A stretch of DNA of 63,198 nucleotides from Bacteroidales bacterium. Lineage in GTDB: Bacteria > Bacteroidota > Bacteroidia > Bacteroidales > JAAYJT01. The number at the start of each line of letters is the position of its first letter. Within the stretch, counting starts at the first letter, position 1. The stretch covers positions 1-63,198 of the forward strand of contig JACZJK010000050.1 of the NCBI GenBank assembly GCA_014860575.1, read 5' to 3'. Both the position numbers and the translations under genes were made by a program. Of the stretch, positions 1 to 63,198 are shown one piece after another. A model generated the notes under the pieces. The model was not told the origin of the DNA. It worked only from the letters and a program-made list of their open reading frames with translations, and ran no database searches.

Positions 1-15
1 CCCCACGCCCTCCGC

Positions 16-351
16 TCAAACCTCCCTCAGCTTCTCATTATCCCTATGCCTGTTCTGATCACGAAGGTTCTTCTTTTCCAGGTTTTTCTGAAGCGCTTCT
101 TCAAGGTTCACACCGGTTTGATTCGCAAGACAAATGAGCACAAAAAGAACATCGGCAAACTCATCGGCAAGGTCAATGTTTTCTTCGCCGGCTTTGAACG
201 ATTGCTCTCCGTATTTGCGGGCGATGATGCGGGCTACTTCACCCACTTCTTCCATAAGCAGGGCGGTGTTGGTGAGTTCATCAAAATAGCGCACACCGGA
301 GGTTCTGATCCATTCATCCACCAGTTGCTGGGCAGCATTGAGGGTTAGCAT
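16..351 (-). CDS. MazG-like nucleotide pyrophosphohydrolase
   Basis: A 111-residue all-helical protein of the MazG/dUTPase-like NTP pyrophosphohydrolase family. These enzymes hydrolyse (d)NTPs to the monophosphate and pyrophosphate in the cytoplasm and clean up non-canonical nucleotides. The metal-binding pattern is visible: EEVGE at about residues 34-38 and, about 25 residues later, DEFAD at 63-67, matching the EExxE...ExxD arrangement of the family. The length fits a single-domain MazG rather than the two-domain E. coli form. The ATG at 351 is followed directly by a plausible N-terminus. It lies alone on the minus strand, its stop is 15 bases from the left edge, and its downstream partner, if any, is outside the window. 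The substrate cannot be read from sequence. Confidence 0.85.
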   Translation of the reverse strand: MLTLNAAQQLVDEWIRTSGVRYFDELTNTALLMEEVGEVARIIARKYGEQSFKAGEENIDLADEFADVLFVLICLANQTGVNLEEALQKNLEKKNLRDQNRHRDNEKLREV

Positions 352-479
352 GATTGGTAAGATTTAGATTAAATTTTATTCGCAGCAACGATTATGATGT
401 TGTCTATTTGCCAGACTTTGAACATGTTCAATGCAAACTGCCGGCGTTTGAAACAATTATGACCCTGCTTGCAGCTGCT

Positions 480-1172
480 TTATTCCGCTACTTCAAGCCT
501 GAATCCGGTTCCATGAACATTGGTAATTGAAACAGTGGGGTCATCTTTCAAATGTTTCCGCAAGCGGGCTATAAAAACATCCATGCTGCGGCCAACGAAG
601 TAGTTTTCGTCGCCCCAGATTTCCTTAAGCGCTTTTTCGCGGCTAAGGAGCTGGTTTTTATTGCGGCAAAGCAGGCGCATGAGGCTCGATTCCTTAGGCG
701 TTAGAGCCTGCGTACCACCGGGAGAAACAAGCTGCATATTGGCGGCATCAAACTGGTAAATTCCGATGTTGTAAAGTTCTGAATCCAGAATGATTCCACA
801 TCGTTTAAGTATGGCTTCAATCCGGAGCCCCAGTTCTTCGCTGTTGAATGGTTTGGTAACATAATCATCGCAGCCCGCCTTGAAACCTTTGATACGATCT
901 TCATTAAGATTCCTGGCGGTAAGAAAGATTATCGGAACCGAAGAATTCTTCTTCCTTATTTGCTCTGCCAGTGTGAAGCCATCCATGCGTGGCATCATAA
1001 CATCCAGTATGCACATTTCAAAAACACCTTGCTGGAAAAGGGTCCAACCTTCCTTACCATCCCTGGCGCAAACTGTTTCATAACCCAAAAGATTTAAATA
1101 ATCGCATAAGAGTAAACTCAGGTTGGCGTCATCTTCAGCGATCAGAATTTTTACGGGTTTGTGGTTGTTCAT
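480..1172 (-). CDS. OmpR-family response regulator (RprY-like)
   Basis: A two-domain response regulator of about 230 residues. The receiver domain (about 7-120) has the acidic pocket EDD near residues 13-15, the phospho-acceptor Asp57 in ILDVMMP, and the conserved Lys in VTKPF. The C-terminal winged helix (about 135-228) has the LTPKESSLMRLL and FIARLRKHL signatures. It resembles Bacteroides RprY, but no histidine kinase is adjacent, so its partner must be encoded elsewhere. I start it at the ATG at 1172. A longer reading from TTG at 1202 is unlikely because that TTG is part of a TACATTTG promoter box (1200-1207). Targets are unknown. Confidence 0.9.
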   Translation of the reverse strand: MNNHKPVKILIAEDDANLSLLLCDYLNLLGYETVCARDGKEGWTLFQQGVFEMCILDVMMPRMDGFTLAEQIRKKNSSVPIIFLTARNLNEDRIKGFKAGCDDYVTKPFNSEELGLRIEAILKRCGIILDSELYNIGIYQFDAANMQLVSPGGTQALTPKESSLMRLLCRNKNQLLSREKALKEIWGDENYFVGRSMDVFIARLRKHLKDDPTVSITNVHGTGFRLEVAE

Positions 1173-1199
1173 AGTTGCTTGTTTGTTTTCTGACAGCAG

Positions 1200-1207
1200 C
1201 AAATGTA
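1200..1207 (-). promoter_or_regulatory. Bacteroidota -7 box TACATTTG for the RprY-like regulator
   Basis: TACATTTG on the minus strand, matching the TAnnTTTG box used by the Bacteroidota primary sigma factor. It gives a leader of roughly 20-25 nt before the ATG at 1172. The next 350 bases (to 1557) hold no gene that I can support; the only structure seen is a short hairpin near 1478-1497 (AGTGTT/AACACT). Confidence 0.5.
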
Positions 1208-1557
1208 ATTATTTTGAATAATCTATGCTAAATAATCACTATGTTAGTTGTTATTTTATTCCGAATGCACTGGGGATCATACAACATCAGTTTTTTTGCA
1301 AATATACATTGCGACTATCGATTGTAATTAAACAATGCAAGTCATAATACTAACCTGACTCTAATCCAAAGAGCTCCGGATGTTATTGTAATGTTCTTTA
1401 AGCGCTTATCGAACACCAGACTTGTTTAAACCCCTCTTCAGCACTATTAGTGAGAGGAAGTTTTTGAGAGCGACGACTAAGTGTTATAACGCAACACTAT
1501 TTTTCGATTGTGAGTTATTCATTATAGCGGGGCCAACAAGAGTAATCTCATGCAGCA

Positions 1558-3381
1558 TTAATCTTCCGATTTTACCTTGACCGGATCAGCTTTCAGCTGA
1601 GTAACAGATTTATATAGCGATCCAACAACTTCATTGTATTTCTCAATGATTTTCTTGCGGCGTAATTTGAGTGTGGATGTCAATTCTCCGGTATTGGGAG
1701 TCCACTCATCTGCAAGCAGTGCTATTTTTTTCACCTGCTCATTGCTGTTAAGCTTTTTATTAAGGTTTTTAACCTCATCCTCAAAATGCTTGACGATTTC
1801 CGGTTTTTTAATAAGTTCGGCCTGATGCTGGAAATGGATTTTTTGTTTTTTCGCCCATTCAACCAAAGCATTGTAATTTGGGATGATCAGCGCACTTGCA
1901 TATTTCTGGTTCTCACCCACCACCATGATCTGCTGAATATAGAAGCTTTCTTTCATCTTGTTTTCAATCTGCTGTGGAGCGATATACTTACCATTTGAAA
2001 GCTTAAACATTTCTTTTTTCCGGTCGGTAATCTTAATAAATTTCCCATCAACCAATTCGCCGATATCGCCTGTATGAAACCAGCCATCGGCATCAATTAC
2101 TTCACTGGTCTGAACCGGGTCCTTGTAATAGCCTTTCATCAGGTTGGGGCCTTTGGCGAGGATTTCACCATCCACATCAATCTTTATTGTAACACCTTCA
2201 AGAATGGGGCCCACAGTGCCAATCATTACCGCACCGGGTTTGGAATAATTAACACTCAGGATAGGCGATGTTTCGGTGAGGCCATAGCCTTCAAAAACGG
2301 GTAGTTTCGCAGCCCAGAAGATGCGTGCAAGCCTGGGTTGCAATGCAGCGCCGCCACAACCAATAAAGGTAAGGTTCGGACTCAGCGCGGCCCTCCATTT
2401 ACTGAACACAAGTTTATCGGCAATTGCCATCTGTGTTTTATAGAGAATATTTTGCTTTCCGTGTGGTGTGAATTTACCTGCCAGTTTCAATGCCCATGCA
2501 AAGATTGCGCGTTTTACGGGGCTGAGTGTCTTTGCTTTGGTGATAATTTTTTCATACACGGATTCCAGCAAGCGCGGCACGGTAATGAACCCATCCACCT
2601 GTAAATCTTTTATATCGGCGGCTATGGTACTCACGCTTTCGGCATAATACACACTGATGCCAAGGTATTGATACTGGTAGCTGCACATATGTTCGAACAC
2701 ATGCGACAGCGGCAGGAAACTCAGCACTTTATGATTATGGTTCAGATGCTGAATGTTGGCCGAATAAATGGCATTGCTCATCAAATTCTTATGAGTGAGC
2801 ATCACGCCTTTCGGGTTACCGGTGGTTCCTGATGTGTAAATAATTGTGAGCAGCGCGTCTTCTGAAATGCTTTCTTTTGTTGTTTGAACCAGCGTCTTAA
2901 AATTTTCGATGTTAGCTTCGCCTGTGGTGGTGATATGCGACCAATGTGTTGCACCCTCTACCTGGTTAAAAGTATAAATCTTTTCGACCAAAGGCAGTTC
3001 AGTTTTTGCATCACTCAGCTTTTTGAAAAGTGATTTGTCTGATACCAGCACAATTTTGGACTCGGAATGGTTCAGGATATAAACCAATTCTTCGGTAGTA
3101 AGTGTTGGATGAATAGGAACATGCACGGCTCCGATCTGTGCCATTCCCTGATCCATAAAATTCCATTCGGGACGGTTGTTTGTGATGGTGGCGATTTTAT
3201 CGCCCTTCTTAATACCAAGTGCCAGTAAACCGTAACTGACCTTATTTGTGATCTGAAAGAACTCCTGAGCTGTATATTCTTTCCATTTCCCTGATTCCTT
3301 GCATCCTAATTTGAATTTGCCAATAGTATCCGGGTAAGTTATGAACCTGTCAAGCAGGTCAAAGATTCTCGTTTCAGTCAT
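1558..3381 (-). CDS. Long-chain fatty-acid--CoA ligase (AMP-binding)
   Basis: An ANL-superfamily acyl-CoA synthetase that activates fatty acids through an acyl-adenylate and then forms acyl-CoA. Visible signatures are the P-loop-like IIYTSGTTGNPKGVMLTH, the GYGLTETSPILSVN motif, DGWFHTGDIG, and the C-terminal DRKKEMFKLSNGKYIAPQQIE segment with its catalytic-type lysine. Its length of about 607 residues is normal for FadD15-type enzymes of Bacteroidota. I start it at ATG 3381 (MTETRIFDLLDRF). A start at 3468 would add a hydrophobic stretch untypical of the family and would read across the TACCTTTG promoter box at 3405-3412. It is monocistronic. Chain-length preference is not readable. Confidence 0.93.
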   Translation of the reverse strand: MTETRIFDLLDRFITYPDTIGKFKLGCKESGKWKEYTAQEFFQITNKVSYGLLALGIKKGDKIATITNNRPEWNFMDQGMAQIGAVHVPIHPTLTTEELVYILNHSESKIVLVSDKSLFKKLSDAKTELPLVEKIYTFNQVEGATHWSHITTTGEANIENFKTLVQTTKESISEDALLTIIYTSGTTGNPKGVMLTHKNLMSNAIYSANIQHLNHNHKVLSFLPLSHVFEHMCSYQYQYLGISVYYAESVSTIAADIKDLQVDGFITVPRLLESVYEKIITKAKTLSPVKRAIFAWALKLAGKFTPHGKQNILYKTQMAIADKLVFSKWRAALSPNLTFIGCGGAALQPRLARIFWAAKLPVFEGYGLTETSPILSVNYSKPGAVMIGTVGPILEGVTIKIDVDGEILAKGPNLMKGYYKDPVQTSEVIDADGWFHTGDIGELVDGKFIKITDRKKEMFKLSNGKYIAPQQIENKMKESFYIQQIMVVGENQKYASALIIPNYNALVEWAKKQKIHFQHQAELIKKPEIVKHFEDEVKNLNKKLNSNEQVKKIALLADEWTPNTGELTSTLKLRRKKIIEKYNEVVGSLYKSVTQLKADPVKVKSED

Positions 3382-3404
3382 GGGGGGTGTGATTAAAATG
3401 GCTG

Positions 3405-3412
3405 CAAAGGTA
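3405..3412 (-). promoter_or_regulatory. -7 box TACCTTTG for the acyl-CoA ligase
   Basis: TAnnTTTG match on the minus strand, with a TTG about 22 bases upstream (3435-3437) as a possible -33 element. It lies inside the longer reading frame and so supports the ATG at 3381. Confidence 0.5.
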
Positions 3413-3559
3413 GCATTTATTCCATCGCAGTAATCAATAAACGCATACGAGCTGCTTTTGTTTGACATAGAGGGTGTTAAAGATAATTCCAGGCTGAGGA
3501 TTATGATGAATCTGAGGATTATTATCTCTTAAAATACATCGAGCGAACTCAAGCATTGT

Positions 3560-3567
3560 TACATTTG
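3560..3567 (+). promoter_or_regulatory. -7 box TACATTTG for the SMR transporter
   Basis: TAnnTTTG match 35 bases before the ATG at 3603. No convincing -33 element is seen. Confidence 0.45.
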
Positions 3568-3602
3568 CCTGTTGTTATGCGAGCCAACTAATTTCTGAAA
3601 CC

Positions 3603-3929
3603 ATGAATTGGATTATCCTGATTATTGCCGGTCTTTTTGAAGTAGCTTTTGCTTTCTGCCTGGGGAAAGTAAAATTTAGTACCGGAACCCTTGCTTCCCT
3701 TTGGATGGCCGGATTTTTTATTTCCCTAGCCATCAGCATGTATTTGTTATACAAAGCAACCCAAACCCTGCCCATTGGCACAGCCTATGCAGTTTGGACC
3801 GGAATTGGCGCAGTAGGAACCGCTATTGTAGGGATTGTTATTTTTAAAGAGCCTGCTGAGTTCTGGCGCCTGTTTTTTATTTCAACGCTGATTATTTCAA
3901 TTGTAGGACTGAGGGTCGTAGCGAACTGA
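3603..3929 (+). CDS. Small multidrug resistance family transporter, Gdx/SugE type
   Basis: A 108-residue inner-membrane protein with four hydrophobic helices, the usual size of dimeric SMR exporters driven by proton exchange. The essential membrane Glu is at residue 13 (AGLFEVAFA), and the GTAYAVWTGIGAVGT segment is the signature shared with SugE/Gdx guanidinium exporters; the tryptophan in AVWTGIG also fits. I therefore favour the Gdx subtype over EmrE-type drug export, but subtype cannot be proved by eye. It is a single-gene unit with its own promoter-like box; no guanidine-type riboswitch is evident in the 35-base leader. Confidence 0.88.
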   Translation: MNWIILIIAGLFEVAFAFCLGKVKFSTGTLASLWMAGFFISLAISMYLLYKATQTLPIGTAYAVWTGIGAVGTAIVGIVIFKEPAEFWRLFFISTLIISIVGLRVVAN

Positions 3930-4020
3930 TCGAAGGCAAATTGCTTTTTTGAAGAGATAAGGGTAAATGAATTAGCCTTGAACCTACTCCTATAGGAAGA
4001 ATATCATAATTATATTATGT

Positions 4021-4105
4021 GGCTAAAGCCAAGATTTAGGACTTCCCAATTGCCGTTGGCTTAAGCCAACGGCAATCAAATTCACCAGTTTGCTGGGCTT
4101 TAGCC
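4021..4105. repeat. Palindromic REP-like element, copy 1
   Basis: An 85-bp element with a perfect 28-bp palindrome at its centre (4049-4076, core CCGTTGGCTTAAGCCAACGG) and outer inverted arms GGCTAAAGCC (4021-4030) / GGCTTTAGCC (4096-4105). Read on the opposite strand it closely matches the element at 15804-15891, including the sequence between the arms. It fills most of the 213-base spacer between the SMR and DUF255 genes. Confidence 0.9.
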
Positions 4106-4142
4106 CCATGTAACCATTTAAATAGGAGTGAAATCAACCTTT

Positions 4143-6176
4143 TTACTTTAAATATTTCATTGCTTCAGCCGGAGTTTTTACCGGGGGGTAACATTCATTT
4201 CCTGAACAAACATAAATGAGGGTTTCATCGCGCTTGAACCTGTTTCGAAGAATTGGCAGCTGGCTTTCATTGCGTTCGCCTGCTATAAGCATCTGCGGTG
4301 AAAATTCCTGCAATAGTTCTGTTAAGTGATCATTAGCATTATTACCTGTGATCGCAAAGGTGTAAAATGGTTTCTGCATCATGAGCAGCAACCTCGCCCA
4401 GTTGCTGAAGGCTGAAGGATGTTTCAGAATAGATTCGGCCATACCAAAAACAGCGCGCTGAGCGATATTCAAGTAGCGGTCATTTTCAAAAATCTGACCC
4501 AACAAATACAAGGATTCCATCATCATGGAATTGGAGGCTGGCATAACATTATCATGGATTTCCTGGCGCAACGCAAATGTCTTTTCGTTTCGAGTCCCGC
4601 TGAAATAGAAAAGGCCGTTCTCATCATTATAAAATTGAGTTATGGCAGATTCAGCAAGTTCTGCAGCTTTCAGCGCCCATTTTTCTTCAAAGCTGGAACT
4701 GTGAAGTGAAATCAGGGCAAGAATTGTTGCAGCGTAATCGTCCAGGAAAGCAGCAATTGATTTGCCTTTATCATCCACATGAAGCAAACCGCCTGACTCA
4801 TCGCCAAGTCTATCCAGAATAAAAGATGCCAGCTGTTTTGCTGAATCTAAATATTCTGAGTTACCTCTGACCCGGTAAAGGTTCACATAAGCCTGAACCA
4901 TCAAAGCATTCCAGGATGTGATAATTTTTGGGTCAATTGCAGGGGCAGGCCTTTTATTGCGGTATTCAAGCAAAATTGATCTGGCTGACTGCAACTTCTG
5001 ATCAAACTTGGCTTTATCCAATTGATTCCCGGCCAAAAAACTATCCAGCTCAACCGTGGCAAGTAGAATATTCTTATTTCCTTCCCATTTTCCTTCCTTT
5101 CCTGCTTTCCAGTAATCTATGAGCATCTGGGCATCCACACCCAGGAGTTCATTCAGCTCATCCAAAGAGAAAGTGTAAAAAGATCCTTCGCCTTCAGGGC
5201 TGTCGGCATCAACTGAAGATGAAAAACCGGTTTCCGGGCTGCCCATTTCGCGCTCAAGAAATGCAATGGTTTCAATTGCTGTATCGCGAAGTTTTTCTTC
5301 TTTACTCAGCAGGTATGCCTCGCAATATAAAACAATGAGTTGCGCATTATCGTAAAGCATCTTTTCGAAATGAGGAACCTTCCAATACCTGTCGGTGCTG
5401 TAACGGGCAAATCCTCCGCCAACCTGGTCGTAAATTCCTCCGGCTGCCATTCGTTTCAGGGTAAGAATCACATGCTTTAAAGAGCTGTTATTCCTACTTA
5501 CAACATTGTAATGCAACAAAAACCTGTAAATTGTAGGCATAGGGAATTTTGGCGCACCTGAGAATCCACCCAATTCCTTATCAAAGGAATCAGCGAGTTT
5601 CTTATAGAGAACAGCAGGGTCGAAGTTTACAGGCTTATTTTCCGAACCCGCTGCAATGACCAGATTCATTTGCCCGATCCCGCTGCTAATTTTTTCTGCC
5701 TGATCAAGCAGTGTATGTGGCTCGGTGGTGTAAATCGAAATTATCTGATCCAATACCTCAAGCCATTGGGATTTCTTAAAATAGGTCGCTCCCCAGAAAG
5801 GACGGCCATCGGGCAATGCAAAGCAATTCAGCGGCCAGCCACCGTGGCCATGCAATAGCTGAACTGCTTCCATATAAAGCTGATCCAGGTCTGGGCGTTC
5901 TTCACGGTCAATTTTGATATTAACAAAATTCCGGTTCATGAAATCTGCAACCTCTACGTCGCTGAACGATTCATGTTCCATTACATGGCACCAATGGCAG
6001 GATGAATATCCGATGCTGATCAGCAAAGGCTTGTTCTCGGCTTTTGCTTTTGAAAGCGCCTCCTCACCCCAGGGGTGCCAGTCAACAGGATTGCTGGCGT
6101 GCTGCCGGAGATAAAGACTCGATTCATGTATGAGTTTGTTGGCTTTCCCGGATGTATTCAAATTGTCTATTTCCAT
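4143..6176 (-). CDS. DUF255 thioredoxin-fold / six-hairpin protein (YyaL, SSP411 family)
   Basis: A 677-residue cytosolic protein of the spermatogenesis-associated-protein-20 family. The N-terminal DUF255 domain is thioredoxin-like with Cys60-x-x-Cys63 in [11 protein letters not shown]; the rest (about 200-620) resembles (alpha/alpha)6-barrel glycosidase-type folds. Conserved blocks seen are [35 protein letters not shown] and [12 protein letters not shown], and the length is normal. The biochemical role is not settled; the family is annotated as thioredoxin-like with possible N-acylglucosamine-epimerase-like activity. It stands alone, downstream of nothing on its strand. The ATG at 6176 is the natural start because the family begins shortly before the [17 protein letters not shown] block. 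Confidence 0.92.
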
Positions 6177-6323
6177 AACTAAGCAACAAAGTTGTGGAAG
6201 AGAAGTTTGCTGCCCTTGGGTGTTAAGGAAGGTAATTCAAATTCCGGGCTTCATGAATATTGACCTGAGAAATGAGTTTGTTAGCCACTGCTTTTAAGCA
6301 TCGTGGTTTTTATAAGGTTCGCA

Positions 6324-7601
6324 CTAAAACTTCACAATCTTAAACACTTTGCTGAATTGCATCATTTTGAACTCCACAAGATAAAACCCTTTTTGAAGTT
6401 GGCTGAGATTAACCTGGACTGGTTGGCCATTCTGCGAATCCGATTGCGAGTCAATGTGTCCGCCCAAAACGGAATAAACATTCACCTGGTAAGTTGTTCC
6501 GGGATCAAGGCCCTTTAAATGAATCGAAAGGATATCGTCAACAGGATTGTTATAAGAAAAGCTGATTCCAGGCAGGAATGGGATAAACGAAACCGCCGGG
6601 CTTTGATCAATGGCCAGGCTGAGTAGAACAGGAAGGTGATCAGAGTTGTGATACAAAGCTTCAATTACATCAAAGGGAGCTGAAGCATTGTATGGCGATC
6701 CGAGCAGTGAATTGTTAAAATGCAGGCCGTCCTGCCCCAGCGTCCGGTAAGAGCCTTCAACGAAACTTACTTTTTTATTGCCTTGCATAATGTCAGCAGA
6801 GGCAAGGATAAAGTCAAAACGGTCGTCCATTCCACCACCCGAATGACAACCACCTGATGTATGCGTGGATTGCGTATGATACAATGCGTAATCGGGATTA
6901 TTATTCCATTCTCCAAGCTGGTCAACCGGATCATAAAAACGGAATTGATGGTTCGGACCATACAAAAGCGCTTGCATTGATTCTTCCTCAACCGACTGAA
7001 CGTTGAAGTCGCCCATCATAAGGAAATTATGAGGCTGACTATTGTTTTGCAACCATGCCATAACATTGTTGATCTGATTTCGGCGGGTTTGCTGATCGCC
7101 GCCTGAACTTCCGGCTTTCAGATGGGCAGCAATGCAATGAATAAATGCAGTATCTCCTTCTGATAAATCCGGCGATTTGTAATAAAGTTTATAAAGATCA
7201 ATATCGCGGGTAATTGTTTGCATTACAGTTTGTGAGTGAAGCGCCAGTTTGTTAGTGTTGTAATACATCATGTTCACGATGTTCTGATCCGCCAGGTTGT
7301 AACTCACAGCCCTGGCATATACGCGATCAGTAACTTTGTGCAATACAGAGTCAATAATCCGCTGATGAAAGTATGAGCTACGGCTCATTTCATTCACAAC
7401 AAAAATATCGGGCAGGTCATGAGGTAATATGGTTCTTAAATTTGCATCTTTATTGTCAGGGTTGTTATTGTTAGCAGTGCAATTTGAGAAGTATTCGCCA
7501 TAATAGAGCAGGTTGTAAACCATTACTCGTATGGTATCCTGCGCATTGAGTGTGATCGCAAAAAAAAGGAAACAAAGAAATACAAGGGTTTTTTTAAGCA
7601 T
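6324..7601 (-). CDS. Secreted endonuclease/exonuclease/phosphatase-family protein with T9SS sorting domain
   Basis: A 425-residue exported protein. Residues 1-21 are a signal peptide ending ...TLNAQ. The central domain (about 22-330) is of the endonuclease/exonuclease/phosphatase fold: VVNEMSR, HLKAGSSGGDQQTRR, MMGDFNVQ and the terminal NSDHLPVLL, which carries the catalytic Asp-His pair. The last about 85 residues (after PFLPGISFSYNNPVDD) form a type A T9SS C-terminal domain with the usual YSVLGG ... LQKGFYLVEF ... FKIVKF pattern, so the protein is probably secreted or surface-attached. Its start is only 17 bases from the radA stop, so it probably shares the pan-rfaE2-radA transcript. Substrate (nucleic acid, phospholipid or other phosphodiester) is unknown. 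Confidence 0.85.
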   Translation of the reverse strand: MLKKTLVFLCFLFFAITLNAQDTIRVMVYNLLYYGEYFSNCTANNNNPDNKDANLRTILPHDLPDIFVVNEMSRSSYFHQRIIDSVLHKVTDRVYARAVSYNLADQNIVNMMYYNTNKLALHSQTVMQTITRDIDLYKLYYKSPDLSEGDTAFIHCIAAHLKAGSSGGDQQTRRNQINNVMAWLQNNSQPHNFLMMGDFNVQSVEEESMQALLYGPNHQFRFYDPVDQLGEWNNNPDYALYHTQSTHTSGGCHSGGGMDDRFDFILASADIMQGNKKVSFVEGSYRTLGQDGLHFNNSLLGSPYNASAPFDVIEALYHNSDHLPVLLSLAIDQSPAVSFIPFLPGISFSYNNPVDDILSIHLKGLDPGTTYQVNVYSVLGGHIDSQSDSQNGQPVQVNLSQLQKGFYLVEFKMMQFSKVFKIVKF

Positions 7602-7618
7602 TACAGGGTGGTTGAGGA

Positions 7619-8986
7619 TTAAAAGAGTTTGTTGTGTAGTTCGCTTACCTTGGCCACAGGAACGATTTCCATTTTCAGCCGGGAAGTATCAATCCCTTTA
7701 AGACTGTAACGCGAAATAAACATTCTTTCAAATCCAAGTTTTTCAGCTTCAGCGATACGCTGGTCAATACGGTTCACGGTTCTGATCTCACCCGAAAGGC
7801 CGACCTCGCCCGCGAAGCAGGTTTTTTGGTTCACCGGAACATCATTCACCGATGAAAGCACCGATGCAATAACGGCAAGGTCTATGGCCGGGTCATCAAT
7901 TCGAATCCCACCGGTAATATTCAGGAAAACATCTTTCGATCCGAGGTGGAAGCCCAGCCGTTTTTCAAGCACGGCCAGCAGCATGTTCAGCCTTCGGGCA
8001 TCGAAGCCGGTTGTTGAGCGCTGAGGCGTTCCGTACACGGCCGTACTCACCAGCGCCTGAATCTCAATCAGCATAGGCCGCATACCTTCAATGGTAGAAG
8101 CAATTGCAATGCCGCTGACTTCCTCATCACGCTGCGAGAGTAAAATTTCTGAAGGGTTTTTTACTTCGCGCAGACCGGTATTGGTCATTTCATAAATTCC
8201 AAGTTCGGCGGTGGAACCAAAACGGTTTTTCATGGCGCGCAGGATGCGATAGCCGTAATGCCGGTCGCCTTCAAACTGCAATACAGTATCCACCATGTGC
8301 TCCAATACTTTTGGTCCTGCCAGCATACCATCTTTGGTAATATGGCCTATGAGAACCACTGGCGTATGGGTTTGCTTGGCGTACTTTTGCAGATAGGCTG
8401 CGCACTCGCGCACCTGCGAAATACTTCCTGCAGTGGAGCTGATCAGTTCGGTGGTAAGGGTCTGAATAGAATCAATGACAAGTAGTTGCGGTTCGAACTC
8501 AACCAGGTATTGTGCGATGGATTGCACCGAAGTTTCGTTATACACATAGCACTCTGTATTTTTAATTCCGATCCTTTGTGCCCGCATCATGATTTGCTCC
8601 TGGCTTTCTTCGCCGGAAACATAGAGGATTTTGAGTTTGCCCAAATTCAGCGCAATCTGCAGCATCAGCGTAGATTTGCCAATGCCAGGTTCGCCACCCA
8701 CCAGAATGAGTGAGCCTGGAACCATTCCTCCTCCCAGCACGCGGTTGAATTCTTCATTATTTGTATCAATGCGTTCCTGGGCTTCGGGCTGGATTTCAAG
8801 AATAGGCTTTGGTTTCGAACCGCTTCTTGCATTTTCTTTTTGCGACCAGCCGGTTTGAGCCTCTTCGCGCTGTATCACTTCTTCAACATAAGTGTTCCAC
8901 TCACCACAGGAATTGCAACGGCCAATCCATTTCGGGGATTGGGCTCCACAAGACTGGCAGAAAAATGCTGTTCGGGTTTTGGCCAT
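7619..8986 (-). CDS. radA: DNA repair protein RadA
   Basis: A RecA-like ATPase that promotes branch migration and processing of recombination intermediates. In order: a four-cysteine zinc finger (CQSCG ... CNSCG, residues 10-33), a Walker A motif GGEPGIGKST (about 98-107), a Walker B with VIDSIQT, the RadA-specific KNRFG motif, and a C-terminal Lon-protease-like domain (about 280-455) with no visible catalytic function required. The length of 455 residues is typical. I start at the ATG at 8986 rather than the GTG one codon earlier. It lies five to eight bases after rfaE2 and is co-directional with it. Confidence 0.97.
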   Translation of the reverse strand: MAKTRTAFFCQSCGAQSPKWIGRCNSCGEWNTYVEEVIQREEAQTGWSQKENARSGSKPKPILEIQPEAQERIDTNNEEFNRVLGGGMVPGSLILVGGEPGIGKSTLMLQIALNLGKLKILYVSGEESQEQIMMRAQRIGIKNTECYVYNETSVQSIAQYLVEFEPQLLVIDSIQTLTTELISSTAGSISQVRECAAYLQKYAKQTHTPVVLIGHITKDGMLAGPKVLEHMVDTVLQFEGDRHYGYRILRAMKNRFGSTAELGIYEMTNTGLREVKNPSEILLSQRDEEVSGIAIASTIEGMRPMLIEIQALVSTAVYGTPQRSTTGFDARRLNMLLAVLEKRLGFHLGSKDVFLNITGGIRIDDPAIDLAVIASVLSSVNDVPVNQKTCFAGEVGLSGEIRTVNRIDQRIAEAEKLGFERMFISRYSLKGIDTSRLKMEIVPVAKVSELHNKLF

Positions 8987-8993
8987 CACCTGC

Positions 8994-9485
8994 TTATTTA
9001 GTTTTCAGTTTCTCAATCAACCCAGTTGTGCTGTAACCAGCCAACAAATCAACAGTGATGACTTCTCCGCCTTTGGCCAATACAATATCATAACCGACAA
9101 TTTCTTCAATTTTGTAATCATTGCCTTTAACCAACACATCAGGCTGAATGTTCTGGATAAGTTCGTAAGGCGTTTCTTCATCAAATAAAACTACTGCGCT
9201 CACAAAGGCTAGTGATGCAAGCATCATCGCCCTTGCATGTTCGCTATTTACAGGCCTTCCTTCTCCTTTTAGTTTTCGAACTGAAGCATCGGTGTTCAGG
9301 CCGATGATCAGTATATCGCCTGCATCGGCGGCTTTCATCAGATAATCAATGTGACCGAGATGAAGGATATCGAAACACCCATTGGTAAAAACGATTTTCT
9401 TGTCCTTGAACCGCCACAATGCAAGATGCCGCTGAAGTTCTTCAGCACCGAGTATCTTATTCTGTATGACTTCTGATTTTAACAT
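8994..9485 (-). CDS. rfaE2: D-glycero-beta-D-manno-heptose 1-phosphate adenylyltransferase
   Basis: A nucleotidyltransferase that makes ADP-heptose for lipopolysaccharide core. The 163-residue protein equals the C-terminal half of E. coli HldE as a stand-alone enzyme, as is usual in this phylum. The signature (H)xGH class motif is present as [12 protein letters not shown] (residues 35-46), followed by [19 protein letters not shown] and [13 protein letters not shown]. The kinase half (HldA/RfaE1) is not in the window. Its start overlaps the 3' end of the upstream flippase-like gene by 29 bases, indicating translational coupling and a shared envelope role. Confidence 0.93.
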
Positions 9486-10491
9486 TGAGAGCTTGTGTTT
9501 TATGGACCATTACAACGAGCATTGAAATTCCGCCAAGCAGAACGACAAAAATAAGCTGACTTGCATGGGCAAGCACTGCGTAGGATGCAGCGGATTCTGA
9601 TACAATGCCGAAAAGATCAGTAAGCGTACGTGTCACGATCCAATGATATGCACCAATTCCGGCAGGCACAGGGATTACCATGGCAAAACTGCCCATCATC
9701 AGCAATGTGGTTCCGTCTATAAGGCTTAGATGCTCAGTAGCCTGTATTGCTCTGAAAGGAAGGTAAGACATTAAAAAGTACATGAACCAAATGAGGATGG
9801 TATGGGCAATGAATTCTTTTTTACGTTTCAGCGTGCCAATAGTTTTAATGCCGGCAAGAAATCCAAGCAGCAAATCCTTCAGTTTCTTGTAAAAGGATAA
9901 TTTCCTGATCATTGGCATGCTGAATCTAAGCAAAAAATAAAACAGCACTACGGCAAGTAAAACGCTAATGCCTAGCAATGTAACGAGCCGTAATCCGGAA
10001 GGCATTTGTTCACTCAGATGCGACCAGATCATCTTATCAAGAAATCCTCTCAGGAAACTGAATTGTGCAATGATGACGAAAAAGCCAATGATTGCGATAC
10101 AAATCACATCGAATATTCGCTCGGAAATAACGGTTCCAAAAAGCCCGTTTAATGGAATGTTTTGTTTCCGGCTCAGCACCGTGCAGCGTGTAACTTCACC
10201 CAAACGCGGGAAAATGGTGTTCGCAAAATACCCCATGATGGTAGCATGAAATGTTGTACCCAGCGTGGTTTTGTAGCCCAGGGCATTGATCATGATATTC
10301 CAGCGGGCTGCGCGGCTAACATGGGCAATAAGTGCAGGTATCAGTGAGAGTATAATCCAGAAATACTTAGCCTGCCTGAATTCCAGACCAATTTTACTGA
10401 GGTCAAGCCCGCGAAGTGCAAGCCAAAGCAATGTAAGTCCAACCGACAGAAAGAGGATGTACTTGAGAGCCGCTACAATTTTTTTTTTCAA
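9457..10491 (-). CDS. Lysylphosphatidylglycerol synthase TM-region / flippase-type membrane protein (UPF0104)
   Basis: A 344-residue polytopic inner-membrane protein of the LPG-synthase-TM (YbhN/AglD) family, with about eight hydrophobic helices and the family signatures [32 protein letters not shown] and [11 protein letters not shown]. Members are thought to flip or modify lipid-linked molecules; the substrate here is unknown, though the overlap with rfaE2 hints at lipopolysaccharide or lipid metabolism. The only available start is TTG at 10491, six codon-spaced bases after the panD stop, because the next in-frame ATG would remove the first helices. A run of nine A residues immediately follows this TTG, so a sequencing slip here would be worth excluding. 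Confidence 0.85.
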
Positions 10492-10494
10492 AGC

Positions 10495-10842
10495 TTAGGA
10501 AAGTTTGTTCTGGGCATTGGGAAAAATAATGGCAGGCATAACAGATGCAGCTTCGTTTGCGGGGATGATACCAAAGGCCACGATGATAACCAGGTCGCCG
10601 GGCTGAACCTTACGGGCGGCAGCTCCATTGAGGATTATTTGTCCTGCTCCGCGTTTCCCTTTGATCACGTAAGTTTCAAGGCGTTCGCCATTGTTAATGT
10701 TTAGCACCTGAACCTTTTCGAACTCAATGAGGTTTGCGGCATCCATCAGATCTTCATCAATAGTTACGCTTCCGACGTAATTCAGGTTGGCATCGGTTAC
10801 GGTTGCCCGGTGGATTTTTGACTTTAAAACTTCAATCTGCAT
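10495..10842 (-). CDS. panD: Aspartate 1-decarboxylase
   Basis: A pyruvoyl enzyme that converts L-aspartate to beta-alanine for pantothenate and CoA synthesis. The self-cleavage site is visible as YVGSVTID, with Ser25 when the second of the two adjacent ATGs (10842) is used, exactly the E. coli position; Gly24-Ser25 is the cleavage bond. Also present are Lys9-type residues in [11 protein letters not shown], ENxxV-like [19 protein letters not shown], and the [12 protein letters not shown] block. 115 residues is close to normal. It follows panC by about 13 bases, completing a two-gene beta-alanine/pantothenate unit; panB is not in the window. Confidence 0.96.
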
Positions 10843-10857
10843 CATGGCGCAAAATTA

Positions 10858-11700
10858 CTAAAAAAACAATATGTTGTCTATCAGCCTTACCCCGCCAATG
10901 TATGCAGCTATACAGCCTCTTACGGTTTGGCCTGTTTTCCATTCCTGAACCGGTAAAAGCGTTTCGGCGTCTACCAGGTTGAAGTACTCAGTTTGAAGGC
11001 CGCTTATGGAGTCGAGCTCTTGTATAACCCATTTCTCACATTCCTGCGGAAGTATCGCCGGAACCATTTCTTTAGCCCGGCTCATGGTTCGGAAAATAGC
11101 TGAGGCTTTTTGCCGGTCGTCAACACTTAATCTCTCATTGCGCGAACTCATTGCGAGTCCCGATGGTTCGCGAAGGGTAGGGCAAGGGACAATTTCAACA
11201 GGAATCTTAAGCATTTTAACGAGCGCTTTGATAATGGCCAGTTGCTGAAAATCTTTCTCGCCAAAATATGACCGATGAGGCTGAACAATATCAAATAATT
11301 TTTTCACCACCACGGCTACACCGTTAAAATGCCCAGGTCTGAATTGCCCTTCCATGACTTTGTCGAGATGGCCGAAGTCGTAAAGGATTTTGTTTTCTTC
11401 AGGGTACATTTCGCTGGCGGAGGGCATAAACACTAGGTCGCAGCCGGCTTCTTTGAACATTTTCAAGTCAACATCTTCTGTTCTTGGATATTTCTCAAGG
11501 TCATCGGGATTATTGAACTGGATGGGGTTCACAAAAATGCTGCAGACTTTAAAATCATTTTCTTTGCGCGAGCGTTCCTGCAAAGAAATATGTCCCTGAT
11601 GCAGGGCTCCCATTGTAGGAACAAAGCCAATGGTTTTCCCGGCTTCGCGAACCTTTACAACTTCAGCCGTTGTTTCAGGGATGGATTTGGTGATGAGCAT
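10858..11700 (-). CDS. panC: Pantothenate synthetase
   Basis: Condenses pantoate and beta-alanine with ATP through a pantoyl-adenylate intermediate. The 280-residue protein has the nucleotidyltransferase HIGH-type motif in FVPTMGALHQGHISL (about 26-40), the FVNPIQFNNPDDLEKYPRT block, SYFGEKDFQQLAII, and the KMSKS-like SSRNERLS segment. It is the first gene of a minus-strand run (panC, panD, flippase-like, rfaE2, radA, nuclease-like), with gaps of 17 bases or less or overlaps throughout. No TAnnTTTG box is evident in the repeat-filled region upstream of 11700. Confidence 0.97.
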   Translation of the reverse strand: MLITKSIPETTAEVVKVREAGKTIGFVPTMGALHQGHISLQERSRKENDFKVCSIFVNPIQFNNPDDLEKYPRTEDVDLKMFKEAGCDLVFMPSASEMYPEENKILYDFGHLDKVMEGQFRPGHFNGVAVVVKKLFDIVQPHRSYFGEKDFQQLAIIKALVKMLKIPVEIVPCPTLREPSGLAMSSRNERLSVDDRQKASAIFRTMSRAKEMVPAILPQECEKWVIQELDSISGLQTEYFNLVDAETLLPVQEWKTGQTVRGCIAAYIGGVRLIDNILFF

Positions 11701-11711
11701 GATGGTTAAAT

Positions 11712-11866
11712 GTTGAATCGGTTGTCATACAGTTGTTATACATTGTCATATAGTTGAAAAACGATTGTCACTTAGTAGTCATTCAATTGAAATACAATTG
11801 TCATACATTGACATGCAGGTGTAATTCGATTGCTGTTTCACTGTTGAAATACATCGTTTCAAGGTT
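11712..11866. repeat. Word repeats TTGTCATACA / TTGAAATACA, left flank of the four-helix-bundle gene
   Basis: Degenerate repeats of the words TTGTCATACA and TTGAAATACA fill the spacer between panC and the four-helix-bundle gene. The stretch 11776-11795 (TAGTCATTCAATTGAAATAC) is the exact reverse complement of 12326-12345 on the other side of that gene. Confidence 0.8.
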
Positions 11867-11867
11867 G

Positions 11868-12221
11868 TCATTTCTTTCCAACTGAGGCGATGTAATTATT
11901 TAATTTGACGCTGATGTCTTTGATTTCATTGCTGAATGCACTGAAATCATCTACTGAAATCAAATCGCGGTTTATTGCTTTTGTGATCCATGTTTTTGTT
12001 TCAAAAAGGGAACCGCAGGAATAATAGAAGAAATTCTTTGATTCACGATAATGATATCGGCCAAAGCCCTCACTAAGGTTCGCAGCAATGGAATCAACAG
12101 ATTTTACAAGTTGTTTGCCGATTGTATCCTTAGCAAACCAATCCCAATTAATTACAAGATTCCACACCTTTTCACCAAGCGCCATTGTTTGCTGGTATAC
12201 TCTTAATTCTTCCAAATCCAT
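11868..12221 (-). CDS. Four-helix-bundle protein (S23 / 23S rRNA intervening-sequence protein family)
   Basis: A 117-residue protein with the family signatures LEELRVYQQTMALG near the N-terminus, KSVDSIAANLSEGFGRY (about 40-56) and YSCGSLFETKTWI. The family folds as a homo-oligomeric four-helix bundle with a basic face; related proteins are encoded in 23S rRNA intervening sequences and in the Avd accessory protein of diversity-generating retroelements. The function of free-standing copies is unknown. Here the gene is not in rRNA and no reverse transcriptase or variable repeat is nearby. It lies between word repeats arranged as inverted flanks (11712-11866 and 12262-12385), reminiscent of intervening sequences whose ends base-pair. 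ATG at 12221. Confidence 0.9.
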   Translation of the reverse strand: MDLEELRVYQQTMALGEKVWNLVINWDWFAKDTIGKQLVKSVDSIAANLSEGFGRYHYRESKNFFYYSCGSLFETKTWITKAINRDLISVDDFSAFSNEIKDISVKLNNYIASVGKK

Positions 12222-12261
12222 GATGAATAATTATTTGTGAAAATCTATTTGCAAAAAAATC

Positions 12262-12385
12262 AACCATTAATTCCTGACCACTGTATTTCTATTGTTTTTC
12301 GATGTATGACAACTGTATTTCCACCGTATTTCAATTGAATGACTATTGTATTTCAATTGTATGACAACGTATGACAATTGCCTGA
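12262..12385. repeat. Word repeats TGTATGACAA / TGTATTTCAA, right flank of the four-helix-bundle gene
   Basis: Reverse-complement versions of the words on the other side of the gene. Positions 12326-12345 (GTATTTCAATTGAATGACTA) pair perfectly with 11776-11795. The arrangement makes a long imperfect inverted repeat around the gene. Confidence 0.8.
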
Positions 12386-12428
12386 CCCAGCAAAAGTCAC
12401 AAAGCCAACTATTTCAAAGATCCATGTT

Positions 12429-13088
12429 TCAGATCTCAATGATCCCTTTCCGAATCGCAAACTTCACCAGATCAACAGTAGTCCGCAGCTTGAGTTTATG
12501 CATGATGTGGTTTTTGTGCGATTCAACGGTTCGGATGCTGATGAACAATTTGTCGCTTATTTCCTGGTTGGTAAAGCCCTCGGCAACCATTTTCAAAATC
12601 TCAGCTTCCCTCGGCGACAATACATTGGTTTCTTCTTCCCCGGGTTCTTCCTGGTTCTGAGCCTTACGAATGTAACTTTTAAGGATTGTATTTGAAATTG
12701 AATCGTTGAAGTAGATTTCTCCTGCAATCAGGCTGTTGATGGCATCAATAAGTTCTTTTCGGGTTGTGTTTTTAGGCAGGTAACCCCTGGCTCCCGCCTT
12801 GATGGCATTGAAAATGAAATCCTCACCGGTATGCATTGAAAGAATTAGCACTTTGATTTCCGGATACTGCTCGCTGAGGATTTTGGTTATTTCGATGCCA
12901 GACATTTTGGGCAGGGAAATATCGAGGATAACAAGGTCCGGGTTCAGATAGGGCAGCTTTTCCAAAAGTTCTCTGCCATCAGCAGCTTCACCGGCGAGAA
13001 AATACTCCTCATGGCCCACAAGTAGCGCCTTTATTCCGTCGCGTACGATCGGGTGGTCATCAACAAGAACAATTCGTGTTTTCGACAT
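12429..13088 (-). CDS. NarL/LuxR-family response regulator
   Basis: A 219-residue two-domain regulator. The receiver domain (1-120) has Asp10-Asp11, the phosphorylation site Asp56 in VILDISLP, a Ser/Thr in LILSMH and the Lys in YLPKN. The C-terminal LuxR-type helix-turn-helix (about 150-215) shows LSPREAEILKMVAEGFTNQEIS and SIRTVESHKNHIMHKL. The gene starts only five bases after the histidine kinase at 13094-14890, so this is a cognate two-component pair. Regulon unknown. Confidence 0.96.
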   Translation of the reverse strand: MSKTRIVLVDDHPIVRDGIKALLVGHEEYFLAGEAADGRELLEKLPYLNPDLVILDISLPKMSGIEITKILSEQYPEIKVLILSMHTGEDFIFNAIKAGARGYLPKNTTRKELIDAINSLIAGEIYFNDSISNTILKSYIRKAQNQEEPGEEETNVLSPREAEILKMVAEGFTNQEISDKLFISIRTVESHKNHIMHKLKLRTTVDLVKFAIRKGIIEI

Positions 13089-13093
13089 TTCTT

Positions 13094-14890
13094 TCAGTTC
13101 AGAGGTAAATGAATACTGATGGTAGTTCCTTTTTCGGAGGCTGTTTTTACATCCATAGTTCCCCGGAGGAGGTTCACACGTTCACGCATATTATATAGGC
13201 CGTTGCCCTTGCCTTTGCATTCTTTTTCCTGGTCAATTCCACGGCCATTGTCTTCAATCACCAGTTGCACCGATCCGGCTTCTTTCAGCAGACTTACCTT
13301 CACCTGGCTGGCTTTTGCATGCTTTACCACATTATTCAGCGCTTCCTGTGCGATCCGGTAAAGATAGGTTTTGGTTTTTCGGTTCATGGTCACGGGGATT
13401 CCATTGCTGTTGAACCGCACACTCATTTGGTTCTGAACCGAAATTTCTTCGCAATGGTTGCGAAGTGCATTTTCAAGTCCAAATTCATGCAGAGCCGCCG
13501 GCATCAGGTTGTTGCTGATGCGACGCACTTCGTCAATGATCATATTGAATGATTGCCGCAGATTGCTCAGCATTTCCTCAGCTTTAGGATCAGAATCAAA
13601 ATCCAGGCTTTCGAGGCGAAGTTTGATTGCGATGAGCGATTGCCCAAGGCCATCGTGCAATTCCCGTGAAAGACGCTGCCTCTCAATTTCCTGCCCATCC
13701 AGCACAGAACGTATTCGCTGCTGTTTTTCATTCTTTAATGCATCGGAATTTTGTTGAAGCTGCCTTGCCATGCGGTTAAATGCAAGGGTGAGTTTTCCAA
13801 TCTCATCGCTTGATTCTGGCATAACCCGTGTATTGAATTTTCCTGAACCAATTTCATCGGTGGCTTTCATCAGGTTGACGATGGGCCGGGTCAGCATCTT
13901 CGAAAACAAAGTGATAAGTATGAGTACAAAGATGCCTGTGCCGGCAGAAACCAGCAAAATATTATTTCTGATCCGGTAAACAGGAATGGTGGCTTCTTTC
14001 AGGTCAATTTCAGCACAGATTACCCATTCCAGATCAGGAATATTCAACTTGCTGAAGGAAGAGAGAACTTCCACGCCACGGTAATCGGTAATTACTTTGG
14101 TTCCATGATCGCCAGCCATAGCCAGTTGTGTGGCTTCGGTGTTAACAATCGTGTTCGGCGCTTGCTGATTTTGAAAACGAGAAGGAGTGCGCATAAGCAG
14201 ATCAGAACCTACGAGGAAGGTTTCGCCGGTTTTTCCAAGTCCCTGCAAGCCCGATTTATCAAACATCAGTTTGTCAATGGCCGGATTTGCGATCTCCATC
14301 AGCAATGCAGCCTGAATTTCACCTTGGTTGAAAACCGGTGCTGAAATAATCAGCCGTCGTGTTTCAGTTAATGGTTGCTGCAAATCCCTGATCAACCCAT
14401 TGCGGTTCTGACTGGTTTGAATGTAAATTTCTTCAAGAAATTGTATGTTTTCTATGAGATCATTTACCTGGTCTTGATTATATAGCTGCACATAAGTTCC
14501 GTCAGGCAAAACCAGTATCAGCTTCTGGCAGTATGCACCATCGTCGAGGTATTCCTGCAGGTTCAGATGTATTTGAGGAAATAGGTCTCCAGAGCTTTTG
14601 TGCATTTCATTTTCCGGAAAGGTTTTGGTTGTTTCTTGCAACAAGGTATTTGTCGTCTGCCGGAGGATATTGTTGGATGCGAACATAGTTGTTTCGCGCA
14701 GACGATCGTTGAAAAACTGCTCTACCTGTCGCTGCTTGATGGTTCGCACCGAAGTAAGCTGCTCAAATGTACGGGTCATGATGGAGCTTTTTGCAGTGTA
14801 AAATGAATAACTGCCTACGATAGCGATAGCGCCTGTGCAGGCCAACAGTATGACCAGAATCAGCTTTCCGGAAAAACTTAGCTTTGTCAT
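13094..14890 (-). CDS. Membrane sensor histidine kinase, NarX/DesK type
   Basis: A 598-residue kinase. A transmembrane helix at about 8-30 and another at about 309-330 bracket a periplasmic Cache-like sensor domain of about 275 residues. A HAMP domain (about 333-380) follows, then a HisKA_3 dimerisation helix with the phospho-acceptor His412 in LSRELHDGLGQSL, and an ATPase domain with N-box YRIAQEALNNVVKHA, EDNGRGI and KGNGLYNMRER. The combination is typical of kinases paired with NarL-type regulators, and the partner is the next gene. The ligand of the extracellular domain cannot be inferred. A TATTTTTG box (14908-14915) lies close upstream. Confidence 0.94.
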   Translation of the reverse strand: MTKLSFSGKLILVILLACTGAIAIVGSYSFYTAKSSIMTRTFEQLTSVRTIKQRQVEQFFNDRLRETTMFASNNILRQTTNTLLQETTKTFPENEMHKSSGDLFPQIHLNLQEYLDDGAYCQKLILVLPDGTYVQLYNQDQVNDLIENIQFLEEIYIQTSQNRNGLIRDLQQPLTETRRLIISAPVFNQGEIQAALLMEIANPAIDKLMFDKSGLQGLGKTGETFLVGSDLLMRTPSRFQNQQAPNTIVNTEATQLAMAGDHGTKVITDYRGVEVLSSFSKLNIPDLEWVICAEIDLKEATIPVYRIRNNILLVSAGTGIFVLILITLFSKMLTRPIVNLMKATDEIGSGKFNTRVMPESSDEIGKLTLAFNRMARQLQQNSDALKNEKQQRIRSVLDGQEIERQRLSRELHDGLGQSLIAIKLRLESLDFDSDPKAEEMLSNLRQSFNMIIDEVRRISNNLMPAALHEFGLENALRNHCEEISVQNQMSVRFNSNGIPVTMNRKTKTYLYRIAQEALNNVVKHAKASQVKVSLLKEAGSVQLVIEDNGRGIDQEKECKGKGNGLYNMRERVNLLRGTMDVKTASEKGTTISIHLPLN

Positions 14891-14907
14891 GCAGAAGAAA
14901 TGTGGGT

Positions 14908-14915
14908 CAAAAATA
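14908..14915 (-). promoter_or_regulatory. -7 box TATTTTTG for the kinase/regulator operon
   Basis: TAnnTTTG match 18 bases before the ATG at 14890 on the minus strand. AT-rich context makes a chance match possible. Confidence 0.4.
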
Positions 14916-14971
14916 AGCTTTTTTACCCAGCGCTTGTTATATGGTTTGCTTGTTGATTCTGGAAAACCTAT

Positions 14972-15757
14972 ATGCTTGAACCTATGAAAACTATTGACGA
15001 AGTACTGCTGAAAATGGATGAGATTGTTGAAGATTGCAAAAAGCGTTCTTCAAGATTGGGATATTTTGCTGTTTTGTACCGGATGGTAACACGCCGGATC
15101 AAAAAAGGCATTGACCGCAAGGAATTTGAAGACAACGCCCGGATGGAATTACTTGACATTCTTTTTGCCAAACGTTTTTTAGATGCTTATGATTTATACA
15201 ATAACAAGCAAATTCCGACACAGTGCTGGCATGTTGCTTTCAAGGCAGCGGAAGAATCACGACTGCTTGTAATGCATCATTTGCTTCTTGGCATCAATGC
15301 GCATATAAACCTTGATCTTGGCATTGCCGCTGTGGAAACCATGCAAGGCAAGCCGCTTGCCGGAATAGAGAATGATTTTAATAAGATCAACGCGATTCTT
15401 GCCGAAATGGTTGAAGGGGTGAAAACGAACATTTCCGGAATTTCACTCATTTTTGGTCTTGCCTTGTTGCTTGCAAACAAGAAAGATGAAATCCTTGTAA
15501 GTTTCAGCATAAACATTGCCCGGCAGGGCGCCTGGGATTTTGCAAGCCGCTACGCAATAGATACCGATCGGGAATCGGCTTTAAAACAGCGTGATGTAGC
15601 AATAGCCAAAATCGCGCAAAGACTGGGTTATCCCGGCTGGCGGATGCGGCGGATCATTGATATTGTAAGACTGGGGGAGTTTCAATCAGTGGCTGAAGTG
15701 ATTGAGCTATTGGACGTATTGACGGCAAAAACCTCCAAATTGCAGCAGAAAGGCTAA
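14972..15757 (+). CDS. DUF5995 family protein
   Basis: A 261-residue, mainly helical cytosolic protein of the DUF5995 family. Recognisable conserved parts are QCWHVAFKAAEES (about 87-99), LVMHHLLLGINAHINLDLGIAA (about 99-120) and the C-terminal Arg-rich PGWRMRRIIDIVR. The histidine/asparagine/aspartate-rich central block looks like a possible metal or active site, but the function is unknown. It is divergent from the histidine kinase. ATG at 14972 is used; ATG at 14984 (MKTIDEV) is a possible alternative. Confidence 0.8.
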   Translation: MLEPMKTIDEVLLKMDEIVEDCKKRSSRLGYFAVLYRMVTRRIKKGIDRKEFEDNARMELLDILFAKRFLDAYDLYNNKQIPTQCWHVAFKAAEESRLLVMHHLLLGINAHINLDLGIAAVETMQGKPLAGIENDFNKINAILAEMVEGVKTNISGISLIFGLALLLANKKDEILVSFSINIARQGAWDFASRYAIDTDRESALKQRDVAIAKIAQRLGYPGWRMRRIIDIVRLGEFQSVAEVIELLDVLTAKTSKLQQKG

Positions 15758-15803
15758 GTTCTAAAAATCAATCTTGAGTTCAAATCGAAAAGTAAACTTA
15801 TGC

Positions 15804-15891
15804 GGCTAAAGCCGGACAAACTGTTGAAATCAAAATTGCCGTTGGCTTAAGCCAACGGCAATTGGGAAGCCTAAATATCAAGGCTTTAGCC
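15804..15891. repeat. Palindromic REP-like element, copy 2
   Basis: Arms GGCTAAAGCC (15804-15813) and GGCTTTAGCC (15882-15891) with the same 28-bp perfect palindrome at 15835-15862. The intervening sequence matches the reverse complement of the copy at 4021-4105 with only scattered differences. It occupies the 220-base spacer after the DUF5995 gene. Confidence 0.9.
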
Positions 15892-15977
15892 TCATTAAAT
15901 TTTATACTTTAACTGACCCAAAACTTACCGCAGACTATTTCTGTTTTAGGAATAATTACTGGTAGATATACATTTGC

Positions 15978-16700
15978 TTAATTGCTTAAGGAATATTCAA
16001 ATAAATTAATAGTAATATTATACTCTATGCTTGCTTTTATCCAACCATATTTTGTTTCAGTACCATTTCTTATTCTGTAACACAAATACTTTTCCCCTTC
16101 ATCGTTCCAGAAACCTAATCTGTGGTGGAGGTAAAAATCAGAGTCATATGAAAACCCTTGAGAATAACCAGTAAAGTTTCCATTAGTTACCCAAACATGG
16201 TTTTCCTCAGAGATATCCAAAGTGTCTCCATAGTTGAACATTCTTACAAAATATACCTCCCGCATATAGTATAAGCTATCATTATCGCTAAAACTTTCAA
16301 ACCCTGAAAAGGTATTCCATTTAACTTTGGGATGGTTTATTAAAGGATTTTGATTATTATAAGTCAAAAATAAAGAGTCCTGAATTACTTCAACCAGTAT
16401 TTCGACGGAATCATTAAGTGATGCAATTGCACAATTGCTAGTGTTTGCCCATTTCTGTCCGTAAGAACTAAAATTAAGATCATGTACGCCGTTATTATTT
16501 ACATCAACACTATCATAAACATAACCGCCATTTGCCCATGATGCTATTTGCATTTTTGGATTGAAGGTGACAATATCCATAAAACTTGCTTCTGAATTTC
16601 CGAATACAACATAATTTGTATTTGGGTGTATCTGGTCTTTTTTGCATGAAAAGAATAAAACCATGATAAGGAAAGAAAAGATGCTAAGAGTATGTCTCAT
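15978..16700 (-). CDS. Hypothetical lipoprotein
   Basis: A 240-residue protein with an N-terminal signal and lipobox: MRHTLSIFSFLIMVLFFSC, followed by KKD, so the lipidated cysteine is Cys19. The mature part is predicted to be beta-rich with many aromatic residues and no motif that I recognise. Coding looks genuine because of the strong lipoprotein signal and open frame, but codon use is more AT-rich than that of its neighbours, which may point to recent acquisition or relaxed selection. No operon partner; the 31-residue repeat protein upstream has its own terminator in between. Confidence 0.7.
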   Translation of the reverse strand: MRHTLSIFSFLIMVLFFSCKKDQIHPNTNYVVFGNSEASFMDIVTFNPKMQIASWANGGYVYDSVDVNNNGVHDLNFSSYGQKWANTSNCAIASLNDSVEILVEVIQDSLFLTYNNQNPLINHPKVKWNTFSGFESFSDNDSLYYMREVYFVRMFNYGDTLDISEENHVWVTNGNFTGYSQGFSYDSDFYLHHRLGFWNDEGEKYLCYRIRNGTETKYGWIKASIEYNITINLFEYSLSN

Positions 16701-16764
16701 TATTAAGTTTCTTAAGTATTATGACAATTCAAAAGCCATTTACCCTTATTTGGATCCCCAAAAA

Positions 16765-16789
16765 AAAGCAGGCCACCACAGCCTGCTTT
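16765..16789 (-). terminator. Intrinsic terminator after the NDIPFDT-repeat gene
   Basis: A stem AAAGCAGGC/GCCTGCTTT (16765-16773 with 16781-16789) followed on the minus strand by a run of seven T residues, 48 bases after the stop of the gene at 16837-17463. Confidence 0.75.
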
Positions 16790-16836
16790 CATAGTGCAAC
16801 CAAACCATCAACGGTGTGCAACCGTTAAAAAACTAA

Positions 16837-17463
16837 TCAATAAACGTATGAGAAAAATAAAAATCCAAGTACTGCTGCGCTTAGCAAAATCAGCATGGAG
16901 ATTAAACCTGCCTTTAGTAAGTTTGTTAACCTGCTGTATACATGATCTGGAATGTTGTTCATTATTCTGAACTCCGAAGATGCCTTCACTTTATCATTGG
17001 CTCCGGTCAATATAACGTTGGCTTCATGAGGAAAATCATTCACCGTACACTCGGGTTTCAACGACAATGAATTGCTGATATTCGACATCCTGTATTCCTG
17101 AACAATCTCATGGGTATCGAAAGGGATGTCATTGGCATCTTTTTCGGGTGACAGGGTTGTGAATGATGATGAATTATCGTTCAGGTTCATTTGTTGAATA
17201 AGCCTGGTATCAAAAGGAATATCATTCACATTTGCATCGGGACTCAATTCAACTCCATCCATAGCTTTGTCAAAAAAGTAATCTATGGCAATTTCATGTG
17301 TGTCGAAAGGAATGTCATTTACGCTTTTTTCAGCGCCTGGAACCGGAAAGTTAAAAGTAGAATGATCCTTTGCATTTAATGTTGAGCTCATGACAAGAAG
17401 CACCATGAGTAGGATGCTGATTTTTGTCCTGATCAAAAGTTTGGTATGTGTGAAAGTTTTCAT
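16837..17463 (-). CDS. NDIPFDT-repeat protein with C-terminal membrane anchor
   Basis: A 208-residue protein I do not recognise. Residues about 10-30 are a signal peptide or membrane segment. The body contains four units with an exact 31-residue period, each opening with a copy of the motif NDIPFDT: residues 49, 80, 111 (all NDIPFDT) and 142 (NDFPHEA), with a degenerate NNIPDHV at 169. Three of the four are followed by a short hydrophobic turn such as HEIAIDYF or HEIVQEY. Residues about 183-205 form a hydrophobic helix ending in SYVY, so the repeats would lie outside the cytoplasm if the N-terminal segment is a signal. It is monocistronic, with its own promoter-like box (17519-17526) and terminator (16765-16789). 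Confidence 0.8.
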   Translation of the reverse strand: MKTFTHTKLLIRTKISILLMVLLVMSSTLNAKDHSTFNFPVPGAEKSVNDIPFDTHEIAIDYFFDKAMDGVELSPDANVNDIPFDTRLIQQMNLNDNSSSFTTLSPEKDANDIPFDTHEIVQEYRMSNISNSLSLKPECTVNDFPHEANVILTGANDKVKASSEFRIMNNIPDHVYSRLTNLLKAGLISMLILLSAAVLGFLFFSYVY

Positions 17464-17518
17464 GGCTTAGAGAATTATTGGATTATTTGGGCTTTGTATG
17501 TTATTTCTAAAAGTGTGC

Positions 17519-17526
17519 CAAACTTA
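17519..17526 (-). promoter_or_regulatory. -7 box TAAGTTTG for the NDIPFDT-repeat gene
   Basis: TAnnTTTG match about 56 bases before the ATG at 17463. The divergent spacer 17464-17804 also holds the flavodoxin promoter; no other feature is seen in it. Confidence 0.4.
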
Positions 17527-17679
17527 TAACATTTTCTTAATGAAGAAGTTGTAGTTTAGTTTTGAATATTTGAGGCTTAAAAGTGTTCATTTCAGAAAAA
17601 CGATTGTTCGGTTCCGAACGTTTTAGCACATCGTTAACATTTTGTTTATGGCTATATGACGCCAGTGGTCAATAATTGT

Positions 17680-17687
17680 TACATTTG
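17680..17687 (+). promoter_or_regulatory. -7 box TACATTTG for the flavodoxin operon
   Basis: TAnnTTTG match 118 bases before the fldA start, implying a leader of about 110 nt. I recognise no riboswitch fold in it. Confidence 0.4.
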
Positions 17688-17804
17688 AAGGCTGTTAGAC
17701 TGTTAAATTTTTGTTAATTTGAGTCCGTTTAACAAAATTTAACCGTGAACATTGTGTTAATCTGCAGCGTTAACTAAATATTGAATTAAAAGATAAAATC
17801 AGAT

Positions 17805-18317
17805 ATGGCTAAGATAGGCTTGTTTTATGGCGGCAGCAACAAGGGCAGTACCCACAAGGTTGCTTTATTGATTAAAGATGCATTGGGCAAATCAAATGTA
17901 GATATTCGCAACATCGCGGATGTAGAACCCGAAGACATTGAAAAATATGATTTTCTGATCCTGGGCACTTCTGCCTGGGGCATTGGCGATATGCACCGCG
18001 ACTGGGAAGCTTTTATTGATGAGCTCACAGAAATTAATTTTGAAGGCAAGAAGGTGGCCCTTTTCGGCCTTGGCGATCAGAAATTATATCCGGAGAGTTT
18101 CGCTGACGGCATGGGAACCATCTATTGCCGCCTGCCCGATAAAAAAATAGTGGTCGGATTATGGCCAACAAAAGGTTATGAGTTTTATTTTTCCTCAGCC
18201 GAAAAAGACGGCGAATTTGTTGGCCTCGCCATTGACGACGACACCCAACCCGAACTCACCGAAGAACGCATAAAGAAATGGACTGCGATCCTAAAAAAGG
18301 AATTTTCACTGAAATAA
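17805..18317 (+). CDS. fldA: Flavodoxin
   Basis: A 170-residue FMN protein that carries electrons in place of ferredoxin. The phosphate-binding loop is GGSNKGSTHK near residues 9-18 (the usual T/S-x-T/S-G-x-T pattern is changed to SNKGST). The tryptophan loop is GTSAWGIGDMHRDW (about 54-67) and the second FMN loop is FGLGDQKLYPESFADGMG. The length matches long-chain flavodoxins. It is followed after six bases by the M28 peptidase and may be co-transcribed with it. Confidence 0.93.
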   Translation: MAKIGLFYGGSNKGSTHKVALLIKDALGKSNVDIRNIADVEPEDIEKYDFLILGTSAWGIGDMHRDWEAFIDELTEINFEGKKVALFGLGDQKLYPESFADGMGTIYCRLPDKKIVVGLWPTKGYEFYFSSAEKDGEFVGLAIDDDTQPELTEERIKKWTAILKKEFSLK

Positions 18318-18323
18318 ACCATT

Positions 18324-20087
18324 ATGCACATTTTCAAAACTATCATCGCAGTTTGTTTAATTGCGAACCTTGGTCTCAAAGCCCAGCACAATCCTTTTCT
18401 TCCCGAGCATACGCTGCAACATATTATGTACCTCAGCAGTGATGAACTTGCCGGCAGATATGCAGGAACCGAAGGCGATGAACTTGCTGCGTCGTACATC
18501 CGCGACCGTTTTTCCGTTTACGGAATGGAACTAATGTTCAGCAATGGTTATCAGTCATTTGACGTGATTACAGGAGTTGAATTAAGAGAAGGCAATAGTT
18601 TCACAACAAAGAATTTTGAAGCCGTTATTGAACAAGACTATATCCCGCTATCCTTCTCAGCCAACGCAGAAGCAACAGGTCAGGTTGTCTTTGCTGGCTA
18701 CGGTATCGTGATGCCAGGTGGCTGGAACGATTTTTCAAACATTGATGCAACTGGCAAATGGGTGCTGGCTATGATTGACGATCCCGAACCGGAAAATCCT
18801 CAAAGCGAATTTATAGCCTACGCATCCGATCGCATGAAAGCCATCAATGCCCGCGATCATGGCGCTGCCGGCTTATTGCTTGTCAAAGGCCCTTCAGTTG
18901 AAAAAGAGGACAAACTCATGCCGGCTTATTACGACAAAACCGCTTCCGACGCCGGAATACCAGTTATCAACATCACACGCAAACTTGCCAACCACCTGAT
19001 CACCGGTAGGGGTTTTAACATCGAAGACCTCGAAAAGGAACTGCAATCTTCAAAACAACCTTTTTCATTTGATGCATACACCGATGTAACTGCCAATGTG
19101 AGCCTTGGCTACAAAACAGTAAGCACACAAAATGTGGTAGCGATGCTGCCGGGCAAACATCCGCAGCTTAAAAACGAATATATTGTGATCGGTGCGCATT
19201 ACGATCACCTGGGCATGGGCGGAACCGGTTCCGGTTCAAGAATGCCAGACTCCATTGCAGTTCATTATGGTGCTGATGACAATGCTTCCGGAGTTGCTGC
19301 ATTGCTGGAGGTTGCCTCTAGGTTCGCGGCTGATAATACGGATTTTATCCGCAGTGTGATATTTGTGGCTTTCGGGGCAGAGGAAATGGGATTGGTGGGT
19401 TCGAAGTATTTTGTTGAAAATGCCCCTGTTCCTGCGAACCAGATCAAAGCCATGATCAACCTTGACATGATTGGGCGGCTGAAAGATGAAAACGTGCTTA
19501 CCGTTGGTGGAACCGGAACCGCAGCAGAATTTGATGAAATCCTTTCTAAACTGGAAGCTGGACTTCCCTTCACGCTCAACCGTCAGCCGGATGGTTACGG
19601 TCCTTCTGATCACGCGGCATTTTATGCTTCTTCAATACCGGTTTTATTTGTTACAACTGGTCCACACGAAGATTACCATACACCGCTTGATACCTGGGAT
19701 CGCTTAAACACTTCGGGTTTGGTTGCAATCCAGGAATTTGTTTTTGATATTGCCAGCCACATTGCCAATATGGATGAAGCCCTGACTTTTACCGAAAGCG
19801 GTGCAATGGCCCGGCGCGGACATGGACGGGGTTACAAGATAACGCTTGGAATCATCCCTGACGTGGCATCATCAAAAAACGGATTGGGAGTTGATGGCGT
19901 TAGAAATGGTGGACCGGCAGCCCGTGCCGGCATCCTGAAAGGTGATGTGATCATTGGCATGAATGGCTCGCCGGTGGGCAATATTTATGAGTACATGGCC
20001 CGCCTCAATGCGCTCACAGCCGGCGAAACCGTGGTTGTAGAAGTTATGCGGGATGGAAAGAAGGAAGTGCTGCTGGTGCAGTTGTAG
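18324..20087 (+). CDS. M28-family metallopeptidase with PA and PDZ domains
   Basis: A 587-residue exported aminopeptidase-like enzyme. Residues 1-20 are a signal peptide. A PA-type insert (about 110-235) precedes the M28 catalytic domain (about 260-480), in which the two-zinc ligands are visible: His292 (AHYDH), Asp318 or 319 (GADDNASG), Glu353/354 (GAEEMGLVGS), Asp381 (DMIGR) and His452 (YHTPLD). A C-terminal PDZ domain (about 505-587; GVDGVRNGGPAARAGILKGDVI) probably helps substrate or partner recognition. Likely periplasmic or surface. It begins six bases after fldA. Confidence 0.93.
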   Translation: MHIFKTIIAVCLIANLGLKAQHNPFLPEHTLQHIMYLSSDELAGRYAGTEGDELAASYIRDRFSVYGMELMFSNGYQSFDVITGVELREGNSFTTKNFEAVIEQDYIPLSFSANAEATGQVVFAGYGIVMPGGWNDFSNIDATGKWVLAMIDDPEPENPQSEFIAYASDRMKAINARDHGAAGLLLVKGPSVEKEDKLMPAYYDKTASDAGIPVINITRKLANHLITGRGFNIEDLEKELQSSKQPFSFDAYTDVTANVSLGYKTVSTQNVVAMLPGKHPQLKNEYIVIGAHYDHLGMGGTGSGSRMPDSIAVHYGADDNASGVAALLEVASRFAADNTDFIRSVIFVAFGAEEMGLVGSKYFVENAPVPANQIKAMINLDMIGRLKDENVLTVGGTGTAAEFDEILSKLEAGLPFTLNRQPDGYGPSDHAAFYASSIPVLFVTTGPHEDYHTPLDTWDRLNTSGLVAIQEFVFDIASHIANMDEALTFTESGAMARRGHGRGYKITLGIIPDVASSKNGLGVDGVRNGGPAARAGILKGDVIIGMNGSPVGNIYEYMARLNALTAGETVVVEVMRDGKKEVLLVQL

Positions 20088-20117
20088 CGACTTTTAGCTC
20101 GAATACCAACACTTTGT

Positions 20118-20681
20118 TTATTTGTATTTATCATACAAACCAAGCCCACTCAAAATTATCGGTTTAATCTTGTTCAGGCGGGAAAGTTTGGTTTCTTCAC
20201 GTTTGGCTGATTCAAGGAATTCAATATATTCCTTTTGCTTGTATGGGGTTAGATTCTCAAAAGCTGACTTCAGGTTATGATCCTGTTCAAAACTGGCATG
20301 CATGAGTTCCGGAATCTCTAACTGACCTGACTTTTCAGGTTTCCATACCCTTCCGGCTTTTTCATTTTCAATAGCTTCGTTAATGTATTCAAGGATTTTT
20401 TCTTCATCAATTTCGCTGGATGAAGTAAACCTCCATTGGCGCAGGGCTTTTGTTTTACCTTCCTGCGCATTGACCAGTGCCTTGTATTTATCGCTCAAAA
20501 ACACCCCGTTATAGAACCACAAGGAAAAGAAATTCTTGAAACCCAGGTAACCCACAACGCGTTTTCCATTCCAGGTAAAAATCTCCATACCCCACTTAAT
20601 CTCAGACGTAAGACTGGTTTTAATGATAATGGAACGTAAGATTTCCAGTTCGTCTTGCCAGGGTGATACAATTTTATGCAC
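20118..20681 (-). CDS. YdeI/OmpD-associated-family protein with DUF1801-like N-terminus
   Basis: A 187-residue cytosolic protein. The first about 110 residues resemble the DUF1801 fold (EIKWGMEIFTWNGKRVVGYLGFKNFFSLWFY). The C-terminal part (about 120-187) has the YdeI-type helical motif AFENLTPYKQKEYIEFLESAKREETKLSRL, which is linked to bacteriocin or cationic-peptide tolerance in other bacteria. It begins with GTG, three bases after the stop of the SRPBCC gene, which suggests translational coupling. The role here is unknown. Confidence 0.82.
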   Translation of the reverse strand: MHKIVSPWQDELEILRSIIIKTSLTSEIKWGMEIFTWNGKRVVGYLGFKNFFSLWFYNGVFLSDKYKALVNAQEGKTKALRQWRFTSSSEIDEEKILEYINEAIENEKAGRVWKPEKSGQLEIPELMHASFEQDHNLKSAFENLTPYKQKEYIEFLESAKREETKLSRLNKIKPIILSGLGLYDKYK

Positions 20682-20684
20682 GGT

Positions 20685-21554
20685 TCAATCCTTTTCGCAA
20701 ATTTCTTTAAGTCTTTGTAATGCAACAGGAAAAATCTCATTCATTGCAGTGAGGTGGGTCGCATCGGTATCAACCTCCACCCGCAGCAGCATTCCATTAT
20801 CAGCACTAAGGAGCTGGTAAGATTCACAACTTCCCGTCCATTTCAATGTTTTTTCGTCGGGAGGCAGTTCCTCAAAACCGGCCATCTCACCAATATGTTG
20901 CAAAACAACATGTTCATTATCTTTTACAAAGGCAACATTGCTGTACATTCCGTGGCCTTCTGGAGTAAGGAAATGAATTCGGTTTCCGGTTTGAATCTCA
21001 CCATCATAGTATGAACCGATGGTAAATGGCTCAGTCCACTGTTTGTAGGTTTCCTTGTCCCACAAAGTTTCCCAGATTTTTTCAGCATTCGCCTTTATAG
21101 TGGTTTTAAAAACCAGTTTTTCTATTCCATTCAGATAAAGCCTCAGCACATCATGCACAAAATGATCCCAGCCAAACTGAAAGTTCTCAGGTTTAAAATC
21201 GTCACCCGCTTCGGCAAAGGCTTCAAGACCGGAATGTGTCAGCGTAAGCCGTGTTTGATCGCCCATTTGCTCAAGCTGCCATTGCACAAGAGAAATTCCC
21301 GAAGAAAACTCCGGAAACTCCCAGGTATAAGCGATTAACTGCATTGGAATAATCTCCGTGAACCTGCATCTGTGCAGGAAGCGGTTCGAGTCTTCACTTT
21401 CATAAAACCTGAATTCCCGCTCTTTTTCAAATTGATAATGCTGCACCGGGAAAAACCATTTTCTCAGTTCGCTTTCTTCCGATAAGGCTCTCCAGACCAC
21501 TTCAAGCGGATGGTTATAGACTTGTGTTGAGGTAATTATTGTGTTTATCATCAT
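20685..21554 (-). CDS. Tandem SRPBCC (AHSA1-like) domain protein
   Basis: A 289-residue protein with two START-like SRPBCC domains in tandem. Repeat one (about 5-140) has PLEVVWRALSEESELRKWFFPV; repeat two (about 145-288) has TIKANAEKIWETLWDKETYKQWTEPF, the usual start of an AHSA1 domain. The fold forms a hydrophobic ligand pocket, but no ligand is predictable. It overlaps functionally and positionally with the downstream YdeI-like gene (three-base gap) as a two-gene unit. Confidence 0.87.
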   Translation of the reverse strand: MMINTIITSTQVYNHPLEVVWRALSEESELRKWFFPVQHYQFEKEREFRFYESEDSNRFLHRCRFTEIIPMQLIAYTWEFPEFSSGISLVQWQLEQMGDQTRLTLTHSGLEAFAEAGDDFKPENFQFGWDHFVHDVLRLYLNGIEKLVFKTTIKANAEKIWETLWDKETYKQWTEPFTIGSYYDGEIQTGNRIHFLTPEGHGMYSNVAFVKDNEHVVLQHIGEMAGFEELPPDEKTLKWTGSCESYQLLSADNGMLLRVEVDTDATHLTAMNEIFPVALQRLKEICEKD

Positions 21555-21611
21555 TAAGCTTTAGTTCTTAAAAGCGCATTACCTTGAAAAAGGAGCGATG
21601 TATCTGAAAAA

Positions 21612-22469
21612 CTATCGAATCAAAATTACTTTCTGTTCAAACATTTTACTATCAAAAATAACCCTAACCAGATAAACCCCTGGAGCTACCTGTGTATAAC
21701 CTGCCTCCCTGCTATCCCAGTAAAACGAATAGGATTGCTGCTCAATGTGCTCGTCAATGAGTTCCAATATCCTTTTACCCTCAAGATCATAAATGGTGAC
21801 ATTCAGGAATCCGCTTCCAGGTGCGTCAAAACTGAAATGAATACCTTCAGCTGAAGGATTGGGAAATGCTTTCCATTTCATTTTGTCTGACAAGCCTTCT
21901 TCAAGACCAACATTGGAAGGACTGTATTGTAAATTCATATCCTTAAAATACGCTTCATCTGGAAAATCAACGGAAAGCACCGAAGTTCCCTTTTCAAAAC
22001 TAACATGGGTAAAGGGTCCTAAATCACCTCCATTCGCAGAATTTCTGCTGGTATATTCCACCCAGACTTCATAAACTCCGTCGGGCACCAGTTCGCCGGC
22101 CTGATTACGGCAATCCCAGCTAATTGTATGAAACTGATGGCTTGGCAGGGTAGCTCCGGTAATAGCACCTACGCTGTTATTACCCGAAGAAGCCATCCAC
22201 TTTACAAGGTGCACTTTTCGCGATGCGGCCATAACTTTCCGGCTGATCACAAAATTTCCATTAGCATCTTTGATCCATACAGCAAAAACATTTTTTGGAG
22301 AGTAGGTTGCTCCATTGCTTACTGATAAAACTGTAAAAATAACAGAACCATCGGTTGCTGTAGTTATTCCCGAATGCTGTTCCGAGGAATTTTGGACTGT
22401 GTTTTGGGCATCGCTGCTATTAACCAAAATGATTAAGAGGATTGCCGGGATGATTAATTTAGCCATCAT
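21612..22469 (-). CDS. Secreted DUF2271 protein with T9SS sorting domain
   Basis: A 285-residue protein. Residues 1-20 (MMAKLIIPAILLI...SSDAQ) are a signal peptide. The DUF2271 domain (about 30-170) shows the typical AVWIKDANGNFV and GELVPDGVYEVWVEYTSR segments. A type A T9SS sorting domain occupies about 200-285 (WKAFPNPSAEG, YDLEGKRILE, APGVYLVRV, QKVILIR). DUF2271 proteins are often linked to FMN- or haem-related periplasmic systems, but no such genes adjoin this one. I start at ATG 22469; the longer open frame to 22682 has no signal at its N-terminus and crosses the promoter-like boxes. Confidence 0.87.
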   Translation of the reverse strand: MMAKLIIPAILLIILVNSSDAQNTVQNSSEQHSGITTATDGSVIFTVLSVSNGATYSPKNVFAVWIKDANGNFVISRKVMAASRKVHLVKWMASSGNNSVGAITGATLPSHQFHTISWDCRNQAGELVPDGVYEVWVEYTSRNSANGGDLGPFTHVSFEKGTSVLSVDFPDEAYFKDMNLQYSPSNVGLEEGLSDKMKWKAFPNPSAEGIHFSFDAPGSGFLNVTIYDLEGKRILELIDEHIEQQSYSFYWDSREAGYTQVAPGVYLVRVIFDSKMFEQKVILIR

Positions 22470-22509
22470 GATTGTTAGTTGAAATTTGTAGGAAATTGCT
22501 GATAAAATG

Positions 22510-22528
22510 CAAATGTAAGACAAATATA
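22510..22528 (-). promoter_or_regulatory. -7 boxes TACATTTG and TATATTTG for the DUF2271 gene
   Basis: Two TAnnTTTG matches on the minus strand, at 22510-22517 and 22521-22528. The first gives a leader of about 35 nt to the ATG at 22469. Confidence 0.45.
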
Positions 22529-22739
22529 AACTCTTAGATATGTTTTTAATATTTATGAGCAGCTTAGCTGGGGGTTCGAGACTAACTCCCGTTGGGAAAG
22601 GATCGCATTTTTTGTGATGCAGTAATGCAGTGAGACTGTTTTTATGTTTCGTAGTTTGTTTGTTTTTTTGCCAAATGCTCATTGCCTATTGCCAACTTCT
22701 CCCCGAAGAGTCATTCTCTGAAACGGAGAAATATAGACT

Positions 22740-24200
22740 CTAAACACTGCTTTTTCTGATCATGAGTAAGGCGATAATATTGAAAATTTCAAGACGGCCA
22801 AGGATCATATTAATGCTTAGCATGAACTTTCCTATACCAGGAATTGTGGAATAATTTGCCAGCGAACTTACTTCGCCAAAGCCAGGGCCCACATTTCCGA
22901 TTGTTGCAACAGATGCAGTAAAAGCAGTATAAAGGTCTACATCAAAAAATGTAAGAACCAGGGTTGTCATGAACAGTGTGAACAGGTAGAGTATAATAAA
23001 AACGAGAGTCAGGGCTTCAAGATTATCACTTATATTCCGGCTATTCAACTTAACGACAACCACAGCTTTGGGATGTTGCAACAATATGAGCTGCTTTTTT
23101 AGTGATTTGAAGAATAATAAAACCCTGTCGAATTTCAATCCTCCAGATGTTGAACCCACCATTGCGCATTGAATAGTAAAGTAAATAAGTATGATATGGG
23201 TGAATGCAGGCCAATGGGCACTATCGGCATTGGCGAAACCTGTTGTAGTGCCAAGCGATACCACCTGAAATGCGCCATAGCGTATGGAATTCCAGAAATC
23301 GTAAACGCCTGTAATGTATAACTTAGCTGATACCAATATGACACCCAGGAACAGGATAAAGACAAAATTCCTTACGGTGGCAGATGTGAAAATATTTTCT
23401 TTTTGAAAGGTAAAGGTCCTGTATAACAGGCCAAAATGAAGACCGGACAAGACCATGAAGAAAATGAGGATGTATTCAATGCCCAGATTGTCGAAATGAG
23501 CAATGCTAAGATTTTTGGTTGAAAATCCTCCTGTGGCTATGGTGGCGAATGAATGGTTGATGGCATCAAAAAGAGTCATACCAGATGCAAAAAGTGCCAG
23601 GGTTTCCGCAAGTGTAAGGCCAACATAAACAATAGCCAGAATCCGGATAATTTTACGGGCTTTATACCGGAAATTGTATTTCGAGAGTTCGCTCATTTCA
23701 GCGTTAAGCAAGGTGAGCCGTGAACTTGCTGCATGAGGTAAAATGAGCAGAACAAACATGATCACACCAACTCCCCCTATCCAATGCGTGGAAGAGCGCC
23801 AGAAAAGCAGCCCACCAGGCAGACGCTCTATATCATTAAGAATGGATGAACCCGTAGTTGTGAACCCGGAAACGCTTTCGAACCAGGCGTTGATGAGACT
23901 GAACTCACCGCCCCACATTACGTATGGTAGCATACCAATCAGGCAGGTAATCAACCAACTGGAAGCAACAATCACCAAGCCCTCCTGAAAAGTTATATCA
24001 TCCTGGTCTTCGACGAAGATAAACGGAAATAATCCAAAAATTATGCAGATAAGTCCACTGAAAAGCAGCGGCAACGCTGATGTTTCAGTATTGAAGAATG
24101 AAATAGATGCTGCCAGAAGTAGAAACACTGCATTAAAGAGCAGTACATATCCGTTAAACTTTATAATAATCTCTGGGCGAATGAAATTGCTATTGCTCAT
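22740..24200 (-). CDS. trkH: TrkH-family potassium uptake protein
   Basis: A 486-residue polytopic membrane protein forming the pore of a Trk/Ktr K+ uptake system. The four pore-loop filter segments are all present: SGFTTTGSSIL, ATIATGGFSTKN, SLGTTTGFANAD and ATIGNVGPGFG. The length and order are typical. A TrkA-type RCK subunit, needed for gating, is not adjacent. ATG 24200 lies about five bases after the stop of the kinase-less sensor gene; a TTG at 24224 would overlap it. The two genes thus form an operon divergent from the K+/H+ antiporter. Confidence 0.94.
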   Translation of the reverse strand: MSNSNFIRPEIIIKFNGYVLLFNAVFLLLAASISFFNTETSALPLLFSGLICIIFGLFPFIFVEDQDDITFQEGLVIVASSWLITCLIGMLPYVMWGGEFSLINAWFESVSGFTTTGSSILNDIERLPGGLLFWRSSTHWIGGVGVIMFVLLILPHAASSRLTLLNAEMSELSKYNFRYKARKIIRILAIVYVGLTLAETLALFASGMTLFDAINHSFATIATGGFSTKNLSIAHFDNLGIEYILIFFMVLSGLHFGLLYRTFTFQKENIFTSATVRNFVFILFLGVILVSAKLYITGVYDFWNSIRYGAFQVVSLGTTTGFANADSAHWPAFTHIILIYFTIQCAMVGSTSGGLKFDRVLLFFKSLKKQLILLQHPKAVVVVKLNSRNISDNLEALTLVFIILYLFTLFMTTLVLTFFDVDLYTAFTASVATIGNVGPGFGEVSSLANYSTIPGIGKFMLSINMILGRLEIFNIIALLMIRKSSV

Positions 24201-24204
24201 CCTG

Positions 24205-24960
24205 TTATTTTGTAAGTCTTGCAATGAGATGATTCACTTCCACTTCAATTTTCTTTATCTCGTCATCCGATTTTAAATCAGAGCTTAGCTGCTTTTCACT
24301 TGGGTGAAACTTCCTGATTGCCTGCGCAAGGCTGCTCAGAGGAGAAACATAATACCTTGAGATAAAAAAGCTAAGGATCAATGAAAAAAATCCAGCACCA
24401 ATAATTGCCACTATTCCCGGCATGATTGCCCTATACGATTTTTCCCTGAGCAGCGATGCTTCAGCGTACATTTTGTTTTGATTCAGCGTCATTAATTCAT
24501 TTACGGCATGTTTCACATCAATAAAAGTAAAGTACACTTCAGAATGATAAAAATTAATGCGGCCTTCGTTTGCTTGAACCGATACTGCCAGTTCAACTTT
24601 GGATGAAAAGATGTTGGAAAGCCTGGAAATATTCTCAAGATACTCGCCTTCATTGGTTTCAGTAATATTATTTACAGCTATTTTAAACGCATCATTAAAG
24701 GTGCTGTCTGCCGAGCTGATGATTTCCCTTCCATCGTCGTTCTGATCGAGGAGGAAAAGCAGCACTCCGCTATCTTTCCGTTCCAATGCTTCAAGCATAG
24801 TCCGTGAAGCCTCTATTGTCTTATAATTATCTTCAATCAGTGAGTTAACCGAGCGGCTGAGTTTTATAAATTCAATTATTGAAATCGTTCCGGCGACAAT
24901 AAGCAATGCCAGCAGTAGCATGAAACCCGCCAGGATTTTTAATTTAAGCTTGTTTCTCAT
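24205..24960 (-). CDS. Membrane sensor protein: four-helix sensor plus HAMP, no kinase domain
   Basis: A 251-residue protein with a transmembrane helix at about 9-30, a periplasmic helical bundle of about 150 residues containing the KinB-sensor-like block IEASRTMLEALERKDSGVLL, a second helix at about 183-203, and a HAMP domain (VSPLSSLAQAIRKFH ... DEIKKIEVEVNHL). It stops directly after HAMP: there is no HisKA, ATPase, methyl-accepting or cyclase domain in any frame downstream, since trkH begins at once. It may signal by contact with TrkH or a separate kinase, or be a decayed histidine kinase. ATG at 24960. Confidence 0.8.
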   Translation of the reverse strand: MRNKLKLKILAGFMLLLALLIVAGTISIIEFIKLSRSVNSLIEDNYKTIEASRTMLEALERKDSGVLLFLLDQNDDGREIISSADSTFNDAFKIAVNNITETNEGEYLENISRLSNIFSSKVELAVSVQANEGRINFYHSEVYFTFIDVKHAVNELMTLNQNKMYAEASLLREKSYRAIMPGIVAIIGAGFFSLILSFFISRYYVSPLSSLAQAIRKFHPSEKQLSSDLKSDDEIKKIEVEVNHLIARLTK

Positions 24961-25006
24961 TGTGGTTAAGGTATTTAGGATCACGCAATCATATCAAAGC
25001 ATCGGA

Positions 25007-25014
25007 CAAAAGTA
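25007..25014 (-). promoter_or_regulatory. -7 box TACTTTTG for the sensor-trkH operon
   Basis: TAnnTTTG match about 47 bases before the ATG at 24960 on the minus strand. Confidence 0.45.
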
Positions 25015-25124
25015 TGTATTTATATTTTGCACGAGATAAATATGGATCAATAAATTTACGAGGGATCAGAATGTAACATTAAATAACTTACAAGGCATTT
25101 TGCAGCCCAATTGTACCGGTATCA

Positions 25125-25345
25125 TTCAGGTGGAGTTGCCACGGAACTTGTCCGCCGCCGTTGCGGATTCACGGATGAATTTGTTGCTATGGAATTTGTC
25201 TGGCCAAGCGGATGCATGGATAAATAGGTTTGCCACGAATGCACGAATGAAATATTGCCACGGATTCACGGATGAAAAGGTTGCCACGGAACTTGTCTGC
25301 CGCAGCGGATTCACAGATGATTTTATTGAATACACGGATTAATTC
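25125..25345. repeat. Word repeats of the CCACGGATTCACGGATGAA type
   Basis: Five or six degenerate copies of TTGCCACGGA..CTTGTCCGCCG..GGATTCACGGATGAA in tandem. The reading frames that cross this stretch have no protein-like features. The 591-base spacer 24985-25575 contains only this array, a hairpin and a promoter region. Confidence 0.8.
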
Positions 25346-25401
25346 ATAGTCAAGGATGCACGGATAAAAATTAAAACTATGTGATTTCTATATGACTATG
25401 T
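25269..25401 (+). repeat. Direct repeat flanking the antiporter gene, left copy
   Basis: About 133 bp that match 27154-27287 with few differences, in the same orientation. The conserved part includes GATTTTATTGAATACACG and AAACTATGTGATTTCTAT. The two copies lie about 1.75 kb apart and enclose the K+/H+ antiporter gene. Confidence 0.85.
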
Positions 25402-25405
25402 AAAC

Positions 25406-25443
25406 AAGGGATGCAAGCCCGCTACTGCGGGCTTGCATCCCTT
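25406..25443. repeat. Perfect 16-bp stem hairpin
   Basis: AAGGGATGCAAGCCCG (25406-25421) pairs without mismatch with 25428-25443 around a CTACTG loop. There is no T run, so I do not call it a terminator. The right arm word recurs at about 27335-27350 and 27404-27419 downstream of the antiporter, where the left arm has decayed. Confidence 0.8.
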
Positions 25444-25575
25444 GCAGTTCCTAATCTTGGATCTCAAATTTGAAATCTTGAATAACCGAATTGATGCATG
25501 GTAATGGTGCGGTAAAACATGAAAATGCCTATTTTAGCGAAAGTTTATTGAAGCGCTTTTAGTTAGTAATATTCT

Positions 25576-27054
25576 ATGGATTTATCACTTGGTACATATC
25601 TTCTGATCGGATCACTTCTGCTTCTTGTTAGCATCATTGCAGGCAAAACCTCTTACCGATTTGGGTTTCCTACCCTGATATTGTTTCTCCTTATCGGCAT
25701 GCTGGCCGGTTCAGAAGGCCTTGGAGGTATTAATTTTGACGATCCGAAGCTGGCGCAGTATATCGGTGTTGTGTGCCTCTGTTTTATATTGTTTTCCGGC
25801 GGACTGGATACCGATTGGAAATATATAAGGCCGATCATATGGCACGGCGTTTCGCTGTCAACGCTGGGAGTGCTTTTCACTGCTGCCTTCCTGGGCGTGT
25901 TTGTCTGGTTGGTGACTGATTTCACTATCTACGAAGGCCTGCTGTTGGGCGCCATTGTTTCTTCGACTGATGCTGCTGCGGTTTTTTCCATTTTGAGGTC
26001 GAAAAGAATAGCGCTCAAAAGTAATTTGCGCCCAACACTTGAATTTGAAAGCGGTAGCAATGATCCGATGGCCTACTTTCTTACTATTGCCATGCTCAGC
26101 CTTGTAGTTAACCAGGATCAAAGCCTTGTCATGATCATACCTTTATTTTTGAAACAGATGTTGATTGGCGCAGGCCTGGGTTTTGTGTTCGCCAAAGCAA
26201 GTATTTTTTTGATTAACAGGATTAAACTTGTTTTTGAAGGCCTGTATCCGGTACTCGTAATTGCTCTGATGCTTTTAACATTTTCAGCTACCGATTTTCT
26301 ACAGGGCAATGGCTTTCTTGCTGTTTATATTTGCGCCGTTTATATTGGGAATAAGGACTTTATTCATAAGAAAACCATACTCAAGATGTTTGATGCTATG
26401 GCATGGCTTATGCAAATCATTTTGTTTCTTACACTTGGGTTGCTGGTCTTTCCCTCACATGTGCTTCCTGTTGCTGGTATAGGTTTGATCATTTCAGTGT
26501 TTTTAATTCTTTTTGCACGACCACTGAGTGTTTATCTAAGCCTGCTTCCTTTCAGGATTAAGTTCAGAAAAAAGCTCTATATTTCGTGGGTTGGCCTGCG
26601 CGGCGCAGTGCCTATTGTTTTTGCCACTTATCCATTGATTGCAGGAATTGATAAGTCAGAAATGATTTTCAATATTGTATTTTTTGTTTCAGTTACTTCT
26701 GTTCTGATACAGGGCACAACACTCTCAACAGTTGCCAAATGGCTGCGGGTTGCTATTCCCGAAAGGGCAAAAGTCAAAACATCAGTTGAAACATTGCTTT
26801 TTGAGAACCATAAAACTGTGATGGATGAGATACTGATTCCCGAAAATGGTTGTGCCGTTGGGCGTCGGATTGTGGAGTTGCATTTTCCAAAATCAACCAT
26901 CGTTACGATGATTCATCGCGAAAATGAGTTTATCATTCCCGATGGATCCACAATTATTGAAGCCAATGATATCCTGATGGTTTTATCTGATAATGCTCAA
27001 AACATTGATTTCGCCAGAAAGAATTTGTGTGAAATTGAAAGTGGTTTAGTGTGA
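25576..27054 (+). CDS. nhaP2: Potassium/proton antiporter, CPA1 family
   Basis: A 492-residue inner-membrane antiporter with about 12 helices and a cytosolic C-terminal domain. Membrane signatures include FPTLILFLLIGMLAGSEGLGG, the discontinuous-helix block SSTDAAAVFS with the ion-binding Asp, and FESGSNDPMAYFLT. The last about 80 residues (RRIVELHFPKS ... IIEANDILMVLSD) form an RCK_C/TrkA_C ligand-binding domain, as in NhaP2/CvrA. It exports K+ in exchange for H+. It is divergent from the trkH operon, which places K+ uptake and K+ export side by side. Confidence 0.92.
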   Translation: MDLSLGTYLLIGSLLLLVSIIAGKTSYRFGFPTLILFLLIGMLAGSEGLGGINFDDPKLAQYIGVVCLCFILFSGGLDTDWKYIRPIIWHGVSLSTLGVLFTAAFLGVFVWLVTDFTIYEGLLLGAIVSSTDAAAVFSILRSKRIALKSNLRPTLEFESGSNDPMAYFLTIAMLSLVVNQDQSLVMIIPLFLKQMLIGAGLGFVFAKASIFLINRIKLVFEGLYPVLVIALMLLTFSATDFLQGNGFLAVYICAVYIGNKDFIHKKTILKMFDAMAWLMQIILFLTLGLLVFPSHVLPVAGIGLIISVFLILFARPLSVYLSLLPFRIKFRKKLYISWVGLRGAVPIVFATYPLIAGIDKSEMIFNIVFFVSVTSVLIQGTTLSTVAKWLRVAIPERAKVKTSVETLLFENHKTVMDEILIPENGCAVGRRIVELHFPKSTIVTMIHRENEFIIPDGSTIIEANDILMVLSDNAQNIDFARKNLCEIESGLV

Positions 27055-27153
27055 ACCAGGATTCAATCATAGATTGGCGTCTTCGACGCTTTTGGTTGCC
27101 ACGGACGTGTCCGCCGTGGTGGATGCACGGATAATTAGGTTTGCCACGGATTC

Positions 27154-27287
27154 ACGAATGATAAGGTTGCCACACAACTTGTCCGCCGCGGTGGATTTAC
27201 GGATGATTTTATTGAATACACGCATTAATTCATAGACAAGAATGCACGGATAAAAATTAAAACTATGTGATTTCTATGTGACTATGT
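27154..27287 (+). repeat. Direct repeat flanking the antiporter gene, right copy
   Basis: Same orientation and about 90 percent similar by eye to 25269-25401. The spacer 27055-27475 also holds further CCACGGATTCACG words (27094-27160) and, at about 27355-27470, AATCTTGAATCTT-type words. I see no gene in it. Confidence 0.85.
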
Positions 27288-27475
27288 TTCTATGTGGTTC
27301 AAAAATTGAAACAAGGGCTGCCATTCCGCTACTGCGGGCTTGCATCCCTTGCAGTTCCTAATCTTGAATCTCAACTTTGTAATCTTGAATAAATTCCCCC
27401 GAATCGGGCTTGCATCCCTTCCGTTCCCTCAATCTTGAATCTTAAATATGAAATCTTGAATCTTGAATAATTGTG

Positions 27476-27979
27476 TCAGAATCCTAAGCCTAGATGAATG
27501 CCAACAGAAAAATGGCTGTCTTCGGTATCGAGGCCGTAACCTATCATGGGGCCAATATGCAAACCTCTTAAATTAAATTCAAACACAGCCTCGGTATGAA
27601 AGGCTGGTAAAATCTCAGTTTTACCTTCATGACTGGCAACAGCAAGTCCTGGCCCGGCAAGCAAGGACAAGAACCTCGCAGGCCTGTAATTAAAAAGCAG
27701 GTTTAAGCCATGATGCCAGTGCTTGTCAGCAATTACCTCATAACCCAATCCCATCCCCCATTGATTATGATGGCCAAATTGACGGACTATGTGCAGATGA
27801 AATCCGGGAGCCAATGTACTTTCAGCAAGAATTTTTGACCCGGCAATTCCCACACCAACATGATAATTATGAGAATCATGCTTATGACTATCAGAATGCG
27901 TATTCTTATCCTGAGACAATAAGGGTAATGAATAAAGAGAAAGCAGAGTAATGAACAAAATCAGATGAGCGGGTTTCAT
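27476..27979 (-). CDS. Small outer-membrane beta-barrel protein, His-rich N-terminus
   Basis: A 167-residue protein with a signal peptide (residues 1-22, MKPAHLILFITLLSLYSLPLLSQ). The mature N-terminus holds a cluster of histidines (HSDSHKHDSHNYH, about 27-39) that could bind a transition metal. The rest alternates polar and aromatic residues in short strands (GVGIAGSKIL, WGMGLGYEVI, SVGIHLGLGF) ending in Phe, typical of an eight-stranded outer-membrane barrel. I start at ATG 27979 because the TTG at 28018 would put a non-signal extension in front. Function unknown; it is divergent from the lipoprotein gene at 28190. Confidence 0.72.
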   Translation of the reverse strand: MKPAHLILFITLLSLYSLPLLSQDKNTHSDSHKHDSHNYHVGVGIAGSKILAESTLAPGFHLHIVRQFGHHNQWGMGLGYEVIADKHWHHGLNLLFNYRPARFLSLLAGPGLAVASHEGKTEILPAFHTEAVFEFNLRGLHIGPMIGYGLDTEDSHFSVGIHLGLGF

Positions 27980-28189
27980 GTGGGTTTCAATAAATGGTGG
28001 CTTAACTGTTCCTATCAACTGTTTTTTGAGGAATTTGTTTAATAAATTACTTGTAATAAAAGCGTCGTTTCAGGATGATCTTTGAGCTTATATTCATTTT
28101 GAAAAGCTAAACAACCATTCACAATAAGGAATTTGTGCAACTTTGCATCCTGACTTATAATCCGAAGAATTCACACTAAAGTATTGAAA

Positions 28190-29260
28190 ATGAAACGCTA
28201 CTTATTTCTTCTGCTGCTTTCGGCGCTCTTCCTCCAATCCTGCAATCTTTTACCCGATGCTGTTGCTGATGCCATTACTGGAGCCACCAAAACAATGGCT
28301 ACCGATGGCAACAGCCTTTTTCATCAAACCAAAGAAGTCAGCCTGAAAACAGGAACACTCACAGTTGAAGGCGAGGTGAAAACGCCCGGAGAGATTAATC
28401 TCGATAATCATTACAAACAGGAGGTTTTTATCAAGGAATCACTTTATGATGCAGAAAGTGGAATTAACTTTATCGGAGCTTACCGCTACCGGGGTTATTC
28501 ATTGTTTGATCTGTTGCATCCGTTCAATCACGAAAAGAAAAATGCAGAGGTTTTTCGTCCGGCCATTGATCTGTATGTTGTGATTGAGAACGCTACCGGG
28601 GAAAGAGTTTCTTTTAGCTGGTCGGAGATTTTTCATACCAATAATCCGCATCAGATCATTATTGCTACCGAAGCAGCCCCGATTGTGCCTTACCGCAAAG
28701 AAGTGAATTACGAAACCGGCGACACCTGGAAGGTGGTTGCCGCCAACGATCTGTTTGCTTATCGTGTGCTGGTTGACCCGGTTAAAATCACGGTTTATTC
28801 TTTTGATAAAAAGGAGTATGTGATCAACCGTGATCTTGAACCTCTGTATAGCCAGGAAATCCAGGTGATGCAAGACGATCAGCAAATCGCAAGCATACCA
28901 ATGATCGAAGATGAAGACGCTTACACACGATACTATTCCAGCTTTTACGGAATGGGCATGGGGTATCATGCAGCCAGATATTTCCAGGGGCCTTTGCTCA
29001 GCAAGTTGCTTGAAGGTTCAATTGATTTTTTTGACCCGGAATTGAACCGCCACGGTTTGGTTTGCTTTGCCGGGCTTGATGGCTACAGATCGGTTTACAG
29101 TTACAGCGAACTTTTCAACCGAACCGATCAGGTGATGCATATTCTTGCTGTGCCAGAAAACCCAATGGATGGTGGATTCTACCGTATTTTCCATCCTTCC
29201 GAATTTTATGCCGACCGCTCAGTGAAATCACTGGCTGAGATTTACTTTTTCAGTCATTGA
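28190..29260 (+). CDS. Lipoprotein with possible oxidoreductase-molybdopterin-like fold
   Basis: A 356-residue lipoprotein: signal MKRYLFLLLLSALFLQSC with lipidated Cys18. The region about 55-215 resembles the sulphite-oxidase/YedY-type molybdopterin-binding fold in spacing and motifs (LTVEGEVKTPGEINLDNHY, YRYRGYSLFDLL, TWKVVAANDLFAYRVLVDPV), but I cannot see the cofactor-ligating cysteine in the expected place, so cofactor binding is doubtful. The C-terminal third (about 245-356) is unrecognised. ATG 28190 is chosen over the TTG two codons upstream. A genuine exported protein; the function is uncertain. Confidence 0.75.
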   Translation: MKRYLFLLLLSALFLQSCNLLPDAVADAITGATKTMATDGNSLFHQTKEVSLKTGTLTVEGEVKTPGEINLDNHYKQEVFIKESLYDAESGINFIGAYRYRGYSLFDLLHPFNHEKKNAEVFRPAIDLYVVIENATGERVSFSWSEIFHTNNPHQIIIATEAAPIVPYRKEVNYETGDTWKVVAANDLFAYRVLVDPVKITVYSFDKKEYVINRDLEPLYSQEIQVMQDDQQIASIPMIEDEDAYTRYYSSFYGMGMGYHAARYFQGPLLSKLLEGSIDFFDPELNRHGLVCFAGLDGYRSVYSYSELFNRTDQVMHILAVPENPMDGGFYRIFHPSEFYADRSVKSLAEIYFFSH

Positions 29261-29622
29261 CAATAGCTTAGCAATACAATCGTCTAATGCTATTTCTCGC
29301 TATGTGCGGCTTTCATAAGCATTTTTATTGTGTTTTGTGAATAGTCTCGTTGTCCGATAAAATATTGGTGAACCAACTAAATACCTTTAATTGTGAAACC
29401 TCTACGAGGTATTTGTATTAATTGGGTTGCTTTATGCTACAATACTCTATCGCATACAGCGAATCTGCGTTGCAGCAAGATGAGTTCCGCTTAGCGGATA
29501 AAGTATTGTAGATATACAGTTTGCTATTTCTATTTTTTCCACGTAGTGGATACACAAAGGTTTTAGCCGGACAATAGGAGTTCAAAATCAAATCCGAAAC
29601 CCGAAAACGTTAATCCGAAATC
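29261..29622. other. Spacer without a gene; imperfect palindrome
   Basis: No reading frame here looks coding. The stretch 29438-29512 is an imperfect inverted repeat: CTACAATACTCTATCGC near its left end is nearly the reverse complement of GCGGATAAAGTATTGTAG at its right end. Smaller palindromes are CCGCTTAGCGG and CCACGTAGTGG. It could be a decayed mobile palindromic element. Confidence 0.5.
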
Positions 29623-30504
29623 TTAATGCGTTTTCGTCATTGAACCGGGTGTAACAATCACGTAGTCTGCAATTCCTTGCTGGTCTTCAGGAAATTCATC
29701 AACACTATCTGATTCTATTGTGGCGATGGTGAGGATTTTCAAGTCCGGGTTTTGTTGCAGCAGGTACCACATAATGCCTTCATAATAATCGGAATGAAAG
29801 CTGCCGTGGAAATGCAGAAATACTTTGCCAGGTTCGTAATTGTTCAGGATAAAATGCGCCATGGTCGCATCTTTCAGCGCCTGGGCTTTCACGATGTTAT
29901 TGTTGGCATGCTCACCCATTTGCCCGCCCATCATTTCTGCCATTTTTATGTATTGAGGCAGTTCAGGATCAAAAGCGATGGGTAGCGGTGCAATGAATGA
30001 TCTGGCTTCATCGCTGAGTTCTTCAAGGGCTTCAAATCCACCAAAATTTACTGCAGCCGCGTAACGCCTCGGAACATTTGTAGCAATAAAATCCAGCTTG
30101 TTTTCACGGGCAAATTCAATCAATGGTTTGATGTCTGTTTTATAGTTGGGCCATAATTTGGCTTCCGCTTCAAAATTTCTTGTACGGATCGCATCGGAAA
30201 CATACTCCTGCAGGATGAGTGCATTGTCAGCTTCAAACATTTCGGCGCCCAATACCAGGTTCTCACCATAAATTGAATGCAAGTCTTTGCTTACTTCCAG
30301 TTGCAGCCAATGACTGATTGGATTGTTGTGCTGCTCACCAAAAAGAATGATATCAGCGTCTTCGGCTTCCTTGATAAGTTTTGAATACTTCGCGTTTTTG
30401 CCTTTTGCATTATAAAGCTGGTAAGCCGGTTTTTCAGCAGCAAGTGTACTGCTCATTAAAATCAAACACAGAATTAAAATAGGGTAGGGGTAATAGTGTT
30501 TCAT
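29623..30504 (-). CDS. ChaN-family lipoprotein-like protein
   Basis: A 293-residue exported protein of the ChaN (DUF399) haem-iron regulated family. A signal peptide covers about 1-22; there is no lipobox cysteine, unlike many ChaN lipoproteins. Family motifs are DIILFGEQHNNPISHWLQLE (about 51-70), LGAEMFEADN, ATNVPRRYAAAV, KAQALKDATMAHFI and FHGSFHSDYYEGI, the last two holding histidines near the haem site of Campylobacter ChaN. Role in haem handling is inferred from the family only. A TAAATTTG box at 30596-30603 (minus) could be its promoter. Confidence 0.87.
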   Translation of the reverse strand: MKHYYPYPILILCLILMSSTLAAEKPAYQLYNAKGKNAKYSKLIKEAEDADIILFGEQHNNPISHWLQLEVSKDLHSIYGENLVLGAEMFEADNALILQEYVSDAIRTRNFEAEAKLWPNYKTDIKPLIEFARENKLDFIATNVPRRYAAAVNFGGFEALEELSDEARSFIAPLPIAFDPELPQYIKMAEMMGGQMGEHANNNIVKAQALKDATMAHFILNNYEPGKVFLHFHGSFHSDYYEGIMWYLLQQNPDLKILTIATIESDSVDEFPEDQQGIADYVIVTPGSMTKTH

Positions 30505-30534
30505 TGAATGTTGTGATTTACGATTTACGAATGA

Positions 30535-30652
30535 TGAATTATGAATGACGATTTACGAATTTGGCCACGATATTGTTAGTGTTAATACTAAACTACAAAT
30601 TTACTTCTATCGCTGCCTCTGCCTCTGTCTTTTCCTTAGCCTCAGCCTTCTA
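30535..30652. repeat. Word repeats: GATTTACGAAT and GCCTCAGCCTT types
   Basis: The spacer between chaN-like and cdd contains ATTTACGAATGATGAATTATGA-type words followed by CTGCCTCTGCCTCTG / TTAGCCTCAGCCTTCTAGCC. The second type recurs at 38640-38697. Confidence 0.6.
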
Positions 30653-31141
30653 GCCTTTCTTCAAATGCTTCCCCTCAAACGCCAGTGGCAACAGATTTTC
30701 CATGCCTTCAACAAGAATGGTTTTCCCCGATTCCGTTGCCATGATTACGCGGAGGTTTGTTTTATGAAGTTGTTCGTATTCGGCCATAACCTGCCGGCAC
30801 GAACCACAGGGAGTAGCAGGCTCCGGCAAATCAATGCCATCGGCCCTGGCAACAACGGCAATGGTATCAATGGCCTGATCCGGATATTGTGAAGCAGCAT
30901 AAAACATCGCTACCCTTTCGGCGCAAAGCCCAGAAGGATAGGCGGCATTTTCCTGGTTGTTGCCACTCACCACAACATTGTTATGAAGCCGCAATGCAGC
31001 GCCTACTGTAAAACGGGAGTAAGGTGCGTAAGCCTTATTGGTGGCTTCAAATGCAAGCTTTACCAATTCCTGATCCTGTGCAGGGAGTTCGGCAGCATTA
31101 CTGAACTCGGTAATGTTAATCTTAATGGTATTTTGTTTCAT
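30650..31141 (-). CDS. cdd: Cytidine deaminase
   Basis: A 163-residue zinc hydrolase of pyrimidine salvage that deaminates cytidine and deoxycytidine. The zinc ligands and catalytic Glu are visible: Cys73-Ala-Glu75 (PSGLCAERVAM) and Pro-Cys112-x-x-Cys115 (TPCGSCRQVM). It has the YSRFTVGAAL and GNNQENAAYPSG blocks. It is slightly longer than Bacillus-type enzymes at the N-terminus, as usual in this phylum. It stands upstream of the ChaN-like gene without sharing an obvious function. Confidence 0.95.
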   Translation of the reverse strand: MKQNTIKINITEFSNAAELPAQDQELVKLAFEATNKAYAPYSRFTVGAALRLHNNVVVSGNNQENAAYPSGLCAERVAMFYAASQYPDQAIDTIAVVARADGIDLPEPATPCGSCRQVMAEYEQLHKTNLRVIMATESGKTILVEGMENLLPLAFEGKHLKKG

Positions 31142-31201
31142 CGCTGATGGAATCAGTTACCCATTTTCCCAAATTGAATAGTCTTGCACAGTGTAAGGTT
31201 G

Positions 31202-32902
31202 TCAACCTTTTTCCTTCAAAGGAAGTGTTGAACCATTACCAGTTACATTCATGTATTGTTCCTGATCTTGCAGTACTTCAAGGGCTTTTTTCACAGCACG
31301 GTCTTTTGGCAAAGCGGAGATGACCCTTCCGCGCTGAAAGTAGTAGCGCGAAATTATTTCCGATCGCAGAATGTCCTTTATTTCAGGGCTGAAGGTTTCC
31401 AGATCATTGGCTTTGCTATTGCTTATTTCCTTCTCGATGGACTGGATCATTGCCAGCACGTTTTCATTATTGCTTTCTTCTTCTATCACAAGCTTCAACT
31501 CTTCAAGAACTTCTTCGCTATCAGTCTGATAATCTAATTTTCCCGCTGCAGCAAAGGATTTGAATTCTTCATATATCGCATCTGTAATCTCAAACTCCCC
31601 GGCTGGGGCTATTGTATTGTTGTCCAGATAAAACTGGTTCGCAAAATCAAAGATCATGTAATTAGTAATCAGTTCTCTTGAAATATTGCTGAGTGTACGG
31701 GGTTCAACCAACACATCGGGTTCAATACCGGCAGATTCATATACCGTGCGGCCATTGCGGGTTGTAAATGCTGTTTTCAGCGAATCGGGGATTACAATAT
31801 GATCGCCATTTTCATCTTTATGAAAGTAATCAATGGCCTGAATGCAACGGCCGCTGGGAATGTAATACTTGGCTACTGTAACTTTCAGACTGGTATTGTA
31901 AGTTAGTGGGATCACATTTTGAACCAGTCCCTTTCCGAGCGTGCGTTGCCCGATTACCACCGCCCGGTCGAGGTCTTGCAAGGCTCCGGCTACGATTTCA
32001 GAAGCGGATGCGGAGTTATTGTCAACAAGCACGGCGATAGGAATATCCAAATCGTCTGGTTGTGAAGTGGTTTTGTGAACCCTGTTCGATTCCTGGAGCT
32101 TGCCACGTGTGCTTACAACTGTTTCGCCCGAGGGTACAAACATCCCGACGATATCAACTGCCTCCGACAACAATCCACCTCCATTGCCCCTCAGGTCAAT
32201 GATCAATCCATTGAGTTCTGTTTGGCTTTGTAAGTCCTGGAAGGCTTTTTTCACATCAGCGGAAGCGCTTTGTGTGAACCCTGAGAGGTTGATATATGCA
32301 ATGTTGTTTTCGAGAAATCCGAAATAGGGGATATCGTCAATTTTAACATTTTCGCGGGTTAAAGAAACAAGGACAGGTTCTTTTACGCCTTTTCGCTCGA
32401 TAAGTAATTCCAGGTCGGTTCCGGGTTGGCCTTTCAAAATAGAACTTACATCCGACACCGATTTGCCCTTTGCACTCTGTCCATTGATTTCAAGGATTTT
32501 GTCGCCTGCAATCAAACCGGCTTTTTGCGCCGGGGCTCCCTCGTATGGTTCACTTACAACTACATAATCTTTTCTCTGCTGGATCAAAGCACCTATGCCA
32601 CCATATTGACCGGTGGTCATAAAAAGATAATCTTCACGCTGTGATTCAGGGATGTAGTTGGTGTATGGATCCAATGATTCAAGCATTGATACGATGGCTG
32701 TTTCAAAGAGTTCGCCATGCTGGAGGTCGTCAACGTAGTTGCTGTTGAGTGTACGGTAAAGCGTAGCCATGATATCGAGGTTCTTGGCAACTTCAAAATC
32801 ACTTCTGGCCTGACCCAACAGGCTTGTTTGAAGTAATAAAGCTATTAGAACCAGGTAAGCGGTTCTGGTTCCGGATTTTACTTTTCTTAATATTATGTCC
32901 AT
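31202..32902 (-). CDS. C-terminal-processing serine protease, S41 family
   Basis: A 566-residue exported protease of the CtpA/Tsp type. A signal segment (about 13-33) is followed by a helical N-terminal domain, a PDZ domain (about 100-185, YGGIGALIQQRKDYVVVSEPYEG...), and the S41 catalytic core. Catalytic Ser299 lies in NNSASASEI and the general-base Lys324 in RTLGKGLVQ, 25 residues apart as in E. coli Tsp. LRGNGGGLL is also present. A C-terminal extension of about 180 residues is charged and helical. It follows yidD by 30 bases, perhaps as part of the rnpA transcript. Confidence 0.94.
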   Translation of the reverse strand: MDIILRKVKSGTRTAYLVLIALLLQTSLLGQARSDFEVAKNLDIMATLYRTLNSNYVDDLQHGELFETAIVSMLESLDPYTNYIPESQREDYLFMTTGQYGGIGALIQQRKDYVVVSEPYEGAPAQKAGLIAGDKILEINGQSAKGKSVSDVSSILKGQPGTDLELLIERKGVKEPVLVSLTRENVKIDDIPYFGFLENNIAYINLSGFTQSASADVKKAFQDLQSQTELNGLIIDLRGNGGGLLSEAVDIVGMFVPSGETVVSTRGKLQESNRVHKTTSQPDDLDIPIAVLVDNNSASASEIVAGALQDLDRAVVIGQRTLGKGLVQNVIPLTYNTSLKVTVAKYYIPSGRCIQAIDYFHKDENGDHIVIPDSLKTAFTTRNGRTVYESAGIEPDVLVEPRTLSNISRELITNYMIFDFANQFYLDNNTIAPAGEFEITDAIYEEFKSFAAAGKLDYQTDSEEVLEELKLVIEEESNNENVLAMIQSIEKEISNSKANDLETFSPEIKDILRSEIISRYYFQRGRVISALPKDRAVKKALEVLQDQEQYMNVTGNGSTLPLKEKG

Positions 32903-32932
32903 GATACTGATTGTATTTTAATTTTTCGTTTT

Positions 32933-33154
32933 TCAGGGAACCGGATCGTAACCGCTCCCGCCCCAGGGATTGCATGATGCCAGACGTTTCAGGGTAAGCC
33001 ATCCTCCTTTGAAAGGCCCGTGTTTCTTTATGGCTTCCGCTCCGTAGACCGAGCATGATGGCGTATAACGGCATGAAGACATCAGGAGAGGTGAAATAGC
33101 GTATTGATAAAAACGGATCAACAAAATAAAAAACTTACCCAACAGTCTTGACAT
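32933..33154 (-). CDS. yidD: Membrane protein insertion efficiency factor YidD
   Basis: A 73-residue protein that assists YidC-mediated insertion at the inner membrane. Typical blocks: [59 protein letters not shown], with its three conserved cysteines. It overlaps the 3' end of rnpA by 20 bases, the order conserved in most bacteria, while rpmH is absent here, as is common in Bacteroidota. Confidence 0.95.
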
Positions 33155-33524
33155 TTTCCTGGATTAAACGCTGTAAAGTTATAATTATTTTTGGCTCAAG
33201 CACTGATGAAGCCATTACCTCCCTTCCGGTATATATCAACGCAAACAGGCAGTTCCTGTTCATTTGAACCAATTGCTGATAGAAATCGGACTTGTTTTTC
33301 CTGTATATCTCCCTGATCCGACGGCGGAGAAGGTTTCGGGTCACCGCATGCTTAAAAGTTTTCTTTGGAATGCTGATAAGGATTTGTGCCGGAGGCGAAT
33401 CCACCGTTTCTGTTGCCATCCAAACAACCTTAAAGGGTGACACATAGAAAGAACGCCCTTGTGTGAAAAGGGATTGTATCAGCGTCTGACTTCGCAGGCG
33501 TTCGCTTCGGGTAAACTTAGGCAT
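33135..33524 (-). CDS. rnpA: Ribonuclease P protein component
   Basis: The protein subunit of RNase P, which aids the catalytic RNA in 5' maturation of tRNAs. The RNP family signature is [13 protein letters not shown] (about 68-80), preceded by the [14 protein letters not shown] strand and an N-terminal FTRSERLRS. 129 residues is typical. It overlaps yidD by 20 bases. A TACCTTTG box at 33570-33577 lies 46 bases upstream. Confidence 0.94.
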
Positions 33525-33569
33525 TGTAGAATCTCAACTGTAGGTATCCTAAAAAAATATTATCGGCTG

Positions 33570-33577
33570 CAAAGGTA
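33570..33577 (-). promoter_or_regulatory. -7 box TACCTTTG for rnpA-yidD
   Basis: TAnnTTTG match on the minus strand, 46 bases before the rnpA ATG. Confidence 0.5.
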
Positions 33578-33615
33578 GTGGACTAAAGTGTAATTCAGCC
33601 TGGTTGCGAAGCCGG

Positions 33616-34443
33616 TCATATGCCTGCATTGAAAAATTTGGCCAGTATAAGCAATGGCGCAACTTCCAGCATGATAACGTATAAAAACAAAAAGAAAAGC
33701 GGGAAGCTGGAAATAGATAAACCTACAAGAATTCCCCTGAAAACCTTATAGATGGTGATCACTAACGTTGCAATAAGCGAAATTTCGAGGACTAATGTGG
33801 AGCCGGTATAAACAACCACCGGCAGAATAAGCAAAAAGAAAATTCCTGCAGAAAGATTGAATAGTAAATTATTTAGCAAGTAGTTGCCAGTAGCATCGTA
33901 GGTTTTAAAGATATGGGCCAATGCCCGGCTAGCCATTGCTTTTACCAACCAATAAACAGCGTTGGAAGCCAGAATAGCAACATAAAGCCACTCATTATGG
34001 ACAAGGCCTGTTGGCAGCAGGTTGAGATGACTGAGAACAATATAAATGAACAATGATGACAGCAGCAGGTATATGGTTCCCAGCGCGAGCGTAACCTGTT
34101 CGTTGAATGGATTGCCTTCGCGATAAAGGTGGGCAACTGCACGTGGAACAAAACATGCCTTGAGCAATTGGCCCATGCGCCTCGAATAATTATGCTTTGC
34201 AAATGTAAATACCAGGAAGCAGGCAACAAGTATTACCGTGATCCAGTCATATTCATATTCATTCCGTTTCGTGCCCTTGTCGGGTCTTGCCGGATTAATA
34301 TCAAAATGTGTACTCACCGGCAATGGCCCTGGGATCGCAACTATAAAATCCACTTGAAAAGATGCCGTATCCTGGTAAGCAGGCTCATAGATCTCTTTTG
34401 GTATTATCTGATATGGATATTGGAAAATTGAGTCCTGCGCCAT
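33616..34443 (-). CDS. DUF4271 membrane protein
   Basis: A 275-residue protein of the Bacteroidota-specific DUF4271 family. An N-terminal cytosolic or periplasmic part of about 65 residues is followed by about seven or eight hydrophobic helices. Recognisable: FTFAKHNYSRRMGQLLKACF and the IYKVFRGILVGLS block near the C-terminus. Function unknown; in other genomes the gene is often near uroporphyrinogen-III synthase, which is not seen here. It has its own promoter-like box. Confidence 0.85.
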   Translation of the reverse strand: MAQDSIFQYPYQIIPKEIYEPAYQDTASFQVDFIVAIPGPLPVSTHFDINPARPDKGTKRNEYEYDWITVILVACFLVFTFAKHNYSRRMGQLLKACFVPRAVAHLYREGNPFNEQVTLALGTIYLLLSSLFIYIVLSHLNLLPTGLVHNEWLYVAILASNAVYWLVKAMASRALAHIFKTYDATGNYLLNNLLFNLSAGIFFLLILPVVVYTGSTLVLEISLIATLVITIYKVFRGILVGLSISSFPLFFLFLYVIMLEVAPLLILAKFFNAGI

Positions 34444-34498
34444 TATTGCTTTGTAGCTTTCTGGTTAACAATACTTTTGGTGTGGTAAAAATGCGCTA

Positions 34499-34506
34499 CA
34501 AAAGTA
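34499..34506 (-). promoter_or_regulatory. -7 box TACTTTTG for the DUF4271 gene
   Basis: TAnnTTTG match 56 bases before the ATG at 34443. Confidence 0.45.
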
Positions 34507-34594
34507 ACATAAGATTCATGACTGCCTAATCCTGCCAGGGGATAAATTCTTCACAAAAGCAAGGCTTTGATATAGTTCACATCTTAATAAACCC

Positions 34595-34602
34595 TAAATT
34601 TG
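34595..34602 (+). promoter_or_regulatory. -7 box TAAATTTG for pta-hbd-ackA
   Basis: TAnnTTTG match 55 bases before the pta ATG at 34657. A candidate promoter for all three genes, as the later gaps (35 and 52 bases) contain no box. Confidence 0.5.
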
Positions 34603-34656
34603 CACACTATTTATATTTTACCCTATCATCAACTACACTAAACAAAAGCCGCTCGT

Positions 34657-35661
34657 ATGGGATTAATGGAAAGCATCCGGAACAAAGCCAGGCAAGCCGG
34701 AAAAACGATAGTGCTCCCCGAAGGAACTGAAGAACGAACACTGAAAGCCGCTGATTTTATTCTTAAAGAGCAGATTGCTAAGATAATTTTGCTTGGCGAT
34801 CCTGAAAAGATTTTTGAACTGGCCAGTGAATGGGGACTGGAAAACATTGCCAAAGCAATGATCATCAATCCCAAAAATAATCCTCGAAAACAGGAATTTG
34901 CTGATATGCTTTTCGAAATCCGGAAAAGCAAAGGCCTAACCTTAGAACAAGCTTTACAACTGGTTGAAGATCCGCTCTATCTCGCTACTTTATTGATCAA
35001 GAAAGGTGAAGCTGACGGCGAAGTAGCCGGTGCCGGCAATGCTACCGGAGATGTTTTGCGACCAGCCTTCCAGATTGTGAAAACACTTCCTGGCATCAGC
35101 GTTGTTTCTGGTGCATTCATAATGATTTTCAAGGAGCATAAGCACGTTCCTGATGGCTTACTGGTTTTTGCCGATTGTGCTGTTCATCCCGATCCAACGG
35201 ACGCTGAACTCGCACAGATTGCTGTAAGCACGGCACAAACTGCAAGAAATATTGCCGGTATCGAACCACGGGTGGCCATGCTGAGTTTTTCAACCAAAGG
35301 TTCGGCAAAACATCCGTTTTGCGATAAAGTGATCAGCGCCACTAAAATTGCCCGCGAGATGGATCCCACACTTGAAATTGACGGTGAAATGCAATCCGAT
35401 ACGGCAATTGTTGAATCTGTTGGTATGCATAAAGCGCCGGGAAGTCATGTTGCCGGCAAAGCAAATGTGTTGATTTTCCCTGATCTGCAATCCGGAAACA
35501 TTGCCTATAAACTTGTCCAGCGCCTGGCCGGTGCGGAAGCCATTGGCCCGGTATTGCAAGGGCTTGCAGCCCCTATCAACGACCTTAGCCGTGGCTGTTC
35601 GGTGAGCGATATTGTGAACCTAATTGCCATCACAGCCAACCAGGCAGCCGGCGTAAAATGA
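34657..35661 (+). CDS. pta: Phosphate acetyltransferase
   Basis: Converts acetyl-CoA and phosphate to acetyl phosphate, the first step of substrate-level ATP formation with AckA. The 334-residue protein is the short, class I form without regulatory domains. Signatures: GKTIVLPEGTEERTLKAA at the N-terminus, GAGNATGDVLRPAFQIVKT (about 126-144), MLSFSTKGSAKHP (about 208-220) and IDGEMQSDTAIVESVGMHK. A related phosphate butyryltransferase is less likely because the SxxTKGSA and DGExQxDxA blocks are of Pta type and ackA lies two genes on. Confidence 0.95.
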   Translation: MGLMESIRNKARQAGKTIVLPEGTEERTLKAADFILKEQIAKIILLGDPEKIFELASEWGLENIAKAMIINPKNNPRKQEFADMLFEIRKSKGLTLEQALQLVEDPLYLATLLIKKGEADGEVAGAGNATGDVLRPAFQIVKTLPGISVVSGAFIMIFKEHKHVPDGLLVFADCAVHPDPTDAELAQIAVSTAQTARNIAGIEPRVAMLSFSTKGSAKHPFCDKVISATKIAREMDPTLEIDGEMQSDTAIVESVGMHKAPGSHVAGKANVLIFPDLQSGNIAYKLVQRLAGAEAIGPVLQGLAAPINDLSRGCSVSDIVNLIAITANQAAGVK

Positions 35662-35696
35662 TTGTTATTTTTTCAACCTAAAAATATTTTTATAAA

Positions 35697-36668
35697 ATGA
35701 GCGACAGATTAGAAGATTTCAGTTTGAGCAGAACTGTCAATTCAAAGAAAACTTTACAAAAAGTTGGTATTGTCGGCTGTGGCGCTATGGGCCAGGAAAT
35801 TGCCATTCTTGTGAGCCAGTCAGGCATCGAAGTAGCCTTCGTGGATGTTAGCCAGGAAAGGCTGGAAGAGGTGTTTAACCGCCTGAACCGTTTGCTGGAT
35901 GCACGTATCAACAAATGGGGCCTTACCAATACCGAAAAGAAACTTATTCTTTCCCGCATCAAGGGATCGGTGGATTATAAAAGCATCAGCGATTGTGATA
36001 TAGTACTTGAGACTGTGAACACCAAAAAGAAAGGAACCAGTCTTGACCTGCGACAGCAGATATTCAAAAATATTGAAGAAGCTGTTCCCATTGAAACCGT
36101 GATCGCTTCAAATACTGCCACATTGATGATCAGCGAAATTGCCTCCGTGCTTAAGAATCCCGAAAGGGCAATTGGCCTGCACTTTTTTGGTTCGGTAAAC
36201 AAGGTTAAGATTATTGAAACGGTTCGCAGCGTTTATACCAATGATAAAACCGTTGAGCTGATCAGCAAGTTTGGTATGATGATCGGGAAAAAGCTGGTTC
36301 ATGTAAATGAGTCGTCAGGAAATGTAAGCACAAGGATGTTGGTTCCAATCATCAACGAGGCCTGCGAAATATTGATGGAAGGTGTTGCCACCGTAAGCGA
36401 TATTGATGAAATCATGCGGGAAACTTCCGGATTACAGAATGGCCCTTTTGAAATGTGCGACATAATTGGCCTGGACAAAGTATTGAAATGGATGGAAAAC
36501 CTTTACCTCGAATTTGGAGAGCAGAAGTACAAGCCATCGCCAATTATAAAACGCCTGGTCAGGGCAAACATGGTTGGACGCCGCACCGGCGAAGGGTTCT
36601 ACAAATATATTGATGATAAAAAAACGAGTAAAAAAGGTCCGATCCATAAACTGGGCCGGGAACAATAA
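35697..36668 (+). CDS. 3-hydroxyacyl-CoA (3-hydroxybutyryl-CoA) dehydrogenase
   Basis: An NAD(P)-dependent dehydrogenase of 323 residues that interconverts 3-oxoacyl-CoA and 3-hydroxyacyl-CoA. The Rossmann nucleotide loop is VGIVGCGAMGQEIA (about 24-37), with acidic FVDVSQE for NAD. The catalytic region reads ASNTATLMISEIA and GLHFFGSVNKVKIIE; the His is kept but the usual HFFNPVPVMKLVE is changed to HFFGSVNKVKIIE. The C-terminal domain (about 205-310) has MLVPIINEACEILMEGVATVSDIDE and VGRRTGEGFYKYI. It sits between pta and ackA, 35 bases after pta, so carbon flow from acetyl phosphate may be linked to a C4-acyl-CoA step. A role with another short 3-hydroxyacyl-CoA is possible. Confidence 0.88.
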   Translation: MSDRLEDFSLSRTVNSKKTLQKVGIVGCGAMGQEIAILVSQSGIEVAFVDVSQERLEEVFNRLNRLLDARINKWGLTNTEKKLILSRIKGSVDYKSISDCDIVLETVNTKKKGTSLDLRQQIFKNIEEAVPIETVIASNTATLMISEIASVLKNPERAIGLHFFGSVNKVKIIETVRSVYTNDKTVELISKFGMMIGKKLVHVNESSGNVSTRMLVPIINEACEILMEGVATVSDIDEIMRETSGLQNGPFEMCDIIGLDKVLKWMENLYLEFGEQKYKPSPIIKRLVRANMVGRRTGEGFYKYIDDKKTSKKGPIHKLGREQ

Positions 36669-36720
36669 AATTGATTTAAGCCTTTGAACCGGCTTATTAA
36701 CAAGATAATCTCTTAGAACT

Positions 36721-37926
36721 ATGAAAATTATTGTATTGAATTGCGGAAGCTCCTCTATTAAATATCAACTGTTCGAAATGCCCTCGCAGGAAGTGCTTGC
36801 CAAAGGCCTGGTTGACAAGATCGGGCTTAAAGGCTCATTGATCAAACACCAGCGCAACGATGGTGTTGAAACCAAACTTGAAGGAGAAATACTGGATCAC
36901 CAAACAGGCATTGAGTATCTGCTTGGCGTGCTTGTAAGCGAAAAATTCGGCTCAATCAAAAGTATAAATGAAATCAATGCTGTAGGCCACCGCGTGGTAC
37001 ACGCCGGCGAAATGTTCGGCGACAGCGTTGCCATCACTCCGGAGGTTGTAGCAGCCCTCGAAGAATGCATTGACCTCGCACCCTTGCACAATCCGCCAAA
37101 CCTTGAAGGTATTTATTCCATTACCCGCCTTTTGCCTGATATTCAGCAGGTTGGCGTGTTTGACACCGCATTTCACCAAACCATGCCCAATTATGTTTAC
37201 CTCTATGGTATTCCATATTCACTCTACGATAAGTATAAAATCCGCCGCTACGGCTTTCATGGCACGAGCCACCGTTATGTTTCACAGCGGGCCTGCGAAA
37301 TGCTAAAGGTTGATTTTAAGACCCAAAAAATAATTACCTGCCATCTCGGCAACGGTGCTTCTATTGCAGCTATTAAGGATGGCAAATCGCTTGATACCAG
37401 CATGGGTATGACCCCGTTGGAAGGCTTGATCATGGGAACCCGCTGCGGCGATCTGGATGTTGGAGCGGTGCTTCATATTGCCAACAAAGAAGAAATTGAC
37501 ATGGCCACTGTGAACACCCTGCTTAACAAGCACAGTGGAATTCTGGGCATTTCGGGCATCTCGTCAGATATGCGCGATGTTGAAAAAGCTGCCGAAGAAG
37601 GAAATCACCGGGCAAGTGTTGCGTTGCAAATGTATCAATACCGCATTAAGAAATACGTTGGGGCTTATGCTGCTGCTATGGGCGGCGTTGACATTATTAT
37701 CTTTACCGGTGGCGTTGGCGAAAACGATTATATTTCCCGCTCAGTGGTGATGAAGGATTTGGAATTCATGGGTGTGAAGTTCAATGAAGAGCTGAACCAT
37801 AAGTTGAAGAGCAAGGAAGTAATCCTTTCAACTCCCGACTCAAAAGTGAAAGTGCTGGTGGTTCCAACCAATGAAGAACTTGTAATTGCCAGCGATACCT
37901 ATGAGATTGTAACGAAAAAGGATTAA
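36721..37926 (+). CDS. ackA: Acetate kinase
   Basis: Makes ATP and acetate from acetyl phosphate and ADP. A 401-residue ASKHA-fold kinase with the three signature blocks: VLNCGSSSIKYQLFE at the N-terminus, TCHLGNGASIAAIKDGKS, and FTGGVGEND near the C-terminus, plus the AFHQTMP and RRYGFHGTSHRYV substrate loops. The length matches AckA and not butyrate kinase (about 350). It ends the pta-hbd-ackA unit and is followed by a terminator. Confidence 0.96.
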   Translation: MKIIVLNCGSSSIKYQLFEMPSQEVLAKGLVDKIGLKGSLIKHQRNDGVETKLEGEILDHQTGIEYLLGVLVSEKFGSIKSINEINAVGHRVVHAGEMFGDSVAITPEVVAALEECIDLAPLHNPPNLEGIYSITRLLPDIQQVGVFDTAFHQTMPNYVYLYGIPYSLYDKYKIRRYGFHGTSHRYVSQRACEMLKVDFKTQKIITCHLGNGASIAAIKDGKSLDTSMGMTPLEGLIMGTRCGDLDVGAVLHIANKEEIDMATVNTLLNKHSGILGISGISSDMRDVEKAAEEGNHRASVALQMYQYRIKKYVGAYAAAMGGVDIIIFTGGVGENDYISRSVVMKDLEFMGVKFNEELNHKLKSKEVILSTPDSKVKVLVVPTNEELVIASDTYEIVTKKD

Positions 37927-37987
37927 CTGGAAGTTGGTTGAACCTAAACGCAAAGCCAAAGCCGGAAACCAAATACGCTAAAAACTG

Positions 37988-38029
37988 AAACTGCCTGTTC
38001 GAACCCAATGGGATCCGGACAGGCAGTTT
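37988..38029 (+). terminator. Hairpin terminator after ackA
   Basis: AAACTGCCTGT (37988-37998) pairs with 38019-38029 (11 bp), followed by TTTTGTT. The T run is short, so strength is uncertain. It lies between the convergent genes ackA and the small membrane protein. Confidence 0.6.
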
Positions 38030-38097
38030 TGTTATGCAAACAGTTTGCGGCAATGCCATATACCATGGTGTGAGCAGTGATATTTATGTCAAATATA

Positions 38098-38520
38098 TTA
38101 TTTTGTATCAAATTTATCGTCTTCTTCGTACTTATATTCATCCGTATCGTTTGACTCCAAAAGGATTGTGTTCCCCAAAACAGGTTCTCTCTCATAATCA
38201 CCAACAAGTTCCCTTTTTTGTTGCCAAATCACACGATAGAAATAAATCAGGGCGTATATCAGGTGGAAGAAGAATAAGAATATCCCAGAGTTACTGTATC
38301 TATCGTACTTAAAGAAAAAGTAAAGGGTATAAATGAACAAGAAAATCCAAAGTGTCGCAAGAATGAAAATAATTCCCAGTAATAAAAAATGCGGCTCTGT
38401 CTCAAAACCTACATGGAATAAGAAAAATGTCCTGAAGAATAGTATTATTTGTAGAGTAATTAATACAATGCTCGCCCAGAAACAAACAATCAAGAAGTTA
38501 AGTAATTGTTTGGATATCAT
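38098..38520 (-). CDS. Small membrane protein of unknown function
   Basis: A 140-residue protein with four hydrophobic helices (about 5-25, 40-62, 65-85, and one amphipathic aromatic stretch near 85-100) and an acidic C-terminal tail (YKYEEDDKFDTK). No motif is recognised. It is AT-rich relative to its neighbours. I start it at ATG 38520 (MISKQLLNFL) instead of GTG 38574, whose extra residues are not part of a helix. It is isolated, between ackA and yebC. Confidence 0.6.
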   Translation of the reverse strand: MISKQLLNFLIVCFWASIVLITLQIILFFRTFFLFHVGFETEPHFLLLGIIFILATLWIFLFIYTLYFFFKYDRYSNSGIFLFFFHLIYALIYFYRVIWQQKRELVGDYEREPVLGNTILLESNDTDEYKYEEDDKFDTK

Positions 38521-38639
38521 TTTATTTGTCAATCGTGTCAGGTTGTTAATGTGGATAATTGGACGCAAATACACTTTATGTTATACATAATCAACTGTAT
38601 GGGTTTGTGTTATCATAGCCTACAACTCCGAAATTGCAA

Positions 38640-38697
38640 TACCTCAGCCTCCACCTTCGCTCGTCTAAGCCTCAGCCTTAGCCTTTCCCCCCCTACA
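38640..38697. repeat. Word repeats of GCCTCAGCCTT type
   Basis: Degenerate copies of CCTCAGCCTCCACC / AAGCCTCAGCCTTAGCCTTT directly after the yebC stop. The same words occur at 30618-30652 before cdd. Confidence 0.6.
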
Positions 38698-39433
38698 TCT
38701 CCTCCATCAACTCTTCGCTGATTTCGAGGTTGTGATATACGTCCTGCACATCATCATCGTCTTCGAACAGATCAATGAGCTTCATCACTTTACGTGCCGA
38801 GTCAATATCAAGTTTTGTGGTTTCTTTGGGTACGCGTTGCAATGAAGCGCTTTCAGGTTCTATTCCGAGTTCTTCAAGCTTTTTCATCATTGACCCAAAA
38901 TCTTCCATCGCTGTGGTGATGGTGAAGAATTCTTCCTCCAGTTCAATATCTTCAGCGCCTGCTTCAATCAAAGCCATTTCAAATTCATCCTGGTTGATAT
39001 CGCCCATAGCAACTGTGAACACGCCTTTGCGGTCGAACAGAAAGCTGAGCGAACCATTGGTTCCCAGGCTTCCGCCAAATTTGTTGAAGTATGATCTTAC
39101 GTTTGCAACGGTACGTTGTACATTATCGGTAGTACATTCCACGTAAACGGCAATACCGTTGGGTGCGTAGCCTTCATAAGTGGTTTCGGTAAAGTGTGCC
39201 GCATCCTTATCAGCAGCTTTATTGATTGCCCTGGCCACATTGTCTTTGGGCATGTTCGCTCCTTTGGCATTTGCTATGGCCAGCCTTAGCCGCGGGTTGT
39301 TTTCGGGGTCAGGGCCACTTTCTTTAACAGAAATATTAATATCCTTGATGATCTTTGAAAAGATCTTTGAGCGCTTTGCATCTATCGCTCCCTTCTTCCT
39401 CTTAATGGTTGACCATTTACTGTGTCCTGACAT
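38693..39433 (-). CDS. yebC: YebC/PmpR-family transcriptional regulator / translation factor
   Basis: A 246-residue cytosolic protein with the conserved N-terminal SGHSKWSTIKRKKGAIDAKRSKIFSKI (first 28 residues), NVARAINKA and YEGYAPNGIAVYVE segments. Family members act as DNA-binding regulators or, as reported recently in other bacteria, relieve ribosome stalling; the sequence cannot say which. It is monocistronic. The ATG at 39433 gives the canonical N-terminus. Confidence 0.95.
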   Translation of the reverse strand: MSGHSKWSTIKRKKGAIDAKRSKIFSKIIKDINISVKESGPDPENNPRLRLAIANAKGANMPKDNVARAINKAADKDAAHFTETTYEGYAPNGIAVYVECTTDNVQRTVANVRSYFNKFGGSLGTNGSLSFLFDRKGVFTVAMGDINQDEFEMALIEAGAEDIELEEEFFTITTAMEDFGSMMKKLEELGIEPESASLQRVPKETTKLDIDSARKVMKLIDLFEDDDDVQDVYHNLEISEELMEEM

Positions 39434-39492
39434 ATTACGATGGTATTAAAAATTGAGCGGTAAAATTACAAAATTCCTTTTCTCCCGAAAAT

Positions 39493-39519
39493 AAAAAAGG
39501 CCGCCTGTATCAGGCAGCC
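39493..39519 (-). terminator. Terminator of the ECF-sigma / DUF2807 operon
   Basis: On the minus strand, GGCTGCCTG-ATA-CAGGCGGCC (39499-39507 with 39511-39519, one G-T pair) followed by six T residues, 24 bases after the stop of the DUF2807/beta-barrel gene. Confidence 0.75.
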
Positions 39520-39542
39520 CGGGAGATAAAATTGCTTCGTTC

Positions 39543-41087
39543 TTAAAACGATAGCAAGGTGATACCGGCGGAAAAGGGATATAATTCAGGCCCTTTGTTT
39601 TCGCGGAATAAAGTCAGCAATGAATAATTTCCGTAAAGGCTCAGTTTTCCCCAGCCAATTCTTACGGTTGCGTCGGCTTTAAATGGGTTCAGATGAAAAT
39701 CGTCGCGTTCTTTTTCTTTCTGTTTTTTATTGGTTTCATACACGTTTTTAGAGTGCGAACCTACCCTGAGTCCTCCAACAACGCCAGCCCCGATGTGGAA
39801 ACTGTTCAGGTTGCTTTTGGGGTTTGTCTGGAATTCAAGGATCAGCGGGATATTCAGATATCTGACATTCAGTTTGCTCTTGGTGTAATCCTTGTCTGGA
39901 TTTTCAATCTCAGCAATAACATCAGCCGTATGATCGAGCTTCACCTTGTCATCAAACCTGTAATTGTTCCATTCAAAACCAAGTCCGGTAACCAGGCCTA
40001 GTTTATTGCCGATCAGGTTAAAATTTTGCTCAAACAGGTTGAGGTGTACATTGATGGATTTCTCATAGCGCAGGTCGAGAAAAGCATACTCCTGGGGTAC
40101 TTCCAGCTTGTTGTCAGGGGTCATGTATCCGTTTATTCCGAGGTTAAATCCTGCCCAGTGACCGTTGAATCGCTCTTTTTTCTTTGTCTTCTGAATCTGA
40201 ACCTTTCCTGATTCATCTACTTCAAGTTGACCTGAGCCAACCTTTACCCTGGTATTTTCACCATCATACACTTCAATTTCAACGTTTCCTACCTTAATGC
40301 GAACCGAATCGCTGCCATCAGAGGAAATTACGTCAATGTAACCAAGTGAATCCGCATGAATGTCTTCATCTATTTCAATACTGAACTGCCCCTCTTTTCC
40401 AACGCTCACCATTGATGCGCCGTCGTAATATTCCAACCGTCCTGCCCCGCTTACATCTGAGTCAATTTTATCAGTTGCGGTGATTTTTGCTTTGCCGGCG
40501 CCACTTACACGGGCCCTGGTAGTTTCAGTAAGCAAACTGACAGCCTGAAGGCTTGCTGCGCCACTAACTTCAGTGATGTGTGTGTCGGCGGTGCCTGCGA
40601 GGGTTACTTTCGAAGCGCCTGAGATATTTGTTATAAGTTGTTCAACATCCAAAGCAAGATTGGCTTTGGCCGCTCCGGATACATCCAATACAAACTCAGT
40701 GGTTTCGATAGGGTCAGAACCTTCAAGTGAAGCCGCTCCACCTACAGATACTGATACCAGTTCAGTGTAATAAATATGTACATCTAGTTTAGTGGGGTTG
40801 GTCATCCCTTTCGAACCGATATACAGTTTGCCTTCCTTTACACGCAATGAGATCTGATCGTGCAGATTGGCATCTGTTTCTATAATAACCATAGGGTCAT
40901 CTGCTTCGGTGAGGGTAACTTTAAATGCAGCGCCTACATCAATGGCTGAAAAATCATCAACAATGTATTCGATTGTTGTTACATCTTTGTTTCCCTTTAC
41001 GTTTCGTTGTGCACTTACAGTGAACGAAAGCATTAACGCTGCCAGCAGTAAGCACGTTGTTACAGTTTGTTTTGATAGTGTTTTCAT
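39543..41087 (-). CDS. DUF2807 (GIN head) domain plus PorT-type outer-membrane beta-barrel
   Basis: A 514-residue protein with a signal peptide (1-27, ...MLSFTVSAQ). The first half (about 35-240) is a DUF2807 beta-helix with a repeating SVGGAASLEG / VSGAAKANL / ISGASKVTL / VSGAGKAKI pattern at about 20-residue steps, of the putative auto-transporter adhesin head type. A linker (KTKKKERFNGHW) leads into an outer-membrane barrel (about 310-514) similar to PorT, with strands such as VVGGLRVGSHSK and the terminal FSAGITLLSF ending in Phe. It is the last gene of the sigma/anti-sigma-like operon and may be part of its surface stress output. Reading it as a fusion is inference; both halves lie in one uninterrupted frame. 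Confidence 0.85.
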   Translation of the reverse strand: MKTLSKQTVTTCLLLAALMLSFTVSAQRNVKGNKDVTTIEYIVDDFSAIDVGAAFKVTLTEADDPMVIIETDANLHDQISLRVKEGKLYIGSKGMTNPTKLDVHIYYTELVSVSVGGAASLEGSDPIETTEFVLDVSGAAKANLALDVEQLITNISGASKVTLAGTADTHITEVSGAASLQAVSLLTETTRARVSGAGKAKITATDKIDSDVSGAGRLEYYDGASMVSVGKEGQFSIEIDEDIHADSLGYIDVISSDGSDSVRIKVGNVEIEVYDGENTRVKVGSGQLEVDESGKVQIQKTKKKERFNGHWAGFNLGINGYMTPDNKLEVPQEYAFLDLRYEKSINVHLNLFEQNFNLIGNKLGLVTGLGFEWNNYRFDDKVKLDHTADVIAEIENPDKDYTKSKLNVRYLNIPLILEFQTNPKSNLNSFHIGAGVVGGLRVGSHSKNVYETNKKQKEKERDDFHLNPFKADATVRIGWGKLSLYGNYSLLTLFRENKGPELYPFSAGITLLSF

Positions 41088-41164
41088 GGTCTCTGAATTT
41101 TTAGTGATCGTAATGCAGGTATGACGGGAAGTAGCAGGTTTTTGTTACAGGAGTATGAAATACG

Positions 41165-42286
41165 CTATCTGTTTCTACGTAAGTTCCTGTTTATCTGCAT
41201 GGATTGGCTTTCGAACGCAAAAGAAACAACCTTGCCTTCATCGTTCTCTTTCTTTCTGAACTCTAAATCTGCGCCTGTAATACGAGCAAAACCGTTGATG
41301 CCAACATCAGCAACCTGCCAAAGGTTAATCTGTGAAGGCAGAATCTGGATTTGTTCTTCGCCTGGTTGAAATATTTCCTTCACCAATGATGTTCCCTGGG
41401 CAAGCAACTTTTCTGCACTGGGTTCTTCATCCAGCAATTCGCCGTAGCGAATATTTTGCGCCATGGCGATATCATTGTAATAACGCGAAAAATATTTACG
41501 CTGATCTGATGAAAGCTTGGGCAGGCGAGATTCTCCAATCCTGGCAGGGCCGGGAAGTGATGCCAGGTAATTCATATTTATGAACTCTCTGGTTTTTTGA
41601 ATCTTTGTTTCAGTTTCTTTTCTGTCAGAACCGCGCGAAGGCCTTGTGGCTTGTTCCAGCCCATTCTCATCAATCATTTCAGTTGTAGTTGTTGCATCCT
41701 GAGGTTGCGGATTTGATTCCGCAGTAACAACTTCTTCAACTCTTGCAATTTCTTCTAATTCTGTTTTTCCGGGTTCAAAAAGGAAGGATAAACCAAACAA
41801 TATTGCCAGTGAGGCAGCAACAGCAATGCCATAATACCATTGCCGTGTGAGCAAAGGAATCACCAGCGATTTCTTTAAAGCTTCTTTATTTCTGAAAACT
41901 ACAGTGGGTTCGGGTTGCAGACGGCATTGTAAAAAGAGGTCATATTCCTTTTGCAGCATAGGGTTCGCAACAAGAAAATCAGCAACGTCTTTGTTTTCCA
42001 ATTTTGTTAAATCGCCTTCAATATCAGCCACGAAATACTCTTCGTAGTTTTGTTCGTTTATCTTGCCAACAGCCGCTAAAACAGGTTTCCGGAGCATTTC
42101 TTTAGCGTTGAAACTAAGATGCATATCAGGCTCCAACGGTACAATTTCCAGCCCTTCAATTTCCTCCTTCAATTGCGGATGCGCATCAAGAAAAAGCATC
42201 AATTCAGCAGTTTGAGCTGCATTGAGCTTTCCCTCAATATGATCGAGAAAAAATACTTCGTAATTATTTTTATTGATGGCTGTCAT
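41165..42286 (-). CDS. Anti-sigma-factor-like membrane protein
   Basis: A 373-residue protein next to an ECF sigma gene. Two similar N-terminal segments (NYEVFFLDHIEGKLNAAQTAELMLFLDAHP at about 8-37, shown in part, and EEYFVADIEGDLTKLENKDVADFLVANP at about 81-108) look like a duplicated anti-sigma cytosolic helical domain. A single transmembrane helix follows at about 150-170 (YYGIAVAASLAILFGLSFLF), leaving a C-terminal periplasmic part of about 200 residues without a recognised domain. Position (after the sigma gene with a four-base gap) and topology support the role of anti-sigma; direct evidence is lacking. Confidence 0.75.
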   Translation of the reverse strand: MTAINKNNYEVFFLDHIEGKLNAAQTAELMLFLDAHPQLKEEIEGLEIVPLEPDMHLSFNAKEMLRKPVLAAVGKINEQNYEEYFVADIEGDLTKLENKDVADFLVANPMLQKEYDLFLQCRLQPEPTVVFRNKEALKKSLVIPLLTRQWYYGIAVAASLAILFGLSFLFEPGKTELEEIARVEEVVTAESNPQPQDATTTTEMIDENGLEQATRPSRGSDRKETETKIQKTREFINMNYLASLPGPARIGESRLPKLSSDQRKYFSRYYNDIAMAQNIRYGELLDEEPSAEKLLAQGTSLVKEIFQPGEEQIQILPSQINLWQVADVGINGFARITGADLEFRKKENDEGKVVSFAFESQSMQINRNLRRNR

Positions 42287-42289
42287 GGT

Positions 42290-42775
42290 TCATATTACAT
42301 TTTGCAAACTGCCGATATAACTCTTTAAAAACACCCTAGCCCGGTAAATATACACTTTCACCTGCGACTCATTAAGTCCTGTAACTTCACCAATTTCTGC
42401 ATAGTTGTATCCTTCATAATCCCTCAGCATAATCACCGATTTCTGTATTTCGGGAAGCTTTTCCACGGCCTGGTTCAACACTTCTTTCAAGTCTATGCTT
42501 GGCGACTCAACAATCATTTCATTGGTATGATAATTTTCCAGCCGGGTTTGTCTTTTTTCTTTCCTGATGGTGTCAATCATTGTATGGTACGCTGTTGTAA
42601 AAAGATATGATTTGGCTTTTTCGTTGCTCACATCTTTGTGCTTTTCCCACAATCGGGTAAATGATTCCTGTACCACGTCGCGTGCCTGTTCCTCATCGCC
42701 AATATTCTTGACTATGAAGCGGTACACCCCATCGGCATGATTGTCCACACACAGATTGTATTCTGCTGCCGTCAT
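42290..42775 (-). CDS. RNA polymerase ECF-type sigma-70 factor
   Basis: A 161-residue sigma factor. Region 2 (about 10-80) contains RDVVQESFTRLWEKHKDV, and region 4 (about 105-155) contains EKLPEIQKSVIMLRDYEGYNYAEIGEVTGLNESQVKVYIYRAR with its helix-turn-helix. It is the first gene of an operon with the anti-sigma-like and DUF2807/barrel genes. TACATTTG at 42801-42808 is a likely housekeeping promoter. Confidence 0.93.
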   Translation of the reverse strand: MTAAEYNLCVDNHADGVYRFIVKNIGDEEQARDVVQESFTRLWEKHKDVSNEKAKSYLFTTAYHTMIDTIRKEKRQTRLENYHTNEMIVESPSIDLKEVLNQAVEKLPEIQKSVIMLRDYEGYNYAEIGEVTGLNESQVKVYIYRARVFLKSYIGSLQNVI

Positions 42776-42800
42776 CGAAACAAATTTATCTTCCCAAAAA

Positions 42801-42808
42801 CAAATGTA
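42801..42808 (-). promoter_or_regulatory. -7 box TACATTTG for the ECF sigma operon
   Basis: TAnnTTTG match 26 bases before the ATG at 42775. A second match, TAAATTTG at 42781-42788, lies too close to the ATG for a normal leader. Confidence 0.45.
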
Positions 42809-42849
42809 CGACGGAAATGTGAAAGGAAAGTTACATGAGGGAGGAAGTT

Positions 42850-43016
42850 TGTGATGCGGTTTTGTTGTGATGCAGTGATACAGTGATGCAGTAATGCGGT
42901 GGTGGAGTGTTGGAGTAATGGAGTGATGGAGTAATGCAGTGGTGGAGTCGTGGAATGTTGTGTCACAATTTGTGAAGAGCTCGTCCCCCTTGGAGAAGGG
43001 GGTTAGGGGGATTGAT
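42850..43016. repeat. Word repeats GATGCAGTAATGGAGT and an inverted CCCCCTAACCCCC element
   Basis: Positions 42850-42958 hold degenerate repeats of GTGATGCAGTGATGGAGTAATG-type words. Positions 42961-43014 are, on the opposite strand, about 80 percent like 49321-49375 (both with CCCCCTAACCCCC and AAATTGTGACA). The two inverted copies bracket lepA and the dikinase gene. Confidence 0.75.
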
Positions 43017-43048
43017 TGGCTCCAATCGTCAATCGTAAATACCTTTTC

Positions 43049-44836
43049 TCAATCCAGCTTCAGAACTGCTAAAAAGGCTGTTTGCGGTACTTCAACATTT
43101 CCTACCTGCCGCATGCGTTTTTTGCCTTTTTTCTGTTTTTCAAGCAGTTTTCGCTTACGGGTGATATCGCCTCCGTAGCATTTGGCTGTAACATCTTTGC
43201 GCAAGGCTTTGACCGTTTCCCGGGAAATTATCTTGGCGCCGATGGCGCCTTGTATGGCAATATCGAATTGCTGGCGCGGAATCAATTCCTTCAGCTTTTC
43301 GCACATACGACGTCCAAAATTATAGGCATTGTCACGATGGATGAGGGTTGAAAGGGCATCAACCATTTCACCGTTTAAAAGTATGTCCAGTCTCACCAGG
43401 TCAGCCCTGCGATAGCCAGAGATATGGTAATCAAAGGAAGCATAGCCTTTGGAGATGCTTTTCAGTTTATCATAGAAATCAAATACAATTTCTGCCAGGG
43501 GAAGTTCGAATGTTACTTCTACCCGGTCGCTCGTGAGGTAAACCTGGTTTTTCAGGGTTCCGCGCTTGTCAATACAAAGCTTCATAATGGCCCCGATGAA
43601 CTCCGATTTTGAAATCACCTGGGCAGTAATGTAAGGTTCTTCAATGTAGTCAATAAAGTTAACCGCGGGCAAACCACTCGGGTTGTGAACCTCAATTAAA
43701 TCTTTCTTAGTGCCGTAAACCTTGTACGAAACGTTGGGAACCGTTGTGATCACATCCATATCAAACTCACGGTCGAGGCGTTCCTGGATGATTTCCATGT
43801 GCAGCAATCCAAGAAACCCACACCGGAAGCCAAATCCAAGCGCAAGGGATGATTCAGGTTCGAAACTCAGTGAAGCATCGTTCAACTGCAGCTTTCCAAT
43901 GGAATTGCGCAATTCCTCATAATCATCAGCATCCACCGGGTAGATACCCGCAAATACCATAGGTTTTACAAGCTTGAAGCCCTCAATTGGTTGATCGCAA
44001 GCGTTTTCAACATGCGTAATCGTATCGCCCACTTTCACCTCAGCGGAACTCTTGATGCCTGAAATGATATAACCCACATCGCCTGTATAAAGTACTTTTC
44101 GTGGCTGGCGATCCAAACGCAGTATTCCTATCTCATCGGCCTGGTAATCGTGGCCGGTCGAAAAGAATTTGACATGGTCCAAATGCTTCAAGGTTCCGTT
44201 CATGATACGGAAATAGGCGATGATCCCACGATACTGGTTAAATATTGAGTCAAAGATCAAAGCTTGCAGAGGTGCATCGGGATCGCCTTTTGGATGGGGA
44301 ACACGGGCAATGATAGCTTCAAGGATTTCTTCGATGCCAAGGCCTGTTTTGCCGCTGGCACGTATGATATCTTCCTTGTCGCAGCCAATTAGGTCAATGA
44401 TCTGGTCTTCCACTTCATCGGGCATGGCGCTATCCATATCCATTTTATTCATTACCGGGATAATAGTCAGATCATGTTCAATAGCCTGATACAAAACTGA
44501 GATGGTTTGTGCCTGTATGCCCTGGCTGGCATCAACGATGAGCAGGGCGCCTTCGCAAGCAGCGATTGAACGGGAAACTTCATAGGAAAAGTCAACATGG
44601 CCGGGAGTATCAATCAGGTTCAAAACATATTTCTGTCCATCTTGTTCGTAATCCATTTGTATAGCATGGCTCTTGATGGTGATCCCACGCTCACGCTCAA
44701 GATCCATATTGTCGAGGGTTTGTTCAAGCAGCTCTTTGCCCGAAACGGTTCCTGTTATTTGCAATAAACGGTCGGCAAGGGTGCTCTTGCCGTGATCAAT
44801 ATGGGCAATAATGCAAAAATTACGAATATGCTTCAT
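43049..44836 (-). CDS. lepA: Elongation factor 4 (LepA)
   Basis: A ribosome-associated GTPase of 595 residues, thought to remodel or back-translocate stalled ribosomes. G motifs are clear: [16 protein letters not shown] (G1, about 12-27), [12 protein letters not shown] (G2), [12 protein letters not shown] (G3), NKMDMDSA (G4). The LepA-specific C-terminal domain has [33 protein letters not shown]. Promoter-like TACTTTTG at 44930-44937. Confidence 0.97.
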
Positions 44837-44929
44837 TCAGGTAATTCAAAATTCAATATTCCAGATTCAATATTCAAAAGGCACAAATCGTAAATCGGCA
44901 ATCGCAAATCCGAAATCAATTTGTGGGTG

Positions 44930-44937
44930 CAAAAGTA
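44930..44937 (-). promoter_or_regulatory. -7 box TACTTTTG for lepA
   Basis: TAnnTTTG match about 94 bases before the ATG at 44836; the spacer between contains CAAATCGTAAATCGG-type words. Confidence 0.4.
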
Positions 44938-44968
44938 ATCAAAATCCCGTCAGGTAGTATCTTACACT

Positions 44969-47900
44969 TTACAATGTGGCTTTGATCTCGGTGGTCTCAA
45001 CCAGGTAATGTCCCAGGAAAATATTTCCCAGGTGCCCGTCAATAGCAATTTTGTCACCGGGTTTCAGAATGATTCCATTGATCGTGCATTCTTTCTTTAC
45101 ATCGTTAACAACCAGATCAGTACAATTTACCACACAGGTTTTTCCGAGCCTGACTGCGGTTACTGCAGCATGTGAAGTAGCGCCGCCTTTAGCCGTCAGC
45201 AGGCCATTGCATTCAAATATCATCCCGATATCGTCGGGCACAGTATCAGGCCGGAGTAAGATAATCCGCTCACCGGGATTTGCCTTAATGAGCCGGTTCA
45301 TATCATCCATATCTATTGCCACAATCCCGTTCATTGCTCCACCCCCAATGCCAATTCCACGGCCAAGAAGTTTCATTTGATCCGGGGAACTGCTGAATAC
45401 ATCAATTCTCGTTGGCTGGTGTAAATCCTGGTCACGGGTTTGAAGGATAAACAGGTCTTCGGCTGCTTCCGATTCAAAGGTAAATTCAATTTCCTGCGGA
45501 CTATACCCCAGGTTCTCAGTCATCTCGGTAGCAATTTGATGAATTTTTCTGTAAATCTCAGGATGTGTGATCTGTAAGGAACTTCCTTCAATTCCGAGTT
45601 GCTTACGCTGGGTTTCGCCAACGGGCAGCGGGGTCACCAATCCACCGACAATGTCTTCACCCTGGCTGCAGAGTGTGAAATCGCCATACAAATGAACGCC
45701 GGGCCGCTCCCGCAAAGGGTTCTGTGTGAACACAACCCCGGTGCCAGAGTTATAGTTCAGATTTCCGAGTATCATTTTTTGTACGATAACGGCTGTGCCC
45801 CATTCATCAGCAATCTGCATATGCTCGCGGTAAACTTTGGCTCGCTCTGAACTCCACGAATCAAATACACAATTTATGGTATAGTTTAACTGCTTGTATA
45901 GATCTTGCTCGAAATGCACCTTGTGATCCTGAATTGCCTGAAGGTATGACTTCGCAATCTGTTTCATGTGATCCGGCGAAAAGTACATTTTCAGGTCAAT
46001 GCTGTAGCGTTGCTTGTAATCGCGCATAATGCTGTCAAAAACATCGCGGTGAACACCATGAGCCATTCCCCAGCTTTGAAGAAAACGGCGGTAGCAGTCC
46101 CAGGATGTCCAGGCAAAATTGCTTTGCTTACTCAGCCCTTCAACCAAATGATCGTTCATACCGACATTCAGGAAAGTATCCATAGCCCCGGGCATAGATA
46201 TAGCAGTCCCTGAGCGAACAGAAAGTAATAATGGATTTTTGGGATCCCCGAATTGCTTTCCGGTAATCCGCTCAAGCCTGCGCAGGTAAAGCATGATGAG
46301 TGAATCAATCTCCTTACGTATTTCGCTATGGTTCGAAATCGCAAAACGGCGACGGAAAACTTCTGTAGTAAGTATGAAACCTGGCGGTACCGGAAATCCT
46401 GCCAGGTATAGCTTTTTCAGGAAAAAGGCTTTTGACCCAAGAAAAATCTGGTTATCAACGTGCAGTGTTTCTTCATAAATGGGGCTGATTACGAGGTCGG
46501 AGTTGTACGACATAACATCGTTGATCAGCTCTGCCGGATTTTTATCAACCATGTTCCTCAGGGAATTTAATATGCGCGAAACCAGGTTGTCGAGGGGTTG
46601 CACTAAAAAAGCGGCGCTGATGATGTCGCGGAAAAACTCTTCGGATTTGCGGTTGATAAGTTGCGATCTTTCTTTTTCAGTTCCTTTGATATCGCGGGCG
46701 TAAAGTTGCGGAATAACCACTTTTATCGGATACTCATAGGATCGCAGGAAATATTTATCAATAGTTACCTTAACGTTATCGGCAATGAACTGGAAAATAT
46801 TAATGTATTGATGAAGCGAAAAACTGCGTGAGGTGAGCGAGTAACGGAACATGCTCAGGTTGGAGTTGAAACCCTGGTTATAAATGCCGTCAAGTTCCAG
46901 CCCTTCCTTAAAATATTCCAACACATTGTAAAGACGGTTCAGCGTTTTGGCCGAAACATAATCGAGGTTTATCCTTGCAATGATCTTCTCCATCAGCCGG
47001 GTGGCAATTTTTTCGAGCCTGAAAGTAAGCCCCAGGGCTTCAAATTTGGGTTCGCGGTAAGTTCCGTACATGGACGGGATTCCTATGGCGATATGCCGCT
47101 TGTGGTAGATGTTTTCCCAGCTCTGACTTGGTTCAGGGTTAAAAATTATCTTTTTCAGGCGCTCCATAAACTGGTAAATCAGTTTTAGGGCAACATCAAA
47201 ATCATCTTTGTGCATCGCTTTTTCGAACCGGCTAATTTCGGTGGGCTCGATAAATGCATAGCGGCGGAGAATGGTTAAGATATCAACAGTTTCAAATGAA
47301 TATTTCTCCTTCAGCAACGCATACAACGCATGGATGCAGGTGAGCCGGTGCAGATCATTTTCGTTTTCGGACGGTAATTTTTTGAGCAAACGTTCGAAGC
47401 GGTCGTTGTTGAGATCCAGTAATTGATCGAAGGTAATTCCGGAGATTTCAAGCAATTGGTTCACGAGACTGTGCACGACTGTGAAATACTCGCTCTCCAG
47501 GTCAATGGATTCAAAAACATCTTCGGGGACGAAAGGCTGCAGCGCATCTTTGTTGCCATCGTGCCAGAACTTAAAGATGCGGCGCGTTAGCTCAATGAGG
47601 GTGTTATTGCTTTCGGTATGCACTTGTTTCCGCAAGAAATGCACCAGGCGGTCCTGCCGTCCGTTCACTTCGTCCATGTTGGTGGTCACATTCCTGATCT
47701 CACCTTCAGCGCCTATTTCATGAAAGTAGACCGGAAAAATGCGGGTTAATTGCTTTACCTTTTTGTAATAGGGTGCAATGTTCGAGTTCAGGATTTTAGT
47801 GATTTCCCGCTGAAACAGGTCCGTGTCGCTAATGAAAATGCCTCCCAGCCTGAGGTTCACAATCAGGGCCGAAAGCAGTTTCTCCATTCCTGTCTGCGAA

Positions 47901-49087
47901 TATTCTATCAGTTCCAGCCACACCCTTATGTTTTTGATGTGGTTCGCATTGACGTTGATTTGCCAGTCCTTGTTTACAAATACGATTCCCGGCGTTTCGA
48001 ACCCAAAATCAATGAGTTTCTTCTCAAAATAGTTTACAAACTGTTTGTCTTCTGTTTCATCCTTGTCAACAATTTTTCTGCCCAGGGTTAAAATACAATC
48101 CAGTACCGCCGACATGTGCTCGGTGCGCAACTCTTCGCATAAAGCAAAAATACGGTCGGTAAAAGCAAATAATTCATCATTTCCAAGTTCATCAATGGCG
48201 CTGCGGAGCACCTTGTTTATGCTCCAGATCAGGCGGTCTTTCATGCTCAACATGCCCGGAAGATGAAGTAAATAGAAGGTGTAGAAAAACTTGTCAATGA
48301 AGCTCGGCAGTTCTTTTGAAAGCGAAGCAAGTCGCCCGGCAATATCATCGAAGGTTGGGATTTCGTCAGTTAATGCATCCCAATCATTTGCTGCATTTAT
48401 TTTTTCATTAACCATTTCGAACCACGGCTTACCGGCTTGTTTGAAGATGTTTCTGAAATCGTTGCTGAGAAATTCCTTTCGTTCTTCATACCATTGCTCA
48501 ATGGCCGTGCTTTGTTCCCAGTATTCGAGATTATGGAGTAAAACCATTTTAACCAGGTTCACGATTTTGCCAGTAAACTCAGGCGCTTCAACCACTTTAC
48601 CAAGATATTTGAAAAAGAACTTTGAGCTTTTTATGTAAGCAGTGGTGTTTGATCCAAGATTGTTCTCAAGCACTTCAAGACATTGATGAATAACAGGGTA
48701 AAGTTCCGTTTTTTTCTCCTTAATGATCTGACTCATAAGTTCAAGCAATGTTTTAACAATCTGCTCGCTGAGGTCTTCTTTTTTACATGTTTCCAAAAGA
48801 ATATTATACAACATAACCGGTTCGGACAAAGCCTTAACAGCCTCCGGTAAGCCGGCATAGAACCAGAAATCGGAAATCAGGATTTCTCGCAGCTGTTCAA
48901 CCACAAATAACCTGTTGCTGAATGGATGAAGGTATTCAATGATACATTCCTGCGCCCGTTTATTGATCCCATAGTAATCCTTCGACAAATCAATGAAGGA
49001 TTGTAGGTTGGCGGGGATCACAATATCCTTATATCTTGTTTCGGCCAGGTTGGCTTCCAGTGCTTTTGAGTAAAACTTTTCAGTCAT
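44969..49087 (-). CDS. Large dikinase-like protein: PPDK ATP-grasp and phosphohistidine domains, no PEP barrel
   Basis: A 1372-residue protein. The first about 875 residues are helix-rich and unrecognised. From about 878 it resembles pyruvate phosphate dikinase: LGSKAFFLKKLYLAGFPVPPGF (shown to start the ATP-grasp domain), SVRSGTAISMPGAMDTF (about 956-972), WGTAVIVQKMILGN, QGEDIVGGLVTP (about 1142), EIEFTFE and LQTRDQ (about 1199-1220). The phospho-carrier histidine is His1306 in TAKGGATSHAAV. Only about 66 residues follow, so the PEP/pyruvate-binding TIM barrel of PPDK and PEP synthase is absent; the domain order is closer to rifampin phosphotransferase. The enzyme should move a phosphate from ATP through His to an unknown acceptor, perhaps bound by the N-terminal region. 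ATG 49087 is chosen over TTG 49111, which is inside a TATCTTTG promoter box. Confidence 0.88.
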   Translation of the reverse strand: MTEKFYSKALEANLAETRYKDIVIPANLQSFIDLSKDYYGINKRAQECIIEYLHPFSNRLFVVEQLREILISDFWFYAGLPEAVKALSEPVMLYNILLETCKKEDLSEQIVKTLLELMSQIIKEKKTELYPVIHQCLEVLENNLGSNTTAYIKSSKFFFKYLGKVVEAPEFTGKIVNLVKMVLLHNLEYWEQSTAIEQWYEERKEFLSNDFRNIFKQAGKPWFEMVNEKINAANDWDALTDEIPTFDDIAGRLASLSKELPSFIDKFFYTFYLLHLPGMLSMKDRLIWSINKVLRSAIDELGNDELFAFTDRIFALCEELRTEHMSAVLDCILTLGRKIVDKDETEDKQFVNYFEKKLIDFGFETPGIVFVNKDWQINVNANHIKNIRVWLELIEYSQTGMEKLLSALIVNLRLGGIFISDTDLFQREITKILNSNIAPYYKKVKQLTRIFPVYFHEIGAEGEIRNVTTNMDEVNGRQDRLVHFLRKQVHTESNNTLIELTRRIFKFWHDGNKDALQPFVPEDVFESIDLESEYFTVVHSLVNQLLEISGITFDQLLDLNNDRFERLLKKLPSENENDLHRLTCIHALYALLKEKYSFETVDILTILRRYAFIEPTEISRFEKAMHKDDFDVALKLIYQFMERLKKIIFNPEPSQSWENIYHKRHIAIGIPSMYGTYREPKFEALGLTFRLEKIATRLMEKIIARINLDYVSAKTLNRLYNVLEYFKEGLELDGIYNQGFNSNLSMFRYSLTSRSFSLHQYINIFQFIADNVKVTIDKYFLRSYEYPIKVVIPQLYARDIKGTEKERSQLINRKSEEFFRDIISAAFLVQPLDNLVSRILNSLRNMVDKNPAELINDVMSYNSDLVISPIYEETLHVDNQIFLGSKAFFLKKLYLAGFPVPPGFILTTEVFRRRFAISNHSEIRKEIDSLIMLYLRRLERITGKQFGDPKNPLLLSVRSGTAISMPGAMDTFLNVGMNDHLVEGLSKQSNFAWTSWDCYRRFLQSWGMAHGVHRDVFDSIMRDYKQRYSIDLKMYFSPDHMKQIAKSYLQAIQDHKVHFEQDLYKQLNYTINCVFDSWSSERAKVYREHMQIADEWGTAVIVQKMILGNLNYNSGTGVVFTQNPLRERPGVHLYGDFTLCSQGEDIVGGLVTPLPVGETQRKQLGIEGSSLQITHPEIYRKIHQIATEMTENLGYSPQEIEFTFESEAAEDLFILQTRDQDLHQPTRIDVFSSSPDQMKLLGRGIGIGGGAMNGIVAIDMDDMNRLIKANPGERIILLRPDTVPDDIGMIFECNGLLTAKGGATSHAAVTAVRLGKTCVVNCTDLVVNDVKKECTINGIILKPGDKIAIDGHLGNIFLGHYLVETTEIKATL

Positions 49088-49108
49088 TTCAGAAACTTTA
49101 TTTTTCTT

Positions 49109-49116
49109 CAAAGATA
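49109..49116 (-). promoter_or_regulatory. -7 box TATCTTTG for the dikinase-like gene
   Basis: TAnnTTTG match that includes the TTG at 49111, giving a leader of about 15-20 nt before ATG 49087. This rules against the upstream TTG as start codon. Confidence 0.5.
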
Positions 49117-49320
49117 GCTATTCGACCCGAAAGCGGACCCGACTGTCTGACAATGCCTCACCTCGCTGTTCGCAAACTTTTTCGCACCACCCCATCACTC
49201 CCCGCCCGTACCGAAGCGGCATGTTCGGGCGGGCAACACTTCAAACTGTATCACAAGCATCAGGGCTTCAATCCCCTCGTACCTCGGGGCTTGGATCCCT
49301 TTCATCACAGAATCTGCAAG

Positions 49321-49386
49321 TCAATCCCCCTAACCCCCTTTTCAAAGAGGGGGACTCGATCTTTGCAAATTGTGACACAACATTCA
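49321..49386. repeat. Inverted copy of the CCCCCTAACCCCC element
   Basis: Matches 42961-43014 on the opposite strand (AATCCCCCTAACCCCCTT ... AAATTGTGACACAACA). Short words of the TCCATTACTCC type follow to 49410, where the insertion sequence begins. Confidence 0.75.
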
Positions 49387-49470
49387 ACTACTCCATTACT
49401 CCAACTTAATTTCAAATGTTTCAGCCCCCTATGAGCTTGGACACATATTGTTCAATTAAATCTTAATTTT

Positions 49471-49806
49471 ATGGCTGAAATAAAAGACAAATTTGCTTTG
49501 AAACGCAGGACAAAAGAAGAGAAGGAGAAGCTTTTACAAGAGATACAAAAGCTTGGGGTTGTAGCTGGTTGCCGCAGATATTCCATTGATCCTTCAACCT
49601 ATTACACCTGGCTTGAAAGGTATCAAGCACACGGCATCAATGGTTTGGAAGACAGGCGTTCACAAAATCATGATGCTATTGTGCGTAAACTTGAGAAAGA
49701 GAACAGAATGCTAAAGGAGCTCATGGCCGAGAAAGATCTGGAGATTAAAATGCAGGCCGAACTTCTAAAAAAAAAGATGGAACAATGGAAGATCGCAAAG
49801 AAGTAG
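49471..49806 (+). CDS. IS3-family transposase OrfA (helix-turn-helix)
   Basis: A 111-residue basic protein: an N-terminal helix-turn-helix (about 15-60, LLQEIQKLGVVAGCRRYSIDPSTYYTW) that binds the inverted repeats, followed by a leucine-zipper-like helix (about 68-105) for dimerisation. It overlaps orfB by 22 bases in the +1 relative frame. Translation can pass into OrfB by a -1 shift at the A AAA AAG heptamer, giving the full transposase. Confidence 0.9.
   Translation: MAEIKDKFALKRRTKEEKEKLLQEIQKLGVVAGCRRYSIDPSTYYTWLERYQAHGINGLEDRRSQNHDAIVRKLEKENRMLKELMAEKDLEIKMQAELLKKKMEQWKIAKK
49770..49776 (+). promoter_or_regulatory. -1 programmed frameshift heptamer A_AAA_AAG
   Basis: The run of nine A and one G at 49767-49776 contains A AAA AAG exactly in phase with orfA codons (AAA 49771-49773, AAG 49774-49776). 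After slipping back one base the orfB frame is open to its stop. This is the classical IS3-family signal. Confidence 0.85.
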
Positions 49807-50831
49807 TCTGCAAAATGGTAGGTTTGGGCATGCGCACAAGCAAAGCGTTGGCAATGGCCGAAATACCCAGAAGCTCGTATTACTATCGTTCAAAAGGAGT
49901 GCGAAAAGGGAAAGAACCCAGTACTCATACTTTGAAAAATGGTGAGCTTGTCAGCAATGAGCAACTTGTAAATGAAATGAATGACATCTTGGGTGTAGAT
50001 TTTATAGACTATGGTTATGCCAGAACTACCAGGGCACTGGCAGAAAAGGGCTATCATGTGAATAAGAAAAAGATCTACAGACTGATGAAAATCAATCATT
50101 TATTGTTAAAGAGAAGAAAAGCAGTGATCAAGAAAAACTACGTGAGTGATTTTGTTTCACTCTGCACTGCGCCGTTTCAGGTGATGGAAATTGATATCAA
50201 ATATGTGTTTATCCATGGTTTACGCAAAAACGCTTATCTCATCACCATATTCGACGTATTTTCACGCGCAGCCCTTGTTTGGAGTATCGATCTCGATATG
50301 AAAGCCTCCCGGGTGATTAATCTGGTTGACCAACTCTTGCAAAAATGGCTTATACCTTGGAACATTGACCCAAAACACACCAAAGTCAGCATAAGAACTG
50401 ACAACGGTTCACAATTTATTGCCGCTCTTTTCCGCCAGCACCTCAAAGAGGCAGATATCACCAACGAGTATATCCAGCCTGCAACGCCTCAACAAAATGG
50501 GCATATCGAATCATTTCATGCTACACTCACAAAACTCGTCTGCAACAAATACTGCTTCGATGATTTGAACCATGCTATAAACGTATTCCATAAATTCTTT
50601 GATGTATATAATAACATAAGAATCATGGAACCAATACTCTACAAAACACCTTCCACTTTCATAAATCTCTGGAAAGAAGGTCGTATTGATGCTAAAATTG
50701 AAAAGAAAAAGGTAATTTATTTCTTCAGAGAAGAGACCACAAGTCATAAACCCGTGGCCTCCTCATCTGAATACTCTTGGGGTAAAAACAAAATTATGTC
50801 TTATTCTACTAACTTTGTAAGTACCGTTTAA
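49785..50831 (+). CDS. IS3-family transposase OrfB (DDE integrase domain)
   Basis: A 348-residue catalytic part. A HTH_21-type region (about 55-110, GYARTTRALAEKGYHVNKKKIYRLM) precedes the RNase-H-fold integrase core. The catalytic triad is Asp137 (EIDIKYV), Asp206 (RTDNGSQF) and Glu242 (QNGHIESFH), with 35 residues between the last two, the DD(35)E signature of IS3. The annotated ATG may be unused; the natural product is the OrfA-OrfB fusion made by frameshifting. Full length, no internal stop. Confidence 0.93.
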   Translation: MEDRKEVVCKMVGLGMRTSKALAMAEIPRSSYYYRSKGVRKGKEPSTHTLKNGELVSNEQLVNEMNDILGVDFIDYGYARTTRALAEKGYHVNKKKIYRLMKINHLLLKRRKAVIKKNYVSDFVSLCTAPFQVMEIDIKYVFIHGLRKNAYLITIFDVFSRAALVWSIDLDMKASRVINLVDQLLQKWLIPWNIDPKHTKVSIRTDNGSQFIAALFRQHLKEADITNEYIQPATPQQNGHIESFHATLTKLVCNKYCFDDLNHAINVFHKFFDVYNNIRIMEPILYKTPSTFINLWKEGRIDAKIEKKKVIYFFREETTSHKPVASSSEYSWGKNKIMSYSTNFVSTV

Positions 50832-50844
50832 TTTAGTCCAGTTT

Positions 50845-50876
50845 ATAGGGGGTCAGACCAATAGGGGGTCAGACCA
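50845..50876 (+). repeat. Tandem duplication of the IS right end
   Basis: Two adjacent perfect copies of ATAGGGGGTCAGACCA (50845-50860, 50861-50876). The inverted-repeat match ends with the first copy, while the target-duplication match falls after the second. Confidence 0.85.
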
Positions 50877-50880
50877 CAAA

Positions 50881-51085
50881 ATCCAAAGCCCAAAGCCCAA
50901 AATCCAAAGCCCAAAGTCTAAAATTTCAATTTCGTTCCAGCTGTCTTTTTTAGATTTTCGAATCTCAAATCTTGAATTTTGAATTAATAAATTCATTACT
51001 CCATTACTCCACCAATTGACCAATTGACCAATTAACTAGTAAGCTAATTAACCATACACCACTGCATCACCGCATCACAAAAAAA
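50881..51085. repeat. Word repeats between the IS element and gap
   Basis: Three kinds in turn: AATCCAAAGCCCAAAGCCC (50881-50930), AATCTCAAATCTTGAATTTTGAA (50955-50990), and ATTACTCCATTACTCCACC / ACCAATTGACCAATTGACC / CACTGCATCACCGCATCAC (50990-51080). The last is the reverse complement of the words at 42850-42958. No gene is seen between 50832 and 51158. Confidence 0.7.
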
Positions 51086-51126
51086 TCCTGAACGTTCATC
51101 CATATGCCACCTTGCCACAATTTTAC

Positions 51127-51134
51127 TAAATTTG
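51127..51134 (+). promoter_or_regulatory. -7 box TAAATTTG for gap
   Basis: TAnnTTTG match 25 bases before the ATG at 51159. Its final TTG is an in-frame but false start codon for gap. Confidence 0.55.
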
Positions 51135-51158
51135 CACCCTCATTTAAAAGAAAAGACT

Positions 51159-52163
51159 ATGACAAAGATTAAAATTGGCATTAACGGCTTTGGCCGAATA
51201 GGACGCAATGTTTTGAAGCTGGCGTATGAGAGATCAAACATGGAAGTTGTCGGTATTAACGACCTGACCAGCACCAAGGTATTGGCTCATCTACTCAAGT
51301 ACGACTCTACCCAGGGCAAATTCAATGGCACCGTTGAATTTGACGATAGCAATATCATCATCAATGGTAAAAAAGTCCCTGTTTTTGCTGAAAAAAATCC
51401 GATCAACATTCCCTGGAGCACTACACCAGATGTTGTAATTGAAGGCACCGGCGTTTTCCGTTCAAAAGAAGGCAGCAAGGGCGGCTATGGTGATCACCTT
51501 AAGAATGGCGCTAAAAAAGTGATCCTTTGTGTTCCTTCAAAAGACAAGATTGATGCTACCATCGTGTTGGGTGTAAATGACAGCGATTTAAAAGATAGCG
51601 ATGAGTGCATTTCAAATGCATCATGTACTACCAATTGCCTTGCTCCTATTGCCAAGGTGCTCAACGATAAATTTGGTATTGAAAATGGTTTTATGACCAC
51701 AATCCATGCCTACACCAACGATCAGGTTATCCTTGATGGCCCGCATACAGACCTGCGTCGTGCCCGTTCGGCTGCTTTATCGCAAATACCAACAACCACC
51801 GGCGCTGCTAAAGCTATCGGGCTGGTAATACCAGAACTTGACGGCAAGTTGGATGGGCTGGCCGTACGCATTCCGACCCCAACCGGTTCGCTGGTTGACC
51901 TGGTTGTTAACCTGAAAGTTGAAACCACCAAGGAAGCCATCAACGCTGCTATGAAAGAAGCCGCTGAAGGCCCAATGAAAGGCATACTCGAATATACCGA
52001 AGACGAAATTGTTTCTATTGATATTGTGCACAATCCGCACTCTTCCATTTTTGATGCTTCAAGCACCATGGTAAATGGGAAGACAATAAAAGTACTTTCA
52101 TGGTACGATAACGAATGGGGTTATTCTGCCCGCGTTGTTGACATGATTGAAAAATTATTTTAA
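51159..52163 (+). CDS. gap: Glyceraldehyde-3-phosphate dehydrogenase
   Basis: Phosphorylating GAPDH of glycolysis. Starts MTKIKIGINGFGRIGRN with the NAD-binding loop; the catalytic cysteine lies in SNASCTTNCLAP (about 146-157) and the partner His further on in the sugar-phosphate domain (ATTGAAKAIG, WYDNEWGYSARV). 334 residues with the ATG at 51159, the normal length; the TTG at 51132 is part of the promoter box. It is monocistronic and closed by a strong bidirectional terminator. Confidence 0.97.
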   Translation: MTKIKIGINGFGRIGRNVLKLAYERSNMEVVGINDLTSTKVLAHLLKYDSTQGKFNGTVEFDDSNIIINGKKVPVFAEKNPINIPWSTTPDVVIEGTGVFRSKEGSKGGYGDHLKNGAKKVILCVPSKDKIDATIVLGVNDSDLKDSDECISNASCTTNCLAPIAKVLNDKFGIENGFMTTIHAYTNDQVILDGPHTDLRRARSAALSQIPTTTGAAKAIGLVIPELDGKLDGLAVRIPTPTGSLVDLVVNLKVETTKEAINAAMKEAAEGPMKGILEYTEDEIVSIDIVHNPHSSIFDASSTMVNGKTIKVLSWYDNEWGYSARVVDMIEKLF

Positions 52164-52174
52164 GACCCGATAAA

Positions 52175-52235
52175 AATCCTGGCAAGCAGTTTCAGCATTT
52201 TAATGACTGAAGCTACTTGCCAGGATTGCTTTTTC
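52175..52235. terminator. Bidirectional terminator between gap and the cohesin-like gene
   Basis: AATCCTGGCAAG (52175-52186) pairs with 52216-52227, a 12-bp stem extended by CAGTTTCAG/CTGAAGCTA-type partial pairing. TTTTT follows on the plus strand and TTTTTA on the minus strand, so it serves both convergent genes. Confidence 0.8.
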
Positions 52236-52253
52236 TGCACAAAATCTTCGATG

Positions 52254-53996
52254 CTATCTGAATCGCAGGATTTTATTGGTTGTGATGTAAATCTCGCCGT
52301 TCGCAGTCTGCAACTGACTTTGCATAAGAATTAACCCGGTTTTTTCTTCTCCTTTCAATCCAAGAGAGATCATTTCTTTCCCTGCCCGCTTGAATGCGAA
52401 TTCTTCCAGTTGTATCATTTTGCCTGTTAAATCGTATAACCTGATGTTCAAAATTCCTGAACTTGGTAAATTATAAGTCAGCTTCAGGTTCTGACCTTCC
52501 AACTGATAGGTGATGAGGTTAAAATTTTTGCTTTCAGGTTTTTTAAAGTCGTTCACTGATGTTAACGTGTCAACGTTAAGCAATGCCGCGTTGCTGTATA
52601 TATCGCAATGCAAGCTCGAAACAAGGCATTTGTACTGGAATTCGTCATAGGCTAACGGCACGGAAGTTAATGTGAGTGCAGGTGTTTCCACGCCTGAATA
52701 TAAACCCTGGTTTTGGAGTATATCCCACGACGTTCCATTATCCTGGCTTTCGTACCACTGATACTGCTCTGCACCGCTGGCTACCACTGTGAAATTTGCA
52801 TCCGATCCTGAATAAATTGTAAGATTTGAAGGGTGGGAATTGATGGCGGGAACCGCAAAAGTGCTGATTTGCCCGTTGATTGTAGAAAGTATGTACTGGA
52901 TTTGATCTGCACTCAAAACAAACGACTGTGCCATAAATATAAGAGGAGTTGTTCCCTGGTTGAAATCAAAAACGAGCTCGAACAGTAAACCATCAGGAAT
53001 GCTTACACCAAGGGCAGCAGACCAGGATATCTGCAAATGCGGAACCGGCACGGTTTGAACCGATGCAGTAGCGCCTTCGATCACAGGGTTCACGTTGGCA
53101 AGGCCTGTAAAACTTGCAACTGAAGGGTTATAGGAAATGAATATCCCGAACTCAATAACATCTTCCAGTGCGAAACCCTGAACAGGAACTGCAACTGTTT
53201 CGTCAGGACATGAACCAACACTTGGGAGCGCAAGCATAGCCGTGAGCTCAGGCAAAACTGTGAGCATTGCTGAATCTGACATGGCTACACAGGTATCGCT
53301 ATCAGCGAGAAAACAACGATACCAATAACCGTCGAGTTCAACGGGAGCCTGTACAACGGTAAGCTCCGATCCGTTTACATTCTGGTAGCCTGCACCATTT
53401 TGGAGGTCATACCATCCCGCTCCATCAAATTCCTGCCACTGATAAGTGCTTGCACCAGTGGCTACAACTGAGAATGTAGCGTTGTTGCCTGCCGTAACAA
53501 CTGTATTTTCAGGATTGGCTGTAATATGTGGGCCCATAATTGCCGAACCATCCTGGGTTGTGAATGGGATTGGCAACAGGTTCACACTCGTAAGATCGCA
53601 GTTAGGGTTAAATGTCAGATCAGAACTGCCGCCTTTGTAAATAAAGTAGAGTTCCAGAAGTGTTCCATTGCTTATATTTCCGGCAGTAGTACTACTCCAG
53701 ACAATGTTGACCTGTGTGGTCGGAACCGTTACCGGGTTGCTGATCAGACCCATAAATTGTGGATCCAAATTGCCATGGCCATCATACTCCAACACAGCAG
53801 TATCATACCCAACATATAGGGTGATGGCTCCTACATTCAGGAAATCTTCAACATGCAGGGTGATCGTTATATCAGAACCGGGACATGATGTAACACTATC
53901 CAGAGAGAGAACAGCAGTTTGTGCAACTGCCAGACTTGCCAGGAAAAGGCTGAAAACCAATGCTACTGTCTTGATTGAATGCGTAATTTGTTTCAT
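52254..53996 (-). CDS. Secreted protein with two cohesin-like modules, Ig-like modules and a diverged T9SS tail
   Basis: A 580-residue exported protein (signal peptide 1-25, ...LASLAVAQ). Order: cohesin-like module 1 (about 26-150; SCPGSDITITLHVEDFLNVGAITLYVGYD, cut here to show the DxF..VGA..L.V.YD signature), Ig-like module 1 (about 155-245; ATGASTYQWQEFDGAGWYDLQ), cohesin-like module 2 (about 255-375; IEFGIFISYNPSVASF), Ig-like module 2 (about 380-470), and a C-terminal domain (about 490-580) of sorting type (LYDLTGKMIQLEEF). Two such modules could hold dockerin partners like the one encoded at 56788-57477. It has its own promoter-like box, apart from the operon upstream. Cohesin identity is by pattern only. 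Confidence 0.78.
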   Translation of the reverse strand: MKQITHSIKTVALVFSLFLASLAVAQTAVLSLDSVTSCPGSDITITLHVEDFLNVGAITLYVGYDTAVLEYDGHGNLDPQFMGLISNPVTVPTTQVNIVWSSTTAGNISNGTLLELYFIYKGGSSDLTFNPNCDLTSVNLLPIPFTTQDGSAIMGPHITANPENTVVTAGNNATFSVVATGASTYQWQEFDGAGWYDLQNGAGYQNVNGSELTVVQAPVELDGYWYRCFLADSDTCVAMSDSAMLTVLPELTAMLALPSVGSCPDETVAVPVQGFALEDVIEFGIFISYNPSVASFTGLANVNPVIEGATASVQTVPVPHLQISWSAALGVSIPDGLLFELVFDFNQGTTPLIFMAQSFVLSADQIQYILSTINGQISTFAVPAINSHPSNLTIYSGSDANFTVVASGAEQYQWYESQDNGTSWDILQNQGLYSGVETPALTLTSVPLAYDEFQYKCLVSSLHCDIYSNAALLNVDTLTSVNDFKKPESKNFNLITYQLEGQNLKLTYNLPSSGILNIRLYDLTGKMIQLEEFAFKRAGKEMISLGLKGEEKTGLILMQSQLQTANGEIYITTNKILRFR

Positions 53997-54066
53997 GATA
54001 TTCAATTTTTTTCGGTCAATTATTTTAAAACCGGCGAAATACCTATTTGGTTTAATTTACACTTCA

Positions 54067-54074
54067 CAAAGGTA
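54067..54074 (-). promoter_or_regulatory. -7 box TACCTTTG for the cohesin-like gene
   Basis: TAnnTTTG match 71 bases before the ATG at 53996. Confidence 0.5.
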
Positions 54075-54183
54075 GCGAAAATGCATTCCGGAGTCAATTT
54101 CATTTTTAACGCCTCAGATATACGATTTTGCTTTCAAGGGGTTGTTTGATCATAAAAATCCCAATATGTATTTTATAAAAACA

Positions 54184-54216
54184 AAAAAGCGGCATTCCTC
54201 ATCAGGGATATGCCGC
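54184..54216 (-). terminator. Terminator of the dockerin / T9SS / anchor operon
   Basis: On the minus strand, GCGGCATATCCC-tgatg-AGGAATGCCGC followed by TTTTTTG, about 100 bases after the stop of the 75-residue anchor gene. Confidence 0.75.
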
Positions 54217-54313
54217 CTAAGTTTTCAGATCCAATATTAAATGCGTATCTGCCTGTAGGTTTCGAAGAAATAATTGCCAGGTATTGGTTCAGAATGCATA
54301 GCACACAGCCTAT

Positions 54314-54541
54314 CTATTCAGCCAGTTTTTTGCGTGCATCATACACTTTTTTGCCTCCGTAGCCGGCAGCCATTAGCAAGAGGAATCCTGCTCCGGCACC
54401 AATTGGTGCACCTCCGCCTGGTGGTTGGTTACCGGGATCTCCATGACCCGGGGGCGGGGGAGGAGAGCTTTGCGCGTTTAATGCAAGCTGAAACATCAGC
54501 AAGAATGCAGGAAGCAATAAAACTTTGAATAGTATTTTCAT
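54314..54541 (-). CDS. 75-residue PID-CTERM-like surface-sorting or anchor protein
   Basis: A tiny protein: signal peptide (1-24, ending NAQS), a proline/glycine-rich link (PPPPPGHGDPGNQPPGGG, about 26-43), a hydrophobic helix (about 47-64, GAGAGFLLLMAAGYGG) and a basic tail KKVYDARKKLAE. This layout matches the short PID-CTERM proteins of Bacteroidota, in which PIDGG precedes a membrane helix and an Arg/Lys-rich end; here the motif reads PIGAG. Such endings resemble exosortase-type sorting signals, but no exosortase is in the window. It lies 27 bases after the T9SS gene in the same operon. Confidence 0.72.
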   Translation of the reverse strand: MKILFKVLLLPAFLLMFQLALNAQSSPPPPPGHGDPGNQPPGGGAPIGAGAGFLLLMAAGYGGKKVYDARKKLAE

Positions 54542-54567
54542 CTCTGTAAAATTATATGTTGAATATT

Positions 54568-56733
54568 TTAATTGATTACCACTTTTCTTGTGGCAGTTTC
54601 GCCTGCCGAAATCATTCTGACAATGTATGAACCGCTGGGAACCGATAATGGAATATTGTTTAAACCTTGTCTGGATTCCTGGCTCAGAATCAACTGGCCC
54701 TGTGTATTGTATAACTCCACCACTGCCATTTCAGCCGGGCTAAGCACGTAAAGCAAATTGCCGTAAGTATAAGCCTGGAGGAGGTTGGTTACAGGGATTT
54801 CTTTATTTCCGACCGTTGTAAAGCTCAGCAGGAAGCGGTTAGCATCATCCTCGCTGGCGGAAGTGAAGGTATATACGGGTTGTTCGCTCAGATTTTGTGT
54901 GTGGTTCAATTTCAGGTCGGTGAGGTTGACAATAACATCACTGATGGTTTCCTGCATTTCAATAATGAAATCAGTATGGGCATTTTTATGGAACCCGAAA
55001 GGAATGCTCATGCCACCGCTCATTTCTGGAAGTGTGTTCGTTGAGAATCTTTTCTCATCAGCAACAGAGTAAAACATAGGAGCGTAGCCCGACATAAAAT
55101 AGGCATCAAACGAAATATCGAAACCCTGAGTCGCTTCGGGGTTGAACTTTACAACACTGCGCTGTGCAGTTAAGCCTTGTGCATCGCCGGCAACAAGAAG
55201 TATGCGTTCATCATCTGATTTATACCAGGGTGTAGTATTATGTACCCTGTTAATTGCCAGCATACTCACTATACCACTTTCCTGAGTTGCAAAAACAAAG
55301 ACTCCGTTGGCAGAGGGAATCGGATCACTTGGTTCAATATCAACATAGCCTTGACCAGATTCGCTCCATATTTTAGCTACTCCAGCTACGTCTCCCCAGG
55401 CCTCACCTCCCCATAGAAGTGCGCTGGCAAATGGATTGCCTACCAGGTTCCAGCCGTAATGATTGTCATTATCGGGAGTACCCGAACTGGTTATAGGAAT
55501 ATTGGCCACGTTCTCAGCATTAACGGGGCCAGTAAAGGTCTTGGTTCCCGCTTCCTGATAGGCTACCAGGTATCCTTCTCCGGAAAGAAAGGAGAAGATA
55601 TTATTTGCTCCAACTTTCTGATTGAGCCAGAGTTGCACTGGTTCATCCCAGCCATAGAAATCATAATTGTTGTTGCTTAATCCATCCGGGGTCCAGTCGC
55701 CGCCAATGACCTGGCCTGAAACCGGTGCTGAAATCAAGTGCCAGCCATCACCATTAACACCCCAGTCGGCAGCGGCGATGTATCGTTCAATGGTTGCTAT
55801 TATGCCGGTAGTATTGTGAATGAGTGATGCGGTGCCTGTGGCATCTGATTGCAAAGTAAGAGCATCTAATGCTGGATTGTCCTTGAATAATTGACCGTTC
55901 ACAGTTAGTTGAGCACTTGGGTTGATAGTAAGTGATCTATTTGTCTCGATCCATAAATTATTTAAAGCATAATTCCCATTAGCAATTCCATCTGCTTTTA
56001 ATAACACATTATTACCTGTATTAGGAGTAGCTGAATTGTGCCAATTTCCGGCAGTACCCCAGTTACCTGCCGTTGTCAATACGCTCCTTGATAAGGGGCG
56101 GCTATTCAAGTCAGAGAAATCAATAAAATGGCTATTTTGATTGGTGATTTCATAGGAACCTCCAAAGTTCCAATCTTCGATATCCTCATCGAATTCGCAC
56201 TCGTTGTAAAAAACTTTGGTTTGAAGAGTAAGATCAAAACTCCATGTCAGATTTGGTTCAACTTCAGGAAAAGTTTCAGTGGATGGTAATCGAAGAAATC
56301 TAACCCTTGCAACCCTTGTTCCTGTAGGTAAAATTTCAGCATCCACGCTACCCGCGATATTGGCTGGATTAATCATTCTGATTCCCTCGAATCCACCTTG
56401 TAAATAATATTCAAAGTCACTATTACCAGGTGCCTTACCTCCACCCAATTGACTGGAACCGGAAACGACAGCAACTGTTGGATCGGTTGGAGATGTACCC
56501 TTAATTAAAGGGTTGATGATGATAAAGGCCTGCATTTGTGAATAGAAAAAATTGTTGGGTCCAGTACGATACAACATGAGGTCAAACTGAAATTCCCGTG
56601 AATTAATTTGTTCAAAATTTTCAAGTCTTGCCTCATAAGTAGGTGCAGGTTGCCAGTTTTGAGCAGTAGCTGTCAGCATAGTGGTTATAAAGCCCAAGGT
56701 TAATAAACATCTTTTTAGTATGATTTTTTTCAT
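54568..56733 (-). CDS. T9SS-secreted protein with cohesin-like N-terminal module
   Basis: A 721-residue exported protein. Signal peptide 1-25 (...TMLTATAQ). The N-terminal part (about 30-190; YEARLENFEQINSREFQFD) is a beta-sandwich pattern common in Bacteroidota surface proteins and could be a distant cohesin relative. The middle (about 205-560) has a beta-helix-like segment (TAGNWGTAGNWHNS, GWHLISAPVSGQ, GWNLVGNPFAS) of the kind found in many T9SS cargo proteins. Type A sorting domain at about 650-721 (VVELYNTQGQLILSQ ... VPSGSYIVRMIS ... RKVVIN). It is the middle gene of the three-gene operon. No catalytic motif recognised. Confidence 0.82.
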   Translation of the reverse strand: MKKIILKRCLLTLGFITTMLTATAQNWQPAPTYEARLENFEQINSREFQFDLMLYRTGPNNFFYSQMQAFIIINPLIKGTSPTDPTVAVVSGSSQLGGGKAPGNSDFEYYLQGGFEGIRMINPANIAGSVDAEILPTGTRVARVRFLRLPSTETFPEVEPNLTWSFDLTLQTKVFYNECEFDEDIEDWNFGGSYEITNQNSHFIDFSDLNSRPLSRSVLTTAGNWGTAGNWHNSATPNTGNNVLLKADGIANGNYALNNLWIETNRSLTINPSAQLTVNGQLFKDNPALDALTLQSDATGTASLIHNTTGIIATIERYIAAADWGVNGDGWHLISAPVSGQVIGGDWTPDGLSNNNYDFYGWDEPVQLWLNQKVGANNIFSFLSGEGYLVAYQEAGTKTFTGPVNAENVANIPITSSGTPDNDNHYGWNLVGNPFASALLWGGEAWGDVAGVAKIWSESGQGYVDIEPSDPIPSANGVFVFATQESGIVSMLAINRVHNTTPWYKSDDERILLVAGDAQGLTAQRSVVKFNPEATQGFDISFDAYFMSGYAPMFYSVADEKRFSTNTLPEMSGGMSIPFGFHKNAHTDFIIEMQETISDVIVNLTDLKLNHTQNLSEQPVYTFTSASEDDANRFLLSFTTVGNKEIPVTNLLQAYTYGNLLYVLSPAEMAVVELYNTQGQLILSQESRQGLNNIPLSVPSGSYIVRMISAGETATRKVVIN

Positions 56734-56787
56734 ATGCGTTGGTATTGATTGAATGGTAATAATATTGTCTTTGTAACGCTCTGGTAA

Positions 56788-57477
56788 TTAATTTGGAACA
56801 ATTTTTGAAACTGCAACTCTTAGGTTATTATAAGCAATAGAATTATCGCTCCCATCAACAACACCATTGCCGTCAATGTCAGTGGAAATATATCCAATTG
56901 CTGCGATCCTAAGTTGATTGTAAATTAATGCCGCATCTGATCCATCAACTACCCCATCCTGGTTCACATCCCCTGCATAAATGCCAAAAACTCCAGACTC
57001 TAACTGTACCTGGTTGCTACCATATGCCTGGCTTGCGGTAGTAGTGAAGTCGTATGAATTTGTATTGGACAAATCAACTGCAACGGCAGAAACTGTTTCC
57101 AAATGATTACGGGTTCGGATAGTAAGGTAATATACTCCCTCGTTAGGAAGATTCACAACTGCAGTTCCATTTTCAAGCAGGTTTATACCAGCAACTTCAT
57201 AGGTTGATCCAATCTGACCATATTGGCCCGGTGTGTGCAACTCAAGGGTAAAACGCTCTGCAATAGGAGAATCCCAGCGGGGAGCAATAAGTCCTCCATC
57301 TTTTACTTCATGCACTTGCCTCATTGTTTCATTGCCAATGTAGAAGCCTTGAAGAAACAATTTGATTGTAAATGAGTTTACTCCTCCCGGAGGCGGTGGA
57401 GGGTACTGTGCCAGGATATTTCCTGATAAGAGCATACAAACAAGTAGTAAACCGGTGTAATTTAAAATTTTGTTCAT
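56788..57477 (-). CDS. Secreted dockerin-type protein
   Basis: A 229-residue protein with a signal peptide (1-24, NILAQ) and a PPPPPGG link. A beta-rich domain (about 33-150; KLFLQGFYIGNETMRQVHE ... GVYYLTIRTRNH) is of a type often placed before dockerin repeats in this phylum. The C-terminal 60 residues hold two calcium-binding F-hand repeats 30 residues apart: Asp170 to Asp181 (DVNQDGVVDGSD) and Asp200 to Asp211 (DIDGNGVVDGSD), each followed by a helix ALIYNQLR / SIAYNNLR. This is a dockerin type I-like pair. First gene of an operon with the T9SS and anchor genes; the cohesin-like gene follows it. Binding between them is inferred. Confidence 0.85.
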   Translation of the reverse strand: MNKILNYTGLLLVCMLLSGNILAQYPPPPPGGVNSFTIKLFLQGFYIGNETMRQVHEVKDGGLIAPRWDSPIAERFTLELHTPGQYGQIGSTYEVAGINLLENGTAVVNLPNEGVYYLTIRTRNHLETVSAVAVDLSNTNSYDFTTTASQAYGSNQVQLESGVFGIYAGDVNQDGVVDGSDAALIYNQLRIAAIGYISTDIDGNGVVDGSDNSIAYNNLRVAVSKIVPN

Positions 57478-57557
57478 AAAGTCCGCCTTTCTTAGTTTTA
57501 ATCTTTTTATTAATGCACGTAATTACTCCATTAATAAAGGATTGAGCACATAGTTTG

Positions 57558-57565
57558 CAAAAATA
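57558..57565 (-). promoter_or_regulatory. -7 box TATTTTTG for the dockerin operon
   Basis: TAnnTTTG match about 81 bases before the ATG at 57477. The region is AT-rich, so chance matches are possible. Confidence 0.35.
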
Positions 57566-57751
57566 TGGAAATATAAACACCGAAAGCAAGTGATTTGTTA
57601 AAAGCCTGTTAATTTATAATTTTGTTTAGGGTGCTATTTTACTGCGTTTCCCGATACTGTTGGTTGTTATAAAGGTTCTGCAAACATCAATCCGCGATGT
57701 AAAAATGTTTATTCGATGGGTCTTTCCCGGGCAAAAGCTTGTCAATTAATG

Positions 57752-58201
57752 TTACTGCCTACTTGTAGGTACCTCCTGTGCTTCATACTTTGCAATTTGT
57801 TCCTCAAGTTTTTTCAGGTTTGTAATGTCGCGTAGTATCTCCAAAACGAAGATGACTTTGCCTTCTTTGTTGCACACTGGCATAGCATTTATTTCAAACC
57901 ATTTTCCAATACTTTCAAAATACGATTCCGCCCTGTCGGATTTTTTGGTAATTACTACTCTTGCCCCTGCGCAGTTACTGCAAAATGTTGGGCAACCTAT
58001 GATTTCATAACATTTGCGGCCGATAACATCTTCGGGTTCCAGTCCAAGCATTTTGTATCCGGCGCGATTATAAAAGAGAATGGTATGGTCAGGTGACTTG
58101 ACACTAACAATTTCAGATATCTCATCAAAAGCAGCGGGAATTATCAAATCAAGCATTCCTGGTAATTCGTTGTGAGAATGTAGATGATCCCGGCTTTTCA
58201 T
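57752..58201 (-). CDS. Orphan PAS-domain protein with cysteine cluster
   Basis: A 149-residue cytosolic protein consisting of one PAS domain (about 25-135; ILFYNRAGYKMLGLEPEDVIGRKC) and a short C-terminal helix with the conserved PAC end (ILRDITNLKKLEEQIAKYE). The FG-loop region has a cysteine cluster C-YEIIG-CPTFCSNC, suggesting an iron-sulphur cluster or haem/redox sensing, as in several Cys-rich PAS sensors. There is no output domain and no kinase adjacent. The helix could form a coiled coil with a partner. Confidence 0.8.
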   Translation of the reverse strand: MKSRDHLHSHNELPGMLDLIIPAAFDEISEIVSVKSPDHTILFYNRAGYKMLGLEPEDVIGRKCYEIIGCPTFCSNCAGARVVITKKSDRAESYFESIGKWFEINAMPVCNKEGKVIFVLEILRDITNLKKLEEQIAKYEAQEVPTSRQ

Positions 58202-58307
58202 TGTTCGAGCCCTTTAATAGTCTTCTGTAGGTAAAGCCCTGAAAGTAGTAGTAGTCATATTATTAATCCTGCTTAAATAAGAATCCTACTTTACATCTTA
58301 AAAACCA

Positions 58308-58333
58308 GTGTTTCCGGCTTTCGCCGGAAACAC
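58308..58333. repeat. Perfect 11-bp hairpin GTGTTTCCGGC
   Basis: GTGTTTCCGGC (58308-58318), loop TTTC, and its exact complement (58323-58333). No T run. The 630-base spacer 58202-58834 otherwise holds nothing that I can call; an 80-codon open frame at 58514-58756 is doubtful. Confidence 0.6.
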
Positions 58334-58805
58334 CAGCATCAGAAGAGGAATGGGATTTCGTTGCAACTGTTACAGGCACCAATTCAAGCAAACACAAATC
58401 ATTAACTGACTTGCAAAACCTGTAACAAGTAGAAAAAAAGAAACTCGGATTCCATATAGACCCGTAGTAACTTAAAGAACAAAATCAACCGTTCCAGTTA
58501 CAAAAGTAGTTCATTGAGCCCCTGTATCCAAATTATTCATGTTCATTTTTTTAACCATTTATTATTCGTAGTGGTTTTGGGAAGAATTCGTATGGGTTTT
58601 GCCAGAAAGCGCAAAGTTGACTATAAAAATATTCTATTAAATCGCTTGCTTTCTTCTCGGTTTTCATGCTATGATCTGTTTCAGAATACCACAAAACTTG
58701 CCAAGGAAAGTGATTATCAACTTAGGAGATTGGTGTTTTTGTTGAAATCAAAATGAGCTTTGCTTTGTTAATTCACCATTTGGCAAAACCTCTGCTAAGT
58801 TGATG

Positions 58806-58813
58806 TATATTTG
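58806..58813 (+). promoter_or_regulatory. -7 box TATATTTG for the SPOR-like/barrel gene
   Basis: TAnnTTTG match 22 bases before the ATG at 58835. Its TTG would be a false start codon for the gene. Confidence 0.45.
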
Positions 58814-58834
58814 TCAGGTAAACAAAATAGGCGA

Positions 58835-59956
58835 ATGAACAGAAAAAGAGAATACAAGATAACGTTCCCATCGCTCTTCATCATTATGAAGCCGGGTTTG
58901 CATATGGTAATGTTATTCTTCTTCGCCTTTTGCCTTGTTGCTCCTGAAATTCCTGCACAACTTAACACCAGTTACCGCATTCAGATTAAAGCCCTGGATC
59001 GGGTCAAAATTGACAGTGTGAAAATGCTGTGCAATGTCGTGGCTGATCAGCTCGACATGGCTGTTTTTATTTTGGATCAGGATAACTATTATAAAATGGC
59101 AGTGGGGAATTTTAGTAGTTTCAGGCAGGCAAGCGAAAAATTGGAATTCATCAGCAGTTTTTATCACGATGCCTGGATTATTACCGATTACAATGAATTT
59201 GTGATCTTTTCGGTTGATCCAAAACAAGTTACTGACGAACTGCCTGAGAAACCGCAGGAAACAGAAATGATTGATTACGATGACGCTGAAATACCGGTAC
59301 AAGATCCAGGCGATATTTCTGAACCTATCACTAAAGAACCTTTACCAGTTGAGATTTCTGAAGAAGTTGATGAACCTGTAGCCGATACATCCGACCTGGT
59401 AAAGCCTGAACCCATCATTGAAGCAGAAAAGCCGGAGAGGAAAAAATTATTCTGGAAACTATACGGATCGGGTGTTTATATTGACCTGCATGCGTCAGAC
59501 CCGGAAACCCGTTATTGTACTTATAACGGCTTTGGAGCCGGAGTGGGAGTTTTTTATGCAATCACGAAAAACCTTGCTCTTGATTTGTCGGCCAGCTATA
59601 GTATGGCCAATGCTATGGCGATTTTTGAGAAACATGATTTATCGGGCAATGCTTCTGTAATTATGGTGAACCCATCCTTTATTGCAGGAACCGATTTCTT
59701 TTCAAGGCATGGCATTTATGGAAAAGTGGGTGCAGGCTATTTCAATTACGATTATGCTTACAAGCTTGAGCTTAAACCAGGGTTTTCGGGTGGCCCGGCA
59801 AGTGTAGAAACTGAATTGTTGGAGCGCGCCGTAACTTATGGCCTGGATGTTGGGATTGGCATTCGGGTGTTCCGCCATTTTGATGCTTCAATGAATGCAT
59901 GGTTCGATCAGAATTCCAGGCGTTTTTATAGGGTGAACCTGGGGCTTGTATTTTAA
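58835..59956 (+). CDS. SPOR-like domain plus outer-membrane beta-barrel protein
   Basis: A 373-residue exported protein. A hydrophobic signal lies at about 20-42 from ATG 58835; the ATG at 58886 (MKPGLHMVMLFFFAF) would give a more ordinary signal peptide and is a good alternative. A SPOR-like domain (about 47-125; YRIQIKALDRVK ... YYKMAVGNFSSFRQASEKL) could bind denuded peptidoglycan. A proline/glutamate-rich acidic linker (about 130-195) leads to an eight-stranded barrel (about 205-373; GAGVGVFYAITKNLALDLSASYS, shown in part) ending RVNLGLVF with C-terminal Phe. It may tether the outer membrane to the cell wall. It is closed by the MITE-like hairpin. Confidence 0.78.
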   Translation: MNRKREYKITFPSLFIIMKPGLHMVMLFFFAFCLVAPEIPAQLNTSYRIQIKALDRVKIDSVKMLCNVVADQLDMAVFILDQDNYYKMAVGNFSSFRQASEKLEFISSFYHDAWIITDYNEFVIFSVDPKQVTDELPEKPQETEMIDYDDAEIPVQDPGDISEPITKEPLPVEISEEVDEPVADTSDLVKPEPIIEAEKPERKKLFWKLYGSGVYIDLHASDPETRYCTYNGFGAGVGVFYAITKNLALDLSASYSMANAMAIFEKHDLSGNASVIMVNPSFIAGTDFFSRHGIYGKVGAGYFNYDYAYKLELKPGFSGGPASVETELLERAVTYGLDVGIGIRVFRHFDASMNAWFDQNSRRFYRVNLGLVF

Positions 59957-59967
59957 GAAAATAAAAA

Positions 59968-60063
59968 GAGGCTGTCTCAAAAGGTTGAATCTTGTCATCC
60001 TGATCCGCCGCGGCGGAGAAGAATGACAAAAAACAGTGAATTCAGTGGTTTTGAGACAGCCTC
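59968..60063. repeat. MITE-like palindromic element with GAGGCTGTCTCAAAA arms
   Basis: A 96-bp element: 15-bp perfect terminal inverted repeats GAGGCTGTCTCAAAA (59968-59982) and 60049-60063, and a centre with TTGTCATCCTGA and the palindrome GCCGCGGC. The arms recall the ends of small non-autonomous elements common in Bacteroidota. It could also terminate transcription of the gene before it. Confidence 0.8.
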
Positions 60064-60101
60064 CGATGTTGGTTTGATTTCCCCCACTATCTCCACAAAT
60101 T

Positions 60102-60482
60102 CTAGTTTAGCTTTTTCATATATCTTACAGTTACCATTGAAGGATTGCTGTGCTCAATAATAAGGTTCTCACCAGTTGCTTCAATAATGATCCAGCTTGA
60201 ACGCTTGCAAAACTCAGTTGATAACACTATTTCATCATCTGAAACCACATAGCTAAAGATCATTTCTTCTTGCTGGTATGATATCGAACCCAGGCCATCC
60301 TGATTGAACTGCATATAAGCATCTTCCAGTTCAATGATTTGCTCTTCGGTTTTGTCGGAGCCTGAATATATGGCGGTTAATTGCTGCCCGATCTGCCAGC
60401 GCCCAACAACATCAACAGATGGTTGTTTGCTGCAGGCTGTGCTTATTGCGATCAGCACTATGAATAATATTAATGTTCTCAT
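60102..60482 (-). CDS. Small lipoprotein, lipocalin-like
   Basis: A 126-residue lipoprotein: MRTLILFIVLIAISTAC with lipidated Cys17. The mature part begins GRWQIGQQLTAIY and is a pattern of short strands (MQFNQDGLGSISYQQEEMIFSYVV) typical of lipocalin-like domains of Bacteroidota. ATG 60482 makes the signal; the ATG at 60509 would add a non-signal extension. Function unknown. Confidence 0.75.
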   Translation of the reverse strand: MRTLILFIVLIAISTACSKQPSVDVVGRWQIGQQLTAIYSGSDKTEEQIIELEDAYMQFNQDGLGSISYQQEEMIFSYVVSDDEIVLSTEFCKRSSWIIIEATGENLIIEHSNPSMVTVRYMKKLN

Positions 60483-60577
60483 AAAAATAACTTGCTTAAT
60501 GCCACACATTAAAGCCAGTAAAAGCTAACTGAATGATTTGTAAAAGAATTTCGCAGGTTTCTACATGCTGAAGTTAC

Positions 60578-61915
60578 CTACCAATTGAGTTGCAGATCTG
60601 TTGAAGGAGAAACACAGTTTCCCAGAACAAATTTTACAACTTTGTCTGAACCTGGATCGGTACTCAGCGGACCTCCATCGGTAGAAGTAAAGGTGTTATA
60701 GTATTGGTATTCAAAACCGCCATTATCATCAGGGACAAGAATAAAGAGCTCAAAAGTAAATTGCTCGCCGGGAATTCTTATCCTGTCGGGGTAGTGTACA
60801 CAAAGTGCCTGGTTCTCATTGCCAAGGTTAGTAAATGGAGAGTGGGGCATCTCGGTGGTTTCGCCATTGAACGTCCGGTAAACATGGATCTTGAAAATAG
60901 CAGGCATGTCTGGTTGTAACCCACCTGTTAAATCTTCATAGTCCGAACCAGCGAAATCCTGCGGCCCATAAGGTGCACCAATGGGTGGCGGTAAAGGAAC
61001 CGAGAGGTCAATGTGGATTATATAATACGGAAATGGCGCCACATCCCAGATCAAATATGTTCCTTTATAGGGGTACTGTCCAAGCGGTAGAGGAACTGAA
61101 GGTAGAATATTTATGCCTTTAATTTTTACTGCCTCGTCATCATCCTGCAAAATACTTGAACCCAGGTCAATGATTATCTGGTTGTTCTCATAAGTAACAG
61201 TTCCATCGGTTGGTTGCTCTCCTGCAAAGATATTCTGTATGGTGGGACCATTCAAATCATAATAGTACCACCAAGGCGAACCATTTCCTCCAAAGTTTCC
61301 TCCGTAGGCTGTTTCGTCCTGGTATTGAACTCCGCCATTGGCACAGATATCGCCGAAGAAGCAGAACTGTCTTACCACGATTTCGGTAACTCCGAACCAT
61401 AAGAACCCAAATTCTCCAATCTTCTCACTGCTGTAACACAAAACTTCTGTTTCAAGCTGGGCTTTCGTAAATGCACTTACTTCGAATTCAAATGCCAATG
61501 GATTTGACACATATTGAGCAAAAAGGCCTCCCGTTACAGGTGCAGCCATAATGATACTGCCCCCGGGGCCATCAAGTAGCAGTACTTTGGTAAGTACGTA
61601 GGTTCCGGCGTCCAGCTTAATTGATTGTGTGTAGAGTTTGCCATTTAGCGTAAATACCAAGGGATAAAATGTAATAAAATCATCATTGCTATCCTTCACC
61701 TCAATTTCCGCGACTGTTGGTATAAGCAGGTTCCCATCAATATCTACCGGACAGTCAAAATTCCAGGGGTCGTCATCCTTAAGTCCCGTTGGATCAACAA
61801 GATCAAAGCTAAATGAAACATCCTGTTTAATAATAGTTTTCCTGACCTCATCCTTTTGGCAACTTGCCATCAGGAAAGCCAGGATAACAATTACTGCTGA
61901 TATTTTCATTCTCAT
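60578..61915 (-). CDS. Hypothetical lipoprotein, paralogue of the next gene
   Basis: A 445-residue lipoprotein (MRMKISAVIVILAFLMASC, lipidated Cys19). Two regions are shared with the protein at 62104: the block FFGDIC (about residue 190) and the C-terminal about 100 residues (PHSPFTNLG ... ALCVHYPDRIR ... FTFELFILVP ... VVKFVLGNC). The middle is unique. No catalytic motif is recognised; it is probably a surface-exposed binding protein. It ends without a T9SS tail. Confidence 0.75.
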   Translation of the reverse strand: MRMKISAVIVILAFLMASCQKDEVRKTIIKQDVSFSFDLVDPTGLKDDDPWNFDCPVDIDGNLLIPTVAEIEVKDSNDDFITFYPLVFTLNGKLYTQSIKLDAGTYVLTKVLLLDGPGGSIIMAAPVTGGLFAQYVSNPLAFEFEVSAFTKAQLETEVLCYSSEKIGEFGFLWFGVTEIVVRQFCFFGDICANGGVQYQDETAYGGNFGGNGSPWWYYYDLNGPTIQNIFAGEQPTDGTVTYENNQIIIDLGSSILQDDDEAVKIKGINILPSVPLPLGQYPYKGTYLIWDVAPFPYYIIHIDLSVPLPPPIGAPYGPQDFAGSDYEDLTGGLQPDMPAIFKIHVYRTFNGETTEMPHSPFTNLGNENQALCVHYPDRIRIPGEQFTFELFILVPDDNGGFEYQYYNTFTSTDGGPLSTDPGSDKVVKFVLGNCVSPSTDLQLNW

Positions 61916-62053
61916 AGAGCCGGAAGTGTTGCTTATAGTTTGCTTAGATAAATAACCGGGAAGTGCAAATAATGTTTATTCAAAGCCTTGAGAAGATTCA
62001 TTTTTGAACAACTACAGTTAAGATTAATGAGTCATGCACCTGGTAGCTTATGA

Positions 62054-62079
62054 CAGGGAATGAGCGCACCCATTCCCTG
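62054..62079 (-). terminator. Hairpin downstream of the right-edge gene
   Basis: CAGGGAATG (62054-62062) pairs with 62071-62079 around an eight-base loop, 25 bases after the stop of the gene at 62104. The T run is weak, so it may be only a processing hairpin. Confidence 0.4.
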
Positions 62080-62103
62080 TAGTTTTCTGTTGAATTTATC
62101 CGA

Positions 62104-63198
62104 TTAGGGTGTAAGCTGGGTTAACTTAAATCCTTGCATCCCGTATGATTTTTTTGGATCTCCAGGACCTTCTGCTCCGACATTCTCTGAGATAACTTCG
62201 AATGTTCCATCTGCACCGCTTTGGATTCCGGTCCATTTCACAACATTGCCTTCTGTGGTATTAAAGCCTCCATTAATTTTAATCACAGCCTGGCTGACAG
62301 CAATAACACCTGATCCTGAACTGCTGGCATTCGTATAGCTGTCAGCACCAGCAATCGTAAACCTGCTCCACCTTGAACCTGCACCAGTTCCGGCGTAAGT
62401 GATACCGTTTCTGTTAACCGTTGCTGTAAATTCGTAAATTTTTGAAGGATCTAAACCTGTAAAGGTTGCTTTGTAAGACCAATCGAATGATGAGCTATTA
62501 TATGATGCGCTCTCATTAAGATTAAGTATTCCATTAAAGGTTGTATGTGCATCAGTACCAGCATCAGGCATAGAACCCAGGCTTCCCGAAACGTTAACTG
62601 CTGCCATTGTTACAGTAACTGTAGTGTTATTTCCGGTTGCAAAATCTTTTAAGAGGCCTGAGGGGGTTTCAAAACCGCCACCTCCTCCGAGGTACCCACT
62701 GAAAATCGTTGTGTTTGGAGCGCTGCCGGAAGCCGGCCCTACGCAATCATTGAACGCATCCCAATCTACGATTCCACCTTGTCCGGGTCCCTGAGGTGGA
62801 TCTAGCCATGAATAAATATTTGTAGACATAGGAGAGCATGTTCCAATTGCGAAATCAACTATTCCCTGAGCTCCTATTTGAGTCAATGGAGTGCCATCAT
62901 TCGTGGTATAGGTTGCGTAAGTCTGCCAATCAAAAACACCAGGTGTTGTGGTAGGAACCCAAACCTGAAGTTCAAAGGTGAAGACATCTGCCATTCTCAG
63001 GTAATCGGGGTATTGTACGCAAAGAACCTGGCCAGTGCCATAAATAGAAATGTTGTCAAAAGGTGAATTCGGTACTTCCACGTTATTTCTTTTAACTATC
63101 ACTCTCATTACGGCAACTTCATCAACCATGATACCTCCCTGGGCATAGATTGATCCTTCATATGCTTCAGGGTTCAAAATACAAATATCACCAAAGAA
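62104..63198 (-). CDS. Partial secreted protein with C-terminal jelly-roll-like domain; 5' end off the window
   Basis: An open frame that runs to the right edge; 364 codons are visible and the true start lies beyond. Its first visible residues are FFGDICILNPEA, matching FFGDIC of the paralogue at 60578, which supports reading past the internal TTG at 63177. About residues 30-125 (FDNISIYG ... LCVQYPDYLR ... FTFELQVWVP ... VDFAIGTC) repeat the C-terminal region of the paralogue. The rest (about 140-364) is an extra domain with YKATFTGLDPSKIYEFTATVNR and GSRWSRFTIAGADSYTNAS, a beta-sandwich type seen in surface proteins. No T9SS tail is visible at the end. Confidence 0.78.
   Translation of the reverse strand, partial: FFGDICILNPEAYEGSIYAQGGIMVDEVAVMRVIVKRNNVEVPNSPFDNISIYGTGQVLCVQYPDYLRMADVFTFELQVWVPTTTPGVFDWQTYATYTTNDGTPLTQIGAQGIVDFAIGTCSPMSTNIYSWLDPPQGPGQGGIVDWDAFNDCVGPASGSAPNTTIFSGYLGGGGGFETPSGLLKDFATGNNTTVTVTMAAVNVSGSLGSMPDAGTDAHTTFNGILNLNESASYNSSSFDWSYKATFTGLDPSKIYEFTATVNRNGITYAGTGAGSRWSRFTIAGADSYTNASSSGSGVIAVSQAVIKINGGFNTTEGNVVKWTGIQSGADGTFEVISENVGAEGPGDPKKSYGMQGFKLTQLTP

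Follow-up and report, generated by a model that had tools for sequence, protein, structure and literature searches.

A four-gene cohesin, dockerin and T9SS cluster

Four genes on the minus strand form the cluster considered here, within a window (the whole stretch of DNA that was analysed) of 63,198 nucleotides from a Bacteroidales contig. In the direction of the strand, a dockerin protein gene is followed by the genes for a T9SS cargo, a mini-protein and a cohesin protein:

56788-57477, minus strand: W_doc, the dockerin protein
54568-56733, minus strand: W_cargo, the T9SS cargo
54314-54541, minus strand: the PID-CTERM-like mini-protein, 75 residues
52254-53996, minus strand: W_coh, the cohesin protein

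The gaps measure 54 bp between W_doc and W_cargo, 26 bp between W_cargo and the mini-protein, and about 0.3 kb between the mini-protein and W_coh. The original prediction described a cluster of cohesin-like, dockerin-type, T9SS and PID-CTERM-like products; all four genes are present at these coordinates, with their families scored by Pfam and NCBIfam. Its interpretation stood for the cohesin fold, the dockerin, the T9SS cargo, the PID-CTERM-like protein and the presence of exosortase genes, and found no support for a cohesin-like N-terminus of the cargo. A promoter and terminator scan returned about as many sites as shuffled sequence.

The cohesin protein

Cohesins and dockerins are lock-and-key modules familiar from cellulose-digesting clostridia. 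W_coh has the following parts:

N-terminus, minus strand: signal peptide
about 53532-53918, minus strand: cohesin 1 (PF00963 and predicted fold)
about 53247-53528, minus strand: Ig-like module 1 (Ig family and predicted fold)
about 52839-53237, minus strand: cohesin-like module 2 (alignment to cohesin-Ig units of relatives)
about 52563-52835, minus strand: Ig-like module 2
after Ig-like module 2, minus strand: C-terminal region (partial alignment to T9SS-tailed relatives)

The Pfam Cohesin family PF00963 matches a single stretch, in module 1, with 30.6 bits (cut-off 24.1), and the Ig family PF13927 scores 37.6 bits, above its curated cut-off. In an AlphaFold2 model of residues 22-250 (pLDDT 95.5), module 1 superposes on 5nrk_A, the ScaB cohesin of A. 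cellulolyticus, with Z 18.2 and rmsd 1.9 over 129 residues; the second domain matches Ig domains (Z about 13). An unrelated Ig-like sandwich is ruled out for module 1, because its model fits experimental cohesin structures at Z values of up to 18.2. The cohesin nature first suggested for this module is thus upheld by profile score and structure prediction together, and on the predicted fold W_coh carries a true cohesin. Searched against the PDB, a profile made from cohesins of the window and of its relatives picks out 16 sequences; each is a cohesin, a scaffoldin or a component chain of a cohesin complex.

Module 2 has no Pfam stretch and was placed by its alignment to cohesin-Ig units of relatives (e.g., the second gene product of L043, E 9e-22). 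No T9SS tail was recognised on W_coh by NCBIfam, and a tail model of our own gave E 7; part of the C-terminal region aligns to the L022 g2 protein, which itself scores as T9SS-tailed.

The dockerin protein

W_doc has the following make-up:

within 56788-57477, minus strand: signal peptide and a module with an RNH motif
about 56791-56976, minus strand: C-terminal type I dockerin (PF00404)

PF00404 Dockerin_1 scores 30.1 bits (cut-off 22.9), so that profile searches against cohesin and dockerin models matched both proteins above curated cut-offs. By inspection, both calcium loops, DVNQDGVVDGSD and DIDGNGVVDGSD, follow the canonical pattern, with D or N at positions 1, 3, 5, 9 and 12, and the claim of a dockerin with two canonical loops holds. 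W_doc is homologous to the C-terminus of the L037 four-cohesin protein (E 1.7e-14). No T9SS tail was found on it (tail model E 2.8).

The two repeats of one dockerin resemble each other more than they resemble repeats of other proteins: identity is 0.55 within and 0.19 between proteins (p<=2e-5; 15 positions, 18 proteins) in a hand alignment of the window pair with 17 others that may favour within-protein likeness, L108 being omitted for an insertion. When the calcium ligands are left out, identity is 0.52 within and 0.13 between. This is the pattern that symmetric, lineage-specific partner recognition would give.

The T9SS cargo and its shared module

Three regions make up W_cargo:

about 56119-56661, minus strand: N-terminal domain (model of residues 1-213 of low confidence)
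about 54814-56088, minus strand: module of ~420 residues common to PID-CTERM loci
about 54571-54786, minus strand: T9SS C-terminal domain (TIGR04183 and predicted fold)

The assignment as a T9SS cargo was confirmed by TIGR04183 (37.7 bits, cut-off 23) and by the model of the C-terminal domain, which superposes on that of RemA (8gl6_D) with Z 9.9 over 72 residues. A cohesin-like N-terminus, also proposed at the outset, was not borne out: profile-profile comparison by hhalign gave a probability of 0.1%, a PDB profile search with this domain returned no match under E 0.2, and pLDDT is <50 across residues 1-213. A cohesin at this position is left as unproven. Across the 295 genomes of the order, this N-terminal domain is matched 23 times, in 6 genomes.

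In W_cargo, the ~420-residue module gives no match above a cut-off in Pfam or NCBIfam. Foldseek found no convincing whole-length match for W_cargo among solved structures, and the structural matches listed mainly cover the T9SS tail.

The mini-protein and the exosortases

The mini-protein shows by eye the parts of a PID-CTERM protein:

54314-54541, minus strand: signal peptide, Pro/Gly stretch (~22 residues), APIGAG, hydrophobic helix, basic tail

It scores 16.9 bits against NF046080 PID_CTERM, below the NCBIfam cut-off of 26, and carries APIG where the family has PID. It is 80% identical to one paralogue and 49% to a second, in C44, which scores 26.3 bits. Despite its low score, the mini-protein is through these paralogues homologous to the family, as its description as PID-CTERM-like had implied. 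A search of the genome for exosortases, proposed with that description, found two genes over the cut-off, one of them about 0.7 kb from the C44 PID-CTERM gene.

Cohesins, dockerins and T9SS tails across the genome

In the genome that contains the window, cohesin matches number 11, with 7 above the cut-off, and PID_CTERM matches number 5, three of which are short proteins. All three short PID-CTERM-like genes lie near cohesin genes, which argues that the cluster is more than chance. The distance is about 0.3-0.4 kb in the window and 2 kb in C44; in C16 it is 6 kb to a cohesin match under the cut-off and 9 kb to one over it. Nine proteins of the genome carry the ~420-residue module, and four of them lie in none of the three PID-CTERM clusters. 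The three PID-linked cargos rank at the top of this search, a ranking biased by their presence in the model.

Among the eight cohesin proteins examined in this genome, T9SS tails over the curated cut-off occur in five (C44 g1, C44 g2, C16 a, C16 b and C57); W_coh, C44 g3 and C44 g4 have none. The search for other dockerin proteins gave 8 matches, 3 of them over the cut-off. One of these three, in C43, carries a T9SS tail as well (28.5 bits, cut-off 27), which rules out mutual exclusion of dockerin and T9SS tail as a general rule.

In this genome, which is 95% complete, the three proteins whose dockerin passes the Pfam cut-off all lack an enzyme domain. There is accordingly no sign of an enzymatic cellulosome here, as foreseen in the original prediction of a non-cellulosomal assembly, and an enzymatic cellulosome is unsupported for this genome.

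A recurrent five-gene cassette

A cassette with a constant gene order recurs in the genome and in other families of the order: a T9SS adhesin with a cohesin, a cohesin-Ig protein, a multi-cohesin protein with a dockerin-like end, a T9SS cargo and a PID-CTERM protein. In C44 (locus L022), the first gene encodes a T9SS adhesin of 1512 residues that includes a cohesin, and the second a cohesin-Ig-T9SS protein whose cohesin stays below the Pfam cut-off (16.5 bits). The third encodes four cohesins and a dockerin-like C-terminus, without a T9SS tail; the fourth encodes a cohesin-type T9SS cargo, its tail being under the T9SS cut-off (10.8 bits), and the mini-protein gene follows. The order is common to L022, L036, L037, L039, L040 and L043, with the first gene cut or fragmented in L037, L039 and L040 and no PID-CTERM gene found in L043. 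In blastp searches from the L022 genes, every counterpart matched at E 2e-11 or better.

The products of the window correspond to members of this cassette. The best blastp matches of W_coh are the second-gene proteins (E 2e-84 to 7e-21), and W_coh represents a duplicated counterpart of that cohesin-Ig gene (E 2e-84 to L037 g2). W_cargo is the counterpart of the cargo encoded in the cassette (E 2e-104 to L043 g4), and in L037 a single protein joins a dockerin module of the window type to four cohesins. Judged by homology and gene order, the window cluster is a variant of the recurrent cassette with rearranged members.

PID-CTERM genes and the T9SS cargos in front of them

PID-CTERM matches (E 0.01) occur in at least 77 of 295 genomes of the order, and exosortase matches (E 1e-4) in 123 of 295. 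The two go together: exosortases are present in 71/77 PID-positive and 52/218 PID-negative genomes (p 3e-27, PID-positive being defined among the matches listed), with none found in 6 of the 77. Among the matches listed, 17 of 150 PID-CTERM genes lie within 2 kb of an exosortase gene, which represents another context for this family.

The surroundings of 84 PID-CTERM genes were compared in 78 stretches (3 from the same genome as the window, 5 chosen for a nearby cohesin, 10 for context, and 60 neighbour-blind stretches drawn from the PID-CTERM matches listed, with exosortase places already known). Two PID-CTERM genes of the window's genome fall under the order-wide threshold and were added from the search of that genome. 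The open reading frame in front is on the same strand and within 200 bp in 60 cases, farther away in 7, on the opposite strand in 13 and lacking in 4, which leaves 24 of 84 without a close same-strand neighbour. At E 0.01, a T9SS tail is found in 54 of the 60 close upstream neighbours vs 9 of 100 control reading frames drawn from the same loci, cassette genes among them (p 4e-26). The gene directly in front encodes the ~420-residue module for 55 of the 84 genes (36/54 genomes, 23/33 families), and these same 55 of the 60 close neighbours match both module and tail models; of the other five, those in L067 and L078 are dockerin proteins, and those in L065, L071 and L089 have neither feature. In the neighbour-blind stretches, the module lies in front of 40 of 62 PID-CTERM genes.

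Across the phylum, PID-CTERM matches at E 1e-4 occur in 59 of 395 genomes. The models of the module and of the tail derive from PID-CTERM loci; a further 20 loci, belonging to other orders, played no part in building them. The front gene carries the module in 13 of these 20 loci (within 200 bp in 12), lacks it in 7, and matches the tail model in 11. The module occurs in 7 of 15 PID-negative genomes, and a strict one-to-one pairing is ruled out by module proteins away from PID-CTERM genes.

Cohesins lie near PID-CTERM genes in 5 of 38 cases vs 0.69 expected when the window's own genome is excluded (p 6e-4), and in 8 of 41 vs 0.74 expected when its two hand-added genes are included. The ~420-residue module is present in 54 of the 78 loci, a cohesin in 10 and a dockerin-type match in 19; in the 60 neighbour-blind stretches, the counts are 2 for cohesins and 12 for dockerin-type matches. 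Mini-proteins of the PID-CTERM kind thus appear, by gene order and profile matches, to go with the T9SS cargo gene that precedes them and not with cohesins as such. As relatives of the mini-protein so often stand behind one family of secreted surface proteins, there is a hint of a link between two export pathways, exosortase and T9SS.

These counts also bear on the proposal that the cluster is a loose island of adhesins exported by T9SS, among which Ig, cohesin and dockerin domains were shuffled without binding one another, and that the mini-protein shares the operon by chance. The presence of cohesins in only 10 of 78 PID-CTERM loci and the occurrence of the module without PID-CTERM genes fit such an island. 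It is nonetheless unlikely: gene order is kept over several families, cohesins exceed expectation near PID-CTERM genes, the L037 protein unites dockerin and cohesins, the dockerin repeats are symmetric, and the pairing of cargo and PID-CTERM gene extends to other orders.

Dockerins of the window type in other genomes

Of the 35 genomes searched, 14 hold dockerins of the W_doc type; three are rich in them, at 63, 53 and 40 matches, and the window's own genome has 1. Cohesins occur in 12 of the 14 dockerin-positive vs 7 of the 21 other genomes (p 0.005), with no cohesin match in 2 of the 14. Among the matches listed for both, 7 of the 120 dockerin places in the three rich genomes are found 12 kb or less from a PID-CTERM gene, and the idea of dockerin as a component specific to PID-CTERM is rejected. 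The cohesin-dockerin pair is one branch of the PID-CTERM world and not its core, because cohesins and dockerin-type matches are found in the minority of PID-CTERM loci given above and few dockerin places are near PID-CTERM genes.

Twenty dockerin proteins from the three rich genomes were compared with domain families. Among the matches listed, for 25 of 42 families, three of these proteins match Peptidase_C10, two Peptidase_M14, and one each Peptidase_C1, PAD_porph and Alpha-amylase. Such enzymes favour a cellulosome-like degradative complex in which cohesins carry dockerin-tagged enzymes, as may hold in the dockerin-rich relatives; a comparable inference is in print for Cloacimonadota (in the part of PMC8542988 consulted). 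For the window this reading is quite improbable, given one W_doc-type dockerin in its genome and three Pfam dockerin proteins without an enzyme domain.

For the tail comparison, 22 dockerin proteins of the three genomes were taken, and L198 and L207, whose C-termini are cut by the end of the stretch, were dropped; 0 of the remaining 20 match the T9SS-tail model. Tail-less dockerin proteins pose the question of how the outer membrane is crossed. A dockerin protein could cross the T9SS pore piggyback on a cohesin-bearing cargo, dockerin and T9SS tail being alternative export tickets. This would fit the lack of a tail match in all 20 proteins and in W_doc, the tails over the curated cut-off on 5 of 8 cohesin proteins of the genome, and the dockerins that the rich relatives bear on enzyme families that are T9SS-tailed in other bacteria. 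The proposal is, however, pure conjecture with which other outer-membrane routes are compatible, three of the eight cohesin proteins lack such a tail, and the C43 protein combines both features; it is rather doubtful, though compatible with the surface assembly favoured below.

A proposed two-layer surface assembly

The best explanation, held with a little more than even confidence and built from domains, predicted folds, gene order and co-occurrence, is that the cluster is an enzyme-free member of a two-layer surface-assembly system of Bacteroidota, in which a pair of cargo and mini-protein is combined with cohesin-dockerin docking. In the first layer, a T9SS cargo with the ~420-residue module and the PID-CTERM mini-protein directly behind it would function as a pair. 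By analogy to known families, an inner-membrane exosortase would cleave the mini-protein close to the PI[DG] motif, and T9SS would carry the cargo and the tailed cohesin proteins to the surface. In the second layer, cohesin proteins, mostly T9SS-tailed, would present docking sites at the surface, where a Sec-exported, tail-less dockerin protein would be held by a cohesin via its symmetric calcium-loop dockerin. In the window, W_coh, W_doc and W_cargo would then make up an adhesin-like assembly at the surface, and the mini-protein would act for the cargo; anchoring, maturation or conjugate delivery are all compatible with this role.

The assembly as a whole draws on the cohesin fold, the dockerin, the cassette order, the L037 fusion, the repeat symmetry and the co-occurrence of cohesins and dockerins. 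Its first layer draws on the module gene in front of the PID-CTERM gene, the T9SS tails upstream, the loci in other orders and the co-occurrence of exosortases. Counted against it are the score and APIG motif of the mini-protein, modules away from PID-CTERM genes, PID-CTERM genes without a close front reading frame (24 of 84), PID-positive genomes in which no exosortase was found (6 of 77), dockerin-positive genomes with no cohesin match (2 of 14), the C43 tail, the unrecognised tail of W_coh and the minority of PID-CTERM loci that have a cohesin or a dockerin.

A broader reading is offered tentatively. T9SS cargo and PID-CTERM protein may form a two-gene unit beyond this order, in which maturation or anchoring of the cargo requires a peptide conjugate made by the exosortase. 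Exosortase and T9SS would then be one display pathway on which cohesin-dockerin assemblies are built in some lineages, with dockerin proteins surfacing via their cohesin partner.

Comparison with known systems

The window shares with the type I clostridial cellulosome the cohesin fold (Z 18.2 to 5nrk_A), the two-loop symmetric dockerin and, in the cassette, a multi-cohesin protein with a dockerin-like end of its own. In contrast to the cellulosome, dockerin proteins in this genome lack enzyme domains, several cohesin proteins are T9SS-tailed, and the operon includes an exosortase-type mini-protein. With the cohesin-dockerin branch, docking by cohesins would extend beyond enzyme complexes and take in T9SS surface assemblies that contain no enzyme.

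In the cloacimonadote 'Ca. Stygibacter', a scaffoldin that combines tandem cohesins with a C-terminal domain of T9SS type was inferred alongside proteins with C-terminal dockerins, according to the portion of the account consulted (PMC8542988). Cohesins with T9SS-type tails and C-terminal dockerins are thus common to both systems, whereas the dockerins of 'Ca. Stygibacter' are on enzymes (GH18, GH57, S8/S53, C25). No mention of PID-CTERM, the cassette or the cargo module was met in that portion.

With the PID-CTERM (NF046080) and exosortase (TIGR04178) families, the mini-protein shares signal peptide, motif, helix and basic tail, together with an exosortase in the genome; unlike NF046080 members, it falls below the cut-off. 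In the literature searched, parts of which were available, no earlier report of the pairing of PID-CTERM and T9SS cargo genes was found, nor was the term 'PID-CTERM'; the NCBIfam authors of NF046080 may have noted the link.

In Flavobacterium johnsoniae, a surface-colonisation screen of 2024 yielded xrtF together with the T9SS genes porZ, porV, porU and sprA, and the part of the study consulted leaves the substrates of the XrtF exosortase to future work (PMC10936215). A mini-protein that bears an exosortase-type signal and recurs behind one family of T9SS cargos represents a concrete candidate for an exosortase substrate and its partner. The XrtF system belongs to another species; the common ground is the combination of exosortase and T9SS.

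Exosortase neighbourhoods

In L022, the stretch of the source genome with a five-gene cohesin/T9SS/PID-CTERM cassette, the exosortase gene (6442-7041) belongs to a group that is convergent with the PID gene.

L022, 5475-7578, plus strand: exosortase and two companion ORFs

One companion encodes a membrane-type protein of 171 residues. The other product, 272 residues long, terminates in PVPLSNWALYLGIFLMIAFVVIRFRRMI, which itself resembles a sorting signal. At L035 7979-10363 (plus strand), the genome's second exosortase gene lies 81 bp downstream of a gene whose product has, by eye, a T9SS-tail-like C-terminus. A PID-CTERM match is also carried by PWMS01000111.1 (L125), which is titled Mollicutes bacterium and is probably a mis-binned contig.

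Other genes of the window

49471-50831, plus strand: IS3-type transposase-like ORF pair
60102-60509, minus strand: lipoprotein-like small ORF

The two ORFs of the first feature overlap and resemble an IS3-type transposase pair; they are flanked by what we take to be PPDK-like (44969-49111) and GAPDH-like (51132-52163) genes. The product of the small ORF matches the NCBIfam BSAP-5i family immunity protein weakly (20.4 bits, cut-off 150). Adjacent surface-type proteins encoded at 60578-61915 and 62104-63177 (both minus strand) have common stretches by eye, such as YPDxLR/IR...FTFEL; a Pfam scan of the former found no family.

Dockerin-rich genomes

Dockerin matches number 63, 53, and 40 in the relative genomes G110, G172, and G119, respectively, and several of the dockerin proteins examined from these genomes are peptidases. 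By eye, the dockerin recognition stretch looks near-uniform inside one genome and different from genome to genome.
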